Positions 1 through 64,000 of a DNA stretch of 64,000 bases are shown piece by piece (the stretch's first letter is position 1; each line of letters opens with the position of its first letter). The position numbers were made by a program, and so were the translations under genes. This DNA comes from Tigriopus japonicus (Eukaryota > Arthropoda > Copepoda > Harpacticoida > Harpacticidae): NCBI GenBank assembly GCA_010645155.1, contig CM021314.1, positions 2,860,219 to 2,924,218 on the forward strand, read 5' to 3'. The notes beneath the pieces are model-generated. The model worked only from the letters and a program-made list of their open reading frames with translations, searched no databases and had not been told where the DNA came from.

Positions 1-3000
1 CCTTCCTGCTATCCCGACGGGTACTGCTATTACGGTAAAAAGTCGCATTGAATTCCTGTTATCCCGGTGTTAGTGCACACAATGGAATGCACTTTTCATA
101 ACCCAAATAAAACTAAGCCTCTTTCGGTCCTAAATTTTTTATTTTTCTTTTGAAAAACATCAAAAGGTGTCAAAGAATAAAGAAGGAATGAGAAATAAAC
201 CAATAAGGGACAAAAATTGCTTAGAAATACATTCCAATCCTTAATTCGTTCCCAATTGTACTTTACACTTGAGTTATCTTAATATGTTCATGCAGAAAAG
301 CTTTTCTTGGTTTCGATTAAACCAAAAATCAATTCAGCTCAGTTTGCATCTGATCATTGCACCTTCTTCTCATTGGACCGATAAATTTCCTAAGTACGAA
401 ATTTTTTGGAACAATAATATTGGCACCACACTTCTAGCACTTTTTGTTTTAATACATAAAAAACCGAACATAGAGTACCTTCAGGATTTTCAGGAATACT
501 TCTCATCGATCTTTGGCGCAATTTCCAAGGCCTAATCCAAGTTGAACGTCGAAATTGTCCGCTCGAGCCAAACCTGAGCATCGTGAGTTAGATTTGGCAC
601 TTCATATTGAAAACTTCCTCTCAATTTATTGCCGTGCAGAATTTTTGGTTTGTTACCATTGGGTGGTCCTGTCATTCACATATCTTCGTCAAAAGACCTC
701 CTTCCGAAAACAATCAATTTTGGAAGGGAAGTAGTGTACATTTCATATTACTAAGATCACCATGTTTCTTCAGAACTTGCAAAAGTAATTTCTTTTTTAT
801 GCATAACACCCATAAATAAATTAATAATGTGTTTTTGATGCTAATTCAATCTGGATGTCGTTAATCAAGCATGTTGCGTGGTCCGAAGGATGCTTACTTT
901 GAAGCCAGCACAAAAATAGCCTCTTGATTCTGAACTTGAATTAGGGCGGAAATGTTTTAGAGATACACGTAAGGGTAAGAGTAATTGAATCGACCCACTC
1001 TTGGCTCTGTTTTTTCCAGGCCCAAATTATTGCCCTTCATCGTTGACCAAAACAACTAAAAAATGATGGTAAGTGGGCCGAGAAGACAGCTGGATGTTTC
1101 CGAGTTTAATTTCTTGAACTTCTACGAATATGGTCGAGTAAAAAAGAGCATGACATTAAACCTTGCTTCCAAATTGCAGCAGAAGAAATAAATTGGGGGA
1201 ATAATGTGAATCACGGCATGCCTACCTTTAAAATCGTGGAACGACTCCAAACCAAATTATTTTTCCCCCTTTCTGAATGTTTAAAGCCTACGATTATCTT
1301 TAATCTGTAAAAAGACACCACTTCATATTCACCTAGGTCTATTTTTAATCTTTAACTTATGTCTCCATTACAACCAGATATTTAGGTTCACCTGAGGTTG
1401 CATGCATAAAATGCTCTTTGTCGTGAATGAAATCAGATCTCTTGGAAATGCGTAGCAAGACGTGGATTTATGAACGGTTTCAAAGTTCATGGGCTGACGT
1501 TAAAACGGCGTTTACTGTCACTAGAGATACCAGGATGCACACTCTTGATATTTGATGAGGTAAAACGATAGGGGGCCATCATCATCGTTCCCACAACAAC
1601 CATATCTGCTTAAATTGAAATTTGAAAGTGGCTTTGTGCTTCAAAAAACGTTTGACGCCAATGGTTGCAATAATTTTGATTTATACATTTCAAAGCCTAT
1701 TTGAGCCATCATAACGAAAAACTCCATTGATAATCTGGTCTATTTTTACAAAGTCATTGTATCCCAATGGCGTGACTGAGGCAAATACCCAAAAAAGAGA
1801 TAGATCTCTGAATCGACTGATTCTTTTGTGATTTTTTTTGGCACGGCAAGAAATGCAATCTCTAATCACCCATTCAAGTGAGCTCGTGAGCCAACCAAGT
1901 CTTGGCACTGATGCCCAACCAAATTTGCAATGTCTGTTTGCCAGCATTCCCAATTCTTTTTTGGAATTGAAACAAAAACAAGATTCGCGTTCTTGAGGAC
2001 GAGTTGGTTCAAAATCACGAACGACCCTGTTGTCCAATGGCAAACGGGACTCATACTTGAAATGTGGGACAAACATTTTTTAGGGCAGAATTGACCACAC
2101 AATGGCGCATGAACAACATCTTCAAAATTGTCTTCCTTGAGTGGGCAAAAACACCATTGCCAATCTCTCAAGTGTTGCCGCATCGTGCGAATGTCTTCAA
2201 GCCACGTCATGGTCGTTTTGAGTCATCGACATCTCAATTTCAAACTTGGGTTCGCTCAAGTCTTCGTCATAACCATCAATGGCATTGGGGTTCCGCTCAT
2301 AGTAATGGTAATCGGAGGACTTGCTTGACAGTTCATTTGCATCTGCTCACACGACCGAACATTCAGTAAGTTCTAATCACAACGGTTGGGCTTGCAATTC
2401 CTGCCAATTTTAGGATGTGTAAAGCCACTAATACGTATTACACTGAAGGGGGTCACCGACTATCAGGGATGCAGTTAGTGTGAGATGGAAAAGCAATTAC
2501 ACACTTGGCTCCGACTCAAAAGCCCATTTGAGCACGTCGTCGTCATTCCCAAGACAACTTGGTGTGGCTCTTGAATGGGAGGAATAACATCGAACCAAAA
2601 CATAGTCGTTAAGGGCCTTTTCTGCGACACCCATCCATCATTGTGGTAATGCATATAACGCTGTCGAAGAACGACCTTGAGCAAGGACACAATTAGATCT
2701 TTGGCAGAATCTGCTCAAAATGATCAGCCTCACAAAATACGATGCACTAAGAGGATGATGATCTGCCAGAACTAATCAGACAATCATCAAAATTCCTCAA
2801 TTGACGCAATGATACTCGTTCAAAGAGTTCCAAAGAGCCCAGACATCGTTGCAAGAGCAACCAAACAAAGTGAATGGATGTATCAGGCCAGATCATCAGA
2901 ACTCGAACCCAGTGTACAAAGCAACACGAGATGAACCAAGCCAGGCATCCAGTCGAAAAGTTGCCTCTTTGGAGGTCCAACAGTCTAACCTTGACTTTGC

Positions 3001-4147
3001 AAATGGCGACAAGTAGACTTCTGGGCTCCCTAAATTGAGATGAATCTGTTTCGGGGTTTCTCAGAGGTTGAAAATGGTTTCGGTATCGCTTTTAATTGGT
3101 TGCTGCTTTTGGGGATTCGATGACAAAATAAATGTCCACATGTTGTTTTTTCCACCACCCAAAAAAAGCATGAGGCGAATGAAATTGTAGGTTGAATCAT
3201 TCCTAACCATTAGGTTTCTCTTTGACATCTCCGAAAAAGAGCGATCTCACAACGCCCTTCAGCGGTAAACGAAAGAAAAATTGCCGCAAGAAGGCCCGAC
3301 TAGTCAACATCAACAAAAAAGATCACTCTCAAGTCCAACTGTTTTCTTTGGTATAAAAGGCAAATGAACTTTTTACAGTCGGACTCGCAGCCCATTAGAT
3401 TTCGTCTCTCAGCATGGCAAATAACCACTGGGGGATGCCTATGCATGGCTTTATGGTCTTGGCCTATTATCACTCATGTCAAATTCATATTTCTTTCTCC
3501 TTCTCTCTCCGTGCCTTCTTCATACATATTCATTATTCATCAGGTCAGATAAAATCCTTTCAGTGTCTCTTAAATATCCATTCCCCGCTCGCATCTTGCA
3601 TGAACAATTTATTTGTTGTGAAAGAGCAAAATTGAATTTTTGAGACCAATCGTGTGACCTGTGTGGGCGAGGCGGCTTCGAACTACCCTCAAAAACCAGC
3701 CTGATGGTTCTAGAATCCACTATGATTCTCTCATGTGTGTGTGTCAAAGTGCACAAGTGTTCATCTGTCACAGATGAACTGTCCCTACACAACGGTTGGA
3801 TTGGAATTGGTTCAGACCCAGTTGGGAGAAGCCAACTTGAAATCATCCCTCAAACCACACGAGAGGAGGTCCTAACATTTGTTAAGAGGTCTCAAAGCCT
3901 CCCCTTTGCCGAATTTGAGTCGCCTCAAAGCTATCCTGCTCAAGAAGTGGCCAAAAGACGCAACAACACTCGCACACATGTGTGTATGAGATGGTTGGCA
4001 GTGGCTGGTGTTGTTAGTTTGGAGTCAGAGTGTGACCTTGAGCACAACAGACAAGCCGTTTTAGATCTGTGGCAATCTCGATTAAGGCCTCCCATGAATA
4101 CCTGAGAGCAGAGCAGACCCTGATGGTGTCGTGACAGTAAGGCACTG
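1..4147. other. Non-coding stretch downstream of the CAP-Gly gene
   Basis: I see no gene I can defend. Between about 1690 and 3000 the minus strand has several overlapping open stretches with coding-like composition, but they are interrupted by frame changes and stops and I cannot name a family; they may be a decayed gene or transposon. A short perfect palindrome lies at 3759-3779 (10-nt arms, 1-nt loop). Confidence 0.4.
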
Positions 4148-4153
4148 TTTATT
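4148..4153 (-). promoter_or_regulatory. Candidate poly(A) signal of the CAP-Gly gene
   Basis: AATAAA on the minus strand, about 410 bases after the stop codon of the minus-strand CAP-Gly gene. It is the first canonical signal I find downstream of that stop. Confidence 0.4.
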
Positions 4154-4563
4154 TAGACCACGAGTCTTTTCAGATTGGTTATGGCACAGAGAATATTTTA
4201 GGATTTGGTGTTCGATATACTTTGTAAGAATAAAATTAGGATCTGCTAGACGAGTTAACAAGTACAAGGAGTTGGCATGCCGCAGTTAATTCGCAACACA
4301 AGCTGTTCTTTCCGAGCAGAGAGGCACTTTTGGTTAGCAGGGGAATGGAGGGAGGGAGGGAAGGAAGTGGGTCATCAGTCCAGTCTTCTCAAGTTTCTTC
4401 ATATCAAGTGGTCGGCGGATAAGAAAATCACATTCACACTCAAAACATTGAAATGGCAAGATGTGGAAATCATGGACAGGAAACCCAGCCATGGCATGGA
4501 AGACGGGAGAAGATGGGAGGGTGGTGAAGGGGCAAACATTGACACTTTCTCTCTCCTCATCTA

Positions 4564-5323
4564 TTATTCCTCGTTGTATTCCTCGCTTTCGTCAAAAAGT
4601 GGCTCGCGACTCAACCGATGAAGACGGGCAAAAATGCCGTGCTTGGGCTCACACTGAAAGTACAACGTGCCACCCACTGAGCCATTGTTTTTGCCCAAAG
4701 GTTTTTCGAGGTGAACTCCGGCAACTTCTCCACTCGCGAAATGCACGCCCCCAATGAAGGCGATGCGTCCGTGCTTGTCCCCATCCACCCAAACTTGTTG
4801 GCCAACCATTAAGTTGGAGGTGTCATCATTCAGGACGCGATCAGAAACGGAAGGTCGTCGAAGGCCAGCCTCGCTCAGCCTCCTTCTCTCGACCTCGTGG
4901 GCGTCCGCATCAGTTGAAGGTCGGCGTCCGACCTCTTCTTTTTGCACTGTGTTGTTGTTGCTGCCGCGTCTGAGATTACTGATCCCTTCGGAGGGTCGAC
5001 GATAGTTGTTGTTGACGGGAGATTCTGAAGATCGTCGGTAGTTTGCGTTGTATCCGTTAATATTTTCAGAGGGTCGCCTATCTCCCAAACGAGGACTTCG
5101 GGTGCCTGTGCCAAACCCTTCCGAGGGCCGTCGCACTCCGGTTCCATTCTTGTTGAGGGATGAAGTTGGTCGGGTGGAGGTTCGATTTCCCAAGTGATCG
5201 ATGGAGCCAGAAGGTCGTCTTGAGGAAGATCCTCCTTCCATACTCAATCTCCGTGCTTCTTGAGCAAGTTTGGTCATTTCAGGATCTTTTTCAATCCTCA
5301 CGTCACCTCCCGTGATGTAGGAT
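4564..5323 (-). CDS. CAP-Gly protein exon 2 (CAP-Gly domain 2) and stop
   Basis: Begins after an acceptor ending TTCAATAG and continues the frame of exon 1. Its layout repeats exon 1: an EARRLS segment, a Ser/Arg/Asn-rich stretch, RRLSEAG-RRPS, then CAP-Gly2. CAP-Gly2 has GKNNG instead of GKNDG and GEVAGV where exon 1 has GDWAGV, so its groove may be altered. TAA is followed directly by TAG; I see no donor near the end that could bypass the stop. Confidence 0.85.
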
Positions 5324-6251
5324 CTATTGAATAACAATCAGGAACCAATCAAGCTTCATTCAACTTTCAACACTCTCACTTGATCCGATAAGCTTACCTT
5401 GAAGTGCGAGGGGAAGCCAGTGGCGATCGACCTGGAGTTCGTCGGCCCAAAGGACTTTGTCCCATGGATCCTCGTCGTTCTGGAACACTCAAGCTGGTTC
5501 TACGGGGCTCAACTGCCGCACTTCCCCGACGCACCATTGGATCGGGGCTACTTCGATTCACACTAGAGCGTCGCATTTCAGGAGTGACAGCACGAGGGCT
5601 GATAGAACTTCTCTCAACACTTCCCCTCCGCTCTGAGGTAGAACCCCTTCGAGATCCACCACCCCCACTGCCCACACTTCCTCGTCTCATCCCGACCGGG
5701 GCGTCCACAATTTCATAGCCGTATTTCCTGACTTGGGCCAAAACTTCCTCGGCCCCTTCAATAGGCTCACGGGTGAGTCGGAACAAGCGGGAAAACACAC
5801 CATAGTAGGGCTCACATTGGAAATAGCGGGTCTTCCCGACGGAGCCATCATTCTTGCCGATGGGCTCATCCAAGACCACTCCAGCCCAGTCCCCTGGACC
5901 GAACTTGGTCTCGCCAATGTACTGAATACGTCCGGGCTTCACTCCATCCACATACACTCGAACACCGACGATGAACGAATCGGTATCCTCTGTCAGGATT
6001 TGAGCCGCCGAGGGCCTTCGATTGACCCCAGCCTCAGAGAGACGTCGGGCGAGGTTATCACCCATTAACTCTTGTTGGGTTGACTGTCTCCTTGGGTGGG
6101 GGAGCACACCCCCTCCCAGGGATCCGGCTGTATCATTTCTGTGCAACATGTTACTGCCTGGAGACACTGATCTTTCTCCACCGACGTCTGAACTGATTCT
6201 GCGAGCTTGACGCAACAGGCTGTCCATTTGGTCGTCCGGAAGATTCGTCAT
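4564..6251 (-). CDS. Two-CAP-Gly-domain protein (CLIP-170/CLIP-190-like, short form)
   Basis: CAP-Gly domains bind the C-terminal EEY/F of tubulin, EB proteins and CLIPs, so this is probably a microtubule plus-end protein. Exons 6251-5398 and 5323-4564 are separated by a 74-bp GT-AG intron; AG from exon 1 plus A from exon 2 makes an Arg codon. The product is about 537 residues. CAP-Gly1 spans about 93-162 with an intact GKNDG (132-136). CAP-Gly2 spans about 456-526 with GKNNG (495-499). The rest is Ser/Arg-rich with about 21 RRxS/T motifs. It ends DESEEYNEE and stops, without the long coiled coil and zinc knuckles of CLIP-170. I chose the start at 6251 (MTNLPDDQ) because upstream in-frame sequence is CA-repeat-like. 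A pyrimidine-rich stretch ending CAG just before this ATG could be an acceptor for a 5' UTR intron. CLIP family is fairly sure; orthology is not. Confidence 0.85.
5398..6251 (-). CDS. CAP-Gly protein exon 1 (CAP-Gly domain 1)
   Basis: Open from the ATG at 6251 to a strong donor (AAG followed by GTAAGCT), leaving phase 2. It encodes an N-terminal QARRIS segment, an RRLSEAG-RRPS segment just before CAP-Gly1, then a tail rich in RRGS and RRSS. CAP-Gly1 keeps the Gly pattern, the Trp of GDWAGV and the GKNDG groove motif, so it should bind EEY/F-type tails. Confidence 0.85.
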
Positions 6252-6963
6252 TCTGAGTGGAGGGCGAGTGTGAATAAGTGGTGAGTGAGTGTGTGAGTGT
6301 GTGTGATGTGTGAGTGGTGGAGCAAGGCACCTCTGTGTTGAAGACTCAACTCCAACGGTGGTATGCACTAGAAGCTTCAATCGAGGATCAAGGAGGAAGG
6401 GGAACTCCAACCGTTCTATGAGTAACAGAGATAATAACGCTCCCCTAACTTTGTACGTCTAGCGGTCGTCGTGATTGAATTCGTTTAACAATTTTTCTAC
6501 GAAATCAAATTGAATGTGGGTGAAGGAATGCCTCGCCAGTCACAACTGTCACAGTTTTGGGTCACGTTCTGAATGGTTCACTTTCCAGGAATGCGACGTG
6601 GAATTCTCATTAAGACAAGTCAGGCAAAATTATTCCAAAATGAGATCTTCAATATGGAGATGATGGGTCCGCTCCTGTTCAAGTTCAAATTCGACTGACT
6701 GAGCACAAAGTCGTCTGATGAAAAGATTTGAAGTGTGGAGGTTGGAAGAGGTGGCTGGTAAAGTTATTTTTCTCCAATCATGTGCGATCATTCTCATACG
6801 TGGGATCCACCGAGCACTAATATTCGGGGGCGTTCTCGTCTCGTCGTCCTGAAGAACCATGTCTTGGGGCACAATTAACAGGCTTTTCCACTCGTATCAT
6901 GACCGACTCGGCCCAGAGGCTTTCAGTTTCACCCACTGATTTTTCTTCTCCATCTCGCTCGCT

Positions 6964-6993
6964 ACTCTCTCTCTCTCTCTCCCTTTCTTTCTA
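6964..6993. repeat. CT-rich simple repeat
   Basis: Run of CT dinucleotides followed by CTTT-like units. Confidence 0.7.
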
Positions 6994-7335
6994 TTTCTCA
7001 GTTGGACAACTTTAGAAGGCAGAAATCGAGGAATAGGTGTCTTTTTTTAATTTTTACACTTTTACAAAACTATCCCTTAAATCTAGGGAAGTTGCTCATG
7101 AGAGTCGTAACATTTCTAAAATAAGAAAACCGTGTACATTTATTTCTATATCCGTCAAGTCAAAATGGAAGAAAGTGAATTGACACATAATCTGGAGCAT
7201 TTGGGAAACATCAGTTTTATGCACGTATAAATTCATCCTCTAAGTCATCAGCAGTTCGAAACCATCAAGGTTTTTCCAGAAACTTCTTACATTAAGACTG
7301 AATTGTGGCGAACGACAGCTTTTTGGCAAGACCCA

Positions 7336-7371
7336 CCAACAACAACATCAGTAACAACAACAACAACAACA
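7336..7371. repeat. CAA trinucleotide microsatellite
   Basis: CAA/AAC repeats interrupted once by a CATCAGTAA stretch. It also creates short chance ORFs on both strands. Confidence 0.75.
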
Positions 7372-9629
7372 CGAGGAGCAATGGCGATTGCGTGGGCAGT
7401 TCCTTGGCTTGATCCATTGGCGCCCTTGCTTGATTGTTATAAGATGATAGCCACAAGAGTAAATCCTGATTGGCGAGCGAACAAAATGTTCTAGTGACTC
7501 AGGAGTCATTAATAGTGGGTGAAAACCTGAACCAAAAAGTATCAGAAGGGTACTTTGAGGGAAACAAATCTTAGAGTAATGCAACAAAAATAGAGTTACG
7601 GTACATATATTCACTTTAGATTTTAAGTCATGAACACACGTGGTTATGGATTGAAATCGAAGCCTGTAGCTTAAATACATTTGTGTTAAGAAGATTGATT
7701 CACTTTTGATTTGAAGTCCTGAACAACCCTGGTTTTGAATTAAATTCGAAGCCTGCAGTTCAAAATGATTTGTGTTTAAAGGATTGATCTCATCTTTGAT
7801 CACAAGATGCAAACATCGATTGTCGCCCAATCAAGCTATCTTTTCCATCAGAGCCCAAATGTTACCTTTCAGGGCTCGTCATGTCAACTGATTGCACAGT
7901 CTAGAGGACGATCGATTTTCTTATGCGCAGTTTCTAATGTATTGATTGCAATTCACCCTTCGAGTACTGCTGTCATTGTTGCAGCTCTTCAAACAGGTTT
8001 TAGCATGCTGGATTTAGCTCTAATGTCATGTCGACGTCTAGTTGAAACACCTGTTCTAACCCATTTTGTCATTCCAGTGGAGAATAAAGCCACTAAAACA
8101 CGACAAAATCACAACTCAATGGTTATTTGTGGTGGAACATCTGGTTTCTAAATTTCCATCTGTTTATGAAGGCATTCACACACGCCGACTCGATTAGCGA
8201 ACTACATTAGGGTTGCCAAAACAGTCGTTGGTGCCCACATTCATGTAATTGGAAAACAACACATGCACCGCAGGGTGAGTCGAGAGTTTTGGGACTTTTA
8301 CTCTGTAAATACAAAAATTTGAAAAAATAAGCGTCACTAAGTTTCGAACTTTACAACAAAAAAGGATTTCCAGTTAGACTTGGAAATGGTGTTGTCAGTA
8401 TTCTTTGTTAAACAATGAATTACTAAACCCTACAGTTTTTTGAAAAACCTTTGTGTTTCAGTATTCCGACGTCAAGGGAAGCTATTTGTTTGCTCGTACC
8501 AGGATGTAATCCTGCAGGATTAACGCTTCAAACTAGTTAAAAAGTTAATCTCAGATTGACCTTGTTGGTACTAAAAGCTCAATCCTTTAATCCTTTGTTC
8601 TTACTGAACGCAAGCTTGAATTATCCTGAGCAACACTAAGCGCGAATTTTGTTAAAAAGTACCAGTAAACAAACTTGCCTAAACATCCAAATACTTAGTT
8701 CATGTAAAAAGGACTATATAAACGCTAAATATCAAACGATGAAATCTAGAACTTCAGATTTTGTAGATAGAGAAATAAAACACGTACACAATGTTTTAGG
8801 GTTTGTTTGAGGATATAGATCAAGTTAGCGTTAGCTGACTCTACTCAACGGTAGTTTATTTTCAAGAAACCTTAAGTAGTGATGTACTAAAATTATAAGC
8901 TACCTATTTGCTCGACAAGGATTTTGACACTTCATTCAATGAATCTTCCTTATGCATTTCACATATCAATAGTTTGTCACATGTTTTTTGGGCTTGATCC
9001 CTCCCAAAGTAATGGGAATGGTTACTAAACTCTAGGGGGTCTTTAACTCTCCACTCTGAATGCATGGTGTTTCCATATTATTCCCGGTTTAAATTTTAGG
9101 TCAAAAAGTTCAACACCACCGAACTTTTCAAAAAGTGAGAGTTTTATATATGTTAAAAATGGTAACACTAACGGTTATATTTCCCTCACTACAAAACACT
9201 TTTCCCATTTAGTGAATGGTAAAAATAACCAAAAATGCGAGGCCACCCTGTGTCGAGAGTTCCCACCTTTTTTCCGCATTTAGCCATTACGTCAGAAGGA
9301 ATCCAATGAGCTCAAAGCACAATCAAATTAATTGCCCCATGGCTTTCATAGGCTATAGGGCAACCGACTCTAGCACGCCGGACACATTATCGAGGTCATC
9401 ATGTCTATATAAGGGGCTTATTACAAATTACAAAAATCCAAGACACAGGTGTTTTGGTGTTTTGACGATTTGATCCTAGAGGTGCATCTCGAAAGAACCC
9501 ACTTCTCTCAAGCGCGTATCCAAATCAACCCCACATCTTAAAGGCGGAGAAAAAAAAATCTCCTTCGAGTTTCAAGAGTTCAGATTGTTCACATTCAAAG
9601 TAGTCAGAAGACATAGAGAGAGAAGCATA

Positions 9630-9768
9630 AGATGCAAACGGTAATAAGTCACTCCTACGCGAAAATGAGCTCTCCAAAAAGTGGAATGGGCTGCCAACTA
9701 CGATATTCAAAACACTTTGTATGCATAATGCAGGTAATTTAAATGACCAGCCCAACGAGAGATTGTAA
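9630..9768 (+). pseudogene. Possible 3' tail of a decayed non-LTR retrotransposon
   Basis: One frame reads DANGNKSLLRENELSKKWNGLP before a stop at about 9768. ELxxKWNGLP resembles the C-terminal tail of jockey/RTE-type reverse transcriptases (xxWNxLP). The sequence upstream in the same frame is broken by a stop and nothing else of the polymerase is visible. The call rests on one short motif and is weak. Confidence 0.25.
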
Positions 9769-11633
9769 TCACAAAAACAACTTATTCCAGAAGCAATACA
9801 TTTAGACGTTGTGTATCGAGTCTTTAGTATGCTAACTTAAAATTTCACAAAAAGGGTAAAACGAATTTGCTACTGAAATATGACCACGAAAAAAGTGAAA
9901 GTTTTCCCAATTGCAGACAAGGTTAACTTGTCCTTCATATCTATTAACGCGAAATGGCAACGAAAAGTGCACAAAATGGAAACATTTCGAAATTCTTGCG
10001 CACTTTTTTTATGGATCAAAAGAAATCCGTTGTCCATTTGTTTGACGCAAAATTCATCCAAGGTTCTTCATTCGTTTTTTGTACTTGTTTATTGTTCCAT
10101 TGACATTGTGTAGTTTGAATATCATTCGTATTACTGCTTACCAGGTGCACATTCGATCGTTGAGAAAGGTACAAATAATCTATGAATAACATACATACAT
10201 TGACAGTAAGACAACAAACGCCATCATTAATCAAGATTATATGGGTCACCCAACAATGGCTCATCGCCTTCTTTTTACATTTTCATGAAAAAGCTCACTT
10301 CTTCTGTTTCAAATTGACTTAATCCACATAGTTATCATTCATTTTTAAGCAAACTGTCAGTGATTTGCGATTTAAAATTTGTCATAATTACGAAATGCCA
10401 CAGGAAATAAATTTTTCAACTTTCTTGGTTATATCATGTAAATACGATTATTTTTTCGCCAAAACTGAAACTTACGACTGAAGTTCAGATTTGACCAATT
10501 TCAACATCAATGCAAGTTTCAAGTCACTTTGTAGTTAAAATGCAGGATAGCTTGAGATGATACTTGATTTAATCACATGTGCAGAAAGCCACTGCCAAAA
10601 TGAGCATTTGATTAGGCAAGCGACTTAATGATAAATTGACTTTTTATAGAATGGTTCACAACCATTACTCGTTTCACGATAAAAGTAATCTTTATGTTGC
10701 AGCTCGGCTCCATTGGTAACGAAAAATGGAATTTTAGAGCATAAAATGCTCCTTACGGCCCAAAAAAATTGCGACCCTATCTTCGCGCTAGTCATCTTGT
10801 ACTCTTGCCAATTCTACTCCATTTCAAACTTTAAAACCATCCGATTGTTTAGCACCAACCGTCTCCATGTTATTGCCACAACCCGGTAATTCACACCCCC
10901 TTTACAATTTTTGTTTTGCCAAATATTCTTGCACAGGTAAACACATCTAGTATGCCATTACAAGATAAACCAAGATTTTGTGTGGGGGTGACACACGAAC
11001 CACATTTTTACTTTTCTTTTGACCATACTCATTAATTTGTTGTTTAGTAGACATTGAAATACTAAAATGTCAACCAATACGGAATAGTGTCTTCTTCATT
11101 TCTTTGCATTTTAAGCAAGCCACTATTTATCACAGCCTAGAGTGATTCTTACGGCCAAATATAACATGAAGCCGTTATTTACATGCAGTTTTACACTCTG
11201 TTGCTCAGCCAATCAAAACACTTTTGACCCAAAAGCTTAACTAGAGCCAATTGGGCAACACGTGCATAAAAATGCTAAGTTATATTTGCAATGGATTAAA
11301 AATTATTACGGTCTCAAAAGCAATACAAAAACAAGAAAAAGGTGAAGATCTTTAACAATTTTGTCAAAGGGTAAAATGCGCTATTCTTAAAAATGTTTGA
11401 ACACATCAAAAGTCTGATCATCCAAATCTCTCTGAACGATCGATCACTTTCGTAGAAAAGAGGATCTAGATGAAAAGATCCAATCAAAGTGATTTCAGAT
11501 TGGGCCCATTCCCATTTCTATCTAGGGAGGAAACTTCATTCAGCATTTAGTGGCTCATTTCATTCCACGCCTAAGAACAGATTTCCCATTTAAGGCAGGT
11601 CAATGAGTGATTAAATGCCCAAATATGGTTACT

Positions 11634-12040
11634 TTAACTCTCGAGGAAGGGCTTCTTCTTGGTCAAGTGAACACCTGCTGCTTTGTCTTGAAACCCTTTT
11701 TTGCACACATGTGTCAATTTCACTTTTGGCGCGCTGATTAGCTTAACCATGGAAATGAGGGCAATTTGTTCCTTACCTTGAGCTATCTTTGACAAATCCT
11801 GTGTTCCATATTTGGGAAATCGTCGAACACTCACTCACTCACTGACTTGAGTAATCCTTTGATCCTGATTTGAAGCTATGTCCAATATTCGTCCCTGATT
11901 TCGCCCACTGTCAACAACATCCCATCCAATCTTCCAACGCGGCCGCTCAAGCAATTCATGCCAAGTCAGCTGAGGATTTGGACGATTCGAACCCATGCCT
12001 GAACGGCCCTTCAAGGACGTCAAAAACAGTTCTACGAGGT
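11634..12040. other. Unassigned coding-like segment, open on both strands
   Basis: On the minus strand two ORFs (12023-11835 and 11834-11634) lie in the same frame, separated by one TGA that sits inside a GTGA tetranucleotide run. On the plus strand another frame over about 11850-12050 is also open and has exon-like codon usage (NAAAQAIHAKSAEDLDDSNP). A NotI-type GCGGCCGC lies in the middle. I do not recognise either product. It could be an exon of an unseen gene or a decayed repeat. Confidence 0.2.
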
Positions 12041-12951
12041 TGAGTGAAAGTTGACGCAGGACATACCGTCACGATTTAGTGGTTCCGGAGATTCGGGTCG
12101 TTTATTGTAACCCTCATAGAACCGGTGTTACACATGTGAAAAAAGTACTTGAGCTTTCCATTACTGACCAGTTACCAGTGCTCATCTATTAATTACTTAA
12201 GGTCGTTTGAATCGTTCAGAATAAGGAACCAGGTTTAGAACATAAAAAAGATGAAAATAACGTAACCTTAATCATAGGAAATCCTTGCCTTAATTAACTC
12301 AATTGTCACTAGGTCCAAAGAGGATTTTAAGCAAGGAGTGGAAAGAAATCAACTAAGCTTTTCAATCCCTAACCATTCCTGATTTTTGAGCATTCATAAC
12401 TTTTCAACACTTGCTCATTTTTTTCTTCCACCTTATTGATAAAACGATCCGTGGATACTGGGTCGCGGAAAAGAGGTCACAGGTGCGTAAGGCACAATGA
12501 AAAAGATCAGTAATGATAGGTTTATTGCGACTCACAGTCATGTCATGGGGTTTAAAATATTAGCGAAAATGTAAAATTATGTGTAATCATACACACATAA
12601 AAAGCGATATGTCAATTGATAAAAACGTTAAAATAGACGATTAAAATGTGATATCATAGATGAGCTGACTAGAACGGTTTCAGTGCACATGAAAGAAATG
12701 AAGGGGAGAAGAACAGACAGTACAAATAGGTCAGTAGAAAAAGGTCAGTAAAAAGCTCACATTATATACTGTAGATCACAACTTTGTTCGATCTTATTGT
12801 CAACTTTTTGCTCAATATCTTTCAATTTAAAAAAGTTTTGACTCAAGAAAACAATTTCAAATCCGATCTCTAGTTATTACCATTCTATGATATATGAAAC
12901 ACAAGTGCAGAATATCGCAAGTCCATTGATTTGTACATTATTGCCTGAAAT

Positions 12952-13172
12952 TAGTGATGGACCAAAAACGATTTAGGCCGAAATTCTGAAACCGAAAGCA
13001 GTCCTATACTAAAAAGTATGCATTTTGACAATAAAATAAAAAAAAAGAACATTTTTTGGTCCAAACAAACTCTGCACCTTAAGTTTTCTGATTTTCTTGA
13101 TTTGCGATAACCCAAAATCGAGTGCATCCGAATTTTTCGGTTTCGGTTATAAGTCCTTTTTGGTCCATCACT
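12952..13172. mobile_element. MITE, GGTCCATCACT family, copy A
   Basis: Terminal inverted repeats AGTGATGGACCA on the left and TGGTCCATCACT on the right enclose about 220 bp. The interior has subterminal CCGAAA/TTTCGG motifs shared with copies at 23328 and 60161. No coding capacity. No clear target site duplication. Confidence 0.65.
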
Positions 13173-13900
13173 TCTTGAAATAGAATCACATTTATCAGAA
13201 CAGTTTTGAACACATTGAATCTACGGAAAGGGTGCCATGTGGATAATGTGCCATGAAAATCGGTCTTGTTTTCAACCCAATAGGGAGGCGTGATCTCTCA
13301 TTTGTGACCCATTTACTTTGTGTCCTTGTTACTGTGACCTATTGACCCCCAACTACTTAACTATGTGGCCTATTTATTCACAATAGATGAAACACTTACA
13401 GTGAAGTCAAACTTTGATGGATTGAAGCCAGGTCTAGTCGGTGAAAAGCCTTAAACACCGATCTCTCTCATCTTTAATCGGCCACTGTTGAGAAATCGTT
13501 CCAGAAAATTTCCCCAAATTGATGAAGCGAGTCTAAGACAAGTGTCTAAAAGGGAATGTCTAAAAAATGTAGAAAAATATGGAAAATGAAAAACTTGATC
13601 AAATCAAACATGGTCAACGTGTTCTCGTATCTTTTATCAGAAATTCTAAAAATATGCACTTATGCCGTAAAGAAACAAATAAATTTATTTAGTAAAAAAA
13701 GAAAAATCTTTGCTCTATTTTGCCCAGTCTATTACATTCTTTCGAATATCAAATAAACTTTACTTTTGCCAAAAACATTATTAGTTAAATTGGGCACATC
13801 GTCCAATATTTGGATTGAGGACCCATTAAAGCCGTTGAATAAAAGGGAAATACTTTTTATAGGTAAATCTAGCCGTAGAAACACAAATCATGTGGTTTGG
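13173..13900. other. Non-coding stretch before the minisatellite
   Basis: AT-rich; short ORFs here have no recognisable features. The last part grades into the left arm of the inverted structure that surrounds the 44-bp minisatellite. Confidence 0.35.
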
Positions 13901-13925
13901 CAAGGATGGCTCAGGCCAGGATTAC

Positions 13926-14470
13926 TTCCAAAATACATCTTGGGTCCATTCAGCAAAATAAAAATTCAACAGAACAATATAATTGTGACAAAAACAGTAA
14001 AATAAAAATTCAACCGAACAATATAGTTGTGACAAAAACACTAAAATAAAAATTCAACCGAACAATATAATTTTCACAAAAACAGTAAAATAAAAATTCA
14101 ACCGAACAATATAATTGTGACAAAAACAGTAAAATAAAAATTCAACCGAACAATATAGTTGTGACAAAAACGGTAAAATAAAAATTCAACCGAACAATAT
14201 AATTGTGATAAAAATAGTAAAATAAAAATTCAACCGAACAATATAATTGTGACAAAAACAGAAAAATGTAAATTCAACCGAACAATATAATTGTGATAAA
14301 AGTAGTAAAATAAGAATTCAACTGAACAATATAATTGTGACAAACACAGAAAAATGTAAATTTAACCGAACAATATAATTGTGACAAAAACAATACATTT
14401 TAATACAATAATCGGACCCAAGGTGTATTTTTGAAATCCGTCCCAAAGCACAGTAGTTCCTGGATTTGGT
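13926..14470. mobile_element. Inverted-arm element carrying a minisatellite
   Basis: The left arm (about 13926-13950, ending CTTGGGTCCATT) and the right arm (about 14411-14440, beginning AATCGGACCCAAGGTGTATT) are imperfect inverted copies that face the tandem array between them. The outer boundaries are unclear. This suggests a non-autonomous DNA transposon whose centre became a tandem array. Confidence 0.45.
13955..14394. repeat. 44-bp minisatellite, ten copies
   Basis: Ten head-to-tail units of 44 bp, each starting AAAATAAAAATTCAACCGAA and then an ACAATATAATTGTGAC core. Variants are shared in a pattern: units 8 and 10 begin AAAATGTAAATT, and units 7 and 9 end in ...CAGA. The distal half therefore looks like an 88-bp dimeric repeat. 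No ORF of interest. Confidence 0.9.
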
Positions 14471-14559
14471 AGCATTTTATTCTCAGATTTCAGGGAAATC
14501 CTTAGTTTCCAGAAAATGGAAGATCCCAATATCGTGAAAAGGCTCAATTAAAACACCCA

Positions 14560-17500
14560 AAGTACAAAAAACGAGCCTGGTTGTCATAAAAGTTGGACTT
14601 ATGTTATGTTGGAACTATTATGATCAAAGTCGAGGAAAATAGAGAGCGGATAATTTCCCAAGTTACCAAGATGATGGCAGAAACACATCCGGAATGTTCC
14701 TTTGAGAGTAAAAACTTTATTGCAACTAGGCCTTAGAATCTTTGTGCATCTTGGTCAAGAGGATGGAAACTGCTTTAGATGGAAGTGGTCGAAAACTTGG
14801 ATAGAAGTGCGCTTGACAGCAAAGGTTTGTTATGGTTCCTAGTTTTATGAAGTCGGCAAATGGAAGTGCTATTTGGAAATAGACACATCCATCTTGAAGG
14901 AGAATCACTTCCAAAAGGCCCTCGCCTCAGTTCACTCCTTTGAAAGCGAATTTTCCATAGCTTTTGGGTACGCTTCAATGGAGACCATACCCAAATTGTT
15001 TGGTTAGTGTGAAACGAAACCCTTCCATTTAGAGAGCAAAATGATGGGACTACCGACCAATGAGCCCTTCCATTTTGTGACCTTGGCTTAATCATCTTCT
15101 AATGTCTTCTTCTATTTGCGGTTTCTTGTAATCACAATTCCCTTATTATTTTGGGGTCTCGTGAGTTTGTACTTTCGACTCTCATCAATACGTCAATTTA
15201 AGGTTGGTGACAGCTGAAACAGTAGTTAGCAATTTATGTCAAGGTAAAATCTAAAGAGAATTGGAAGGGTTTAGGGTAAGGCATAAACGAGCTTTAAAAA
15301 CTTCAAATGTCTCGTGGTGGCTTTTTTGCAGAAGAGCGTCACCTGTCGAGAATCAAAATGTCATTTGCTGATTGTAAGAAAAAATCTGCTCAGAAAAAAG
15401 TACAAAATCAATCAAATCAAGGTTAGTTTTGATTTCCATGCAGTGTAAGTTTGTAACTACTTGAAGACGTCTGGGCCCAACAGATTTTTTAGGGCTCACA
15501 TGTGGGTCGTGGACCACTTAATGAGGACCCCTGTCATGTAATATGTGTTGAAAATTTAAAACCCTTCAGTTACGGTGACATGAAGGAGTTGGTCTTTTGG
15601 TCTCATTTTTCTCAAAAGTACATTTTGAAATGTCACTAAAATATATGAATCGTTAAATTTAGGATTCTGATGTGGTTTTATTCTGATCATAGAAACATCT
15701 TAGAAATAACATAGAATCATCTGATCGTAGAAAATAGCTTTTGGTGATTTTTGGGGCAAGCTGATGGACCTTTCTAAAGACCATGTACAATTTTGCGTTA
15801 AGTTCCAATTTGTTCTTCATTCAGGGTTTGTTTCGGGGAAAGATATGCTATCATAGTATGTAGCATTGTGGTTTGCATCTTGAATATTGGGCAAGTAGCG
15901 GGCTGTTTACTGTGGTACAATGATACAATTACATGCTAATAAGCCGAAAAAAGGTACTAGTCCTCTTTGCTGAAGCCTACCTATATTATTGTTCTTCCAT
16001 CAACACTGCCGTTTCTATTTTTATAACCAAAACCTATTTTGGTACGGCTTTGCCCATGGTTGACGTGAAATGTTCTCTTTTTCCGACAATGCTTTGTACT
16101 GAGGCCAAAAAATGTTTCTTCGGATAGACCACGTAAAGGCATGTTTGAAAATGATACCAATTGCAGAAATAAAATTGTAAGGTCCTTGTACCAAACATCA
16201 AGATCAACAAGGTATTTTTTGGTTCCCTAAAGGTCTAAGGTTCCCATTGTTGGAACATCAACTTTAATTGATTCTGGGTCCAGTATCAATGTACATAGAA
16301 ATATCATTCATTGTTTAAAGCAAATTGTAGACCCATGTCTGTCAATTATTAAACTTGTGCTTACAAATGTCTTCAAATCTAAACAATATAAACGTTTCCG
16401 GTTTTTGGCCAATCAGAAATGAGGGAAAATACCTCTAATGATCATTTTTTAATGTCGCGAAAGACAATGCCACCAATCATGTAAGGCTCAAAAATATTAA
16501 AATATTATTGGTTTTGGCGTTTTTTAATTTAGCTCTTTTTTAGCTCTTTTTCGAGAAAAGTTAGCTCTTTTAACTCCGAAATGTGCCTCCAAACTAAGGT
16601 TCTTAGCCCTTTTTGATCTTAAACAGTAAGTCATGCTAACTATTTCTTCTTCTACGTAAATGTGTTGAGATGACCGTTTTGCATCTATACAACATTCCCT
16701 TGGATCCCTTGAATGAGGCACTGAAAGCTTGAACCAGTCTTGGCTTGTGATTAAAAATAGGTTCCCATTCTGTGCACGTAAGGAACTAAGGGGTTTTAAG
16801 GAAGTCAAAAGATAAAACAGAGACAAAACATAAGATTGCAAACTTTCGTCCAGAATTGAGACAGATCTTTGGCCAAATCTGCAATTTTTGTGTCAGAGTG
16901 ACATTTTTGGGCCAGAAAATAGCAGCTTCATAGAAGTGATGTGTTTTGAACCAGGAGTGCTGCCAGTTTTGACTCGGAAGTTTATCGTTGTTAAAAAGGG
17001 CAGGTTGCATTGAACTTTTTGAAAAGACCTAAACAGGGATCAATTTGGCAACACTCGAACAAGTTCAATTTCGAGTTTCATCGATAGTTATAACAATAGA
17101 TTTCAAGTTGGAAGTGCTTCCATATTCTATGGCAGATAAGGTCTATTGCTTGTTGAAAAGTTTCGTTGTGGTCAGATTTTTGACCCTAAAAACCAAAATG
17201 GCAAAACTCTGCCAAAAATCCAACTCGAAACACATCAGTACTTCTTAGCACTTTCGTCAAAGTGAGCGCAACTTTCGACAAGAAAACGTAACTTAAGGGC
17301 TAAAACACTGCAACATTGGGCCAAACAAATGCTACCTTATTCAAGCCCTAGACATTAACAATACAACATCACATAAAAAGTACAAGAACCCTTGGAAATG
17401 AGTGTTACTTTTCTCGAAACAAAGTACACGTTTTAAAACTTTCTTTTCATTCAAAGGCAAATCAGAAGCAATAAAATGGCAATTGTTCACATTTCCACCG

Positions 17501-17796
17501 GATCAAAAATTTTCCCCTAAATCTTGATCATACGTAGAAAGTGCCAATCACCAATTACCTCGTTTGTTTGATATCATGTGAAGACCAAAAACTGGCATGA
17601 TTCACGCACTGACGTCAACTTAGCACGTAAGAATGGATCACATGCTGGAATTTTGAATGGCATTGTGTCCTCTTACGTAGTGGCTTTTGGATTCAAGCCA
17701 AGGGACAGTGAGTGTGTGTGTGACCTCACCCTAATCCCATCTAGGCTCTTGAAAGGCTTCTGGTGGGGGCTATAGGATGTCCAATATAGACATTTC
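14560..17796. other. Non-coding stretch upstream of the arrestin gene
   Basis: AT-rich, without a gene I can support. ORFs on both strands are short, overlap each other and lack recognisable motifs or good splice context. Confidence 0.35.
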
Positions 17797-17834
17797 TTTA
17801 TAAGAACTCCCTCTAATTTGGCCTGTGTTAGTTT
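17797..17834 (+). promoter_or_regulatory. Candidate arrestin core promoter
   Basis: TTTATAAG at 17797-17804 is followed, 31 bases from its TATA T, by an A within TTAGTTTG (17830), an acceptable arthropod initiator. The arrestin ATG follows 55 bases later. This spacing fits a TATA promoter with a short leader, but AT-rich DNA gives such matches by chance. Confidence 0.35.
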
Positions 17835-17884
17835 GATTTCGTGCGCCAAAACAAAGACACCCGCTGTACCAATTTTTTTTCAAA

Positions 17885-17927
17885 ATGGCGCCGAGTATGA
17901 AGATCTTCAAGAAGAGTTCTCCTAATG
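17885..17927 (+). CDS. Arrestin exon 1
   Basis: Encodes MAPSMKIFKKSSPN plus the first base of a Gly codon. The donor is GTGAGC. The start context is CAAAATGG. FKKSSPNG is the conserved arrestin N-terminus, so the start is well placed; M5 is a less likely alternative. Confidence 0.9.
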
Positions 17928-20900
17928 GTGAGCTTATGCGAAAAGAAACTCATAACGATGTGCCAAGTTCAAGGGCTAAGCTTGCGAAATTCCTTCAACG
18001 GAAATCCTCGCTCAGCCCTCAAAAGCTTTGGCAAAGATCGTTATAGCCAGGAAATCCAAAGTTTGACGGGATCGTGGGATCGAGGGTAGACACATCGTTT
18101 ATCACCGAGACAGAATATTTCATAAGCTTGGAAATCATTTCAGGACGACTCTATCTCTTTTTGGGCAAACGGGAATACGTCTCTTGTGATGGAGTTATCG
18201 AGGATATCAAGGGCGTGGCCAATCTGCCCGAATACAAGGATTTCCTGAAAGGTAAGTCTTTTTTGATCCGAGGATCAAGACTTGAATGATGACCTCAAAA
18301 GGACCCGAGTGTGATTTCGTATTCCTTTCATGAATTTGTGTGGGTTTAAGGTCAAAGTTTATCGAAGCCGTGGTATCATTAGAGCAATTTACTTTCCGCA
18401 TCTCATGAAAATAGTTCAGGTGACACGAAATGTCATGAGCCATATTTCACCTTTGCAAAGGACACGCGAAAGATCGTGGAAATGATAAGGTGGAATTCGG
18501 GGCCTTTGGATTTTTTTGGAACATCTCGCATGAATTCGTTCCAAAAAATCGTCAATCAAAGTTGGTGCATTTTCAAGATGCCTCACAAAAGTTGAATGAG
18601 TTTGGCATGATGAGAATTGTTATAACAAAGTTGAGATGAAATTGCAAGAGAAATGATTAAACAATTGTTAATCTGCGAAGAAGGAGAAAAATCCCACGCC
18701 GAATTTCTCTGAGGCCTAGAAAAGTTGGAACATGCATATTGCACAATGGTAGAAATTAAGGCCTTTTTATTTAATGACACAAACTTTCGTCATCAAGGGA
18801 AAGCTTTCATTTAAAGGAGAATGCAATTTATGTTATTTTTAGTGATAAGGTGCCAAACATGTGTCTTTCATGGTTAAAACATGCGAGCATGAATTAGAAG
18901 CAAAACTGAAGTTGGTCGTGTTTTCTTCACGTAACGTGTCTCAAACAAACGTACGCTTTGATAAAACAAAGCTCTTTCATGATCAAATCTAAAAGACAAG
19001 AAGAAATATATCATCGAAACTGATTGATTTCTTCTTTCCACAAAGATTGCTAAACCAAAATGAAACCTTTTGTCGAAAGGTTTGCCAAACTCAAAACGAA
19101 ACATGAATCTTAAACGGTCCATTCCATGAAGGATTTCGATCCTTGTTTTAAAGTAAATATAAACGGCTTTGGGCCGCAATCATTGCAATGCTCCCATTGG
19201 GGCCGCTCGACTATTGCGCCATCTATGTTTCAAAGGGTTCATGAATCTTCCAATGGCTTAGCTGATAGTTCCTGTTTTTGCATTTCCATAAAACAGAAAA
19301 TATTCGAAAAAATTAACCGATTTCTAAAGTAAGGCCAATACTTTGAAATTTCATAAACTATTTCTGTAGGTCATTTAAGAACGTAATATTTTACATTTGT
19401 CGAATATGAACACAGAAACTCATTTTAACCAAGGATAACATCAACCAGTTATAGGTCTCCCTGTTTTAACAAAATATGTCTCTTGAAGACATAAAGATTG
19501 TTACAAAAGAGGATCTTCTCACAAAAATAATGTTTGAAGGGAAGTGAAAGTAATTTAATGAACAATTTTGTGTGAGTTTACCTTTGCCAAGCACTTGGGA
19601 CTTTTTTGCTTTCGTTGTCGTTTTACTCAAGTGAAACCGAAACCGGGAACATCATACGAAAGCTATGTACTAGTCATTAATCAAAAACTAATTTCGTCCT
19701 CTTCTTTCTTTTGCTCCGATTGTCAGGCCAAACTTGATCAAAATCCCAATTTATGTATCGGTATTTTCAAGTCTGCAAAATTGCGTTGTACAGTAAAAGG
19801 GATTTGCAGTTCCCCATTTCCACCATACTTATCGTTAATCCATTTCCACTCAAAGCTTTCGCATGGTTTTTGGCTGGCCTCAACATAAGATTGCAACTTT
19901 CCATTTCCTCTTGGTCAATCAATCACTGTGTTTGTTTGGCTGGTTGGAACGAGTCAATGAGCTGATTCGTTGCCTTTAAGTCACATGGAAATATCCGATT
20001 GATGGAATTGGAACCAATTTCCTTGGACAATATCTCAATCTCACCCTCAACGAGCAAATCAAATAGCTATAACGAAAGGTTGAACTTATCTGGCACGAAA
20101 TTGGATTCCTTAATGTACACTTCAAAGAGATCTCGTTACATGGGAACTTGTTCCGAAATACGTTTGTCTGGAACGAGAATGAAGATCTAACAAATCTTGG
20201 AGCCCGAAATAGTTTTGTTAGCCAAGTAAAACAAAGCATGGAATAAGATGTCTCATTGAGATCCAAGAAGTCTTCATGCAATGTGCAAAGACCCGTGACA
20301 AAGTCGGCTCTCTCGGTTGACTCTTATAAAAGCTCACTATTTGAAATCCTCTACAATCTTTCGCCAAATGCACTCATTGAAACCAACGTTTTGATTGGGA
20401 CATGTTGGCATTCATTTTCTTATTCCAGGAAAATTCGTGTTTGCTAGCCTTATCTGCAACTTCAGACATGGGCGTGAAGAGGATGAAGTCATGGGCGTGT
20501 CCTTCCAGAAGGAATTGGTCGTGGACCGGATCCAAGTCTATCCTCCACCAGACAAATCAGAGGAAAAAGATAAGCTTCAGGTGAGTAAATAACACAATAG
20601 CTAAGAATAACCTCGTTAAGACGTGGAATAATTGATTGCTTGAGTCCTTTCTTATTTAGGCTCGTTTAGTTTTTTGCCTAAATTGTTGGTGTGGTAGCTG
20701 CAATTAGGAAACGGAAGGAGAGTAATAGTTGGTAATTCAGTTATATTATCGGTAATAAAGCATGAATTTAAGAATTGAGATAAAATTATCATCGACTTCA
20801 GGGTGTGCAGATCACGTGTCGGCCAAGAGTTAAGTAAAAACGAGGACTGAGAATGTAATTGCTCGAAATTGAATGACATATGAAGTTAGTAATGCGTGTT

Positions 20901-23900
20901 TGAAATCATTCCGGGAAACGTGCAATTAATACTTCCATATTTAGTTCCAAGAAGTTTTAAAGGTATCAACATGACCCAAAAAAACTGGCAAGGTTAAGTA
21001 AGCCCATTTTTGAAAGGTCACAATAAGCGGAATCTTTTAGTGTTTCAATTGTTTGTGGAGCTTCATTTTTGTGTTTAAAACTGGGGCCATTAGTGTATCA
21101 TTGAAAATTGTTTTGCCTATTAACTCTGCATTGTGATATTCTTTTGTGCATTTACAGAAGAAAAAGGAAATGTTTCACTTGTTTAATATTTGTTGAAATC
21201 AGAACTGGTGGTCCCAATTTCAAGTCCTTTTGTTTTGGTTAGTTTTAGATCATGTACTGCTCATAGAATTACCAATTTGTAGTCTAGTCATATTTAATAC
21301 AGATCATGAGAAATTGGAAATATTCAGATTCCTTTCTCGAGCTTTTTTTACTCGTTACTAGGGCCCGGAAATATTTTTTTTTTTAAATATAAATATTTTA
21401 AAAATATTTCCCCACTTTTCCCCGATTTTTTAAATATTTTGGCTGTTTCAAGGAAAAAATAAATATTTTCTCGAATATTCTAGTCAAAAAAAATATTTCG
21501 AGCAAAATTGAGGAAAAGAAGTGAATGACCAATGCTCAATAGAGCCTTTTCAAAATGAACCCAAAATACAAAATCTCTACAAAATGGCATTTGTACTAAG
21601 ATTAGTCATTCACAATCAAAACTATTGTCACATACGAAAAAACTGCGCCATCTATTGAGGCAAATTGAAAATTGTATTGTTTAGATCAGTTACATGTCAA
21701 GTTTACCCCCCAAAACGGCCATTCGCATCAATTTCACGAGAAACAAAGTTGGAAAATCGGTGCACACAGACAAAAATACCAAAAAATGGCCTTGTCAAAA
21801 AAATATTTCTTAAATATCCGGCTTTTTTCCAAATATTTTGGGCTTTTGGAAAAAATATATATTGGATATTTTGTCACTTTTTTGCAAATATTTTTCCGGG
21901 CCCTACTCATTACTGAAGAGCAGGAATTCGTAAATAAATCATGGAACGAACAATTATTAGGAATGGGTTGGATGAGGCTTTTAACTACTTTTTAATAATA
22001 TTAATGCATTCAATAACCTACTACTCCCACATGATTTATTTGCTTTTCATTGGTCCTTTTTCCTGAAATAAGTAACTTTTATTCTACAAAACGGAAGGTA
22101 TTACTATGACAAAGTTAATTTTCCAAGTAATTTGGCAAGTATGTTCATCAAATATCTTTTTTTGATCGGATCCTGAGTATTAGGATCTGAATCGCAACAA
22201 AGAGTCGATCCATCCCTACCTAACCCTAATCATTCTCCTAAATTTGGATTTATGATTTCAAAGTCTTTATTTCGGCTACGTGAACTCACACCGTTGAAGG
22301 ACGACATCAATTTCTATTACCACAGAACTCAACCTTTTTCCTCGCTCACTTTCTGACACTGGTGGTTTTCCTCCTTTTCAGAGTAAACTTATTCAAAAAC
22401 TTGGCGATTCGGCATTCCCTTTTGTGTTGAACTTCCCCAAAACCGCCCCCAATTCGGTCCTAATCAAGGGCGAGGAAGGCGATGCCTCCAACATGGGCGT
22501 CAGCTACGACGTCAAACTCCACGTGGCCGACAACTCGGAAGACTTTAAAGGGGCCAAGAAGGCCAGTGTGTCTATGGGCATTCGAAAGGTGAGTCCACTT
22601 TCGAACAGGTTCATGGGAAATGGAAAGTTTTACAAAGGTGAAAACTTCTGACATTTTTTCACGTTCCATTTTTTCAAATTCCTGACAGGCATGGACAAAT
22701 TCTTATCGCCAAGACGAGACAGTTATTTGTTTTGGTGAAAGTGATTTGAAAAGCAAAAGCAAAGGACTGCTCTATATATTACAGTGCTCTAGTTCCGGGT
22801 ACAATGGCGCATTTTGGCTTCGTTCTCAAATCCTACAGTTGGTAGATGGAAAGCTTTTAAGCGATCCTTAATTGTCCACGCGAAGCTGATTTGGACAAAA
22901 TCTGGCTTTCACAATTATCCACTTCCTCTTTTTGTCTAAAACAACATCAAAAAAAATATATTATCTCTCAAGACATCCTTTGTTTTACCAAATTCCCAAG
23001 CCTAAATTCTCTTAGAAATGAATGTCTGTCTTCTCAAGGTGCACATTGAGCATCTCTGTTAGTTACAATTGACCCTGAAACCAGGGAGCAATGAGGAATT
23101 CTCAGCATTGTTGTTCCACATTCTTTGAACTACTTTCCACGGAACAATGTCAAACGGTGACAAAATTCCCTTTGTTCCATCTCCTTTCACTCAGGGGACC
23201 ACTATATGTTCCTGGCATCGATTCCATGATCGGTCCAATTTTCCTTGGAAATGCTTCAATGACACAGTGCCAATGATCTTATTGGGATCAATTCACTCAT
23301 TCCACTAGCAACAACTAAAACTGATTGTAGTGATGGACCAGAAGGGTTTTTGACCACGGTTTCGGTTAAGCCATCATTTGATAGCTGACAAGAACTAAGA
23401 AGAAAAAATGAAGAATTTTGTTCAAGTAAAAAGAGTGCAAGGTGACTTCATACTGTAACTGGCATTTATTTAGGCGGAAACGAGATTTCCATATCGTTTT
23501 TTAGTGCTTTCGGTCCATCACTAACTTAATGGGGTCATCGAGTTCCCTTCGAACTTGAATGATTTAAAGAAATCCATTTTTTTCCTGAAAAAGAAAAATA
23601 TTGTTCATGATAGAAAAAAGGGAATTATATGAAATAAAGAACAGACTTACTTAAAATTTACTCTTTAATACCGAAAGTTTTAAGTAGGTCTTGACATCAG
23701 AAACAGGGCAGATTTGTAAATGAACACGTTATGCTGGAAATACTGCAAGAAACCCAATTCCTCGTAAACTTCCGAGAACCCTCTAACAATAACATATTTT
23801 TCTTCATGTTTTTTCCTCAAACGGTTGACAACAATAGTTCATTGTGCCTTTGAAAAAATAGTGTTTCGTACTTTCAAAATATTTGGGACATCAACATTTG

Positions 23901-26900
23901 AAGCAATGAAATAAACCGCATGAATGCGCGCTTTAGATATGCAAGGTAAGCTTTTTCAAAAACGTTGCTTTCCCGCCCACTTTCGGCGGATTCATAGGCA
24001 AGTTGATTCATTCAAAATGGTTCTTGATTGGCTTCTTGTGGGGTTTCATCAGGCTTACTTATTCGTATCTCCATTGAATTGGAAATAAACGTAGGAGAGG
24101 TAAAAATAAAGATTTGATTGCTCAATACTAGAAAATAGTAGAGCCACTATATTAAGAGAGTTCCTCACAATATCTTTCTGCTTCCAACCTCTCCACCTAG
24201 ATATCCTTTTCTAGACTACAATGGCACAAGAAGGAGAGTTTCCAAGTTTAAGAAAACACAAAGCTTGTATAAAATGCAAAACAAGTACATGATATGAAAA
24301 ACAGATAATCCTTAGAATATTTGTGATGCCATTAAAAATGAGTTATTCATAATGCGGAATCACAAGGGGAGATTTGTTAAACCCCTAAGAATTTTGGCAC
24401 AAAATTTGTGTTCTCTTGTGTCCATTGTGGCACCTTTTGTGATTACATTGTATTGTGACCTCCCAATCAGCGGTTACAGAAGGACTTTTGGGGGATTTAA
24501 CTTTGTCTTCCTCAAATACTACAGTGGCTCTAGAAAATGAAATATTTGGTTTTCAAACTTTAATCGAAGTTAGGATTCATGCATCCATGGAAATGTAAAT
24601 AATGTTCGCACTCTCAAAGCTTCATTCGGAATTTGCTCTTGCTCTCTTAATCAATGAGAAACCTTTCGTCACCTCAAATGAATCGGACTGATCTTTTCTT
24701 TGGGGCAATCATGAACGTTTGGAAAGGTACCTGAATTCAGATTGCTTCATTGGGATTCTAAATCTTGCCACGTGACTTTTGGGTCTCCCCAAAACTCGAT
24801 CTTGTCTATGAAGAAACTAAGAATCAAACATAGTCACGAAACAAGCATTCGTGCTTACTCAAGAGCATTTCGAAAGCACTTGTCCTCATAACAATGGGTA
24901 TGGTACAATGGTACGTACTCTTACATTTTCAATATTCGTTCAAGAACAGTGCACGTGCCAAACTTTTTCTCACATTTAGTTTGGAAAGGTCTCGTGACTC
25001 AAGGGAAAAAAATTATCTACAAACTATCGAGATCTTGTATAATTTTGTTTTGTTTTTGATCCAAAAGCTGTGGTGATTAGGCGTTGTCTTTCGCGTTGAT
25101 ATTTGATCGCATTTCAAATAAAACATAACATGAAACATTGAAATTAATGGAAAACTTTGATGGCTCAATATTTTAGGGAGCACGTTTGATATGCAACAGA
25201 TGTACATGGAGGCTACTAAAATATTGATCTTCCTTATATTTCACACCCTCCTAATGTACATCAAATGAAAAGGTAACATTGAGACTTAGTTGAATATGAT
25301 GGCAGACACTTTTTATAAGTCAGAATAATGTATGTCTGAAAAGGACGTACGTAAACAAGCACACTTGTCAATTAAATGATCTTTTGAAGATGATTAAAAG
25401 TTTCTTGAGTGTATATTCTTAGTATGCTTCATTTCTTACGTATGGTAACAGTACAGACGAGGAAGAGACAAAAACTTGTGATTTTCTAAGATATAATAAT
25501 TGATAGATTAAAAACTGAAAATAAAATTTTTGAAAGACATTTTGCTGTTCCAAAGTGATCTCGCTTTTGAGAACCGAGTAAATTTAAAAGTATATTTTTT
25601 ATATGCGGGGATCATTTTGCCACTCAAATTTAAGGCTGATAAATTTTCGTTTTATTTTAAGGGGAATATTTACAATGTGGCTTGACTATTTTTATCTGGC
25701 TTCCATGTATTCGGGTCAAAATAACCAAAAACAACCGAAAAGGGAACAATATACGTATTTCCCAACAATTATTTGCAAATATATGCTTTCCTCCATGAAA
25801 TATCATGGATGGAAATCTGCCACACCAATCAGCTAGGCCCCAGAAGATAATTTTATTTTGCTGTGGAACAGAAATCCCAGACGTTTCGAGGAGTAAGGTC
25901 AGCTGAAGATAACCATCAGCTGACCCTACTCTGTGAAACGTCTGGAATTTCTGCTCCACAGCAAAATAAATTATTTTTCGGGGCCTACGGCAATCACTAT
26001 GGAGGTCCCATTTATTCATCTTGATTATAAACCTTATAAACATTACAAACATTACTTGTTTATAATATAATAATCCTATCGCAATGTAGTCTTAGCGATG
26101 AATATTCTTATTCAACATCCTGACTGACTAAGAGAACACACGTTATATAAACGATGGGGCATGGAATGAACGACAGTTATCAGCTCTTTCTTGAATACAC
26201 TCATATGCAAATCTGAAGTCATTCATTCATATGAATAAGTACATACGGTACTGATTCCTTTTCAGAAAAAAGTAGAAAGAGTCTTTATGGACAGGAATGA
26301 AGACCAGAACCATTATCACAGCTAAATAATAAATATATCTAAAAGCTTTCCGATCAGAAATGAATAGGGCAAACGGATTTTCCAATAACGAGAAAACGCT
26401 CAGCCGGAACATCCTGGTTCATTTCTCCTTTTTTTAAAGTGGACCACTTCTCTGTTCCCAAGCAAGAAACACACTCAGTGATTAGAGAACGAACGAGAAA
26501 TAACACTTGGAACCAACAATCACGTGAAAAGTCAGCCCTGCAGGGAAAAAGCGCATTTACATAAAACACAGAATGAAGCTTCGAACATACATTCCCCGAA
26601 AAGCTTCTAAGGTTAACATTCTCAATGACTTCCTTTGACCCTGTATGTTATCCAGATTACCTTTGACAGACCATTTACATTTTACAAATATACAACTTGT
26701 CAAATTGAAACTAAAAGCACCGCCATTCATTCATTCATTGTGGTTAAAGTGGTCCCTGGTAGAATTTGTGAGTACCCCTTTTCGTGTGCTCTGCCCAGGA
26801 TGTGATCCCTCTATCAACTTGATCATATTTCCTTTTGTCCTGATTACCAGTAAGAGAAAGATCATTAAAGCTCAATTGTTCCCCTTTTCCTCATCCATTT

Positions 26901-29900
26901 AGGTCCAATGGTCGCCCATCAACGACAAGCAACGTTCTCCCACGGCCACGGCTGATAAAGGGTTCCTTTGCTCCAAGGGCAAGATTGTATTGGAGTGTAC
27001 CTTAGACCGTGAGATCTTTTACCATGGAGAGGAGATACCTGTTCACGTGTCGATCCACAACAACTCTAAGAAGTCCGTGAAGTCCATTAGGGTAATGTGC
27101 ATATCGATTTCCAAACTTAACCACAATTTATTTGAAGTACAACTCAGTCGAGGTAAAGAACCTCTTGGAAGTCGAGGGTCTGCTGTCGTAAGAACAGTAC
27201 CAGGAAAACTCCTCGGAGCAATTTTCCTTTTTTATCACGAAACCTCACTCGAAAGTTTCATTGCTTCAAGTTATTTTTATTGATGACAAAAAAAGGCCAG
27301 GACAAATGAGTCACATTGGCGAGTGGTTTTCATTTTGAAACTCGAAAGTTCCTCACGTTTACGCTTGACATGAATCACCAATTACCCACGAAACTGCATT
27401 CATGCCTCAGTTTCGAGTCTATTGTTAGTCGGCTGTATTCACTCACGTGGAATGGAACGTTTAGCTTGTTGTAATGGATTGACATCTGACTGGGTCACCA
27501 TCGTCATTTGTCCCTGGTCACGTTTCCTCTGGATACAAATATCCACAGATAAAGCCAGAATAAGCTCAACCCATCGACGGCAAATCACTAACCCACATTC
27601 TACGTACAGTGTCTCCCAAGTCCGTGACATCAAATTTGGCCTTTTTTCTTACAGTGCAGCATCAATCAACATTGTGAGTTAACCATGGTCGGGGCTCAAT
27701 ACAGTTGTAAAGTGGCTCGTTTGGAGACCAAGGATGGATGTCCCCTCGGACCTGGAGCTTCCCTCAATCGCACGTTCACAATGAAGCCTCTGGCTCAGAT
27801 GTGTGCCCATGAGCGAGGCCTAGCTTTGGACGCAGCTTTGAGCAAGGTAACCACCCAAAAAAGTGTCTTAGGAGACGAAAGCTGTGGCGAGCGATAAAAC
27901 CCGTGAGCGGTGGATGAAGATCCCCATCGATCCCAGTCAATCCCAAGACACATTAGAGTATCTAATTTGCTCCGAAATAGAACCAATTGTCGGTTAGCCT
28001 AAGGGAAACGGAAGAAGATCGATCAATTAGGTTGTTTACACGTGGATGTTACTGAGAAAATGACTTCACGTTCCATGATGGAGACCATCTTGATTTGGAT
28101 TCGAGACCTTAGGATCGTTTGACATTTGCAAACTTTCAGGAACGATTTGGTTTCTAGCAAACAGCGACTCAACTTTGGGGCAGAAAAATGTATCCAAAAC
28201 TTGTTTGGAGGCTGGTATTATAATTAAAGGCCACATTTAGATTCGCGTGACGAGACAGACCAAGAATGTCAAGGCTGAGAATAGCCCCTATCCCTAGATA
28301 TTTGGGGGTGAATGCAAAACAATTTCCATTACTATACTCGTTTTCATACATGCCGATGATGTGATGGTTTGTCCATTCAGCGAAACAAAGAACAACCACG
28401 AGAAGAAAAGACAAAATGATTTGTTGTGATGCCTGGAAAATCTAAGATGCCGTAATAGATTAGGGAAAGGATCCAAGAAAATGTTAATATCTAAAGTGGA
28501 TGATGGTTCCAAGACCATATTTGACACTCCATCAAGAACCTCGACGGCATTGAATTGAGTGACCACGTTTTGTAGAAGGCAGGAAGCACTTAATGCTTTA
28601 AATGCGATTATAAAATAAAGTGGGAACTTCTGAAGCGACGAAAATGGGCACGCTTTGTTTGGCCACATCCGGTTAAATGGGGAAAAGGCTACATCATTAA
28701 CTTAACCATACTACATCTCTTTTCAAAGCGAGATGGCTTTTCTATCAGCTTCCATTATGAACAAGAATGGATGAAAGCTTTCACAAGAAAATGGATATCG
28801 AATCGATTGTGATGAACTGCCATTGAAATTGATCGAACAATCGATTCTCTTTTCAAGTGAACATATTAGTTCAAATCAAAGACTTGGGCTACTTATTTCA
28901 CTCATTGTGGTTTTCCGATGGGGTTTGTAACGCTCAAAACCAATTTATTTTGGTTCTTTTGTTCACAGAGCTTGAGCATTAACATTGAAAATGCTCGAGA
29001 TTGTGATGATCCACAACATATTTCTGGCTGAATACATTTCCACATAGTTCTTCTAAACTATTACCAGCTTATTTAGAGGTATGAAAATGTGGAGAGTGGG
29101 TTTGAGGATATTTTACTCTAACATAACTACCACGTCATTCCCGATTTAAGAATAATTTTGATATATGAATAAATGTTCTCTCACGTCCTTTGTGCCACAA
29201 AAAAGGATGGCTCGATTATTTTCAATTCCGTTAACATGTCAAAAGAAGATCCATTTTTTATGTCTGGTTAGAGTTTTCCTCCCACAAAATGGTCAAACAT
29301 TTAAGAAGACAAATCTTTGTTCCTTGTCCACCTTCCAAAGGGGCGATCATATTTAATCTCGAAAGACCATCAGTTTTCGACACAGAAAAATACGTTACTT
29401 CTGAGCCACGTCCAGTTATGTATGACGTTTTGGAGAATTTCTTATTCCTAATTGGCAATAAAAAATGACAAATCTGTCCCTTCGCAAGACTTGTTTTTTA
29501 ATGACTTTGATCTTTTCAAAGACCAAGCTTCCGTTTTTGGAACTGAGATCTCTGTAAATAACTTGTACTCAGATCACGACACAACTTTGGAAATTATCGA
29601 ACAAAGGATCTATGACACTTGCTTTTTGTTTTTCCTAGAAAGTAGTTGCCCAATTAAAAGCATAGAGTTCGGTTCTAAAAAGGTAACTTCAAATTAGTAA
29701 TTCCACCACTGAAGATCCTTTTCCGACCAACTCTCAAGCAGAAATTGTGTTAGAGTTAAAACATTTTGGGAGAACAAAACTTCTGTTGCTTGCTTCTCTC
29801 TCTTTAGACCTCTGTTTGAATTCAACATATCAAATCTCAACGACAAATGATTCATTCATTTTCAGACTTCCTCAAAGGCCATAGTTTCTTTTGTCTTGGG

Positions 29901-32365
29901 CCAACGAACTAAAAACTCCCAAAGCGACCTTTTGCTTGGAGCTCCAATTACATTCTACTTTTGAGGTTTTTGAGAGATGAGATCATCATCATCATTCTCT
30001 CTGGCGGAAGTAATCTCGCTTTAAATCAACGGCATTCCCTTAGGAGTCGATTCCAATCTCGGTCGAGCTCTTTTCATGTTTCTTTCTTTGCTCTCTTTCT
30101 CTCTCTCTCTCTCTACAAAAGTATTTTCTCCAGTCAAAACTATTTCATATGTTGTGCGCCTTATAAAAATGACTTTCCTCTCTTGCTTGGCTTGTTAGGT
30201 CCGTGATGAGACAAATTTGGCGAGTTCCTCCATTGCCGAAACTGGCGACTCGAATGACCTTTTGGGCGTAATTGTGTCCTACTCGGTCAAAGTGAAGATC
30301 ATCTTGTCAGGAATGGGAGGAGATTTGGAAGTGGATCTTCCCTTCAAGTTGACCATGCCGAGACCAGGTACTGTATTGTATGTTCATGGTTATCATCTTC
30401 CACAATCAGTATGTTTGTCGCAGATAAAGCATGCGTACGCACGCTAAACAAGAGATTTTACTGTCCTGGAAAGACAAAAGTGGCACACTAATATTGAGGA
30501 AACATTAGTTCAAGGAAACATCTTTAGGAATATTCGTAGCAAGTCGTTGGAAAATTGACTGACTCGTTATAAAACTATGATTTTTATTTTCAAGAACGAC
30601 TCTTGAAATGTCCATGGCACGCACGATCTATTCTGAAAAACCATGTAACTTTGACCCCATATTGCAAAGTCTAAAAGTGACTGAATTTCTTAGACGAAGA
30701 AAACCAAGTCTTAGGCAAACAGCTGTACTTTTCCTATCATTTATCCCAAGAAGTCACTTTGTCATCATACACGTATTTCGTCAGTAACTGCTGAAATCTA
30801 GGGGACGTTGATAATAGACTAGCCTTACCAATTTCTGAGATACTGTTTGTCAATAAAGTGGTTCCAAAAATATACTACTAAAGGTAAAACACAAAGAACC
30901 TGAATTTGAATGACTGCACGGCAAAGTTTTCTAGATTTATCCTTTGGCTACTTCCAAAAAGACAAGGAGTCACTTCGTATTTGTCATGGTTCTTACGACG
31001 CATAAAGAAGACCCTTATATGTAAATCCTTTGGGTCTATGTGCGCAATTTCCATAAATACCTTATTCAAAGCCAATCTCCCGACATTGTTCATTTCAGAA
31101 GTGAATGAGTTACGTTTAAATAAGTCTACTCTCGCTTTCATTCGTTCGCTTTCTTGAAGAACATTCATTGGACTTATCGATTCTCTCATGAATGGGCGTA
31201 TTCGGCCTTGGTCGTAGGTTTTGATGAAGGCTGGAAGGCAAACATTGCGTCTTCGGTTTTTGGGGTGTGACAATGTCAACGCAATTAAAAAGGCCTTGAA
31301 AAGTTGGAAAGATAAATTCAGATGACCTTAAAGGCATTATAAGTGACACATTCGCTTACTGCTTTGGTGTACGTATAGTGGGTGTGAATAGAAAATAATG
31401 ATCCCATACCATTGAAAAGCGTGGAATCACTCGGTTCCACAAATTGTCTGTGGTTTTCCATTCGTGAACCCTTTCATTCTTTCCATTCATTTACGTGCAG
31501 TAATCAAGACCCAATACTACGTTCATTAGAGAGTTGGCACATACATGGAAACATGTCATTTGTAAATTTACACGTCACCTTGGATTTGGCCATGACTCTT
31601 GAATAATGGGAAATTGGAGGTGTTGGGAATTGTTCCCATTGGTCTTTACGGACCAACCACGAGTCCAATTCCCCGATTCATTACGATGACAAAAAGAGAT
31701 GTATCCTACTTCCCGATAATTTAGATGCCTCGCCTTGATAGCTGGTCCTTATAATACACCAATTTCGGAACATACGCTCTTTTACACGCTTTCATGACTT
31801 TAAACGTAGGCTAACCCAAAAAAACGTTTAAGTCAATTTTGGAGATTTAAGAGAGACATTTTGCTCCTGTGAACGTCCACCAAAAAGCAATACAATGTGT
31901 CAAGAAGAGTTCTTGCTTTAGCATCGCCATGGTCTTTCCATGGAACATAGATCGTCCTTTCCCAGAACCAAAAAGCAAGGCCGTGGAATGATTGGATTTA
32001 TGGGGTGACCAATATGATACATGAATGTCAGTCGAAAACTACCGTTCATAAAGGAGGCGAAAGAAAAATGACAATATTGTATAATGGCTCCTCGATCGGA
32101 GACGCATTTCATTTCCACTCGCGGTGTGTCCCTTGAGGGGACCCGAAGTGGAACCGTCTGGGGAAAACAAGATGAATGAAGCACTTTTCCAGTTCTCTCT
32201 AATACTTTGACATGTTATTCTTTAGATTCTGAGGAAGCCGACAAATTGGAGGAACTTAAGAAGGTGACCAACGAGGAGAACATTCGAACCAACAAGCGAC
32301 GCATGAAGTTCCAAGCACAGGATTCTGTGCTCGTGGACACGTTTGGTGGCAGTCAAGAAGAATAG
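17885..32365 (+). CDS. Arrestin, complete eight-exon gene
   Basis: Arrestins bind phosphorylated, active GPCRs and stop G-protein signalling. Exons are 17885-17927, 18144-18251, 20429-20580, 22382-22588, 26903-27091, 27655-27846, 30199-30367 and 32226-32365; all junctions are GT-AG and phases match, giving about 399 residues, the usual size. Visible motifs are N-terminal FKKSSPNG (phosphate sensor lysines), LYLFLGKREYV, finger-loop GREEDEVMGVSFQKEL, IRKVQWSP (polar-core Arg), YHGEEIPVHVSIHNNS, GLALDAAL and RDETNLASSS (gate loop), and GVIVSYSVKVKI. FQKEL and ETKDGCPLGPGASL resemble insect visual arrestins more than kurtz/beta-arrestin, so a visual or Arr1-like role is likely but not proven. 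The acidic tail (ending DTFGGSQEE) lacks an obvious clathrin box. Introns 3 and 4 hold transposons. The nearest plus-strand AATAAA is at 33461. Confidence 0.95.
18144..18251 (+). CDS. Arrestin exon 2
   Basis: Acceptor TTTCAG, donor GTAAGT, phase 1 in and out. Encodes the first beta strands (GRLYLFLGKREYVSCDGVIE and on to FLKG). Confidence 0.92.
20429..20580 (+). CDS. Arrestin exon 3 (finger loop)
   Basis: Acceptor ATTCCAG, donor GTGAGT; phase 1 in, 0 out. Carries the finger loop GREEDEVMGVSFQKEL, the element that inserts into the receptor core. Confidence 0.93.
21359..21905. mobile_element. hAT-like non-autonomous element in arrestin intron 3
   Basis: Termini TAGGGCCCGGAAA and TTTCCGGGCCCTA are inverted repeats. 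They are flanked by 8-bp near-identical duplications, CTCGTTAC (21351-21358) and CTCATTAC (21906-21913), the length made by hAT transposases. The interior of 547 bp is dominated by AAATATTT motifs on both strands and has no transposase. Confidence 0.75.
22382..22588 (+). CDS. Arrestin exon 4
   Basis: Acceptor CTTTTCAG, donor GTGAGT; phase 0 on both sides, 69 codons. Encodes LIQKLGDSAFPFVLNFPKTA through the polar-core region ending MGIRK. The intron upstream holds the hAT-like element. Confidence 0.93.
23328..23523. mobile_element. MITE, GGTCCATCACT family, copy B (arrestin intron 4)
   Basis: TAGTGATGGACCA on the left and GGTCCATCACTA on the right enclose about 196 bp with internal TTTCGG motifs. 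Same family as copies A and C. Confidence 0.7.
25834..25987. mobile_element. Foldback element in arrestin intron 4
   Basis: Two arms of about 75 bp are inverted copies, starting TAGGCCCC and ending GGGGCCTA. At the centre GGTCAGCTGA faces TCAGCTGACC around a 9-nt loop, so the whole 154 bp can fold into one long hairpin. No coding capacity. Target site duplication not clear. Confidence 0.75.
26903..27091 (+). CDS. Arrestin exon 5
   Basis: Acceptor CATTTAG, donor GTAATG; 63 codons in phase 0. Completes VQWSP and starts the C-domain (LECTLDREIFYHGEEIPVHV). This follows a 4.3-kb intron, the longest of the gene. Confidence 0.93.
27655..27846 (+). CDS. Arrestin exon 6
   Basis: Acceptor TTCTTACAG, donor GTAACC; 64 codons in phase 0. 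The next AG five bases downstream would break the frame. Encodes the C-domain with ARLETKDGCPLGPGASL and HERGLALDAALSK. Confidence 0.92.
30091..30115. repeat. CT-rich tract in arrestin intron 7 acceptor region
   Basis: CT dinucleotide run about 85 bases before the exon 7 acceptor. Confidence 0.6.
30199..30367 (+). CDS. Arrestin exon 7
   Basis: Acceptor CTTGTTAG, donor GTACTG; phase 0 in, 1 out. Encodes the gate-loop signature RDETNLASSS and the strand GVIVSYSVKVKI, then DLPFKLTMPRP. Confidence 0.93.
32226..32365 (+). CDS. Arrestin exon 8 (C-tail) and stop
   Basis: Acceptor ATTCTTTAG, phase 1, ending in TAG. Encodes an acidic then basic tail (DSEEADKLEELKKVTNEE, then NKRRMKF and DTFGGSQEE). 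There is no LIELD-type clathrin box and no clear FxxFxxxR AP-2 motif. Confidence 0.88.
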
Positions 32366-33650
32366 ACCGGCGATACACCTTCTCGTACTTCTTTTGGCCA
32401 CATAGATAGAGTCTCTGTATCTTTATTATCATTATTACTTTTGCTATCGTCATCATTCAACGTGTGTCTGTATGTAGGTATCTCTCTGCCAATCACAAGG
32501 GCGACCGACCTCCCTTCTCTCAGCCGAGGCTGTTCTCTTTGTCATATTGTACCCAAATCTATTATGCACGTTTCGGGCCCGACCATCAGTCCCATCTCAC
32601 TCGCTACCTCCTTCGGTTGGAGGAGATGAGCCCATTCAATGATATCGACTAGTTAAGGCTTGGGCAACCAAATAAGGGTGCTGGTTAGAAATGGGTGGGT
32701 CATCATCCATGAGAACTTACCGTTGGTCGGGCTTGCTGCGTGTTGAATGTAAATAGTCTATTCCGAGGAGAAAGGCCGAGTGGAACAGTGCGTCGTGCTC
32801 AGTTTTGTGATCCCATTGAGATATTGTCATTCGCAGGTGTTTGGGGCGGAAAACAAACGCCTCATCTTGGTAGACACCTGTCAGCTTCATCATCAAGATT
32901 GAAGCGAATCGCTCTCTCGCCTGACTTTGAAGGCAGCCTTGGAGGAGTTCAAGGACGATTATTATCCCAATGAATCCTTTCCCTAATGACTCGCTTCAAT
33001 CATGTGATGGCACAAACACTCGGTTCCATTTGACAATGTTTTCCCATGGTGTAAATCCTTAAAGGAATCGAGTGGCAAGGCCACTCTGCGGTTCACAAAG
33101 GCTTACACACCTGTCCGTACTTTCCGAGTTTGTGTTTTTTTAGATAGATTTTGCCGAGGAAAAGGGCAGTGTAAACTTGGTCCTCATTGATGCCAGGGCC
33201 TGAATTTGAATTAAGATCTCGAGGCGACTTTGCCAACTCTCCTCGGGAAACTAATTATTTAATCATTGCTCAATCTTTGAGGAGCTTCGTGCTTTCTGAA
33301 CCATCGAGATTGGTCTTCCTTCCATCCAAGTCACACTCATGATAAAAACAAAAATAACAACACAAAAGAGGCTTTTGATTCGATTGGATCCATGTGTTTT
33401 GTTCTTGTTCCAATGGAACTGACAGCCTTAAGCTCACACAGACAAGCTCTGGAACCCATAAATAAAGTAAACATTTGTCGCAAGTTAAAACCACAGGGGG
33501 TTGCAACTACGTTTTCACCAATTGTACAAGTCAGTGTCATGCTATTTTTATCGACAACATTCAATTTCCAACCACGCATACCATACTTTATCTGATTACA
33601 TTACGGACCAATCACTATCCAAGTTATTATTGCATGAGAAAGAAAGGATG
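32366..33650. other. Arrestin 3' region between convergent genes
   Basis: No ORF with support. A plus-strand AATAAA at 33461-33466 could end a long arrestin 3' UTR. It lies fewer than 200 bases from the poly(A) signal of the opposing gene, so the two transcripts would end nearly tail to tail. Confidence 0.4.
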
Positions 33651-33656
33651 TTTATT
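33651..33656 (-). promoter_or_regulatory. Candidate poly(A) signal of the Cys-pair precursor gene
   Basis: AATAAA on the minus strand, 100 bases after the TAG stop of the two-exon secreted precursor. Confidence 0.5.
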
Positions 33657-33755
33657 TCAGCAAAAACATACTGTACGCAAATAATGCCTATTGAAAATGT
33701 AACTCAATTTGAAATACATTTGTTCAAATGTAGCACACAGGGCTGTCTTCATTTT

Positions 33756-33868
33756 CTATTTCTTCTTGTACTCGGTATTGTAACCCGATTCGGTCGAATA
33801 GCTGAACGGAGGCAACTCCGGTCTCAGTAAGCAAGGTAAATAGGACCCATGATAAATGTTGTCACATC
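33756..33868 (-). CDS. Cys-pair precursor exon 2 (mature peptide)
   Basis: 113 bp: two bases completing Arg, then 36 codons and TAG. Carries both cysteines and the lysine-rich C-terminus. Confidence 0.65.
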
Positions 33869-34270
33869 CTGCAATAGTTAAGAACTCAAACACATGAAAG
33901 GCTTTCATAAACACCAACAACGTGACACGACTTTTTCTCAAGCAACCAGCCAAACTTGACTGAAAGTTTCGCGCTCGCATGTCGAAGAAACAGGTCAAAG
34001 AATGACAACTCCGACACCGATACGAGGTAAAAATGGGGAAAATACAATGTCTTCCATTTTGAATGTGCAAGGTAGCCATATACATTTGAGAAAGTCTGAC
34101 TTACTCCGTTCGCCAATGACGATGGGAACCTTCTCGTTTTTATCTGGTTGAAAGAGGTTGATGATCGGGAGGTCATTAATCTTGCCAGGTGGCTCCACTG
34201 GCACGCCTGAAAGCGACTGGATAATGCCAAGGATAAGGATAATTGCCCACACAAGTCGGAATGGAAACAT
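33756..34270 (-). CDS. Small secreted precursor with a Cys pair (putative peptide hormone)
   Basis: I do not recognise the family. Exon 1 (34270-34105) encodes a signal peptide (MFPFRLVWAIILILGIIQSLSG) and a short proregion, ending at a GTAAGT donor in phase 1. Exon 2 (33868-33756) follows an excellent acceptor (TTGAGTTCTTAACTATTGCAG) and stays in frame to TAG; total 92 residues. The splice creates GERRCDNIYHGSYLPC, a dibasic site directly before two cysteines ten residues apart, then a Tyr/Ser-rich tail ending NTEYKKK. Signal peptide, dibasic site and Cys pair suggest a prohormone whose mature peptide is a disulphide loop with a C-terminal tail. It differs in spacing from allatostatin C, CCAP, CCHamide and elevenin. 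A small secreted structural or defence protein is possible. The neighbour upstream is on the same strand. Confidence 0.65.
34105..34270 (-). CDS. Cys-pair precursor exon 1 (signal peptide)
   Basis: ATG at 34270 (context TTCAAAATGT). Hydrophobic core about residues 6-20, likely cleavage after SLSG, then a Pro/Asp/Ile-rich proregion. Ends CGG A before GTAAGTC. Confidence 0.65.
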
Positions 34271-34565
34271 TTTGAACTAAAAACAAATGCACACCCTGAA
34301 CCGAACAAACCGTCAGGCAGCTGATCAACTGTGATGTCACCGCCTGGCGGGCAATCGCAGCATAACTGATCTAGATCAAGGCCGATTGTCTGTCTGCCGA
34401 CTTGCAAAGAGTGCCTGAGCAATGTCAGTTTTGACCTGTTTTATGCTGCAGGCAGTAGAGAACTGGTAGGCGGCGAGTGCACTTTTCCCCCAGCGACCTC
34501 TTGCGTCATAGGTTGGAATGATTGAGAGAGATCTGCGGTTGTTTGATTGTTAAATATATCTTCTT

Positions 34566-34571
34566 TTTATT
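34566..34571 (-). promoter_or_regulatory. Candidate poly(A) signal of the 34755-37863 gene
   Basis: AATAAA on the minus strand about 185 bases after the TAA stop at 34755. Confidence 0.45.
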
Positions 34572-34754
34572 TGTCTTTCTGATATCTTTTTCTGATGTGT
34601 ATTGAAAATCGCAGGAGGGAGTTGTAACGTAATTGTTCGCACTGAATCTTTATGAATACATAGCAAAAAACTGGACACGAATAGACGAACCGTATCAATA
34701 TGATGCATTTTGTTCATGATTGTCACCCGAATATGAGCTTCTCTTGAACCAGTC

Positions 34755-34832
34755 TTAGGCTGTAGTACTTTCCAAGTATTTGGTCACGGTTCTGTAGGTT
34801 GTTGTGAAAACTCCCCAAACAGTTTCCGCAAT
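34755..34832 (-). CDS. Hypothetical gene, last exon
   Basis: Acceptor TTGTTCACTTTGTCATAG; encodes IAETVWGVFTTTYRTVTKYL and ESTTA before TAA. An overlapping ORF in another frame across the same exon is a shadow. Confidence 0.65.
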   Translation of the reverse strand: MAETVWGVFTTTYRTVTKYLESTTA

Positions 34833-37800
34833 CTATGACAAAGTGAACAAAAAGAAAAGACATCGTCATTATGAACTGAAAACTGATATCATCGAGATTC
34901 GTTTGAGATTCAACTAACCTGTGCGATGCGATCGTCCTTTCGTGCATGATTGGACACCCGACTTTGGAGAAAATGAATGCCTCTCAATAGATCATTTTGG
35001 AAGTTCTCCGGATTTCCGGCGATCAAATCGTCTTTGGCAGATGCCTTGTCAGGGCCCAAATTGATCCCAAACTGACTCAAGTCCAGACCATTGTCCCTCC
35101 ACGTGGCTACTAATGATTCGAAAATCTGCAGAAAAATACATACAAATATAGCCACCCTGATTAAGTAACCGATTCTAAACAAAACAAACAAGACGTGGAA
35201 AAGTTCCAAAGTCAAGATGAGTGACGGGTTGTCAGCATTTCTGGCATGAATGACAGTGGAAAAGGTAAGTCTGTAAGTCATATCTGAGAACCTACTTCTC
35301 TCCCAAGAGAGATGCAAGTATGGCTGACTCGAGGTTTATAGTTGTTTCTTGTAACAAATAATAAAACGAAAACAAGTTCTCTCTGAGAAAAAGTTCACGA
35401 ACAGCGACAGACATGTTGACAAGTTTCCAGCTTCCCAAGAGATTGTCACACCGGCTTTTGTCATCAAATTGACTGCTCAATCATTCGTCCCATGAAGAAT
35501 CATACGCCTTTACCGACAATTAGATCGATTCTCGAAAGTTATTTCCCAGCCAATTATCGACATCAAGATACTTCAATTTGGTGTCTGGGTTTTCTCTCCC
35601 ATCACATGCATAAATAATGCTTGAAAATAGTCTCCCGGTAATTGGGGGAGGGACAGTTTTCCTGGTACTCTTTATCATCTTGAATCAAGTACCACCAAAT
35701 ACGAGCATTGCGAACTTACCCCTAGATTCTCTAAGAACCTTTGTCTAAATTGTTCTTCAATGTCCTTCATGTAAGCCTCATCGTCAAATCTCTCTCGGAT
35801 TTCATCATTTTTGATGAAACGGGGAAGAATTCTGGGAATGAGCTGAAAGTAGTGAGGAAAGAGGTCATTAAGTATTTGGCACCACAAATTTTCCCCAGCC
35901 TCTCACAAGCTCACAAGGGCACTTGTCACACATTTCACATGTCTTGTACCAAACAAAGTCTTGGCAATAATGCGTACATTGCTCAAGCTCGCTCGCTTTT
36001 TCAAATCAGCCAGCGAAAGTGAACTCGTGAGCTGTTTGTTTGCAAGTTGGGCTTTGTTTTTTCCTCTCACGCTTTACATTCCTTCCAAAGTCCTTCCTTC
36101 TTTCTTCCTTTCTTTCCTTCGTTCGTTGAGCTTCAGTGGAACTTGAAACAATTTCACAAATGCAAAATCCTCATGATGCCAACTTAAACATAGTACGACG
36201 TATACTATGTACCCTCAGCACGAACACGAGAACAAGATTGTGAACGACCTAATCTTAACTTATGATGAAATTCACGGGGAAAGTGCAATGGTGTTGATCA
36301 GATTTCCGACAAGGACATTTCTTTCATGCATAATTAATTCAAATTTTGAGGACATGCATCTCCCCCGTTGTTTCCGGTTTTTATGAATGACTAGGATTGA
36401 AAAACTTGGCTTTTTGGGAACTAAATTTGGTTAAAAAATGGTGGCGTGTGGTTTGCGGGAAAAGCAGCTGACAATAAAATTAGATCCACTAGTTCATGAC
36501 TGTTTCCGGCACTTCCATTTGTAAAACAAACTCCCGGCCAACGAACGTCTCGATTTGCGATGAAGTAATTTATTATTTGCCGATGAGCATTGAAATGACC
36601 ACCGATTTATTGGCTTTTAAAGAAACCCGCGAAAGTAAAAATGGCCATCAAAGCGGGCCAATTGGTTGAAAACACATCAGTGAATGAAGTTATGTTTTGA
36701 GCTGTGGATATCACAAATATCACAAATATCTTCCCAATGAACCTTGGAAAGAAGTTAGTCTGTTGAAGCATAATTTATGAAAATGTCAACTAAAGGCCTT
36801 CTTTGGAGACTTCAAAATTTTAAGTTTGGAAAACAAGTAAGATCTGTGCAGAAACTTTGTAAAACAACATGTTTTACCAGAGCTTGTTGAAATATGTAGG
36901 AAAAGGTCACGTTACTTTTCCCACACGTTTTGACTTTCCGATAACTGTTGGTTCTAACCTTAATTAATGATTATTAGGACTACCTATCGATTAGTAAAAA
37001 GTTTTCTAAACAACGCCACCTGCAAATATTCTAAGAACCTAATGACTAGTTCAATCTTCAATTTTGAGGTCGTTAAACGAACAAGAAAAGTCGATAAATT
37101 CTTTGAGAATTGCCTTTGGGGAAACCTTCAAAGACGAACGATTTAACAAATCAATCCAAAAGTATCTCTATTATTGCAAGATTATTAAATAGCACTTCCA
37201 ATCGATCTTCTCTGCGTGGGTATTTCATGAAAAGTCAATCTGCGCCAAAAAGATCGACATCAAAAATATATTCCTAAAACTTTTTATCGAAATAATATGC
37301 CATTTCTAATCTGGATTGGGAAATCTGTCAGAGTTTTGGCGCCTTTGTCTTTTTATCAATCAGTGAAATCAATTGCACCACGGCCGGATCGATCGTACAT
37401 GATAAGTATCAAGCTGTTATCTTTGGTACGGTACAACATATGTCATCACCTCAAAAATTTCCCCTTCGTTGGTCGGGAAAGTTGTGAAAGACGTAAAGGG
37501 GAAATGAGACCAACCCTCCAGAGGGTCAAGTTTTAGGAAAAGATTTTACCCACTTTACCATTCCTTTTAGTGAGGGCCATGAATGTAACAGTCCACAATG
37601 AATAGCTCCTCGTGAGATACGACAAGGTAATGAGTGATGAAAGCCTTGTTGTTGATCGATTAGATCGAATTACGTTCCAACTTGGTCGGATCAGCGTGTG
37701 TAGGATACTATGTGTTGTAGAAACTTACCCTTGGGATCAAGGTGACAAAAACACCCAAAATGAGCGTGTAGGGACCGAGTTCGCGGTCTTTACCCACAAG

Positions 37801-37863
37801 GTCATAGGTGTCGGGATGGTGGTCATAGACATCGTTGGACATGTCTGACATTAGGTAAGCCAT
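34755..37863 (-). CDS. Hypothetical protein, four coding exons reconstructed
   Basis: I do not recognise the product. Exons 37863-37729, 35842-35720, 35125-34919 and 34832-34755 all have consensus splice sites and phase 0 junctions, giving about 180 residues if no exon is missing. Exon 1 starts MAYLMSDMSNDVYDHHPDTY, preceded by a strong acceptor (TTTCTTCCGTACCTCTAG), so the 5' UTR is probably split. It ends in a hydrophobic run (YTLILGVFVTLIPR). Exon 2 encodes LIPRILPRFIKND and a charged helix-like stretch. Exon 3 is hydrophilic and Asn/Asp-rich. Exon 4 ends KYLESTTA. There is no clear signal peptide. The last three exons are well supported; the link to the first across 1.9 kb is an inference. 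A poly(A) signal follows. Confidence 0.6.
34919..35125 (-). CDS. Hypothetical gene, internal exon
   Basis: 69 codons between a TTTCTGCAG acceptor and a GTTAGT donor, phase 0. Encodes IFESLVATWRDNGLDLSQFG through ARKDDRIAQ. Confidence 0.7.
35720..35842 (-). CDS. Hypothetical gene, internal exon
   Basis: 41 codons between CTTTCCTCACTACTTTCAG and GTAAGT, phase 0. Rich in Arg, Asp and Glu (IRERFDDEAYMKDIEEQFRQ). Confidence 0.65.
37729..37863 (-). CDS. Hypothetical gene, first coding exon
   Basis: 45 codons from ATG to a CCAAGG donor followed by GTAAGT. The exon itself begins at 37868 after a CTCTAG acceptor, five bases before the ATG. Too short for routine ORF calling but coding-like throughout. 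Confidence 0.6.
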
Positions 37864-38300
37864 CGTGTCTAGAGGTACGGAAGAAAAAAGTATGTATTTT
37901 ATTATTCATCCTAAAGGCTCGGAGTCGACCCTTTCGGGTTTCGCGTTTTCAGTGCCAAATGCAGTTTATGAGAAGTGTTTGAAACGTTTTGGCTTTTGCA
38001 ATGCAGAGTTCGGAATCGGAATGCAAAAATGATTCGCTTTACTCGAAGGGCCCTTGGCTGCTTTCAAAAGACTTTTGGGACTTCACGGAACATTATGACG
38101 AGGAGGACGATGATGATAATGTTGTTGTTTGATTGCTCTAGTTTTTCATTTGAGTGCAGGACTCCTCTCGTGTCAAAGGGACTGTCTAAATAGGCAGGTT
38201 TCATGACAGTTTAATGGACTTTTTCTGTTTTAATTCCCAGGATCGTGACATGTCCTCATTGCTAAGGCATGTTTGCTCTATGTGTCTATCTTCAACTCAC

Positions 38301-38687
38301 TTGGTTGATGATGTAGAATACGAAGAGGTGAAAAGTTTGTTTAGTTCTTAAGATGTCACGACACTTTGCCCACCAAATCCCAACTGAGGAACTTGAACCT
38401 TTTCCCCGAGCCTTTGTCTCATTCAGATCAGCTGGAAATGCGACCCTCGAAAAAAAAGAAGAAAGAAAACCAGTGATGATAACTTGAGACGCATCTATGT
38501 AGACCGGCCCTCTATCAAGCAAGCGATGGTTTGGTGCGTAGGACTCCGTTGGTTGGCCGGTTGGTTGGTCGAAGGTAATTCCCGGGCAACCCACACGACA
38601 AAGAAAATCCTCGGAGAAATCGCATTTTCCGACCGCTATCAGGGTCAACGCATCCAAGCAGCGATCCCAAATCGAACACAACCACAA
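38301..38687 (-). other. Possible upstream (5') exon of the hypothetical gene
   Basis: Open on the minus strand and ending at ATCAACCAA followed by GTGAGT. The upstream part has a cysteine cluster (KCDFSEDFLCRVGC) and two further candidate acceptors. Its reading frame does not join the first coding exon in phase, so if used it is more likely untranslated, or it belongs to another gene. Confidence 0.2.
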
Positions 38688-38779
38688 CCTAGCGTTCCGA
38701 GGTCAAAATATGTGAAATGGAATCACTTTTGTAAACCAACTATTGGCGGAGATGAGCTTTCTGGTCCACTGATGGAGTC

Positions 38780-41051
38780 ATAATTTAGGGTGCTGACCTT
38801 TGTTGATGCACGATTTGGTCTAAACTTGTCATTGCAATGGCAATCCTCGGGTGACGCAAAGCGCTAGATCAGGGTTAACTACTATGCGTCAATGGGACAA
38901 AACCAACCATCCAAGCACCTATAGAGCACCTGTTACCAAGGTAAAGAAAAGGTAAGTTGGTGCAAAGAAAAGAGAGGAAACACACCAAGGAGTTGGTTCA
39001 TGGGGTCGTTCAAATAAAGCTATGAAAAGCTAGTTCTGGATGGCATGAACCAACGATCTTTAAAACGTTATTTTTCCAAAGGCGATGTACAAAAAATGCA
39101 AATCAAACGCGAAAATTGCATGAAAAAATTAGCAAAATGCCAAAAAGGTGCAACAGGAAAATGCAAAAAAGTGCAAACAGTTGAAGAACTTTAGAGACGA
39201 TTAAATTAAATCTATAGAATACACCTTTTTCTTTAAAATAGCTTTGTTATGGAAGGAAAGACTTGGCAAAATCATTTCAACCGTCACCAACTTTAAACAC
39301 TTGTTTAATCAATCAAAATTAGGGCCCATGAAGGCCACAAAAACATGTTGTATACTTGGCTGTTTTAAGTAGTTTTGGTGGGTCTCTTGCCCTTTGCGAA
39401 TGAAGCATAGAGGCAAAAGAGACGCTATTTTGTAAAAAAAAATGAAAGCATGAGAAGTGGCATTTGAGGGCACACACTTATCAAAACCAAAAGACTGATG
39501 TTTCATTTCACAGCAATGGCAATTTGATGTCATTGTAGTAAAATTTTGCAGTTGAGTCAGAAACGCATATGCCTTGAACTGATTGTTTTTCACAATTTCA
39601 TTCCTTATTTCTTCGATTTTTGTGTTCGCATGAAATCCTCTTCGAGTGATACAATTCAAATAAACTACCAACAACACATTTGCAGAAACTAATTGAACTC
39701 GATCTCTCAACTGGCAATGTTAGAAATGCAAATGTCAAAGGGAAAATTTATAACCTTCATTAAGTAGTCTTACAAGATGCTTAAAAACAGAAAATTTGTC
39801 AAAAATGCTAATCAGCACGGCAAAATGCAAAAACTGTACCATATTTTGACAAAAAAAGCCAAACAAAGGCAAATCAATTTGTATAATGAAAAAGAAGTAG
39901 GAGCCAATTATTAATGACTTCTTGTATAATTTTTCGTCTTCAAATAAAAGATATGTAATCAAAATTGTAAATATTCGTAAGCTCCCGCTTCATTTATGCA
40001 GAGGATTATTTTTGAACACTTGAAATGAAGGGCAAATGTCGATTTTTTTCAATCAAGTATTATCACTTTCGAACTTGATTGCATTGTAATTCTAGCTTCA
40101 AAGCTTCACTGTTCGACTTTTACACAACAAAAATATGCGTTGCATTAGTCTTGAGGGAGGGGGGGTTTAAGGAAGGTTGTGTCTACATACAGTTTTCAAC
40201 TTGGAAATTTATTTAATTATAATTCTCATTTGTATACCTGGTCTGATTTTGTGTGACACGTGAATTATCAAGTTCAAAAAGTTCTTTTTTAAAGTGATGC
40301 TTTGACCTCAAAATTTACCCAAAGATGAGTGTGAGAGTTTTGTTCCTTTTTCTTGTACAATAATAGCCCATTATGCTCCCTTAAAGTGTATTATATCATG
40401 TCTGGTGTACAACACCCGGAACTCCCAAATGCAATTAGCGCCTTACTTAACAACCTAAACAGTTTCTGAAAGGATCCCTCGTTTTTCCACGAACCTCTCT
40501 GATCTAGTTAGATAAGCATAAATATTACGCGAAAACCAAAACATTTCCTACCAGATCAGCATTCGCTCTGTAGCAAAAAAAAATGCTGAAGTTCAATTTG
40601 CTCATAAGTCTGAGGTAACGGATTAAGATCGAAGAAACCAATCGACGTCACGATTCTCCTTCGATAAGAAAGATTTTCGTCTCAAGATCAGAGCAATCTC
40701 AATTATCATTATCATCATTATTATTTTCTCAAAATCAACCTTGAAACTGGACTTGTTTCCAAGGAGTCAACTTCTTCTTTTTGATGCATATATAACCTTA
40801 CTAGTTAAAAAAACGTTGATTTTATCTTTTTAGGTGGAAACTATTAGTTTCTCGTAAGTGAAGAGCTCATAAGAAAGTTTACTATAAACTTGTTCAGCTG
40901 GCTTTGGCTTTAACAAAGGTTTATGGAAAATTTTCTTCATTATTTGGTATTCTACCCAACCTAAATGGAATAAAACCTTCTTCGGTTCTAGATCCCCTGC
41001 CGACCAAAGATTGGCGGGTGAGAATAACAAAGAGATCACTTTCATACTCTA
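38780..41051. other. Non-coding stretch
   Basis: AT-rich with no supported gene. Short TCATTATCATCATTATTATT-like simple sequence lies around 40700-40726. Confidence 0.35.
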
Positions 41052-41201
41052 ATGACTTTTCTCTTGTCCTTGATGGCGCTCTACTTTGTCTATGAAGTGA
41101 CTCCGTTGTCCTCGAAAAGTACTCCCATAATTCAATCAGCTGACAGCGTCTTGAGAATCTTAGAACCGCCTTGCTTTCAAAACATCTACACTGAAGAGCA
41201 G
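41052..41201 (+). CDS. Candidate first exon of a small secreted protein
   Basis: ATG opens a signal peptide-like segment (MTFLLSLMALYFVYEV), followed by 34 residues ending PPCFQNIYTEEQ, and then a strong donor CAG followed by GTAAGT, phase 0. One possible continuation is 41790-41840, after TTGTCTTAG, encoding DLAHEFMQFLRELFFW and a stop in phase 0. Another is at 44975, encoding EFQLPFLGW. I cannot choose between them. The signal peptide and donor are good; the gene model is not complete. Confidence 0.4.
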
Positions 41202-41789
41202 GTAAGTACTCAGACATGCCAACCATGTCTGGGTTCGATAGTTACAGATTTCTCCACCATTTCCTCCTTGACAAAAACCGATCCTATCTCATTGACCACA
41301 TTCAAAATGCACCCTTCGACGTTTTCCTCACGGGAAATTTGTTGTTGCTCCAGCTTGAACCTTGCCGTTGGTTAGTGTACCTTAACCAATCGAGAGGATT
41401 CGTTTGCCTTCTTGGGAAGTGAATTGATCAACCTTGAGCTTCCGTACCATACCAAAACAGCATCAGGATAGTACGAGAATATTAGGTCCTCAAGGTCCTG
41501 CACACATCTGTCTTGTTTACTCAGTTATGGATGGTCATGTCCGACTAGTCGATGCGTTATTCCAAGAGAGCCCCATAGTTTGAGGGAAATGGCAATATAA
41601 TTCTTGAGCAAGGCACTTGGGGCCGAGTACCTCCAAGTTTGAATTGCATTCATGGCCAGAGCTAAATGATACGTTGAATGCACTTCGAGAAGCCTTTACT
41701 GCAAGATGATAATTACTCACATTTGACATTACTGGAAGTGTGCTTGTAAACAAGATGGGAGGGTTGTTGCGTAAACTAAATTGTCTTAG

Positions 41790-41840
41790 GATTTGGCTCA
41801 TGAGTTTATGCAGTTTCTTAGAGAACTATTCTTCTGGTAA
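41790..41840 (+). CDS. Possible last exon of the small secreted protein at 41052
   Basis: 17 codons including TAA, in phase with the exon at 41052-41201 if the 588-bp intron is removed. Amphipathic sequence. It would give a 66-residue product. Acceptor TTGTCTTAG has only a weak pyrimidine tract. Confidence 0.25.
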   Translation, partial: DLAHEFMQFLRELFFW

Positions 41841-44800
41841 TTTTGAATGAATGGATGAGTGTAGTCGGACGAATTGAGCTGGGAATTTGGGGTCCAAACT
41901 GGGTAGGATGGTTTAGCTTGCTGTGTGAAAGACAAGTTCGTTTCGATTGATTGTCAAAACAAGGAAAGCGAATTAGAAATTAATCCTGATCACCAATACG
42001 CAGATGTACGGTCGTCCCAAGATTTACTCTAATTCGTTGGTTAACCATATGGCCCAATGATTGTTTTTTTTAATTCGACTAGATTTTTGTTAATTTTTTC
42101 ACGAAAAAAATCAGTGATATGTTTGGACAAGTCTAAAAAACAAAATAATAAGGGCCATGAGAAATAAAACTCAAGGTTCCATGATTGGTGTTCTTTGGGG
42201 GTTTTGAATCCGATTCGCGACTCGTGGCATTCAGACCTCAGAACCGGCCCGATTAGATTTCGATTCAAATCAAGCTCGAAGCAGACCCATCACAACAAGA
42301 CATCGCCCTTCATTTACTTTTATCTGCAATTTCGTTGCATTTTTAAATGAGCCAAGAGAAGAGGGATTTCCCGCGTAAATAGGAAGTCACACCTCAATTA
42401 TCAACACCATCTGGCCACCGCAAAAGACCATGATGATTTGTGCTCCTTTATCTTTCGGATGACAATTGCAACATGCCTTAGAAATTAATGTTCGAGGTTC
42501 AATTGTTCATTTTGAACCTTTGAATTGGAATTTCGAAAATCTAGTGATGTACGGAAACGAGCTGAAATATATTCTGACGAACTTGGAGAACAGGGAGGTC
42601 CCCCAAAAGTTGGCAAAACTTGGGATTGTAACATTTGGCATTCCTTTGATATAAAATTAGCGTCTTGGAAAAAAAATCAATTTTACTTGACTAATTTTGC
42701 TCTTAATGAAGCAACTGACTTTTCTTCGAAAAGAGAATTCCTTTAGATGCAACGATTTTTCAAATGATTGATAGTTTTTTTGAGGGAATACTTCTTATTG
42801 ACCTCACTTTAATTGTTTATGCTTTAGAGATGATGGCATCTTAAATTGTTAAAATTACGGCATATTGTTAATACACTCAAAAAAAGCCCCTGCCTCTTAA
42901 CCAATCATCCAAACTACTTTTGCACTATCGTCAATCAATCATTCTTTCAAATTTAGAGCAACTGAACGTAATAAATCAAAGTTCGAGGCTAACGTGGTTA
43001 ATGCGTATGTTTTCTGGGCGAAAATTAATGTAACTTTCTTTCTTCAAGAACAATTAGTATTACTTATTCAAGGGGGGTCACCATGGGGAACTAAAGTTTA
43101 GAATGGCTTCCTAAAACACTCAAATGAGTTATATCAATACTAACTGCTCTTATTAGCATGCCAATGACATTGCTGGTTGAAAAATGAAGGTAAATGAAAA
43201 TGGACCGTGAAAAAGAAAATCAATTATACTCAAGGTCCCATTGAGCCAATTGATGACCTTTCCCAAAATCATTTGCTTTTTAAACAACTACCTCTACATG
43301 CATTTTTGAAACATCAATTGTTGGCCCTATATTCGCACAATACCTTGGGGGGGGGAGGGGGGTCTTTCGTAGGCACCAATCCACAATTTAACAAGATTTA
43401 TCAAAAAAGTCTTACAACAAGCCATTCCTCAAGGCTTACAGGGTGGTACTAAAATACCTTCAATAATCCTCTTTTCCATGTTGCTTAGGTTCAGGTAAAA
43501 AGACGAAAAAGCTTATCCAGAGCCAGGGCAGCTCTCTTCATGACAATAAAGGCTCAGACAAAGTCGTAAAATGCATTTCGTATCAAAATTGCAACTTATG
43601 GCCATTTTAGTTTTATTTAGCAACTTTCCAATTTTTTCACAACAAATTGCAACTTTTGTTATTTTTTTTGCCTGCATCACGTATATGCTGCGGGACATTT
43701 GTTTGAATTATATGGTTTATATGCACTCTTGGAGGATCTTTTCAAAAACAATGAAAGCTTTTTTTTTTATTTTTGGAAAAATTTGTGCAAAGCATAACTG
43801 TGTTCTTGGGGAATCCAAAGGTTAAAGAAAGGACAAACTTGAAACAAAAAAAAATGTTTCAACTTTAGGGCTAAAACAGAATCTGACAAAATTGTTGATT
43901 ATAAATAAAAAATGTGTTCAAATATGCATTTAAAATTGTGTGCCAATACTTCTGCCCGACTTTGTATCTCTTTGGACTAAGATTGGTCTGATTAGCTTTC
44001 TGAAATCGGTATATGTGCATGTTCTTTTAACTTAAAGCAATTTTCACTTCCACATATTTTTAAGTGCCTCCCTGTAATCTTGGTATTATTGGTCAAATCA
44101 AAGCACTCGCGAAAGTTATTTTAGTTCATTGTTCTGAATATTAATATCTTACCCTAATTTTCATGCTTGGAATGATTCGTTCCATTGGGTTGACGACTAG
44201 CAAATTAAAAGCAAAATGTAAAACTCGGAATTCAAAAACATTGTTCTTACAACGTGTGAATTGAGGAATGTTACAAAGAGACATGACATATATCATTTAA
44301 ACTCCATGTTTCTATTCCAATTCGCTTTCATTCAAAACCGGATGTTTTGAGACCACCTTCACTTCATGCATGCTTAATACTGGCACACAAAGCACTTGGA
44401 AGGCGAACATTTAATCCTCGCGTTTCAGTATTGAGAAATGACGCTTATGGAGAACCTTTCAAGTCTTGTACTTACTTATTTGCTAGCTCGGCCGCCTCGT
44501 GGTTGGTTGTGTGTATTCAATGAGTGGGCAAATTGGGATTGGCTTTGACATCCTGAAAATTTGAATCGCTTTCAATGGACGTCCAATCTTTCACCAAAGA
44601 CGACCACGACGACGACGACGACGACTTGTCTACGTCAGACAAGCAAGCAAGCAGGCTTCAAATATGTCATTTTCTTTCAACTGTCATCACGGCACCTGGT
44701 GGCATGTTAATCAGCCATAGAAAGTGTGGATGTACTTGGTGCTTCGACCCTATCGAGGAACTGTATGGTACCATTACTTGACACCTGTCCAGGTGAGACA

Positions 44801-44996
44801 GTAGTCTCGTCTGCCCTTGGCGAGTCTTAAATTGGGCCTCTCAGCCCTGAAATCCCGGAGAGATTTTCTCCTTCGCTCAAGGCTTCTTTTTTGCTTAACC
44901 AGTGTTATGAACGATGGCATTGCATCATGTTCATTCACGGAGTAATCCTTTCGAATAAAGCGCACTTTTGGCAGGAATTTCAGCTCCCGTTTTTAG
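41841..44996. other. Non-coding stretch
   Basis: No supported gene. Holds a poly-G tract (about 43347-43362), a solitary mariner-type end (TACAGGGTGGTACTAAAA at about 43438) and a GAC microsatellite (44599-44627). Confidence 0.35.
44599..44627. repeat. GAC trinucleotide microsatellite
   Basis: CGA/GAC repeat; in one frame it encodes an Asp run, but the surrounding ORF has no other support. Confidence 0.7.
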
Positions 44997-45058
44997 GATG
45001 GATGATTGGAACAAAGTGTTGAGCAAATTGGAGCTTCAATTGAACTTCGAGGTTCAAG
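44997..45058 (+). CDS. Candidate coding exon
   Basis: Flanked by CCCGTTTTTAG and AAG followed by GTGAGA. Encodes MDDWNKVLSKLELQLNFEVQ. Without splicing the frame runs on to TAA at 45127-45129 (43 codons). Composition is coding-like, but no partner exon is identified and an overlapping minus-strand ORF exists. Confidence 0.3.
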
Positions 45059-45515
45059 GTGAGAAAGTGTACTGCCTGATTTCGTTGAGGAGAAGAAACC
45101 GTTTACTTGCGCGATCAGTTCGTTCGTAATTGTGATTGTCGTTGTGAACATGGTTGCTGACCATGAATGAATGCCACGCTTTAACGCTCCATCCATTCAA
45201 TAACATGGACTTGAATGAAAAGAGTTTTGAACTCAGCACAAAACCTGACGAACACCTTGAGCAATGGTCATTGTTTTGACGAGCCCAGTCAGAAAGTGCC
45301 TGTCCTCAGATTGTCATTAAGCTGACTGAACGTAAAAGTTTCGTTTAACGCTTTATTAACGCAAGGACGTCGAGACCTTCCTGGACATCGATCCTTTGTG
45401 TCAACATAATCAGATAAAGAAACACTTCATTTTTTTGTCCAACATGATATTCTCAACCTTGATGAACACCCATTTTTATTTGTTTCAAAACATTTTCATC
45501 AATTTTAAGATCTTG

Positions 45516-45590
45516 NNNNNNNNNNNNNNNNNNNNNNNNNNNNNNNNNNNNNNNNNNNNNNNNNNNNNNNNNNNNNNNNNNNNNNNNNNN
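45516..45590. other. Assembly gap (75 N) with repeated flanks
   Basis: The 16 bases left of the gap (CAATTTTAAGATCTTG) and the 16 right of it (CAATTTTAAGTTCTTG) differ at one base, so the gap may be a short tandem duplication or unresolved overlap rather than missing sequence. Confidence 0.95.
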
Positions 45591-45673
45591 CAATTTTAAG
45601 TTCTTGTAGTGTTTTTTTCTGCTCGTTTTTTGCCAAATCATGCGAAGAGCGAAAAGAAAGAAGAAATTATGTA

Positions 45674-46748
45674 CAGGGTCCGCCAAAACCTTGGCACTTC
45701 ACGAAAACTACTCTAACTAAAAAACTACGCGGCCGATTTCCATGCTCTCTACCAACTTAGAAACTAGAATTAAAGCCAAACAACTTGTATTTTTATCATT
45801 TTTTACGTTTTTTGTCATACGTGTAATTTTCACCAACTTCGGTTGAACTACATGAAGTGGAGGAGGCCCTCTGCGACAAGAACTTTCTTCAGACGGACGT
45901 GGATGGCCTCGCACACGCTCTTCACTTTCTGGGGCACCAGAACCTCGTCCCAGGCCTTCTTGATTGCCTACTCCAAGGCCTTGACGTTGGGCTGGCGTTT
46001 CCTGCAGGCCATGGCCTCCACGGCCTTGGCACGGCAAGCGAGCTTCTTGTCGCTCCAGAGGACGACCCGGCGGGTGCGGTCATTCTGGTTGGGCTCAAAC
46101 CACTCCTGCAGCTTCTTGGCCCTCTCCATCCTCTTGACCACGACCTGGTGGCACAGGAGCGGCCTCTCCAAGGTCGCCAGAGACTTCAGGCCTCCTTCAC
46201 CAGGCACCTGCGTCGCAGACACGTTGCAGGCCTCCTGAATGTTCTCCACGTGCCTCACCGGGTTCCTCCTGGCCATCTCCTTCACCGTGCGCACGTTGGC
46301 GGCCGTCATCTTGGTATTGGGCCTTCTGCCCTTGAAGTTATACTTCGTGACGCCTCGTTCAGAGTGTTCTTCATGACGATGCCGGCATTGGTGGTGCGAG
46401 AAAGAAATCGGTGACTTTTGGAAAAATGGACATAACATTTTTGTTTCTCGTCCGATTTTCAAAAACTTGGGCCCATTGGAAAGGTATTTAAATGTTCTAT
46501 CACGAGAAAAAACTTACGGGGACTTTGGCATTTTTGCTCGGGTTGTAGGACTCTGTCGCAAATGGATTTTAGTGCACTTTTTGCACGGCCCCCTGGGCCT
46601 CGGTCTGTCACTGGATCTCTTTTGTTTGTTATTGTTCTTAACCAGTTTAGACACCCTACTAGGCACACAAAACGTTTCATGCCGATCGGCTGCTTCGTTA
46701 CGCAGATATCTGCATTTATATCAAGTGCCAAGGTTTTGGCGGACCCTG
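45674..46748 (-). mobile_element. Mariner-type DNA transposon, internally deleted
   Basis: Perfect 26-bp terminal inverted repeats (CAGGGTCCGCCAAAACCTTG and six more bases) at 45674-45699 and 46723-46748, each flanked by TA, the target of Tc1/mariner elements. The element is about 1.07 kb, shorter than a usual 1.3-kb mariner. The transposase relic runs on the minus strand. Confidence 0.85.
45847..46440 (-). pseudogene. Mariner transposase remnant
   Basis: The DNA-binding half reads RRPNTKMTAANVRTVKEMARRNP, then ERAKKLQEWF and DRTRRVVLWSDKKL, equivalent to the SDEKLF strand with the first catalytic Asp. The frame then jumps directly to the C-terminal MACRKRQPNVKALE segment, followed by a TAG and then AIKKAWDEVLVPQKVKSVCE in the same frame. 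The stretch that should hold the second and third catalytic Asp residues is missing. The remnant is therefore inactive, but its ends could still be mobilised by a related transposase. Confidence 0.75.
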
Positions 46749-46750
46749 TA

Positions 46751-49483
46751 GATAGTTCAAGAGGAAAATAAATAAACATTTTATGGAGAAATATCAGGTT
46801 ACTAAAATCAAAGCAAAGAGAGAGACTTCTTTTGGATTTTCTTCGTCCTTGAGCAAAGAAGCGACGAGCCGTTTTTTACGAGGAACTCTTAAACGAGCAA
46901 AAGGTCAAAAAGTTAAATAAAACTATTTTTCAATCTAGAAGAATACATGGTTACTTGACGAAGAGTTAATGGACTTTACACATAGCTTCGGGGCCCACCA
47001 AAAACCTCTATTGGGCCCACCTGTCTACTTCATGAACAAGACGAGGCCGACAATTTTGATATTTGTTTTTCACTAAAAGGAATAAACAGAGGTAGAAAAA
47101 GCTGGATTACATTTGAATTACGCATGTACATGTCTAGAAGAAATCCCAAAATCAAGATGATATTACTGTTGTCACAATTGTGAGATTTGGGTTCAAACAG
47201 ATCACAAAGTCACTATAGTTTAATTTTCTAATACGCGTTTGCCTGGTTCAATTGTCTCCAAGTTTTGCTCTCAAGACTAGATCTTTTTAATTGTCCTCTC
47301 TCGGCATATTTCTCATAGATTGAATGCTGAGAATGTGGAAGAGTCTAATCTAGCTTTGGATGCTTTTATCTACTTCTGCCCCAACTGTCCATCAATTCAG
47401 CAATCAAATGGGTTCAAAAGCTATCAGAACACATTTCAAGATACACTTTTATTTCCAAAAAAACTAGTTGATGAGTTCAAAAGTTCAAAGTTGTTTTCAG
47501 CCTTCGTGCAGTCAAGTTCATTTTGTTCACTTATGGGTACTTGGTGTTCAGATTTGTCTAATACTAGTTATTGCCCACCCTGTTAGCATTAATTCTTTAG
47601 TCTCTAGGATAGCAAACATTTTTTTGTCTTTTATGGACTTATGGACTCTCAAAGGCTGTTGTATCATAACTCAGGTCCCACAGGGTTCCTTTGTGATCTC
47701 AGTAGTGTCTGCAGGATGGTTAACTTGACATATTTTTTGATTGTTGTCCTTCTTAATGGTTTCTCTGCTAATTAAAATTATAAAATAGAATTTCAATGAA
47801 ATAGGAGTTCAACACCGTCAAATAGTATTGCTTCTTTCCCCTTTTATGCACGTTGATTACATTGAAATTAATTTCTGTTCCGATTTACTAATGACCAAGA
47901 CGAAATTCATTATGGTTCACGTCTAGCTCTTGAGTATTTCTTTAAAACTAGAAGTATTCGTGATTGAACAAAAAGGAAATTGAGCCTCAGGTTTCTAGAT
48001 CCGGTCAACAGGTTTTACATTGCACTTGACCAGAAATGGTCACTCGAACTTTTCATGACGCAATATCCTTGTGTCCTAAAGACGTTTTTTTTTAATGACT
48101 AGCAAAACCTGTACGAGCAATCTCTGCCAGTTTGTGAAAGGCTAAGTACATTGGACAGTACTTTAAGAATCAATCTAAGAATCCGGTCTGACATGCTCCA
48201 AATTTTTCTTTATAATTTCATCGATTAGGACAGACTTGCTTGTTCGAAAAACCGATTGCGGCCAACCACGTCCATTGATAACCAACGGAGTGTTCAGAGT
48301 TCATTCCAACCACGCCGTTACTTAGCTCCAGTTTCACATTTCAGGCAAGGTCTTCCTGTCACCGAAATTGAACCACTAAAGTGTACAATGCAGATCATTT
48401 GTTTTGTTTGTCTCATTGTTCAATTGGCTTCGGTCTATGATGTGTACATACTACAAAGGTCCACCATATCATCCAAGCACAAACACACATCCAGGCTCGA
48501 CTACATAAACTGAAACTGTGTGTAGTGTTCTACAGAAGAGAATAGGTGAACGAGAACACTATTTGCTCAAGATCTGTGTGTCATGTGTTTGTCAAGGTTG
48601 TTTGGGAAACGAGCAAGAGAGAAGGAATATCATCCCGGAATGACACAACCAAATAAAGGGTTAACGCACAGACGCCATTTCATTTGAACTGGCAAGCGTT
48701 TGGCCGCCTTAGTGACGTTTTTGTTTGTCTTTAATGAGAAAGTTTGGTCCAAATGATGTTTTTAAATTCTTCACTAATTGATATACGTTTAAGTGAAGGC
48801 AAACGATTGCAACTGTAGATTCATGTAGAAAATCGTCGTATAAGAATGTTACTCTCTAAAAACTTGTACTGTTGATACTAGTGTGAAGATGGATTTCATT
48901 GACTACAAAATAATTCATATAACTGGCTGATGTGGGAGATAACCATCGGATTATGATACACTTCTTGTTATTTTATCGACTATGTATACCCTGCAGTATT
49001 ACTAAAACCATCCTAGAACAAAAAGAGGCAACTGAAAACAATCCAATATTTTAGGAGAGAAAAGTAGTACTTAAAACGTATGATATTCAAAATTCCCACT
49101 TTCTTACTGTTTACTGTACTCCGTTTTTGTCACCATGTCGTGTCAAATATGGAGAACTAGCAAAAAGTGTATCAGTTAGGGCTAGAAATTTCATGCAACT
49201 CAAAGAGTCATGAATGCTCCATTTCGTTCAAGCCGCAAATATTGATGGGTTGGCTGATTTTGATTGGATTCATATATTCAAGATTCGAATATATGCTGAA
49301 ATGCGGACATTGCTTTAAGCCAATCAGTACCGTGCATGCAGTGGCACGTAATATTTAATTTAAATGTGCAAAAAATGTATTTGATTTAGCCAAAACATTA
49401 TAACCAGGCCTAACAAATTTGGTAAAAAACATTGCAAAAAATGTATTCTTTTTGGTAATCATTTTGGTGATCACACCTGAAAT
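46751..49483. other. Non-coding stretch with possible retroelement traces
   Basis: No supported gene. Around 47460-47730 one plus frame contains PVSINSLVSRI and further on QVPQGSFVISVV, reminiscent of reverse transcriptase blocks but too short to call. At about 48387 a short ORF begins with a hydrophobic MQIICFVCLIVQLASVYDVY after a good acceptor-like CACATTTCAG; this may be a signal peptide or chance. Confidence 0.3.
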
Positions 49484-49490
49484 CGGGAGG

Positions 49491-49603
49491 GACTTGGCCT
49501 GGCGTCGGACGGGACTCGGCCTGGGATCTGAGGGGATTCTGCCTGGCATCGAAGGGAGGCTCGGCCTGGCATGGGAGGGAGACTTGACCTTGCACTGGGG
49601 AAC
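49491..49603. repeat. GC-rich 22-23 bp minisatellite, about five copies
   Basis: Imperfect units centred on GGCCTGGCATC/GGCCTGGGATC repeat about every 22-23 bp. It stands out from the AT-rich surroundings and creates overlapping ORFs on both strands. Confidence 0.7.
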
Positions 49604-51289
49604 ATCCCTTGGCGGAGATGGCTTGGTGGAAATCTACAGGGAGACATCACTTTTGGGGGAGTTGTATGGGAACCAGTTTTTTGTCCCAAATACCAAAATA
49701 AGGACCAATGTTGCAACAAAATACCTAAAGTTGAACTCAAAACATATCAACAGTCTGTAGAAATGTGGATAATGGGTAAGGTGTAAACAACGGGAAGCCA
49801 ATTCACCTACTACGTAAATTCTACAAATATCGGAATTAAAAGGCTTTGGTTTTGTTTTTCATTTCAGTTAGAAGCAAATGAAGCTTGTTTATATACCGTA
49901 AGAAAATATGTTTTTGGACGTTTTTTGTGTATGGGGATGAAAAAGGGGACCCCGGGACCCTTAAGAAGCGCTCAGGAGGCCCTGACTCAAAAATGTTTAA
50001 CAACCCCCTGTTCTAGACTAATCGAAACCCCGGGTGGTGCAGCAGTTTTTTGTTTTAAATTCAATTCTTTAGTGTATTTCACATTCTTATTCAAAGTCAA
50101 TTTGATATGTGAAACAATTAGGCAAAAAGGGGCCCTTCATCGTTTATCTTCTCAAGTCTTAGTCTATCTTAGTCTTCCTCAATATTTCCAATGTTGCCGA
50201 CATGATTTGAACGACCTTGATGTTCACTGTCTTGACACACATCCAATTAAATGTGCTTTGAACTTTTGAACTCTAGTGATTTTCCTATCGCTAAACCCCG
50301 AATGGGCTCAATATTGTATATTCACAATAACATATTGTATTTATAATCTGACATTACGTTTGTACCGTATCTATGAGAAGCAATCTCGCAATAAAGATTA
50401 TTATTATCATCAATTTCTTTTAGTCCAGCTTTTTATGAGTCACTGTATTATGATACATTACTAGTTGATAATGTTCTCTTTTAAAAAGAACGACACATTT
50501 TTTAAGAAACAACTAAATGATGCATGCACAGGACGCATGAACGCAGTCATATTTCTGAAATAGGCACCCAGTAAGTGTTGACTTACTTTAAAAATGATAA
50601 ACGCTAAAAACCAACATTAAGTCCCGGAAAACCACGTGACAAAAAAAGCCCAAAAAGGAGGAAAACTGATGATCAAGTTGACAGACTTCCAAAGAAAATG
50701 GAAAGCTAGATTGAGACTTACGGCAATTAGACGATGAAAATTTAATAAGTCTAGAATGACGACGGCAAAGCATTGATCCTCACGATTCGATTCTTTTATC
50801 TTTACATTGGTCTATTCACTCTTATTGGGTATTCACTCGGTTCGTTAGTTAGTTGGTGCACGCACGTATAGATCGATCTCAAAGGCCCAAGATTAGGCTT
50901 CCATTCCCCAATGGGTAATCTACAACGTACTGTACTGCACAAGAAACCAACTTTTTTGATAATGGTGGGTTTAACTTTGAACACGACTGGAATGACAGAA
51001 AAGACGACTTAACATATATAATTTGAAGAAATGCATTGCAAAAAGTCCATTTTACACGCACTTCGGTACTTTTTTATCGCAGGGTAAGTATCAAAGTGTT
51101 TAGAAGCTAATATATGTCTCAAAGGTGACAGTTTGCTCAAGGTGAGAATGTATTTTGAACATTTCACACAAGTGCACGATCAAGTGATCCAAAAACCATG
51201 ATCAGTAAGGACAATAAAATCAAAAGAGATTGCTTCTGGTGGTCAATCAATCGATGAAGACCGATGATAAGGCAAACAAGGCCTCAAAT
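49604..51289. other. Non-coding stretch upstream of the LLRF precursor gene
   Basis: No supported gene. AT-rich sequence with short unconvincing ORFs. Confidence 0.35.
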
Positions 51290-51292
51290 ATT

Positions 51293-51300
51293 TATAAAAG
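51293..51300 (+). promoter_or_regulatory. TATA-box candidate, distal promoter of the LLRF gene
   Basis: TATAAAAG, a near-perfect TATA box, 570 bases before the precursor ATG. A consensus donor (TTCAG followed by GTGAGT) at 51522 could end a 5' UTR exon starting here, with an acceptor such as CTATCGCAG (51832-51840). Confidence 0.35.
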
Positions 51301-51775
51301 GTCGCCGCGCATCTCGCTGGAGGAAGTGTTTGGTCCCAACCTTCAAGCACCAATAAAATTATAAAACCAACGTACTTGTTGCCACTGCAGAATATGGTTT
51401 TCATTCTGTGAGGCAAACTAAAGAATTAACGGCACCAAGCCATTGAATTCACTCAGTAGTACACTACCCTCACCTCCAGAGATACTTTTTACGGAGCCTT
51501 TCTTTCCTCAAAGTGAATTCAGGTGAGTTCTTATCGTTCAAACCGGCCTCGTTTCGTTCTCCACGCTTGGTTTCAACGTGTGAAAAGGCCGCCACCCCAG
51601 TTTCCTTTCTGAAGTGGACTTCTCGTCAAAAGGCTCTTGGTGCGTGCCTCGGAAATATTTCCCGATTGGGGATTGGCGGCGCCGTCGTGGGTTGGAAAGT
51701 CACGCTCGAGTGAGCACGCACGGAGCCCGAGGATTCTTCCTTGAGGAATCTTATTTGGATCCTTCTCTCGTTTGG

Positions 51776-51796
51776 TCGTTCGTTCGTTCGTTCGAT
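51776..51796. repeat. CGTT tetranucleotide repeat
   Basis: Five consecutive CGTT units upstream of the LLRF precursor start. Confidence 0.7.
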
Positions 51797-51819
51797 CGAG
51801 CAACCAGTCCTCAAGGGGG

Positions 51820-51857
51820 TATAAACAAGGCTATCGCAGAGGGAGAGCTCGTCATTC
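51820..51857 (+). promoter_or_regulatory. TATA and initiator candidate, proximal promoter of the LLRF gene
   Basis: TATAAAC at 51820-51826 followed 34 bases downstream by an A within GTCATTC (51854). It would give a leader of only 18 bases before the ATG at 51872. Confidence 0.35.
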
Positions 51858-51871
51858 ATTGAGACAGGACC

Positions 51872-52160
51872 ATGCGAAGAAGGAAACTCATCAATGAGGA
51901 CGAAGACAATGAAGACCAAGCCAGTTCGAGTTGCCACCTTGCCCCTGACACAATGTACCACCTCTCTGGTCAGCACTTGATGTCGCCAAGAACTCCTCGT
52001 TACAGATCCTCAACCAATCAGTCTGACTCTCGTTGGCTTTGTTCCTCATTGGGGATCACGTTGTCCTTCTCGTCGTCTTATTTGATCTTGATCGTTGTGG
52101 TGGCTTTGATTTGCCCTTCGGTTAGTGGCTATCGATCACCGGGAGCTTTGGAATACAATG
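51872..52160 (+). CDS. LLRF precursor exon 1 (signal sequence)
   Basis: ATG at 51872 (GGACCATGC) to a GTGAGT donor, 96 codons plus one base. In-frame ATGs at codons 28 and 37 would give a more usual signal peptide; from codon 1 the hydrophobic core is preceded by more than 50 mostly polar residues, so the true start may be downstream. After SVSG the chain continues YRSPGALEYN. Confidence 0.75.
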
Positions 52161-55100
52161 GTGAGTGAGAGAGATCTTCCTCCTGGGTGTTCATACGTGA
52201 TACTACACTCTCTACATAGAATGAATCTACTGAGATTGAAGTGACACTCCACTTAACGGAACTGGATCCATGTCATTTGATCTGGAACAAAAGCAGCCTC
52301 TGGCTAAAAGGACTGACTCCAAGCATGATTTAGACCGTCTGTTGTGTTTCCGGCTCTAAGAATGCGAAACAAGTCTGGACAAATAATATTCATTATCTAT
52401 CCGTGTTTGTACATGTCTTGGTGAGCAGATCAATTTGAATTAAAGGTTCAACGCCATCTCGTTGGCCCAAGATCTTGGCAAAACATGAAGGATTGCTTTC
52501 ATTTTGACGCTTGTTCAAGAGGCTTCTAATGAATAATTGATATTCTTAGTCTCCTGAAATGTACATTAGTTGGAACACCCGATGCATTCGGGTTGCAAGG
52601 AAACAGGAACTCAGACCAAAACAGAGACAAGGATGAAGCTTTTACAAAGCAATGTTAGCAACTCATGGCAGAAAACAACTCCTATGAAGACTTTCTTCTC
52701 GTTAAACCAAGGAATTTATTCGTATGTTGTGTGTTGGAAAATGATCAGTGACGTTCTCCGAAGAAGTGATTTCCTTGAGTAGAGTTGAATTTCGAGACAA
52801 TTACATTGTTTTTGGAAAAGAATGCCTTAAAAGCAAGTTCATTGGGAGATTTCGTAATTATTTATGAGATGGATGCATTCTGAGCAACCAGACGAAAACT
52901 TTCTGTTATGTCTTGGAGATTTTGGGATTAAGTGGGAAATTGTTAGAGACCAATCTTTTTTACCAAGGCTAATAAGAAGCTACTAGAAATAAAGTGTTTT
53001 TTTTGTCCGTTGAATATCAATTTATTTTCAATAAACTTTATTCATCTGTAGCAATAAACTGATGTTGGGTTTTTGCCCATTATTTTTCCACCTTGATTCG
53101 GGTCAGTGTCCGTTTTGAGGTCTAAATCAAGTCAAAATGAAACAGAAATCTTCGATTAATGTATTGACTCTTTAAAGCTTAGAAATGGAAATTGAAATGA
53201 ATTTGGTTTGTCATTTGGGATCGGACCATCGATACCTTGAATTGTGGTTGTAGTGCTACATTTTTCAAAGACAATTTCGTAAGTTGTCAACAAGCGCAGC
53301 AATAATTGAACAGAATGCGTCGTTCCTTCTTCGTTAACATGTTGCCAATGCATCCTTCCTGCTCAAATGGACAATGTAATTTGACAAAATATTATTATTA
53401 GATCCTAGTTTGACCGTCGTATGGTGGCCCCAAAAAGGCAAGTTGGCTCTTGTCGGAGGGGCTATTAAGGACAAAACCCAAAAGGCTTCTGCTCGATTTC
53501 CATTGTCACGACGACAAAGAGCGTTTTTTGATTCACACGCCATCACTTTACATAGCAAAATAGAGCGTTCAGTATTAAAGCTTTCCCATCACTTGCTTTC
53601 TTTTTCATAGTAAAAGTCAACAATTGGAATGTTTGTCTTCGATATCGAGTTTCGACAAAAGTTGTTTGCAATTAAAAGTAGGTGTGGTACATTTGTTAGA
53701 GAACCTCTATCATTTCACACGAAATGTATGGTTACAGTCTGAATTATATACAAGAATATTGTACGTCAGCAGCTACATTATTTTTTCTGATATGTAGGTA
53801 CACTCTGAATGTCAATTTCGTTCATAGCGAAAAGCATTTCAATATCAAGATTTAATGTAATGTCAATTATTCTTATACCTGACTCACTGAAAATGCCTTC
53901 AAAAAGTGCAATCAAATTCAGGCTCATGTAGTCGTCTGGGTAGAGTGTTAAGTTTTTATTTTTAAAGTAAACCAAAGACAAGTTAGGTTAACGGGCCTCG
54001 AGTATATGTATAATCAACGAAAATTAATCTGATCTGGTTTTGATTTACTCTAAAATAAAAATTGTGTTCGTTACTATGTGAACTTGTGTTGAAAGAGCGC
54101 CTGTCCTTGATCAAACTTCTGGGATGTAATTGTTCAGGTTGTCTTGTTGTCATTTCTTGTTGTGGGACAAAAATTATTAATTTTTGTCCCACGCCAGACC
54201 ACACGAACGACCAGATAAATAACGCACTCATTTTCATAAAAAAATGCTCGATTACTGATGGCCACATTGCTCTAGGAAGCAGATGAATTCAGTATGATTA
54301 CTTAGGTTGTTGCAAGACAAACACAAAGTCATGAAGTTCGAGTAATTTTGAGATTTCAACAGCTTATCGTAAATTTCGAAAATTAAAGCGCCTTTCCTCA
54401 GTCTTTCCCAAATGGTATGATGGCTTGGAATACACAATAAAAGTTTGCTATCTTATTGAATGCACTGTTAAATACGGAAAGCTAAAATTTGGCCTTGATT
54501 CAATTCCCCTTTAACCTTAAAAAGATCAACACAAGGTTCGCACAACGAAGCCAAATGATATTTTTGATTAAAATTTATTGCTGGTAACTTCTTGGGCTCA
54601 ACCGGGAGAAATACATGCGGTACGAATTAAGACAATATGACTTCCAGTTTCTGTTATTTCTTGAGACTTATCAAGACCTATCTTATCATTTCATTGCAGT
54701 TTGTAAGCATTGTTAACGACGAAATAATGACTACTTAGAGTACAAGAACTAGGAACACACAAGCCTTGTTACTGTGACAGAGGTAGTTCCTCTCAAAACA
54801 TGCCAAACAGAAATGAATTCCCACCTGGAACAATAATGCCAAGACTTCTCTTTTGCATGATGGCAATTTGACATGTCTACTTTTCTTTTGACCCCTCAAT
54901 TTCTTTTTTCACACCATTGCAGAGAAACAGTATGGATCAAGTTCGACACTTCCCTCAAATTGAGTGGTATTACGTGTCCAAATGAGATAAGTGCGTTTCC
55001 CATTCATTGACCTCTTTCGTGTCTAGTTATCTATGTATTGACTTTGGTGGCATGAACTCAGGCTAATTCACGTTCATTTGATCAAGATCATGTAGACCAT

Positions 55101-56864
55101 TTTAAGACTTAAGTAGTGTCCCCAAAGAGGATTAACGTTCACTTTGATGACATTTGACATTCTTAAGTATCTTGGGAAAGTGGAAAGGTTTCTTTTGGCC
55201 TTTAAGAAACAAAGAATACTTGTTAATATCAACCTTGGGTTCTTCTTTTGAAGTGTTCACTTAAGGCCTCAAAGGATTTTTTTTAAGGATCAGTACTATC
55301 GACTTTGTTGAGGAGACAAACGACTCGGAAAATACTGAAAATGTAAGCCCTGAAAACGCTCCCGAAAATACTCAGATATACTCTTTTGAATCAATAGTTT
55401 TAGCTGAAACAAAAGCTAAATTTTGCATGTGGTACATATTTACTTTATGTGCTCTTTCCAAGAAACCTCCAACTGTTTACCATGAAGATTGAAAAATGAA
55501 AAAAAAATGTTTATTTCGGGATTCGTCAAAAAGTCTGAATACACATTGCTTTACGGACAAGTAAGTTCGTAGATAGATTCTAGAGGTAAATCTCCTGACC
55601 TTACATGATCTAAGCTAACAGTAGTTTAATTGAACTGAACTTGAAGGACGAAGAGAGCACTGAAGACTTACTACAAAGTTCACGTGATGGGTATTTGAGG
55701 TAGTGGAAGTTGGATTAAAACCCGGATTAAAGTGGAACTTTGTAACAACTCCGTGATCATAGGAGCGGAACGTTTCCAAAATTGAGGCACAAAAAGCAAG
55801 AGAAATAGAGATGACTCGTAAGATCAGACGAGCTAATAAAGTCATTCCAACAAACAATCTACCTCAATTCTACAAAGTCTGATGCTTTTAAAACTGACGT
55901 CCCTTTTCAAATACGGCTTTCCTTTTTTACAGAACTGGCTCCTGTGGAACAAGAGAGCAGCCAAGAGTCTTCAGATGTGGTTCCCACTTATGAAGCTCTC
56001 GAGGAACTAGCCAACACATTGGCCTCTGAGGGGTCTGAGGAGGACCAAGGAGACAACGAAAATGGGTTCCAAATCCCCTGGTCATACCTCTTGGATTCAA
56101 GGCCTCGTCGATCCCATTTGCATCAGGATGAACATCTCCTCCGTTTCGGCAAGAGAGCCCAAAGTCCCATGGCCAATTATGCCAACCAGCCTCTTGATGA
56201 GGACAACGTGGAGCCAAGAGCTTCCCGGAGTGGCAATCATCTCCTTCGATTCAGCCGAAGTGGACCCGACCATCTCCTGAGGTTCAGTAAACGAGATGGT
56301 GCCCATCTATTACGATTCAACCGTGCCCACGACGACGCTCATATGTTGCGTTTTGGCCGTAGTCACCCTGACGAGCCTGACACCCAACAATACCGGTCGG
56401 CTCGAGCGGGAGAAGAGCATCTTTTGCGCTTCAGCCGAAGCGGTGGAGACCATCTCCTACGTTTTAGTCGGGGTGACGAGGATCACCTTTTGCGATTCAG
56501 TCGGTCTTCACCGGACCATTTGCTTCGATTCAGTCGGACGCCAGGCAAGATGTTGCGGGCCGTTCGAACTCCGGAGTTACTAAAGAGATTCCAGACGGAT
56601 TTAGGGGAAGACGGCACCGATTTCAACCGGATGAACCGAATGGTGAGCAACGATCATTTGTTGCGCTTCAGCCGTTCCGGGGCGGATCACTTGCTCCGGT
56701 TCAGTAAACGAAGCGCCTCCAATGCCGATGATGACGATGATAACAACAACGACGATAGCCACCTCCTCCGATTTGCCCGCGACAGTAGCAATATGGACAG
56801 TGCACAAAACGGCCCACAGAATAGATTTACCCGGCAAGATTCCCACCTCCTCCGATTTGCTTAA
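51872..56864 (+). CDS. Multicopy HLLRF neuropeptide-type precursor
   Basis: Two exons (51872-52160 and 55933-56864) join in phase 1 across a 3.77-kb GT-AG intron, giving 406 residues. Exon 1 encodes a hydrophobic segment (LILIVVVALICP, about residues 71-82), a likely signal peptide ending SVSG. Exon 2 encodes an acidic spacer and 13 copies of HLLRF or HMLRF. Two copies are followed by Gly and basic residues, predicting amidated SHLHQDEHLLRF and AHDDAHMLRF (or shorter forms). Eight are followed by Ser, one by Asn and two by Ala, so they cannot be amidated; examples are SGPDHLLRFS, SGGDHLLRFS and QDSHLLRFA. Copies are separated by Arg or Lys-Arg. DHLLRF recalls myosuppressin (DHVFLRFamide) and sulfakinin (GHMRFamide), but neither family has this many copies. 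Secretory regulation, presumably neural, is an inference. The first canonical downstream AATAAA I see is at about 58079. Confidence 0.85.
54162..54192. repeat. Perfect short hairpin in the LLRF gene intron
   Basis: 14-nt arms GTGGGACAAAAATT and AATTTTTGTCCCAC around a 3-nt loop. Confidence 0.7.
55933..56864 (+). CDS. LLRF precursor exon 2 (peptide array)
   Basis: Acceptor TTTTTTACAG. Opens ELAPVEQESSQESSDVVPTY, an acidic spacer, then the array. Between the ninth and tenth copies lies a degenerate stretch (KMLRAVR, ELLKRF, DFNRMNR) that looks like decayed repeat units. An Asp/Asn run precedes the twelfth copy. A near-unit NRFTR sits before the last copy. Ends directly after HLLRFA with TAA. 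Confidence 0.88.
56133..56861 (+). repeat. Coding tandem array of 13 HLLRF/HMLRF units
   Basis: Unit spacing in the compact parts is 10-12 residues (30-36 nt). The residue after RF is, in order, G, S, S, N, G, S, S, S, S, S, S, A, A. All Ser codons are AGC or AGT, Asn is AAC, Ala GCC or GCT, Gly GGC. Confidence 0.9.
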
Positions 56865-57330
56865 GCTTTGAGGGCAGTAGTAGCGCGGGGACGAACCCAA
56901 CGAGTCTTCGCCGTGAAGACTGGAACAAGTCCAGCACGGCCAGCAGCCAGCCCCATCCAGCCCCATCACGCGATGGAAGAACCCGAGCCTAAGTGTCTAA
57001 CCCCACACCAATCTAATAACACTGGAAGAGAGGTACCCTAACTAGTATATTGATTAACAAGAAAACCATCATTCACTTACTTACTCACTCGCTAACTTGC
57101 TTACTCACACACCATTATAATCCATCGATCCAGTCAGTCCTCCTTTCTAAGTAAACCTGTGGAACTGACCTATCTACACATTTATGAGTATTACTATAAT
57201 CATTCACATTCTGATTACAAATATTTTTCTTGTGTTTTAATACAACATAGAAAATCTTATCTTGTCATCGTTGTGTAGTGCTTCTCTTTTACTTCTGCTA
57301 GTGCTGAAGCTCCTTGTCAATTGATACACC

Positions 57331-57370
57331 TATCATCATCATCATTATCATTATCACTCATTATCTTCAC
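57331..57370. repeat. ATC-rich simple repeat
   Basis: ATC/ATTATC units. Confidence 0.65.
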
Positions 57371-57755
57371 TTGTTCACTCTCCCTCATTATGAAACTAAA
57401 GAACCCCCTTTAACGCAAAAATCGTCATTTTGGCAACTTCAGCAACGAGAAACTCCTAGAGACAACTCGCCTAATAATAAGCTCTAACACAACTATTTGT
57501 ATTGAGACAGGATCAATCTACACTGAGGGAAACTTTTTATCATTGAAGCAATTCCAATCGATATTCTCTTTTATCATCTATCAACCATCTTCAAAATCCA
57601 ACATTCCACTATCATTTCTGACCTCAATCCACATTTGGAAGCATTTTTGGGAAAGAAGTTCACACATATCAACAACCATTGGAAGCCACCCAACATGCAC
57701 AATATTTGGTGTGGGACTACCTTCTTCATACTACTACTTCAAGAACAACTATTGT

Positions 57756-57806
57756 CATCATTATTATTATAATTATTATTATTACTATTACTATTAATAC
57801 TACTCC
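57756..57806. repeat. ATT-rich simple repeat
   Basis: ATT/ACT trinucleotide units. Confidence 0.65.
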
Positions 57807-60160
57807 TAAAACGTACTAATCTAATGGTTTGCTTGATTTTGAAATATATTTTCACTTAAAAGAACGAGAGTCTCAATGATCAAGAAGAAACAAATTGTGC
57901 CCTCATGTTTTTCGTGAAGAACGAGGATCGCCAAACCAAAGGAAGAAACTTGTTAACTGTACACTCAGACGTCGAAAACTTTTTTGTTTCAATCGTCCAA
58001 AGTTACAGATTTATCATAATTCTGCTTAGTGCATGAAATAATCGAATTATTTCATATCAAACAGAAACAGCAGTCTAAAATAAACAATTCTTACTAACTT
58101 TTGGATACAATAGAAGAGTGTAATACTTATCACATGTGGGCTGAAGTGTAAAAGCTTAAAACGTTTTCCCTTTTAACTCTCAATCTAAACACATATCTTG
58201 AGTGGTTGTCCATTAAACTGCAACAACATAAACATGAACTCATGAAGAAATATTTGCCTGAAACGTGACCAAACTATTGTTGAATTTCTCTTTTTAAAGT
58301 TTAAAGATCCCCAATTGTAATTCCATTAATATTTCATCAATATAAGAATTTGGAAGTACATTGGACTGCAATTATCAAATAATCGGGACATTCTTTACTT
58401 TTGCAATTTGGACAATTCGATCGTGCTAGATATGTTCAATTTTCAAAAGGAAATCGTTTGAAAGGACTCTTCTCCCAAAAAAAAACATCAATTTTTAATC
58501 ATAGAAGAATTTCTTTTTGCTAACACTCAACAACAGTCAATCAGTGTTCTACTCCAAAGATGTCTTTATTTGCTAATTTTGGTTATAAATAATGATTTTT
58601 TTCATTAAAATGAGGAAAAAAGAGGAAAATTATTATTTGTTAATAATAAAACAAAAAAGTAAGTTAAAAATAATTCACAACTGTTATAGAGTTTCCCTTT
58701 CTTTAGTCATGACAAATTTGAAAAAAAAAAAATTCTGAGTAAGTATCTTTTGGAGCCACCCTGTATATTTCCAAAGAAAAAAGACGGCTACAATTTATTA
58801 AAATTCACAACCTGAAAAACTACCAAAGCTCGACCTTAAAAATTAAGCTTTAAGCACTTCTATTTTGACCGTGCCCACCTGATGGTTATCTTATTGAGTG
58901 AACAAAGTGAAAAATCGGGGGTAAGGAACACACGTTACAGGGACAGAAAGGTCATTCAGAGATCAATTGCCACCTTCAAATAGCCATTGAAACGAACCAA
59001 CTGCTGCGAGGAAGGCCGTCAATCCTGATCAGCGGACATGTCCACCTTAAGTACATAAATTAGGCCGTAAAAGTAACGCAGACAATGAAAAAACAATGGA
59101 AGCAATTCGGGACTTTCGTCTCAAAGGAAGAAGAGGGGTGTAATGGGGTCATGGCCAATGCAATTTATATTGTACTCAACTAAGATGTGACAGGAATATT
59201 CAAGAAAATCAATCACTTCATTGCTGAAAAATATCAAAAGTTGAATACAATGGGGCATGCACAAAGGTTGCTCAAGTGAGCGTTTTAAATCATACCGCTG
59301 GCGGTAAAACTGGGCCATTGGTTGTTCTGAGTTGCTCGGCCCATTTTGGCAAAACCAAGTCATTTCAAATTTAGCTTGTATTCAAAAATCTTCGGTTCAT
59401 GGAATGATCGATATTTCACGTTAAGATAACTCGATGGGAGTTGGGTCAATAATACATAAAATTCACTTTCAGGGTGAATGAAAAAAAACCCTTAAGCAAG
59501 CCATGTGCCATTACAAAAACAGGATTAAACAATAAATTAAAAAAAATAATGATCCGTATTTGTTCTGCTGATTCCAGACAATCATCAAATTTCTAAAATG
59601 TTTCCCATCCCGAGAAATGAAATAGTTTTTGCTACTCCTCTCCCGAAATGGATGATTTCAAGTAACTCATTTGCTAGTCAATAAACTGAGCATATTATCA
59701 ACCAGGTGTACGCAGTGCTATCCAAAAGTAAACTAGCGACCATTTCCAGGGACCTAGACTTACTAAATACATGCAAAAATTGATATATCTTTAATTTGCT
59801 AAAATGGACCGAGTAATTAAGCACAGCCAAGGGCCACTGTTCCCCTGCCGGTTTAACTTCGGGCATTAAGACGTCGTCTGTCCGACTTTTTTAGTGCTGT
59901 TTTTTTAAATGAGAAGTCAAGATGATCCAATCGGTTGTGGGCTGAAGACGAGATTATTCATGAGCTTACATATCAGTTCCTACTTAACCTTACTTAAAAT
60001 AACTGGACACCATGTGAAATATGAAAACAGGCAATTGCTTACTTATGCTTAGTATTGCTTACCATGGCGGCCTAAATCATTAGGCTCAACGACTTCAGTA
60101 TCATCAAAGCAAATCTTTAGCTTGGATGAATTGGATGAAGATTGGAGCAATGATTTTAGG

Positions 60161-60486
60161 TAGTGATGAACCGAAAGGGCTCTTAACCGAAACCGAAAGT
60201 TTCGGCCAAATAAAGACTTAACCGAAACCGAAACTGAAAGCACCTGACTGAAGAACTATTAAGATACAAAATCACTTTGAAATTTTAGTTAGTCAGATGA
60301 ACGACAATGAGTTATTCAACATTTTAAGAAAATTGAAATGTTGAGTTTCAGAGGTTGGTGGACCAACAAACGGTTTGACTTTGTTGTCAAATTCCATTCA
60401 TTTTAGAGTATGTCTGCTCTCGGTTTCCGTAGACAACCGAAACCGACACCGAAATTACGGCCGAGAACGCTTACGGTCCATCACTA
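60161..60486. mobile_element. MITE, GGTCCATCACT family, copy C
   Basis: TAGTGATGAACC on the left and GGTCCATCACTA on the right enclose about 326 bp. The interior has several ACCGAAACCGAAA runs on one side and the same motif on the other, as in copies A and B. This is the longest copy. Confidence 0.7.
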
Positions 60487-60804
60487 ATTTTTGGTGACTG
60501 ATCTTTTGTGAAACATGTCCGCACAAGGTTGTCACGTAATACAGAGTCTCATATCAAATCAATGATTGCTCCAGACGCAATATGTTTATGATTAAATTGT
60601 ATTCATACCAACCAATATCCTTCAGGCACAGTACTTGTACAGTTGATGGATTCATTGTGAACCTTTGACATTGTTTCAAGGAATGATGCTCTTCGCAAGA
60701 TGCCCATGCTCCGGTCGAGTACTGGATGACCATACAGGAACTGAGATCCGTATCAGACTTGAAATATATTTTTTTTGTGCCATGAAATCAAGTTGATGGG
60801 CCGG

Positions 60805-61015
60805 CTAGAGCCGTCCTTTGTGTTCCTCTGCATGATGCTCTTCATGGAGCAAACTGATCCTATTGGCAACCACCTTCATCTTCATTGATTCTTGAGCCTT
60901 ACGGTGCCAATTTTTCGGGATCCTCCCTTGCTCCAAGATCCCCGTGGTAAAGAACACGTTTGTTTTTGGGTGGGTTCCGGCCAAAGTCTTCAACGTGCGG
61001 ATGTGATACTTTGAG
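60805..61015 (-). other. Coding-like segment, unassigned
   Basis: A minus-strand frame reads YHIRTLKTLAGTHPKTNVFF and on to HHAEEHKGRL before a stop. Basic, coding-like composition; possibly a terminal exon or transposon relic. No start, partner exon or family recognised. Confidence 0.25.
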
Positions 61016-61020
61016 CAAAT

Positions 61021-62463
61021 TCATTGAACCCATTGCAAGGTTTTGTGCACTCTAATTTGCTCATTTGACAGCCGTCATTTGCAGGAAATTTGGCATGGAT
61101 GAGAATGAGCTAGAAAACTTTGACGGTGTTCACGAGAATGAGAGTTCGTTCTGAAGAACAGTAAGATAGTTGCGTCCGAAATTTCCATGTCAATAACGTA
61201 CGGCCTTGAACATCAAAACAGACATTAGAAAAAAATTTGGGGGACATTTTCGCCTTCCTTAACTTTCTAAATTATTAAGCTTTCATTTTAATATCCTCGG
61301 GTCCTTGGAAAAAGGCGATTGAATTATTCTTGATGAGAGTAAAATCGTTCAATCGAAGGACACTAGTTTCGTTTATCAGTTTCCAAAGTTTTGAAAGAAT
61401 GACAGGCGGACAAGCATTTCAAAATGGGTTTAATTGACATTTTCTCGGACAGTTTTACATAACATTGGTTTGAAAAAACTTCTGACCACCCAATTTGACT
61501 TTTATGTGTCGATAATGCATTCTTTCCAAAGCCGATTGGAATATGTTTGTTGTAATTTATGAGAGTCAAGTCATTAAAAACATTTCATTTTTTTCTTGTA
61601 AATTTGCCAAAACTTTAATACATAGCAATCTGACTTAAAACGAATAATCAGTCAAAAACGGAAGCGAGTAGAGATGCTAAGAAAGGTATAATAGCATCGT
61701 GTTCGTCAGATATTCTCATGAGTACTTTCGAAAGAAAAGAAACGTAATTGGGTTTGCGACAAGGAAGTTATCATCGTTTGGATAATCTATCTAATCACAT
61801 TAGGACCGTCAATTTGGCCAAAGTATAGCCTTGCCATGAGAGATCCTTATTGAGCAAAGAAGTACATTGTGCTTTATCTAGCTTAAGAATAGAAATATGG
61901 CTAAAAATTCAACTAATTGAAATAAAACAGTTTGAAGGGATAACCTCAAATCTAAAGCTGTTTTAATCTGTCTTTGGCGTTATTAGGAGTGTGTCTAAAT
62001 TTAACAAATTTTTCAATCCTTACATTTAATGCCTGGCTACACGGAAAGTCTGCTCATCCTTCAACATTCAGCCTGTATTTGGATGAATGAATAATGAATC
62101 AAAGAAGAAATACACGATGCTCCCATTACATTTCGCACTCTCCTATTAATAGGTAACAGAAAACAAATTAGATAAGTGTCTGTTTGACAAACGACACGAG
62201 TTCTATTTGGTGTTTTCTTCCGTATAATCAGAGTTGATCGTCTAGTTGAGGATAAAGCCACTTACTTTTCCATGTTTATAATCATTCAGACTTAACTTAC
62301 TTTTAGACTTTTTAGGTATTTTTAATTGACAATATATCAAACCATGAATCTTAACCTAAAAAATTTTGATTTTGTAAAGAAAACAGTAGCAAAAAGTCTT
62401 AAAGTAAGTCTTTTTTCCGGATTAATCTAGTTTTAGCCATAGGTTCTCTTTTAGCTCCGTTCA
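61021..62463. other. Non-coding stretch
   Basis: AT-rich, nothing I can interpret. Confidence 0.35.
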
Positions 62464-62670
62464 ATGACATGTCAATCCCTTCGTTTTCTGTTTCTGACAG
62501 TATTGTTCGTTTTGTCCAAAGCACAACGTAAACCTAAGGTGTTGAAAATAACAAATGTGGGTCATCCTTCCAAGTCTCTCTCATCAAAAAAATTCTACGT
62601 TGTTACACATGCTTCTAAGAAAACTGAAGTATTACCATTAGACAAGTGTTTTGCAACAATGTTGCAGTAG
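62464..62670 (+). CDS. Possible small secreted protein, 68 codons
   Basis: Hydrophobic start (MTCQSLRFLFLTVLFVLSKA), typical of a signal peptide, then a lysine-rich chain with one Cys (PLDKCFATMLQ) and TAG. Preceded by an acceptor-like CTCTTTTAG. No family recognised and no homologue can be checked; it may be a first coding exon or chance. Confidence 0.3.
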   Translation: MTCQSLRFLFLTVLFVLSKAQRKPKVLKITNVGHPSKSLSSKKFYVVTHASKKTEVLPLDKCFATMLQ

Positions 62671-62814
62671 GTTGGAAAGTTCCTCCATGGAGAAATCTTT
62701 CAGTTCATTTTTTTTTGTTGCGGATTTTTTTATTACAGCTGCAAGAAATGGCAATCCCCGTAGGGAATAGTGAATCATTAAAATGGCTGCAAACAATTAA
62801 CATTTTTATGATAC

Positions 62815-63720
62815 TTAGGCTACCAATGAGTAACTGTTGGCAGATCTGTACAACCCTTGAATAGTGGATTGGTCAGGAATAGTATCTAAAAATTTGTCCA
62901 ATACTGCCTTAAATGCTGTTAGAGAATCAGCTCCTATATATGCCCGACGAAGACTAATGGACAACAAATTGAACAATGAAGGAGCCCGATAAAGAAGAGA
63001 GGAGGACTTTATTGATCGAACTAGCCTCGATTCTCTTGGATTTGGAGGTGCTCTCAGAACGCATGTAAAACCTCTACGATCGCTACAACTGATCTCAAAA
63101 ACTTTGTAGGGACAGAGCCCATGAACGCTCTTGAAAACATACAATAGCATATACCTTCCATGCCGGCTCTGATTACTGTACAACCCTAACTTCTGGAGCC
63201 TCTCCCAATACGAGAGCTCTCTCATTCTTGTGATGTTCCCAGTGAAACATCCTTGGAACTGCTCGACCTTTTGCAAACCTGCTGAACTCATTGAGATCCA
63301 AACGGGTGAGGCATGTTCAAGATGTGGCTGCTTGTCACTAAATAATCCTTCAACCTTAATTTGCTTCCTTTTGCTCATGAAACTATCAGTCCAATTTAGA
63401 ACCTTACTCTGGATCCAAAAGACTTCGAGTTGATTGAGCAACAGACCATGATTTACCCTATGAAAGGTCTTGGCAAAGTCAAGATAGACTACATCAACTG
63501 ACTCATGACTTCCGAGCCCGTCAATAATCTGCTCAATCTATGGTCAACCAATTAGGTTACTACAAAATGGGCACGAGACCCATGCTGTCCAGGGGGAATG
63601 ATGTCATGGACTTCCAAATAATCTACAAGTTCGGACTTCTTGATTTTCTGATGGAACTTGAACTCGATTTAGTTTGCGTGCTGCAATATTGGTCCTTGTT
63701 TAGGTCTTTATTCAAAAAGT
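62815..63720 (-). pseudogene. Non-LTR retrotransposon reverse transcriptase, internally deleted
   Basis: Reading the minus strand, KIKKSELVDYLE and DIIPPGQHGSRAH are followed after a frameshift by VDVVYLDFAKTFHRVNH, reverse transcriptase motif A with its catalytic Asp. The frame then runs LLNQLEVFWIQSKVLNW, but jumps from FSDKQP to HLEHASPVWI, so the SGVPQG block and the FADD catalytic block are missing. The C-terminal part (LSYWERLQKLGLYS, HGLCPYKVFEISCSDRRGF) is nearly complete. Family resembles jockey/CR1-type elements common in arthropods. Inactive. The sequence from 63790 to the window end is open on the plus strand but unassigned. Confidence 0.75.
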
Positions 63721-64000
63721 TTAATATAACCTCCCTTTTTAAAAGCAATTAAACTTAAATTAAACTTCGAGTCAAAATTGGCAACACTCCCAAGTGGACC
63801 CATCACTAGTTGACACCAAACCTGATGTGCAGATCATTCAATCAGTCCATTCAGAGTTCCCAAAGCTCAGAATCAAATCCTTGGTAGAATGGCAGATTCA
63901 GATTGTTACTCTGCTGACTATATTGATTGGCTTTGAATCACATATTGATATCATCCACATTAACATGAAGCAACTAAGGGAAATAGACTCCAACTAACAC

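Follow-up and report, generated by a model that had tools for sequence, protein, structure and literature searches.

A two-exon gene of the copepod Tigriopus japonicus encoding a candidate precursor of many small, mostly non-amidated HxLRF-X peptides

A two-exon gene with a precursor of 406 amino acid residues was found on the forward strand of a 64,000-nucleotide stretch of Tigriopus japonicus DNA, here called the window (51872-52160 joined to 55933-56864). We consider it, with a probability of about 85%, to be a copepod prepropeptide gene that would yield many near-identical small signalling peptides, mostly free acids and likely neuropeptides or hormones. The name HxLRF-X is a name of convenience coined here for precursors with several H[LMF]LR[FYL]-X units, where X is a small residue followed by a basic residue or by the C-terminus. 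The window gene has this arrangement.

Coding exon 1 (51872..52160) was defined by tblastn with the database protein P0001, by the sequence and its translation and by the upstream codons. It starts at the first in-frame ATG, which has an in-frame TGA 12 nt upstream, and ends in phase 1 (G|). It encodes a 69-residue N-terminal region (51872-52078), a hydrophobic leader and the start of the propeptide. The hydrophobic core of the putative signal sequence, read from the translation, covers the residues 70-82, YLILIVVVALICP (52079..52117), and signal cleavage is expected after residue 86 (VSG|Y). The intron of 3772 bp (52161..55932) runs from the donor G|GTGAGT to the acceptor TTTTTTACAG and splits a Glu codon as G|AA, correct in frame. 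Exon 2 (55933..56864) contains an acidic propeptide and 13 H[L/M]LRF-X units and ends with a stop codon at 56862-56864. The original prediction had placed the peptide exon exactly here, which agrees with the acceptor before it, and had assigned the signal sequence to a separate exon, which is the exon found at 51872-52160. A TATA-like element as a putative core promoter (51820..51825, 46 nt before the ATG) and an AATAAA as a putative polyadenylation signal (58079..58084) were recognised by pattern match only; both are on the forward strand.

The region in front of the leader is unusually long for a signal sequence, and over its first 29 residues the alignment rows of P0001 and P0002 show no difference to T. 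californicus. Such a long region could make the secretion less simple than assumed. A filter for a splice donor and hydrophobicity gave two false candidates for the signal exon, and the true exon was located through P0001. The filter overlooked it probably because only about the first 25 residues were searched and the leader lies 69 residues in.

P0001, a database protein of 406 residues, was returned by the protein search with exon 2. When it was compared to the window by tblastn, its residues 1-96 were found at 51872-52159 and its residues 95-406 at 55926-56861. The joined window translation is identical to P0001 at 404 of 406 positions, with differences at the positions 88 and 322. The source contigs of P0001, whose label 'lgn' we take to denote an assembly of public read archives, have a maximal length of 2202 nt and cannot contain the 3772-bp intron. 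This points to a spliced transcript, and we infer that the gene is transcribed and spliced. P0001 joins both exons, as expected for the spliced multi-copy peptide precursor that had been proposed; the lack of a joined transcript, which had been named as an argument against the proposal, does not apply.

Other features were observed in the window. Arrestin-like open reading frames lie at 22298-27280 on the forward strand, where Arrestin_C was matched in 26903-27280 with 39.9 bits (cut-off 27.7) and Arrestin_N in 22298-22648 with 23.3 bits, slightly under the cut-off of 24.9. On the reverse strand, two reading frames at 4567-6458 contain one CAP-Gly domain each, of the microtubule-binding type, and a frame at 62818-63537 reads in translation like a reverse-transcriptase remnant, with no Pfam match at 0.001. 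Tandem repeats are found at 13951-14392 (44-bp unit, 10 copies, 89% matches) and at 49482-49584 (G-rich 22-bp unit, 4.6 copies), the latter within an open frame at 49404-49757 that has no Pfam match.

The 13 units of exon 2 comprise 12 HLLRF and one HMLRF. After one further residue, a single Arg follows in nine of them and Lys-Arg in three, and the last unit is followed by the stop codon, so the number of units and the cleavage sites agree with those first described. In 20,000 shuffles of the 309 residues of exon 2, H[LMF]LRF occurred 0.003 times on average and at most twice, and the six frames of the whole 64 kb contain it 14 times in total. All units were read from the translation of the forward strand. 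Unit 1, SHLHQDEHLLRF-G-KR (56112..56147), is predicted to be amidated. It is followed by unit 2, SGNHLLRFS-R (56229..56255), unit 3, SGPDHLLRFS-KR (56259..56288), unit 4, DGAHLLRFN-R (56295..56321), and unit 5, AHDDAHMLRF-G-R (56325..56354), for which amidation is predicted as well. The units 6 to 9 are AGEEHLLRFS-R (56406..56435), SGGDHLLRFS-R (56439..56468), GDEDHLLRFS-R (56472..56501) and SSPDHLLRFS-R (56505..56534), and the units 10 and 11 are MVSNDHLLRFS-R (56640..56672) and SGADHLLRFS-KR (56676..56705). Unit 12, SASNADDDDDNNNDDSHLLRFA-R (56712..56777), has a long acidic N-terminal extension that may be trimmed. Unit 13, QDSHLLRFA (56835..56861), abuts the stop codon, and its N-terminal Gln could cyclise to pGlu. 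The residue after RF is Ser in eight units, Ala in two, Asn in one and Gly in the units 1 and 5.

From this arrangement a processing pathway can be proposed. The hydrophobic leader, a feature of the sequence, would carry the precursor into the secretory pathway. Prohormone convertases would cleave C-terminally of the single Arg or Lys-Arg present behind each unit, and a carboxypeptidase would then strip the basic residue. Eleven of the 13 peptides would stay C-terminal free acids of the type HxLRF-[S/N/A]-OH, as the Gly for amidation is absent, and RFamides could be formed from the units 1 and 5 only. SGGDHLLRFS-OH and pQDSHLLRFA-OH are examples of the expected products. Their most likely role is that of neuropeptides or hormones, which would bind to a G-protein-coupled receptor recognising the D-H-x-L-R-F core together with the small C-terminal residue; a neural or neuroendocrine function is presumed. 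The peptide nature had been proposed with an end at HLLRF. The multi-copy precursor stands, whereas this end does not, with Ser, Asn or Ala after RF in 11 of the 13 units.

Relatives were collected in three homology searches, each limited to the 8000 candidates with the most words in common. With exon 2 as the query, 24 proteins were obtained at E <= 10, none of them with an E above 2.8e-5. In the two profile searches, where the proteins that build the profile score strongly by construction, a profile of 17 proteins (16 relatives and P0001) gave 57 proteins at E <= 1, 37 of them new, and 19 proteins at E <= 10 were obtained with a profile of 14 distant members, with 14 below 1e-5 and 12 new ones of 61 to 95 residues each. 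The closest named relative is TCAL_02713 of T. californicus (P0002), a 'hypothetical protein' with 82% identity over 100% of exon 2. Tk09629 (P0003), which has a gene-model name only and by its name pattern presumably comes from T. kingsejongensis, shows 59% identity over 91%. An 'uncharacterized protein' of the salmon louse Lepeophtheirus salmonis (P0022) has 33% identity over 63% and contains seven units, mostly HMLRF, four of which end with Thr. Only these three have informative names; P0013 is again listed as 'hypothetical protein'. Since Tigriopus belongs to the Harpacticoida and Lepeophtheirus to the Siphonostomatoida, the family is found by name in two copepod orders, and its distribution is possibly limited to copepods.

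Some family members showed peculiarities. The gene model of P0003 passes from unit 12 into a retroelement-like tail and lacks unit 13; this aberrant tail is probably a gene-model error. A weak RVT_1 match (E 0.073) was seen in one of 17 scanned members. Two sets labelled 'merc' consist of near-identical proteins with varying unit number, the first with P0008, P0009, P0011, P0014-P0016, P0021 and P0031 and the second with P0033, P0034, P0038-P0042, P0045, P0046, P0048, P0050 and P0052, which suggests copy-number variation within a species or assembly collapse.

The units were counted with the pattern H[LMFIVY]LR[FYL]. The count covers the 61 proteins obtained in searches one and two, P0001 included, and leaves out the 12 proteins of the third search (P0062-P0073). 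We found 474 units, a number that is descriptive and does not represent independent observations because many of the 61 proteins are near-duplicates. With this pattern 53 of the 61 public proteins carry at least five units, the number for which a search had been suggested. The residue preceding the His is Asp in 351 of the 474 units. The residue X after the aromatic one is Ala in 317, Ser in 80, Asn in 48, Gly in 15, Thr in 10, Met in three and Val in one; thus 455 have Ala, Ser, Asn or Thr, and Lys or Arg never occur. Exactly one residue separates the aromatic residue from the basic residue or the protein end in 472 of the 474 units. The last unit forms the C-terminus in 37 of the 61 proteins and ends with Ala in 34, with Asn in three and with Gly in none; that it abuts a real stop codon is established from the window sequence only. 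Many of the 24 proteins that have no terminal unit look like fragments or wrong models. Cleavage after a single Lys, which is less usual than after Arg, is implied by 107 of the 474 units.

With one residue in front of the cut or the protein end, and with the last unit at the C-terminus, X should belong to the mature peptide. Amidation requires a Gly (PMC6502818), and the lack of Gly in most units indicates that the mature peptides are mostly free acids, HxLRF-X-OH. The mature peptides are predicted to end with a small residue behind HxLRF, mostly as the free acid. Arg-Phe-Gly, from which an RFamide can be made, is present in the units 1 and 5 only, that is in two of 13 units here and in 15 of 474 in the family. 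For the lack of Gly after RF, an interpretation of the units as RFamides in general was rejected. We also discarded the view that RF merely belongs to an R-x-x-R site for cleavage, as the last unit retains LRF or LRY plus Ala or Asn where no cut is needed.

The conservation along the precursor was analysed with the two Tigriopus-like proteins. Compared to P0002 of T. californicus, all 78 residues of the core and X and all 15 cleavage residues are identical, but only 121 of the 168 spacer residues; for the four residues preceding each core the value is 47 of 51, and for exon 1 it is 78 of 93. Compared to P0003, with the aberrant tail included and without unit 13, the core and X are identical at 74 of 78 positions, all 15 cleavage residues are retained, and the identity is 65 of 142 in the spacers, 28 of 49 in the four pre-core residues and 23 of 80 in exon 1. 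A conserved core with variable spacers had been named as the pattern to be expected of homologues, and the comparison with T. californicus shows it. Along the precursor, the variants follow one order (G, S, S, N, G, S, ...) in the three Tigriopus-like proteins over 12 units, the sole exception being Asn in place of Ser at unit 9 of P0003. The variants specific for a position, Gly at the units 1 and 5 and Asn at unit 4, are kept in all three. The 13 core copies of the window have 12 distinct DNA versions, with a pS of 0.93, near saturation, and a pN of 0.085. The copies seem old, each under a constraint of its own, and do not appear to be recently expanded. As the cores are conserved beyond the spacers, selection appears to act on the peptides. 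Conserved cores and cleavage sites with variable spacers make it very probable that this is a genuine multi-copy peptide family.

We considered whether the gene might instead be a member or a divergent copy of a known RFamide family with multiplied copies, namely of the myosuppressins, the FMRFamide-like peptides or the sulfakinins. The core D-H-[L/M/F]-L-R-F resembles the salmon louse myosuppressin pEDVDHVFLRFamide (PMC6502818), the last peptide starts with Q-D after Arg in six of the 37 proteins with a terminal unit, and Gly is present in two window units. The Pfam family FARP matched the window exon below the threshold (12.1 bits, cut-off 15.5, E 0.32) and two of the 17 proteins of the family alignment with a best E of 0.11. 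In addition, all eight Ser at X are encoded by AGY, one base from the Gly codons GGY, and the other Ser of the exon by 13 AGY and 14 TCN, a bias with a Fisher p of 0.012 that is weak evidence because the copies are not independent. The HxLRF-X gene may therefore descend from an RFamide gene, and its peptides may also function in the manner of RFamides. Present membership is unlikely, however, since 459 of the 474 units, among them every one of the 37 C-terminal units, lack the Gly for amidation, and the window exon matched no Pfam family above its cut-off. In the salmon louse, myosuppressin is encoded by a gene of its own (PMC6502818) beside the HMLRF protein P0022, and the copepod FMRFamide-like peptides listed for two species are FIRF, FLRF or FVRF amides (PMC12035899). 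It is on this literature and on the gene pair of the salmon louse that the proposed separation from the canonical RFamide genes rests. An orthology to a known RFamide precursor, the second argument named against the original prediction, was found neither with Pfam nor in the available parts of PMC6502818 and PMC12035899.

The Pfam scan of the 17 proteins of the family alignment gave scattered weak matches, the best to a zinc-finger model with E 0.00048 in three of the 17, and a profile search of solved structures gave PRDM9 with E 5.3e-5 and two weaker matches. These matches were rejected as probable artefacts of a repetitive profile rich in basic residues and His.

It is very improbable that active RFamides are released from the units 1 and 5 only, with all remaining units having decayed or serving as spacers. 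The Gly of these two units is retained in the three Tigriopus-like proteins, but the units without Gly are conserved just as strictly in T. californicus, with the 78 identical residues mentioned above, and many relatives have no Gly unit at all, such as P0006 with Ala in 15 of 15 units and P0012 with 11 Asn and one Thr. Repeats and a secretion signal, taken alone, would also be compatible with a secreted repeat protein of antimicrobial or structural rather than signalling function, which is equally improbable given that the predicted peptides are not cationic (net charge, K/R minus D/E, from -6 to +1, and 0 or -1 in ten of 13), that no cleavage residue differs in either comparison and that the last unit so often is the C-terminus.

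For the preferred reading, a multi-copy precursor of signalling peptides, the literature was searched. The strings HLLRF, DHLLRF, DHMLRF, DHLLRFS, HLLRFA and HMLRFA were not found in the searchable paper text, which excludes figures and subscription papers. Only HFLRFA gave matches, which were taken as 'HFLRFamide' in myosuppressin-like names. In the copepod context, LLRF appeared in the spider peptide NHNLLRFa cited in a 2025 review (PMC12035899), whose section 6 on FMRFamide-like peptides does not mention a 13-unit HLLRF precursor. No such family is named in the titles and abstract openings of the copepod and louse neuropeptide papers among the matches listed. HxLRF-X is likely a new family.

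We tentatively propose that copepods have an RF-peptide system of their own that is independent of amidation, in which the Gly of an ancestral RFamide was replaced by Ala, Ser, Asn or Thr and a dedicated receptor has no requirement for the amide; this is a possibility to which we give somewhat less than even odds. The C-terminal amide is generally regarded as a requirement of RFamide receptors. If the proposal is true, Tigriopus makes amidated and acid forms from one precursor, with two Gly and eleven other units. A copepod peptide family with an RF core that lacks the amide allows a direct test of how peptide and receptor can leave amidation behind. In Oithona nana, seven 'FMRF amide receptors' are reported among the genes raised in males (PMC8301441), so that several candidate receptors of this group may exist in copepods. 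Whether they are linked to HxLRF-X peptides is speculation. Copepods are key members of the plankton as well as fish parasites, and for T. californicus and the salmon louse the databases list the product of this gene as hypothetical or uncharacterized. A name for the HxLRF-X gene closes a gap among the peptides annotated for copepods.

Among the known peptides, myosuppressin is the nearest in sequence, with D-H-V-F-L-R-F-amide compared to D-H-[LMF]-L-R-F-X-OH. Both have a D-H-x-L-R-F-like core near the C-terminus and a secreted precursor, and the N-terminal Gln-Asp is found in some relatives. The myosuppressin consensus is X1-D-V-X4-H-X6-F-L-R-F-amide, and the salmon louse gene has four exons and encodes 137 residues with one amidated decapeptide (PMC6502818). 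A single peptide per precursor is usual for myosuppressin (PMC12035899), whereas the window precursor has 13. These units are mostly non-amidatable, have one residue fewer from His to Leu and carry an extra C-terminal residue. The consensus H-x-F-L-R-F occurs in none of the 13 window units, which are all H-[LM]-L-R-F. The salmon louse has both genes, the single-copy myosuppressin and P0022 with seven units, and the HxLRF-X family appears to be separate from myosuppressin.

The precursors of crustacean FMRFamide-like peptides (FaLPs) are cleaved at basic residues and resemble the window precursor in having multiple copies and an xLRF motif. FaLPs are N-terminally extended YLRF, FLRF or FIRF amides, and the 2025 review gives two to four FMRFamide-like peptides for Cladocera and Copepoda, with two FIRFamides in Calanus finmarchicus and, from two transcripts, three FLRFamides and one FVRFamide in T. 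californicus (PMC12035899). Unlike these, the units described here have a His before L-L-R-F, occur in 13 copies and have Gly in two only.

With the sulfakinins the units share His-Met/Leu...Arg-Phe and acidic residues upstream. Sulfakinins have the form ...DYGHMRFamide with the core Tyr-Gly-His-Met-Arg-Phe-amide. They usually occur in two copies (PMC12035899). In contrast to them, the window units have no Tyr-Gly before the His, one residue more from His to Arg and mostly no Gly after RF, and the string Tyr-Gly-His-Met-Arg-Phe does not occur in the translation of the window precursor. Neither the myosuppressin nor the sulfakinin consensus is present in the 13 units, which agrees with the early view that the core is close to these two peptides but distinct, with a copy number unlike either. 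Orcokinins are multi-copy, non-amidated crustacean peptides, and the predicted HxLRF-X peptides resemble them in their many near-identical copies and their free-acid C-termini, with an unrelated sequence.
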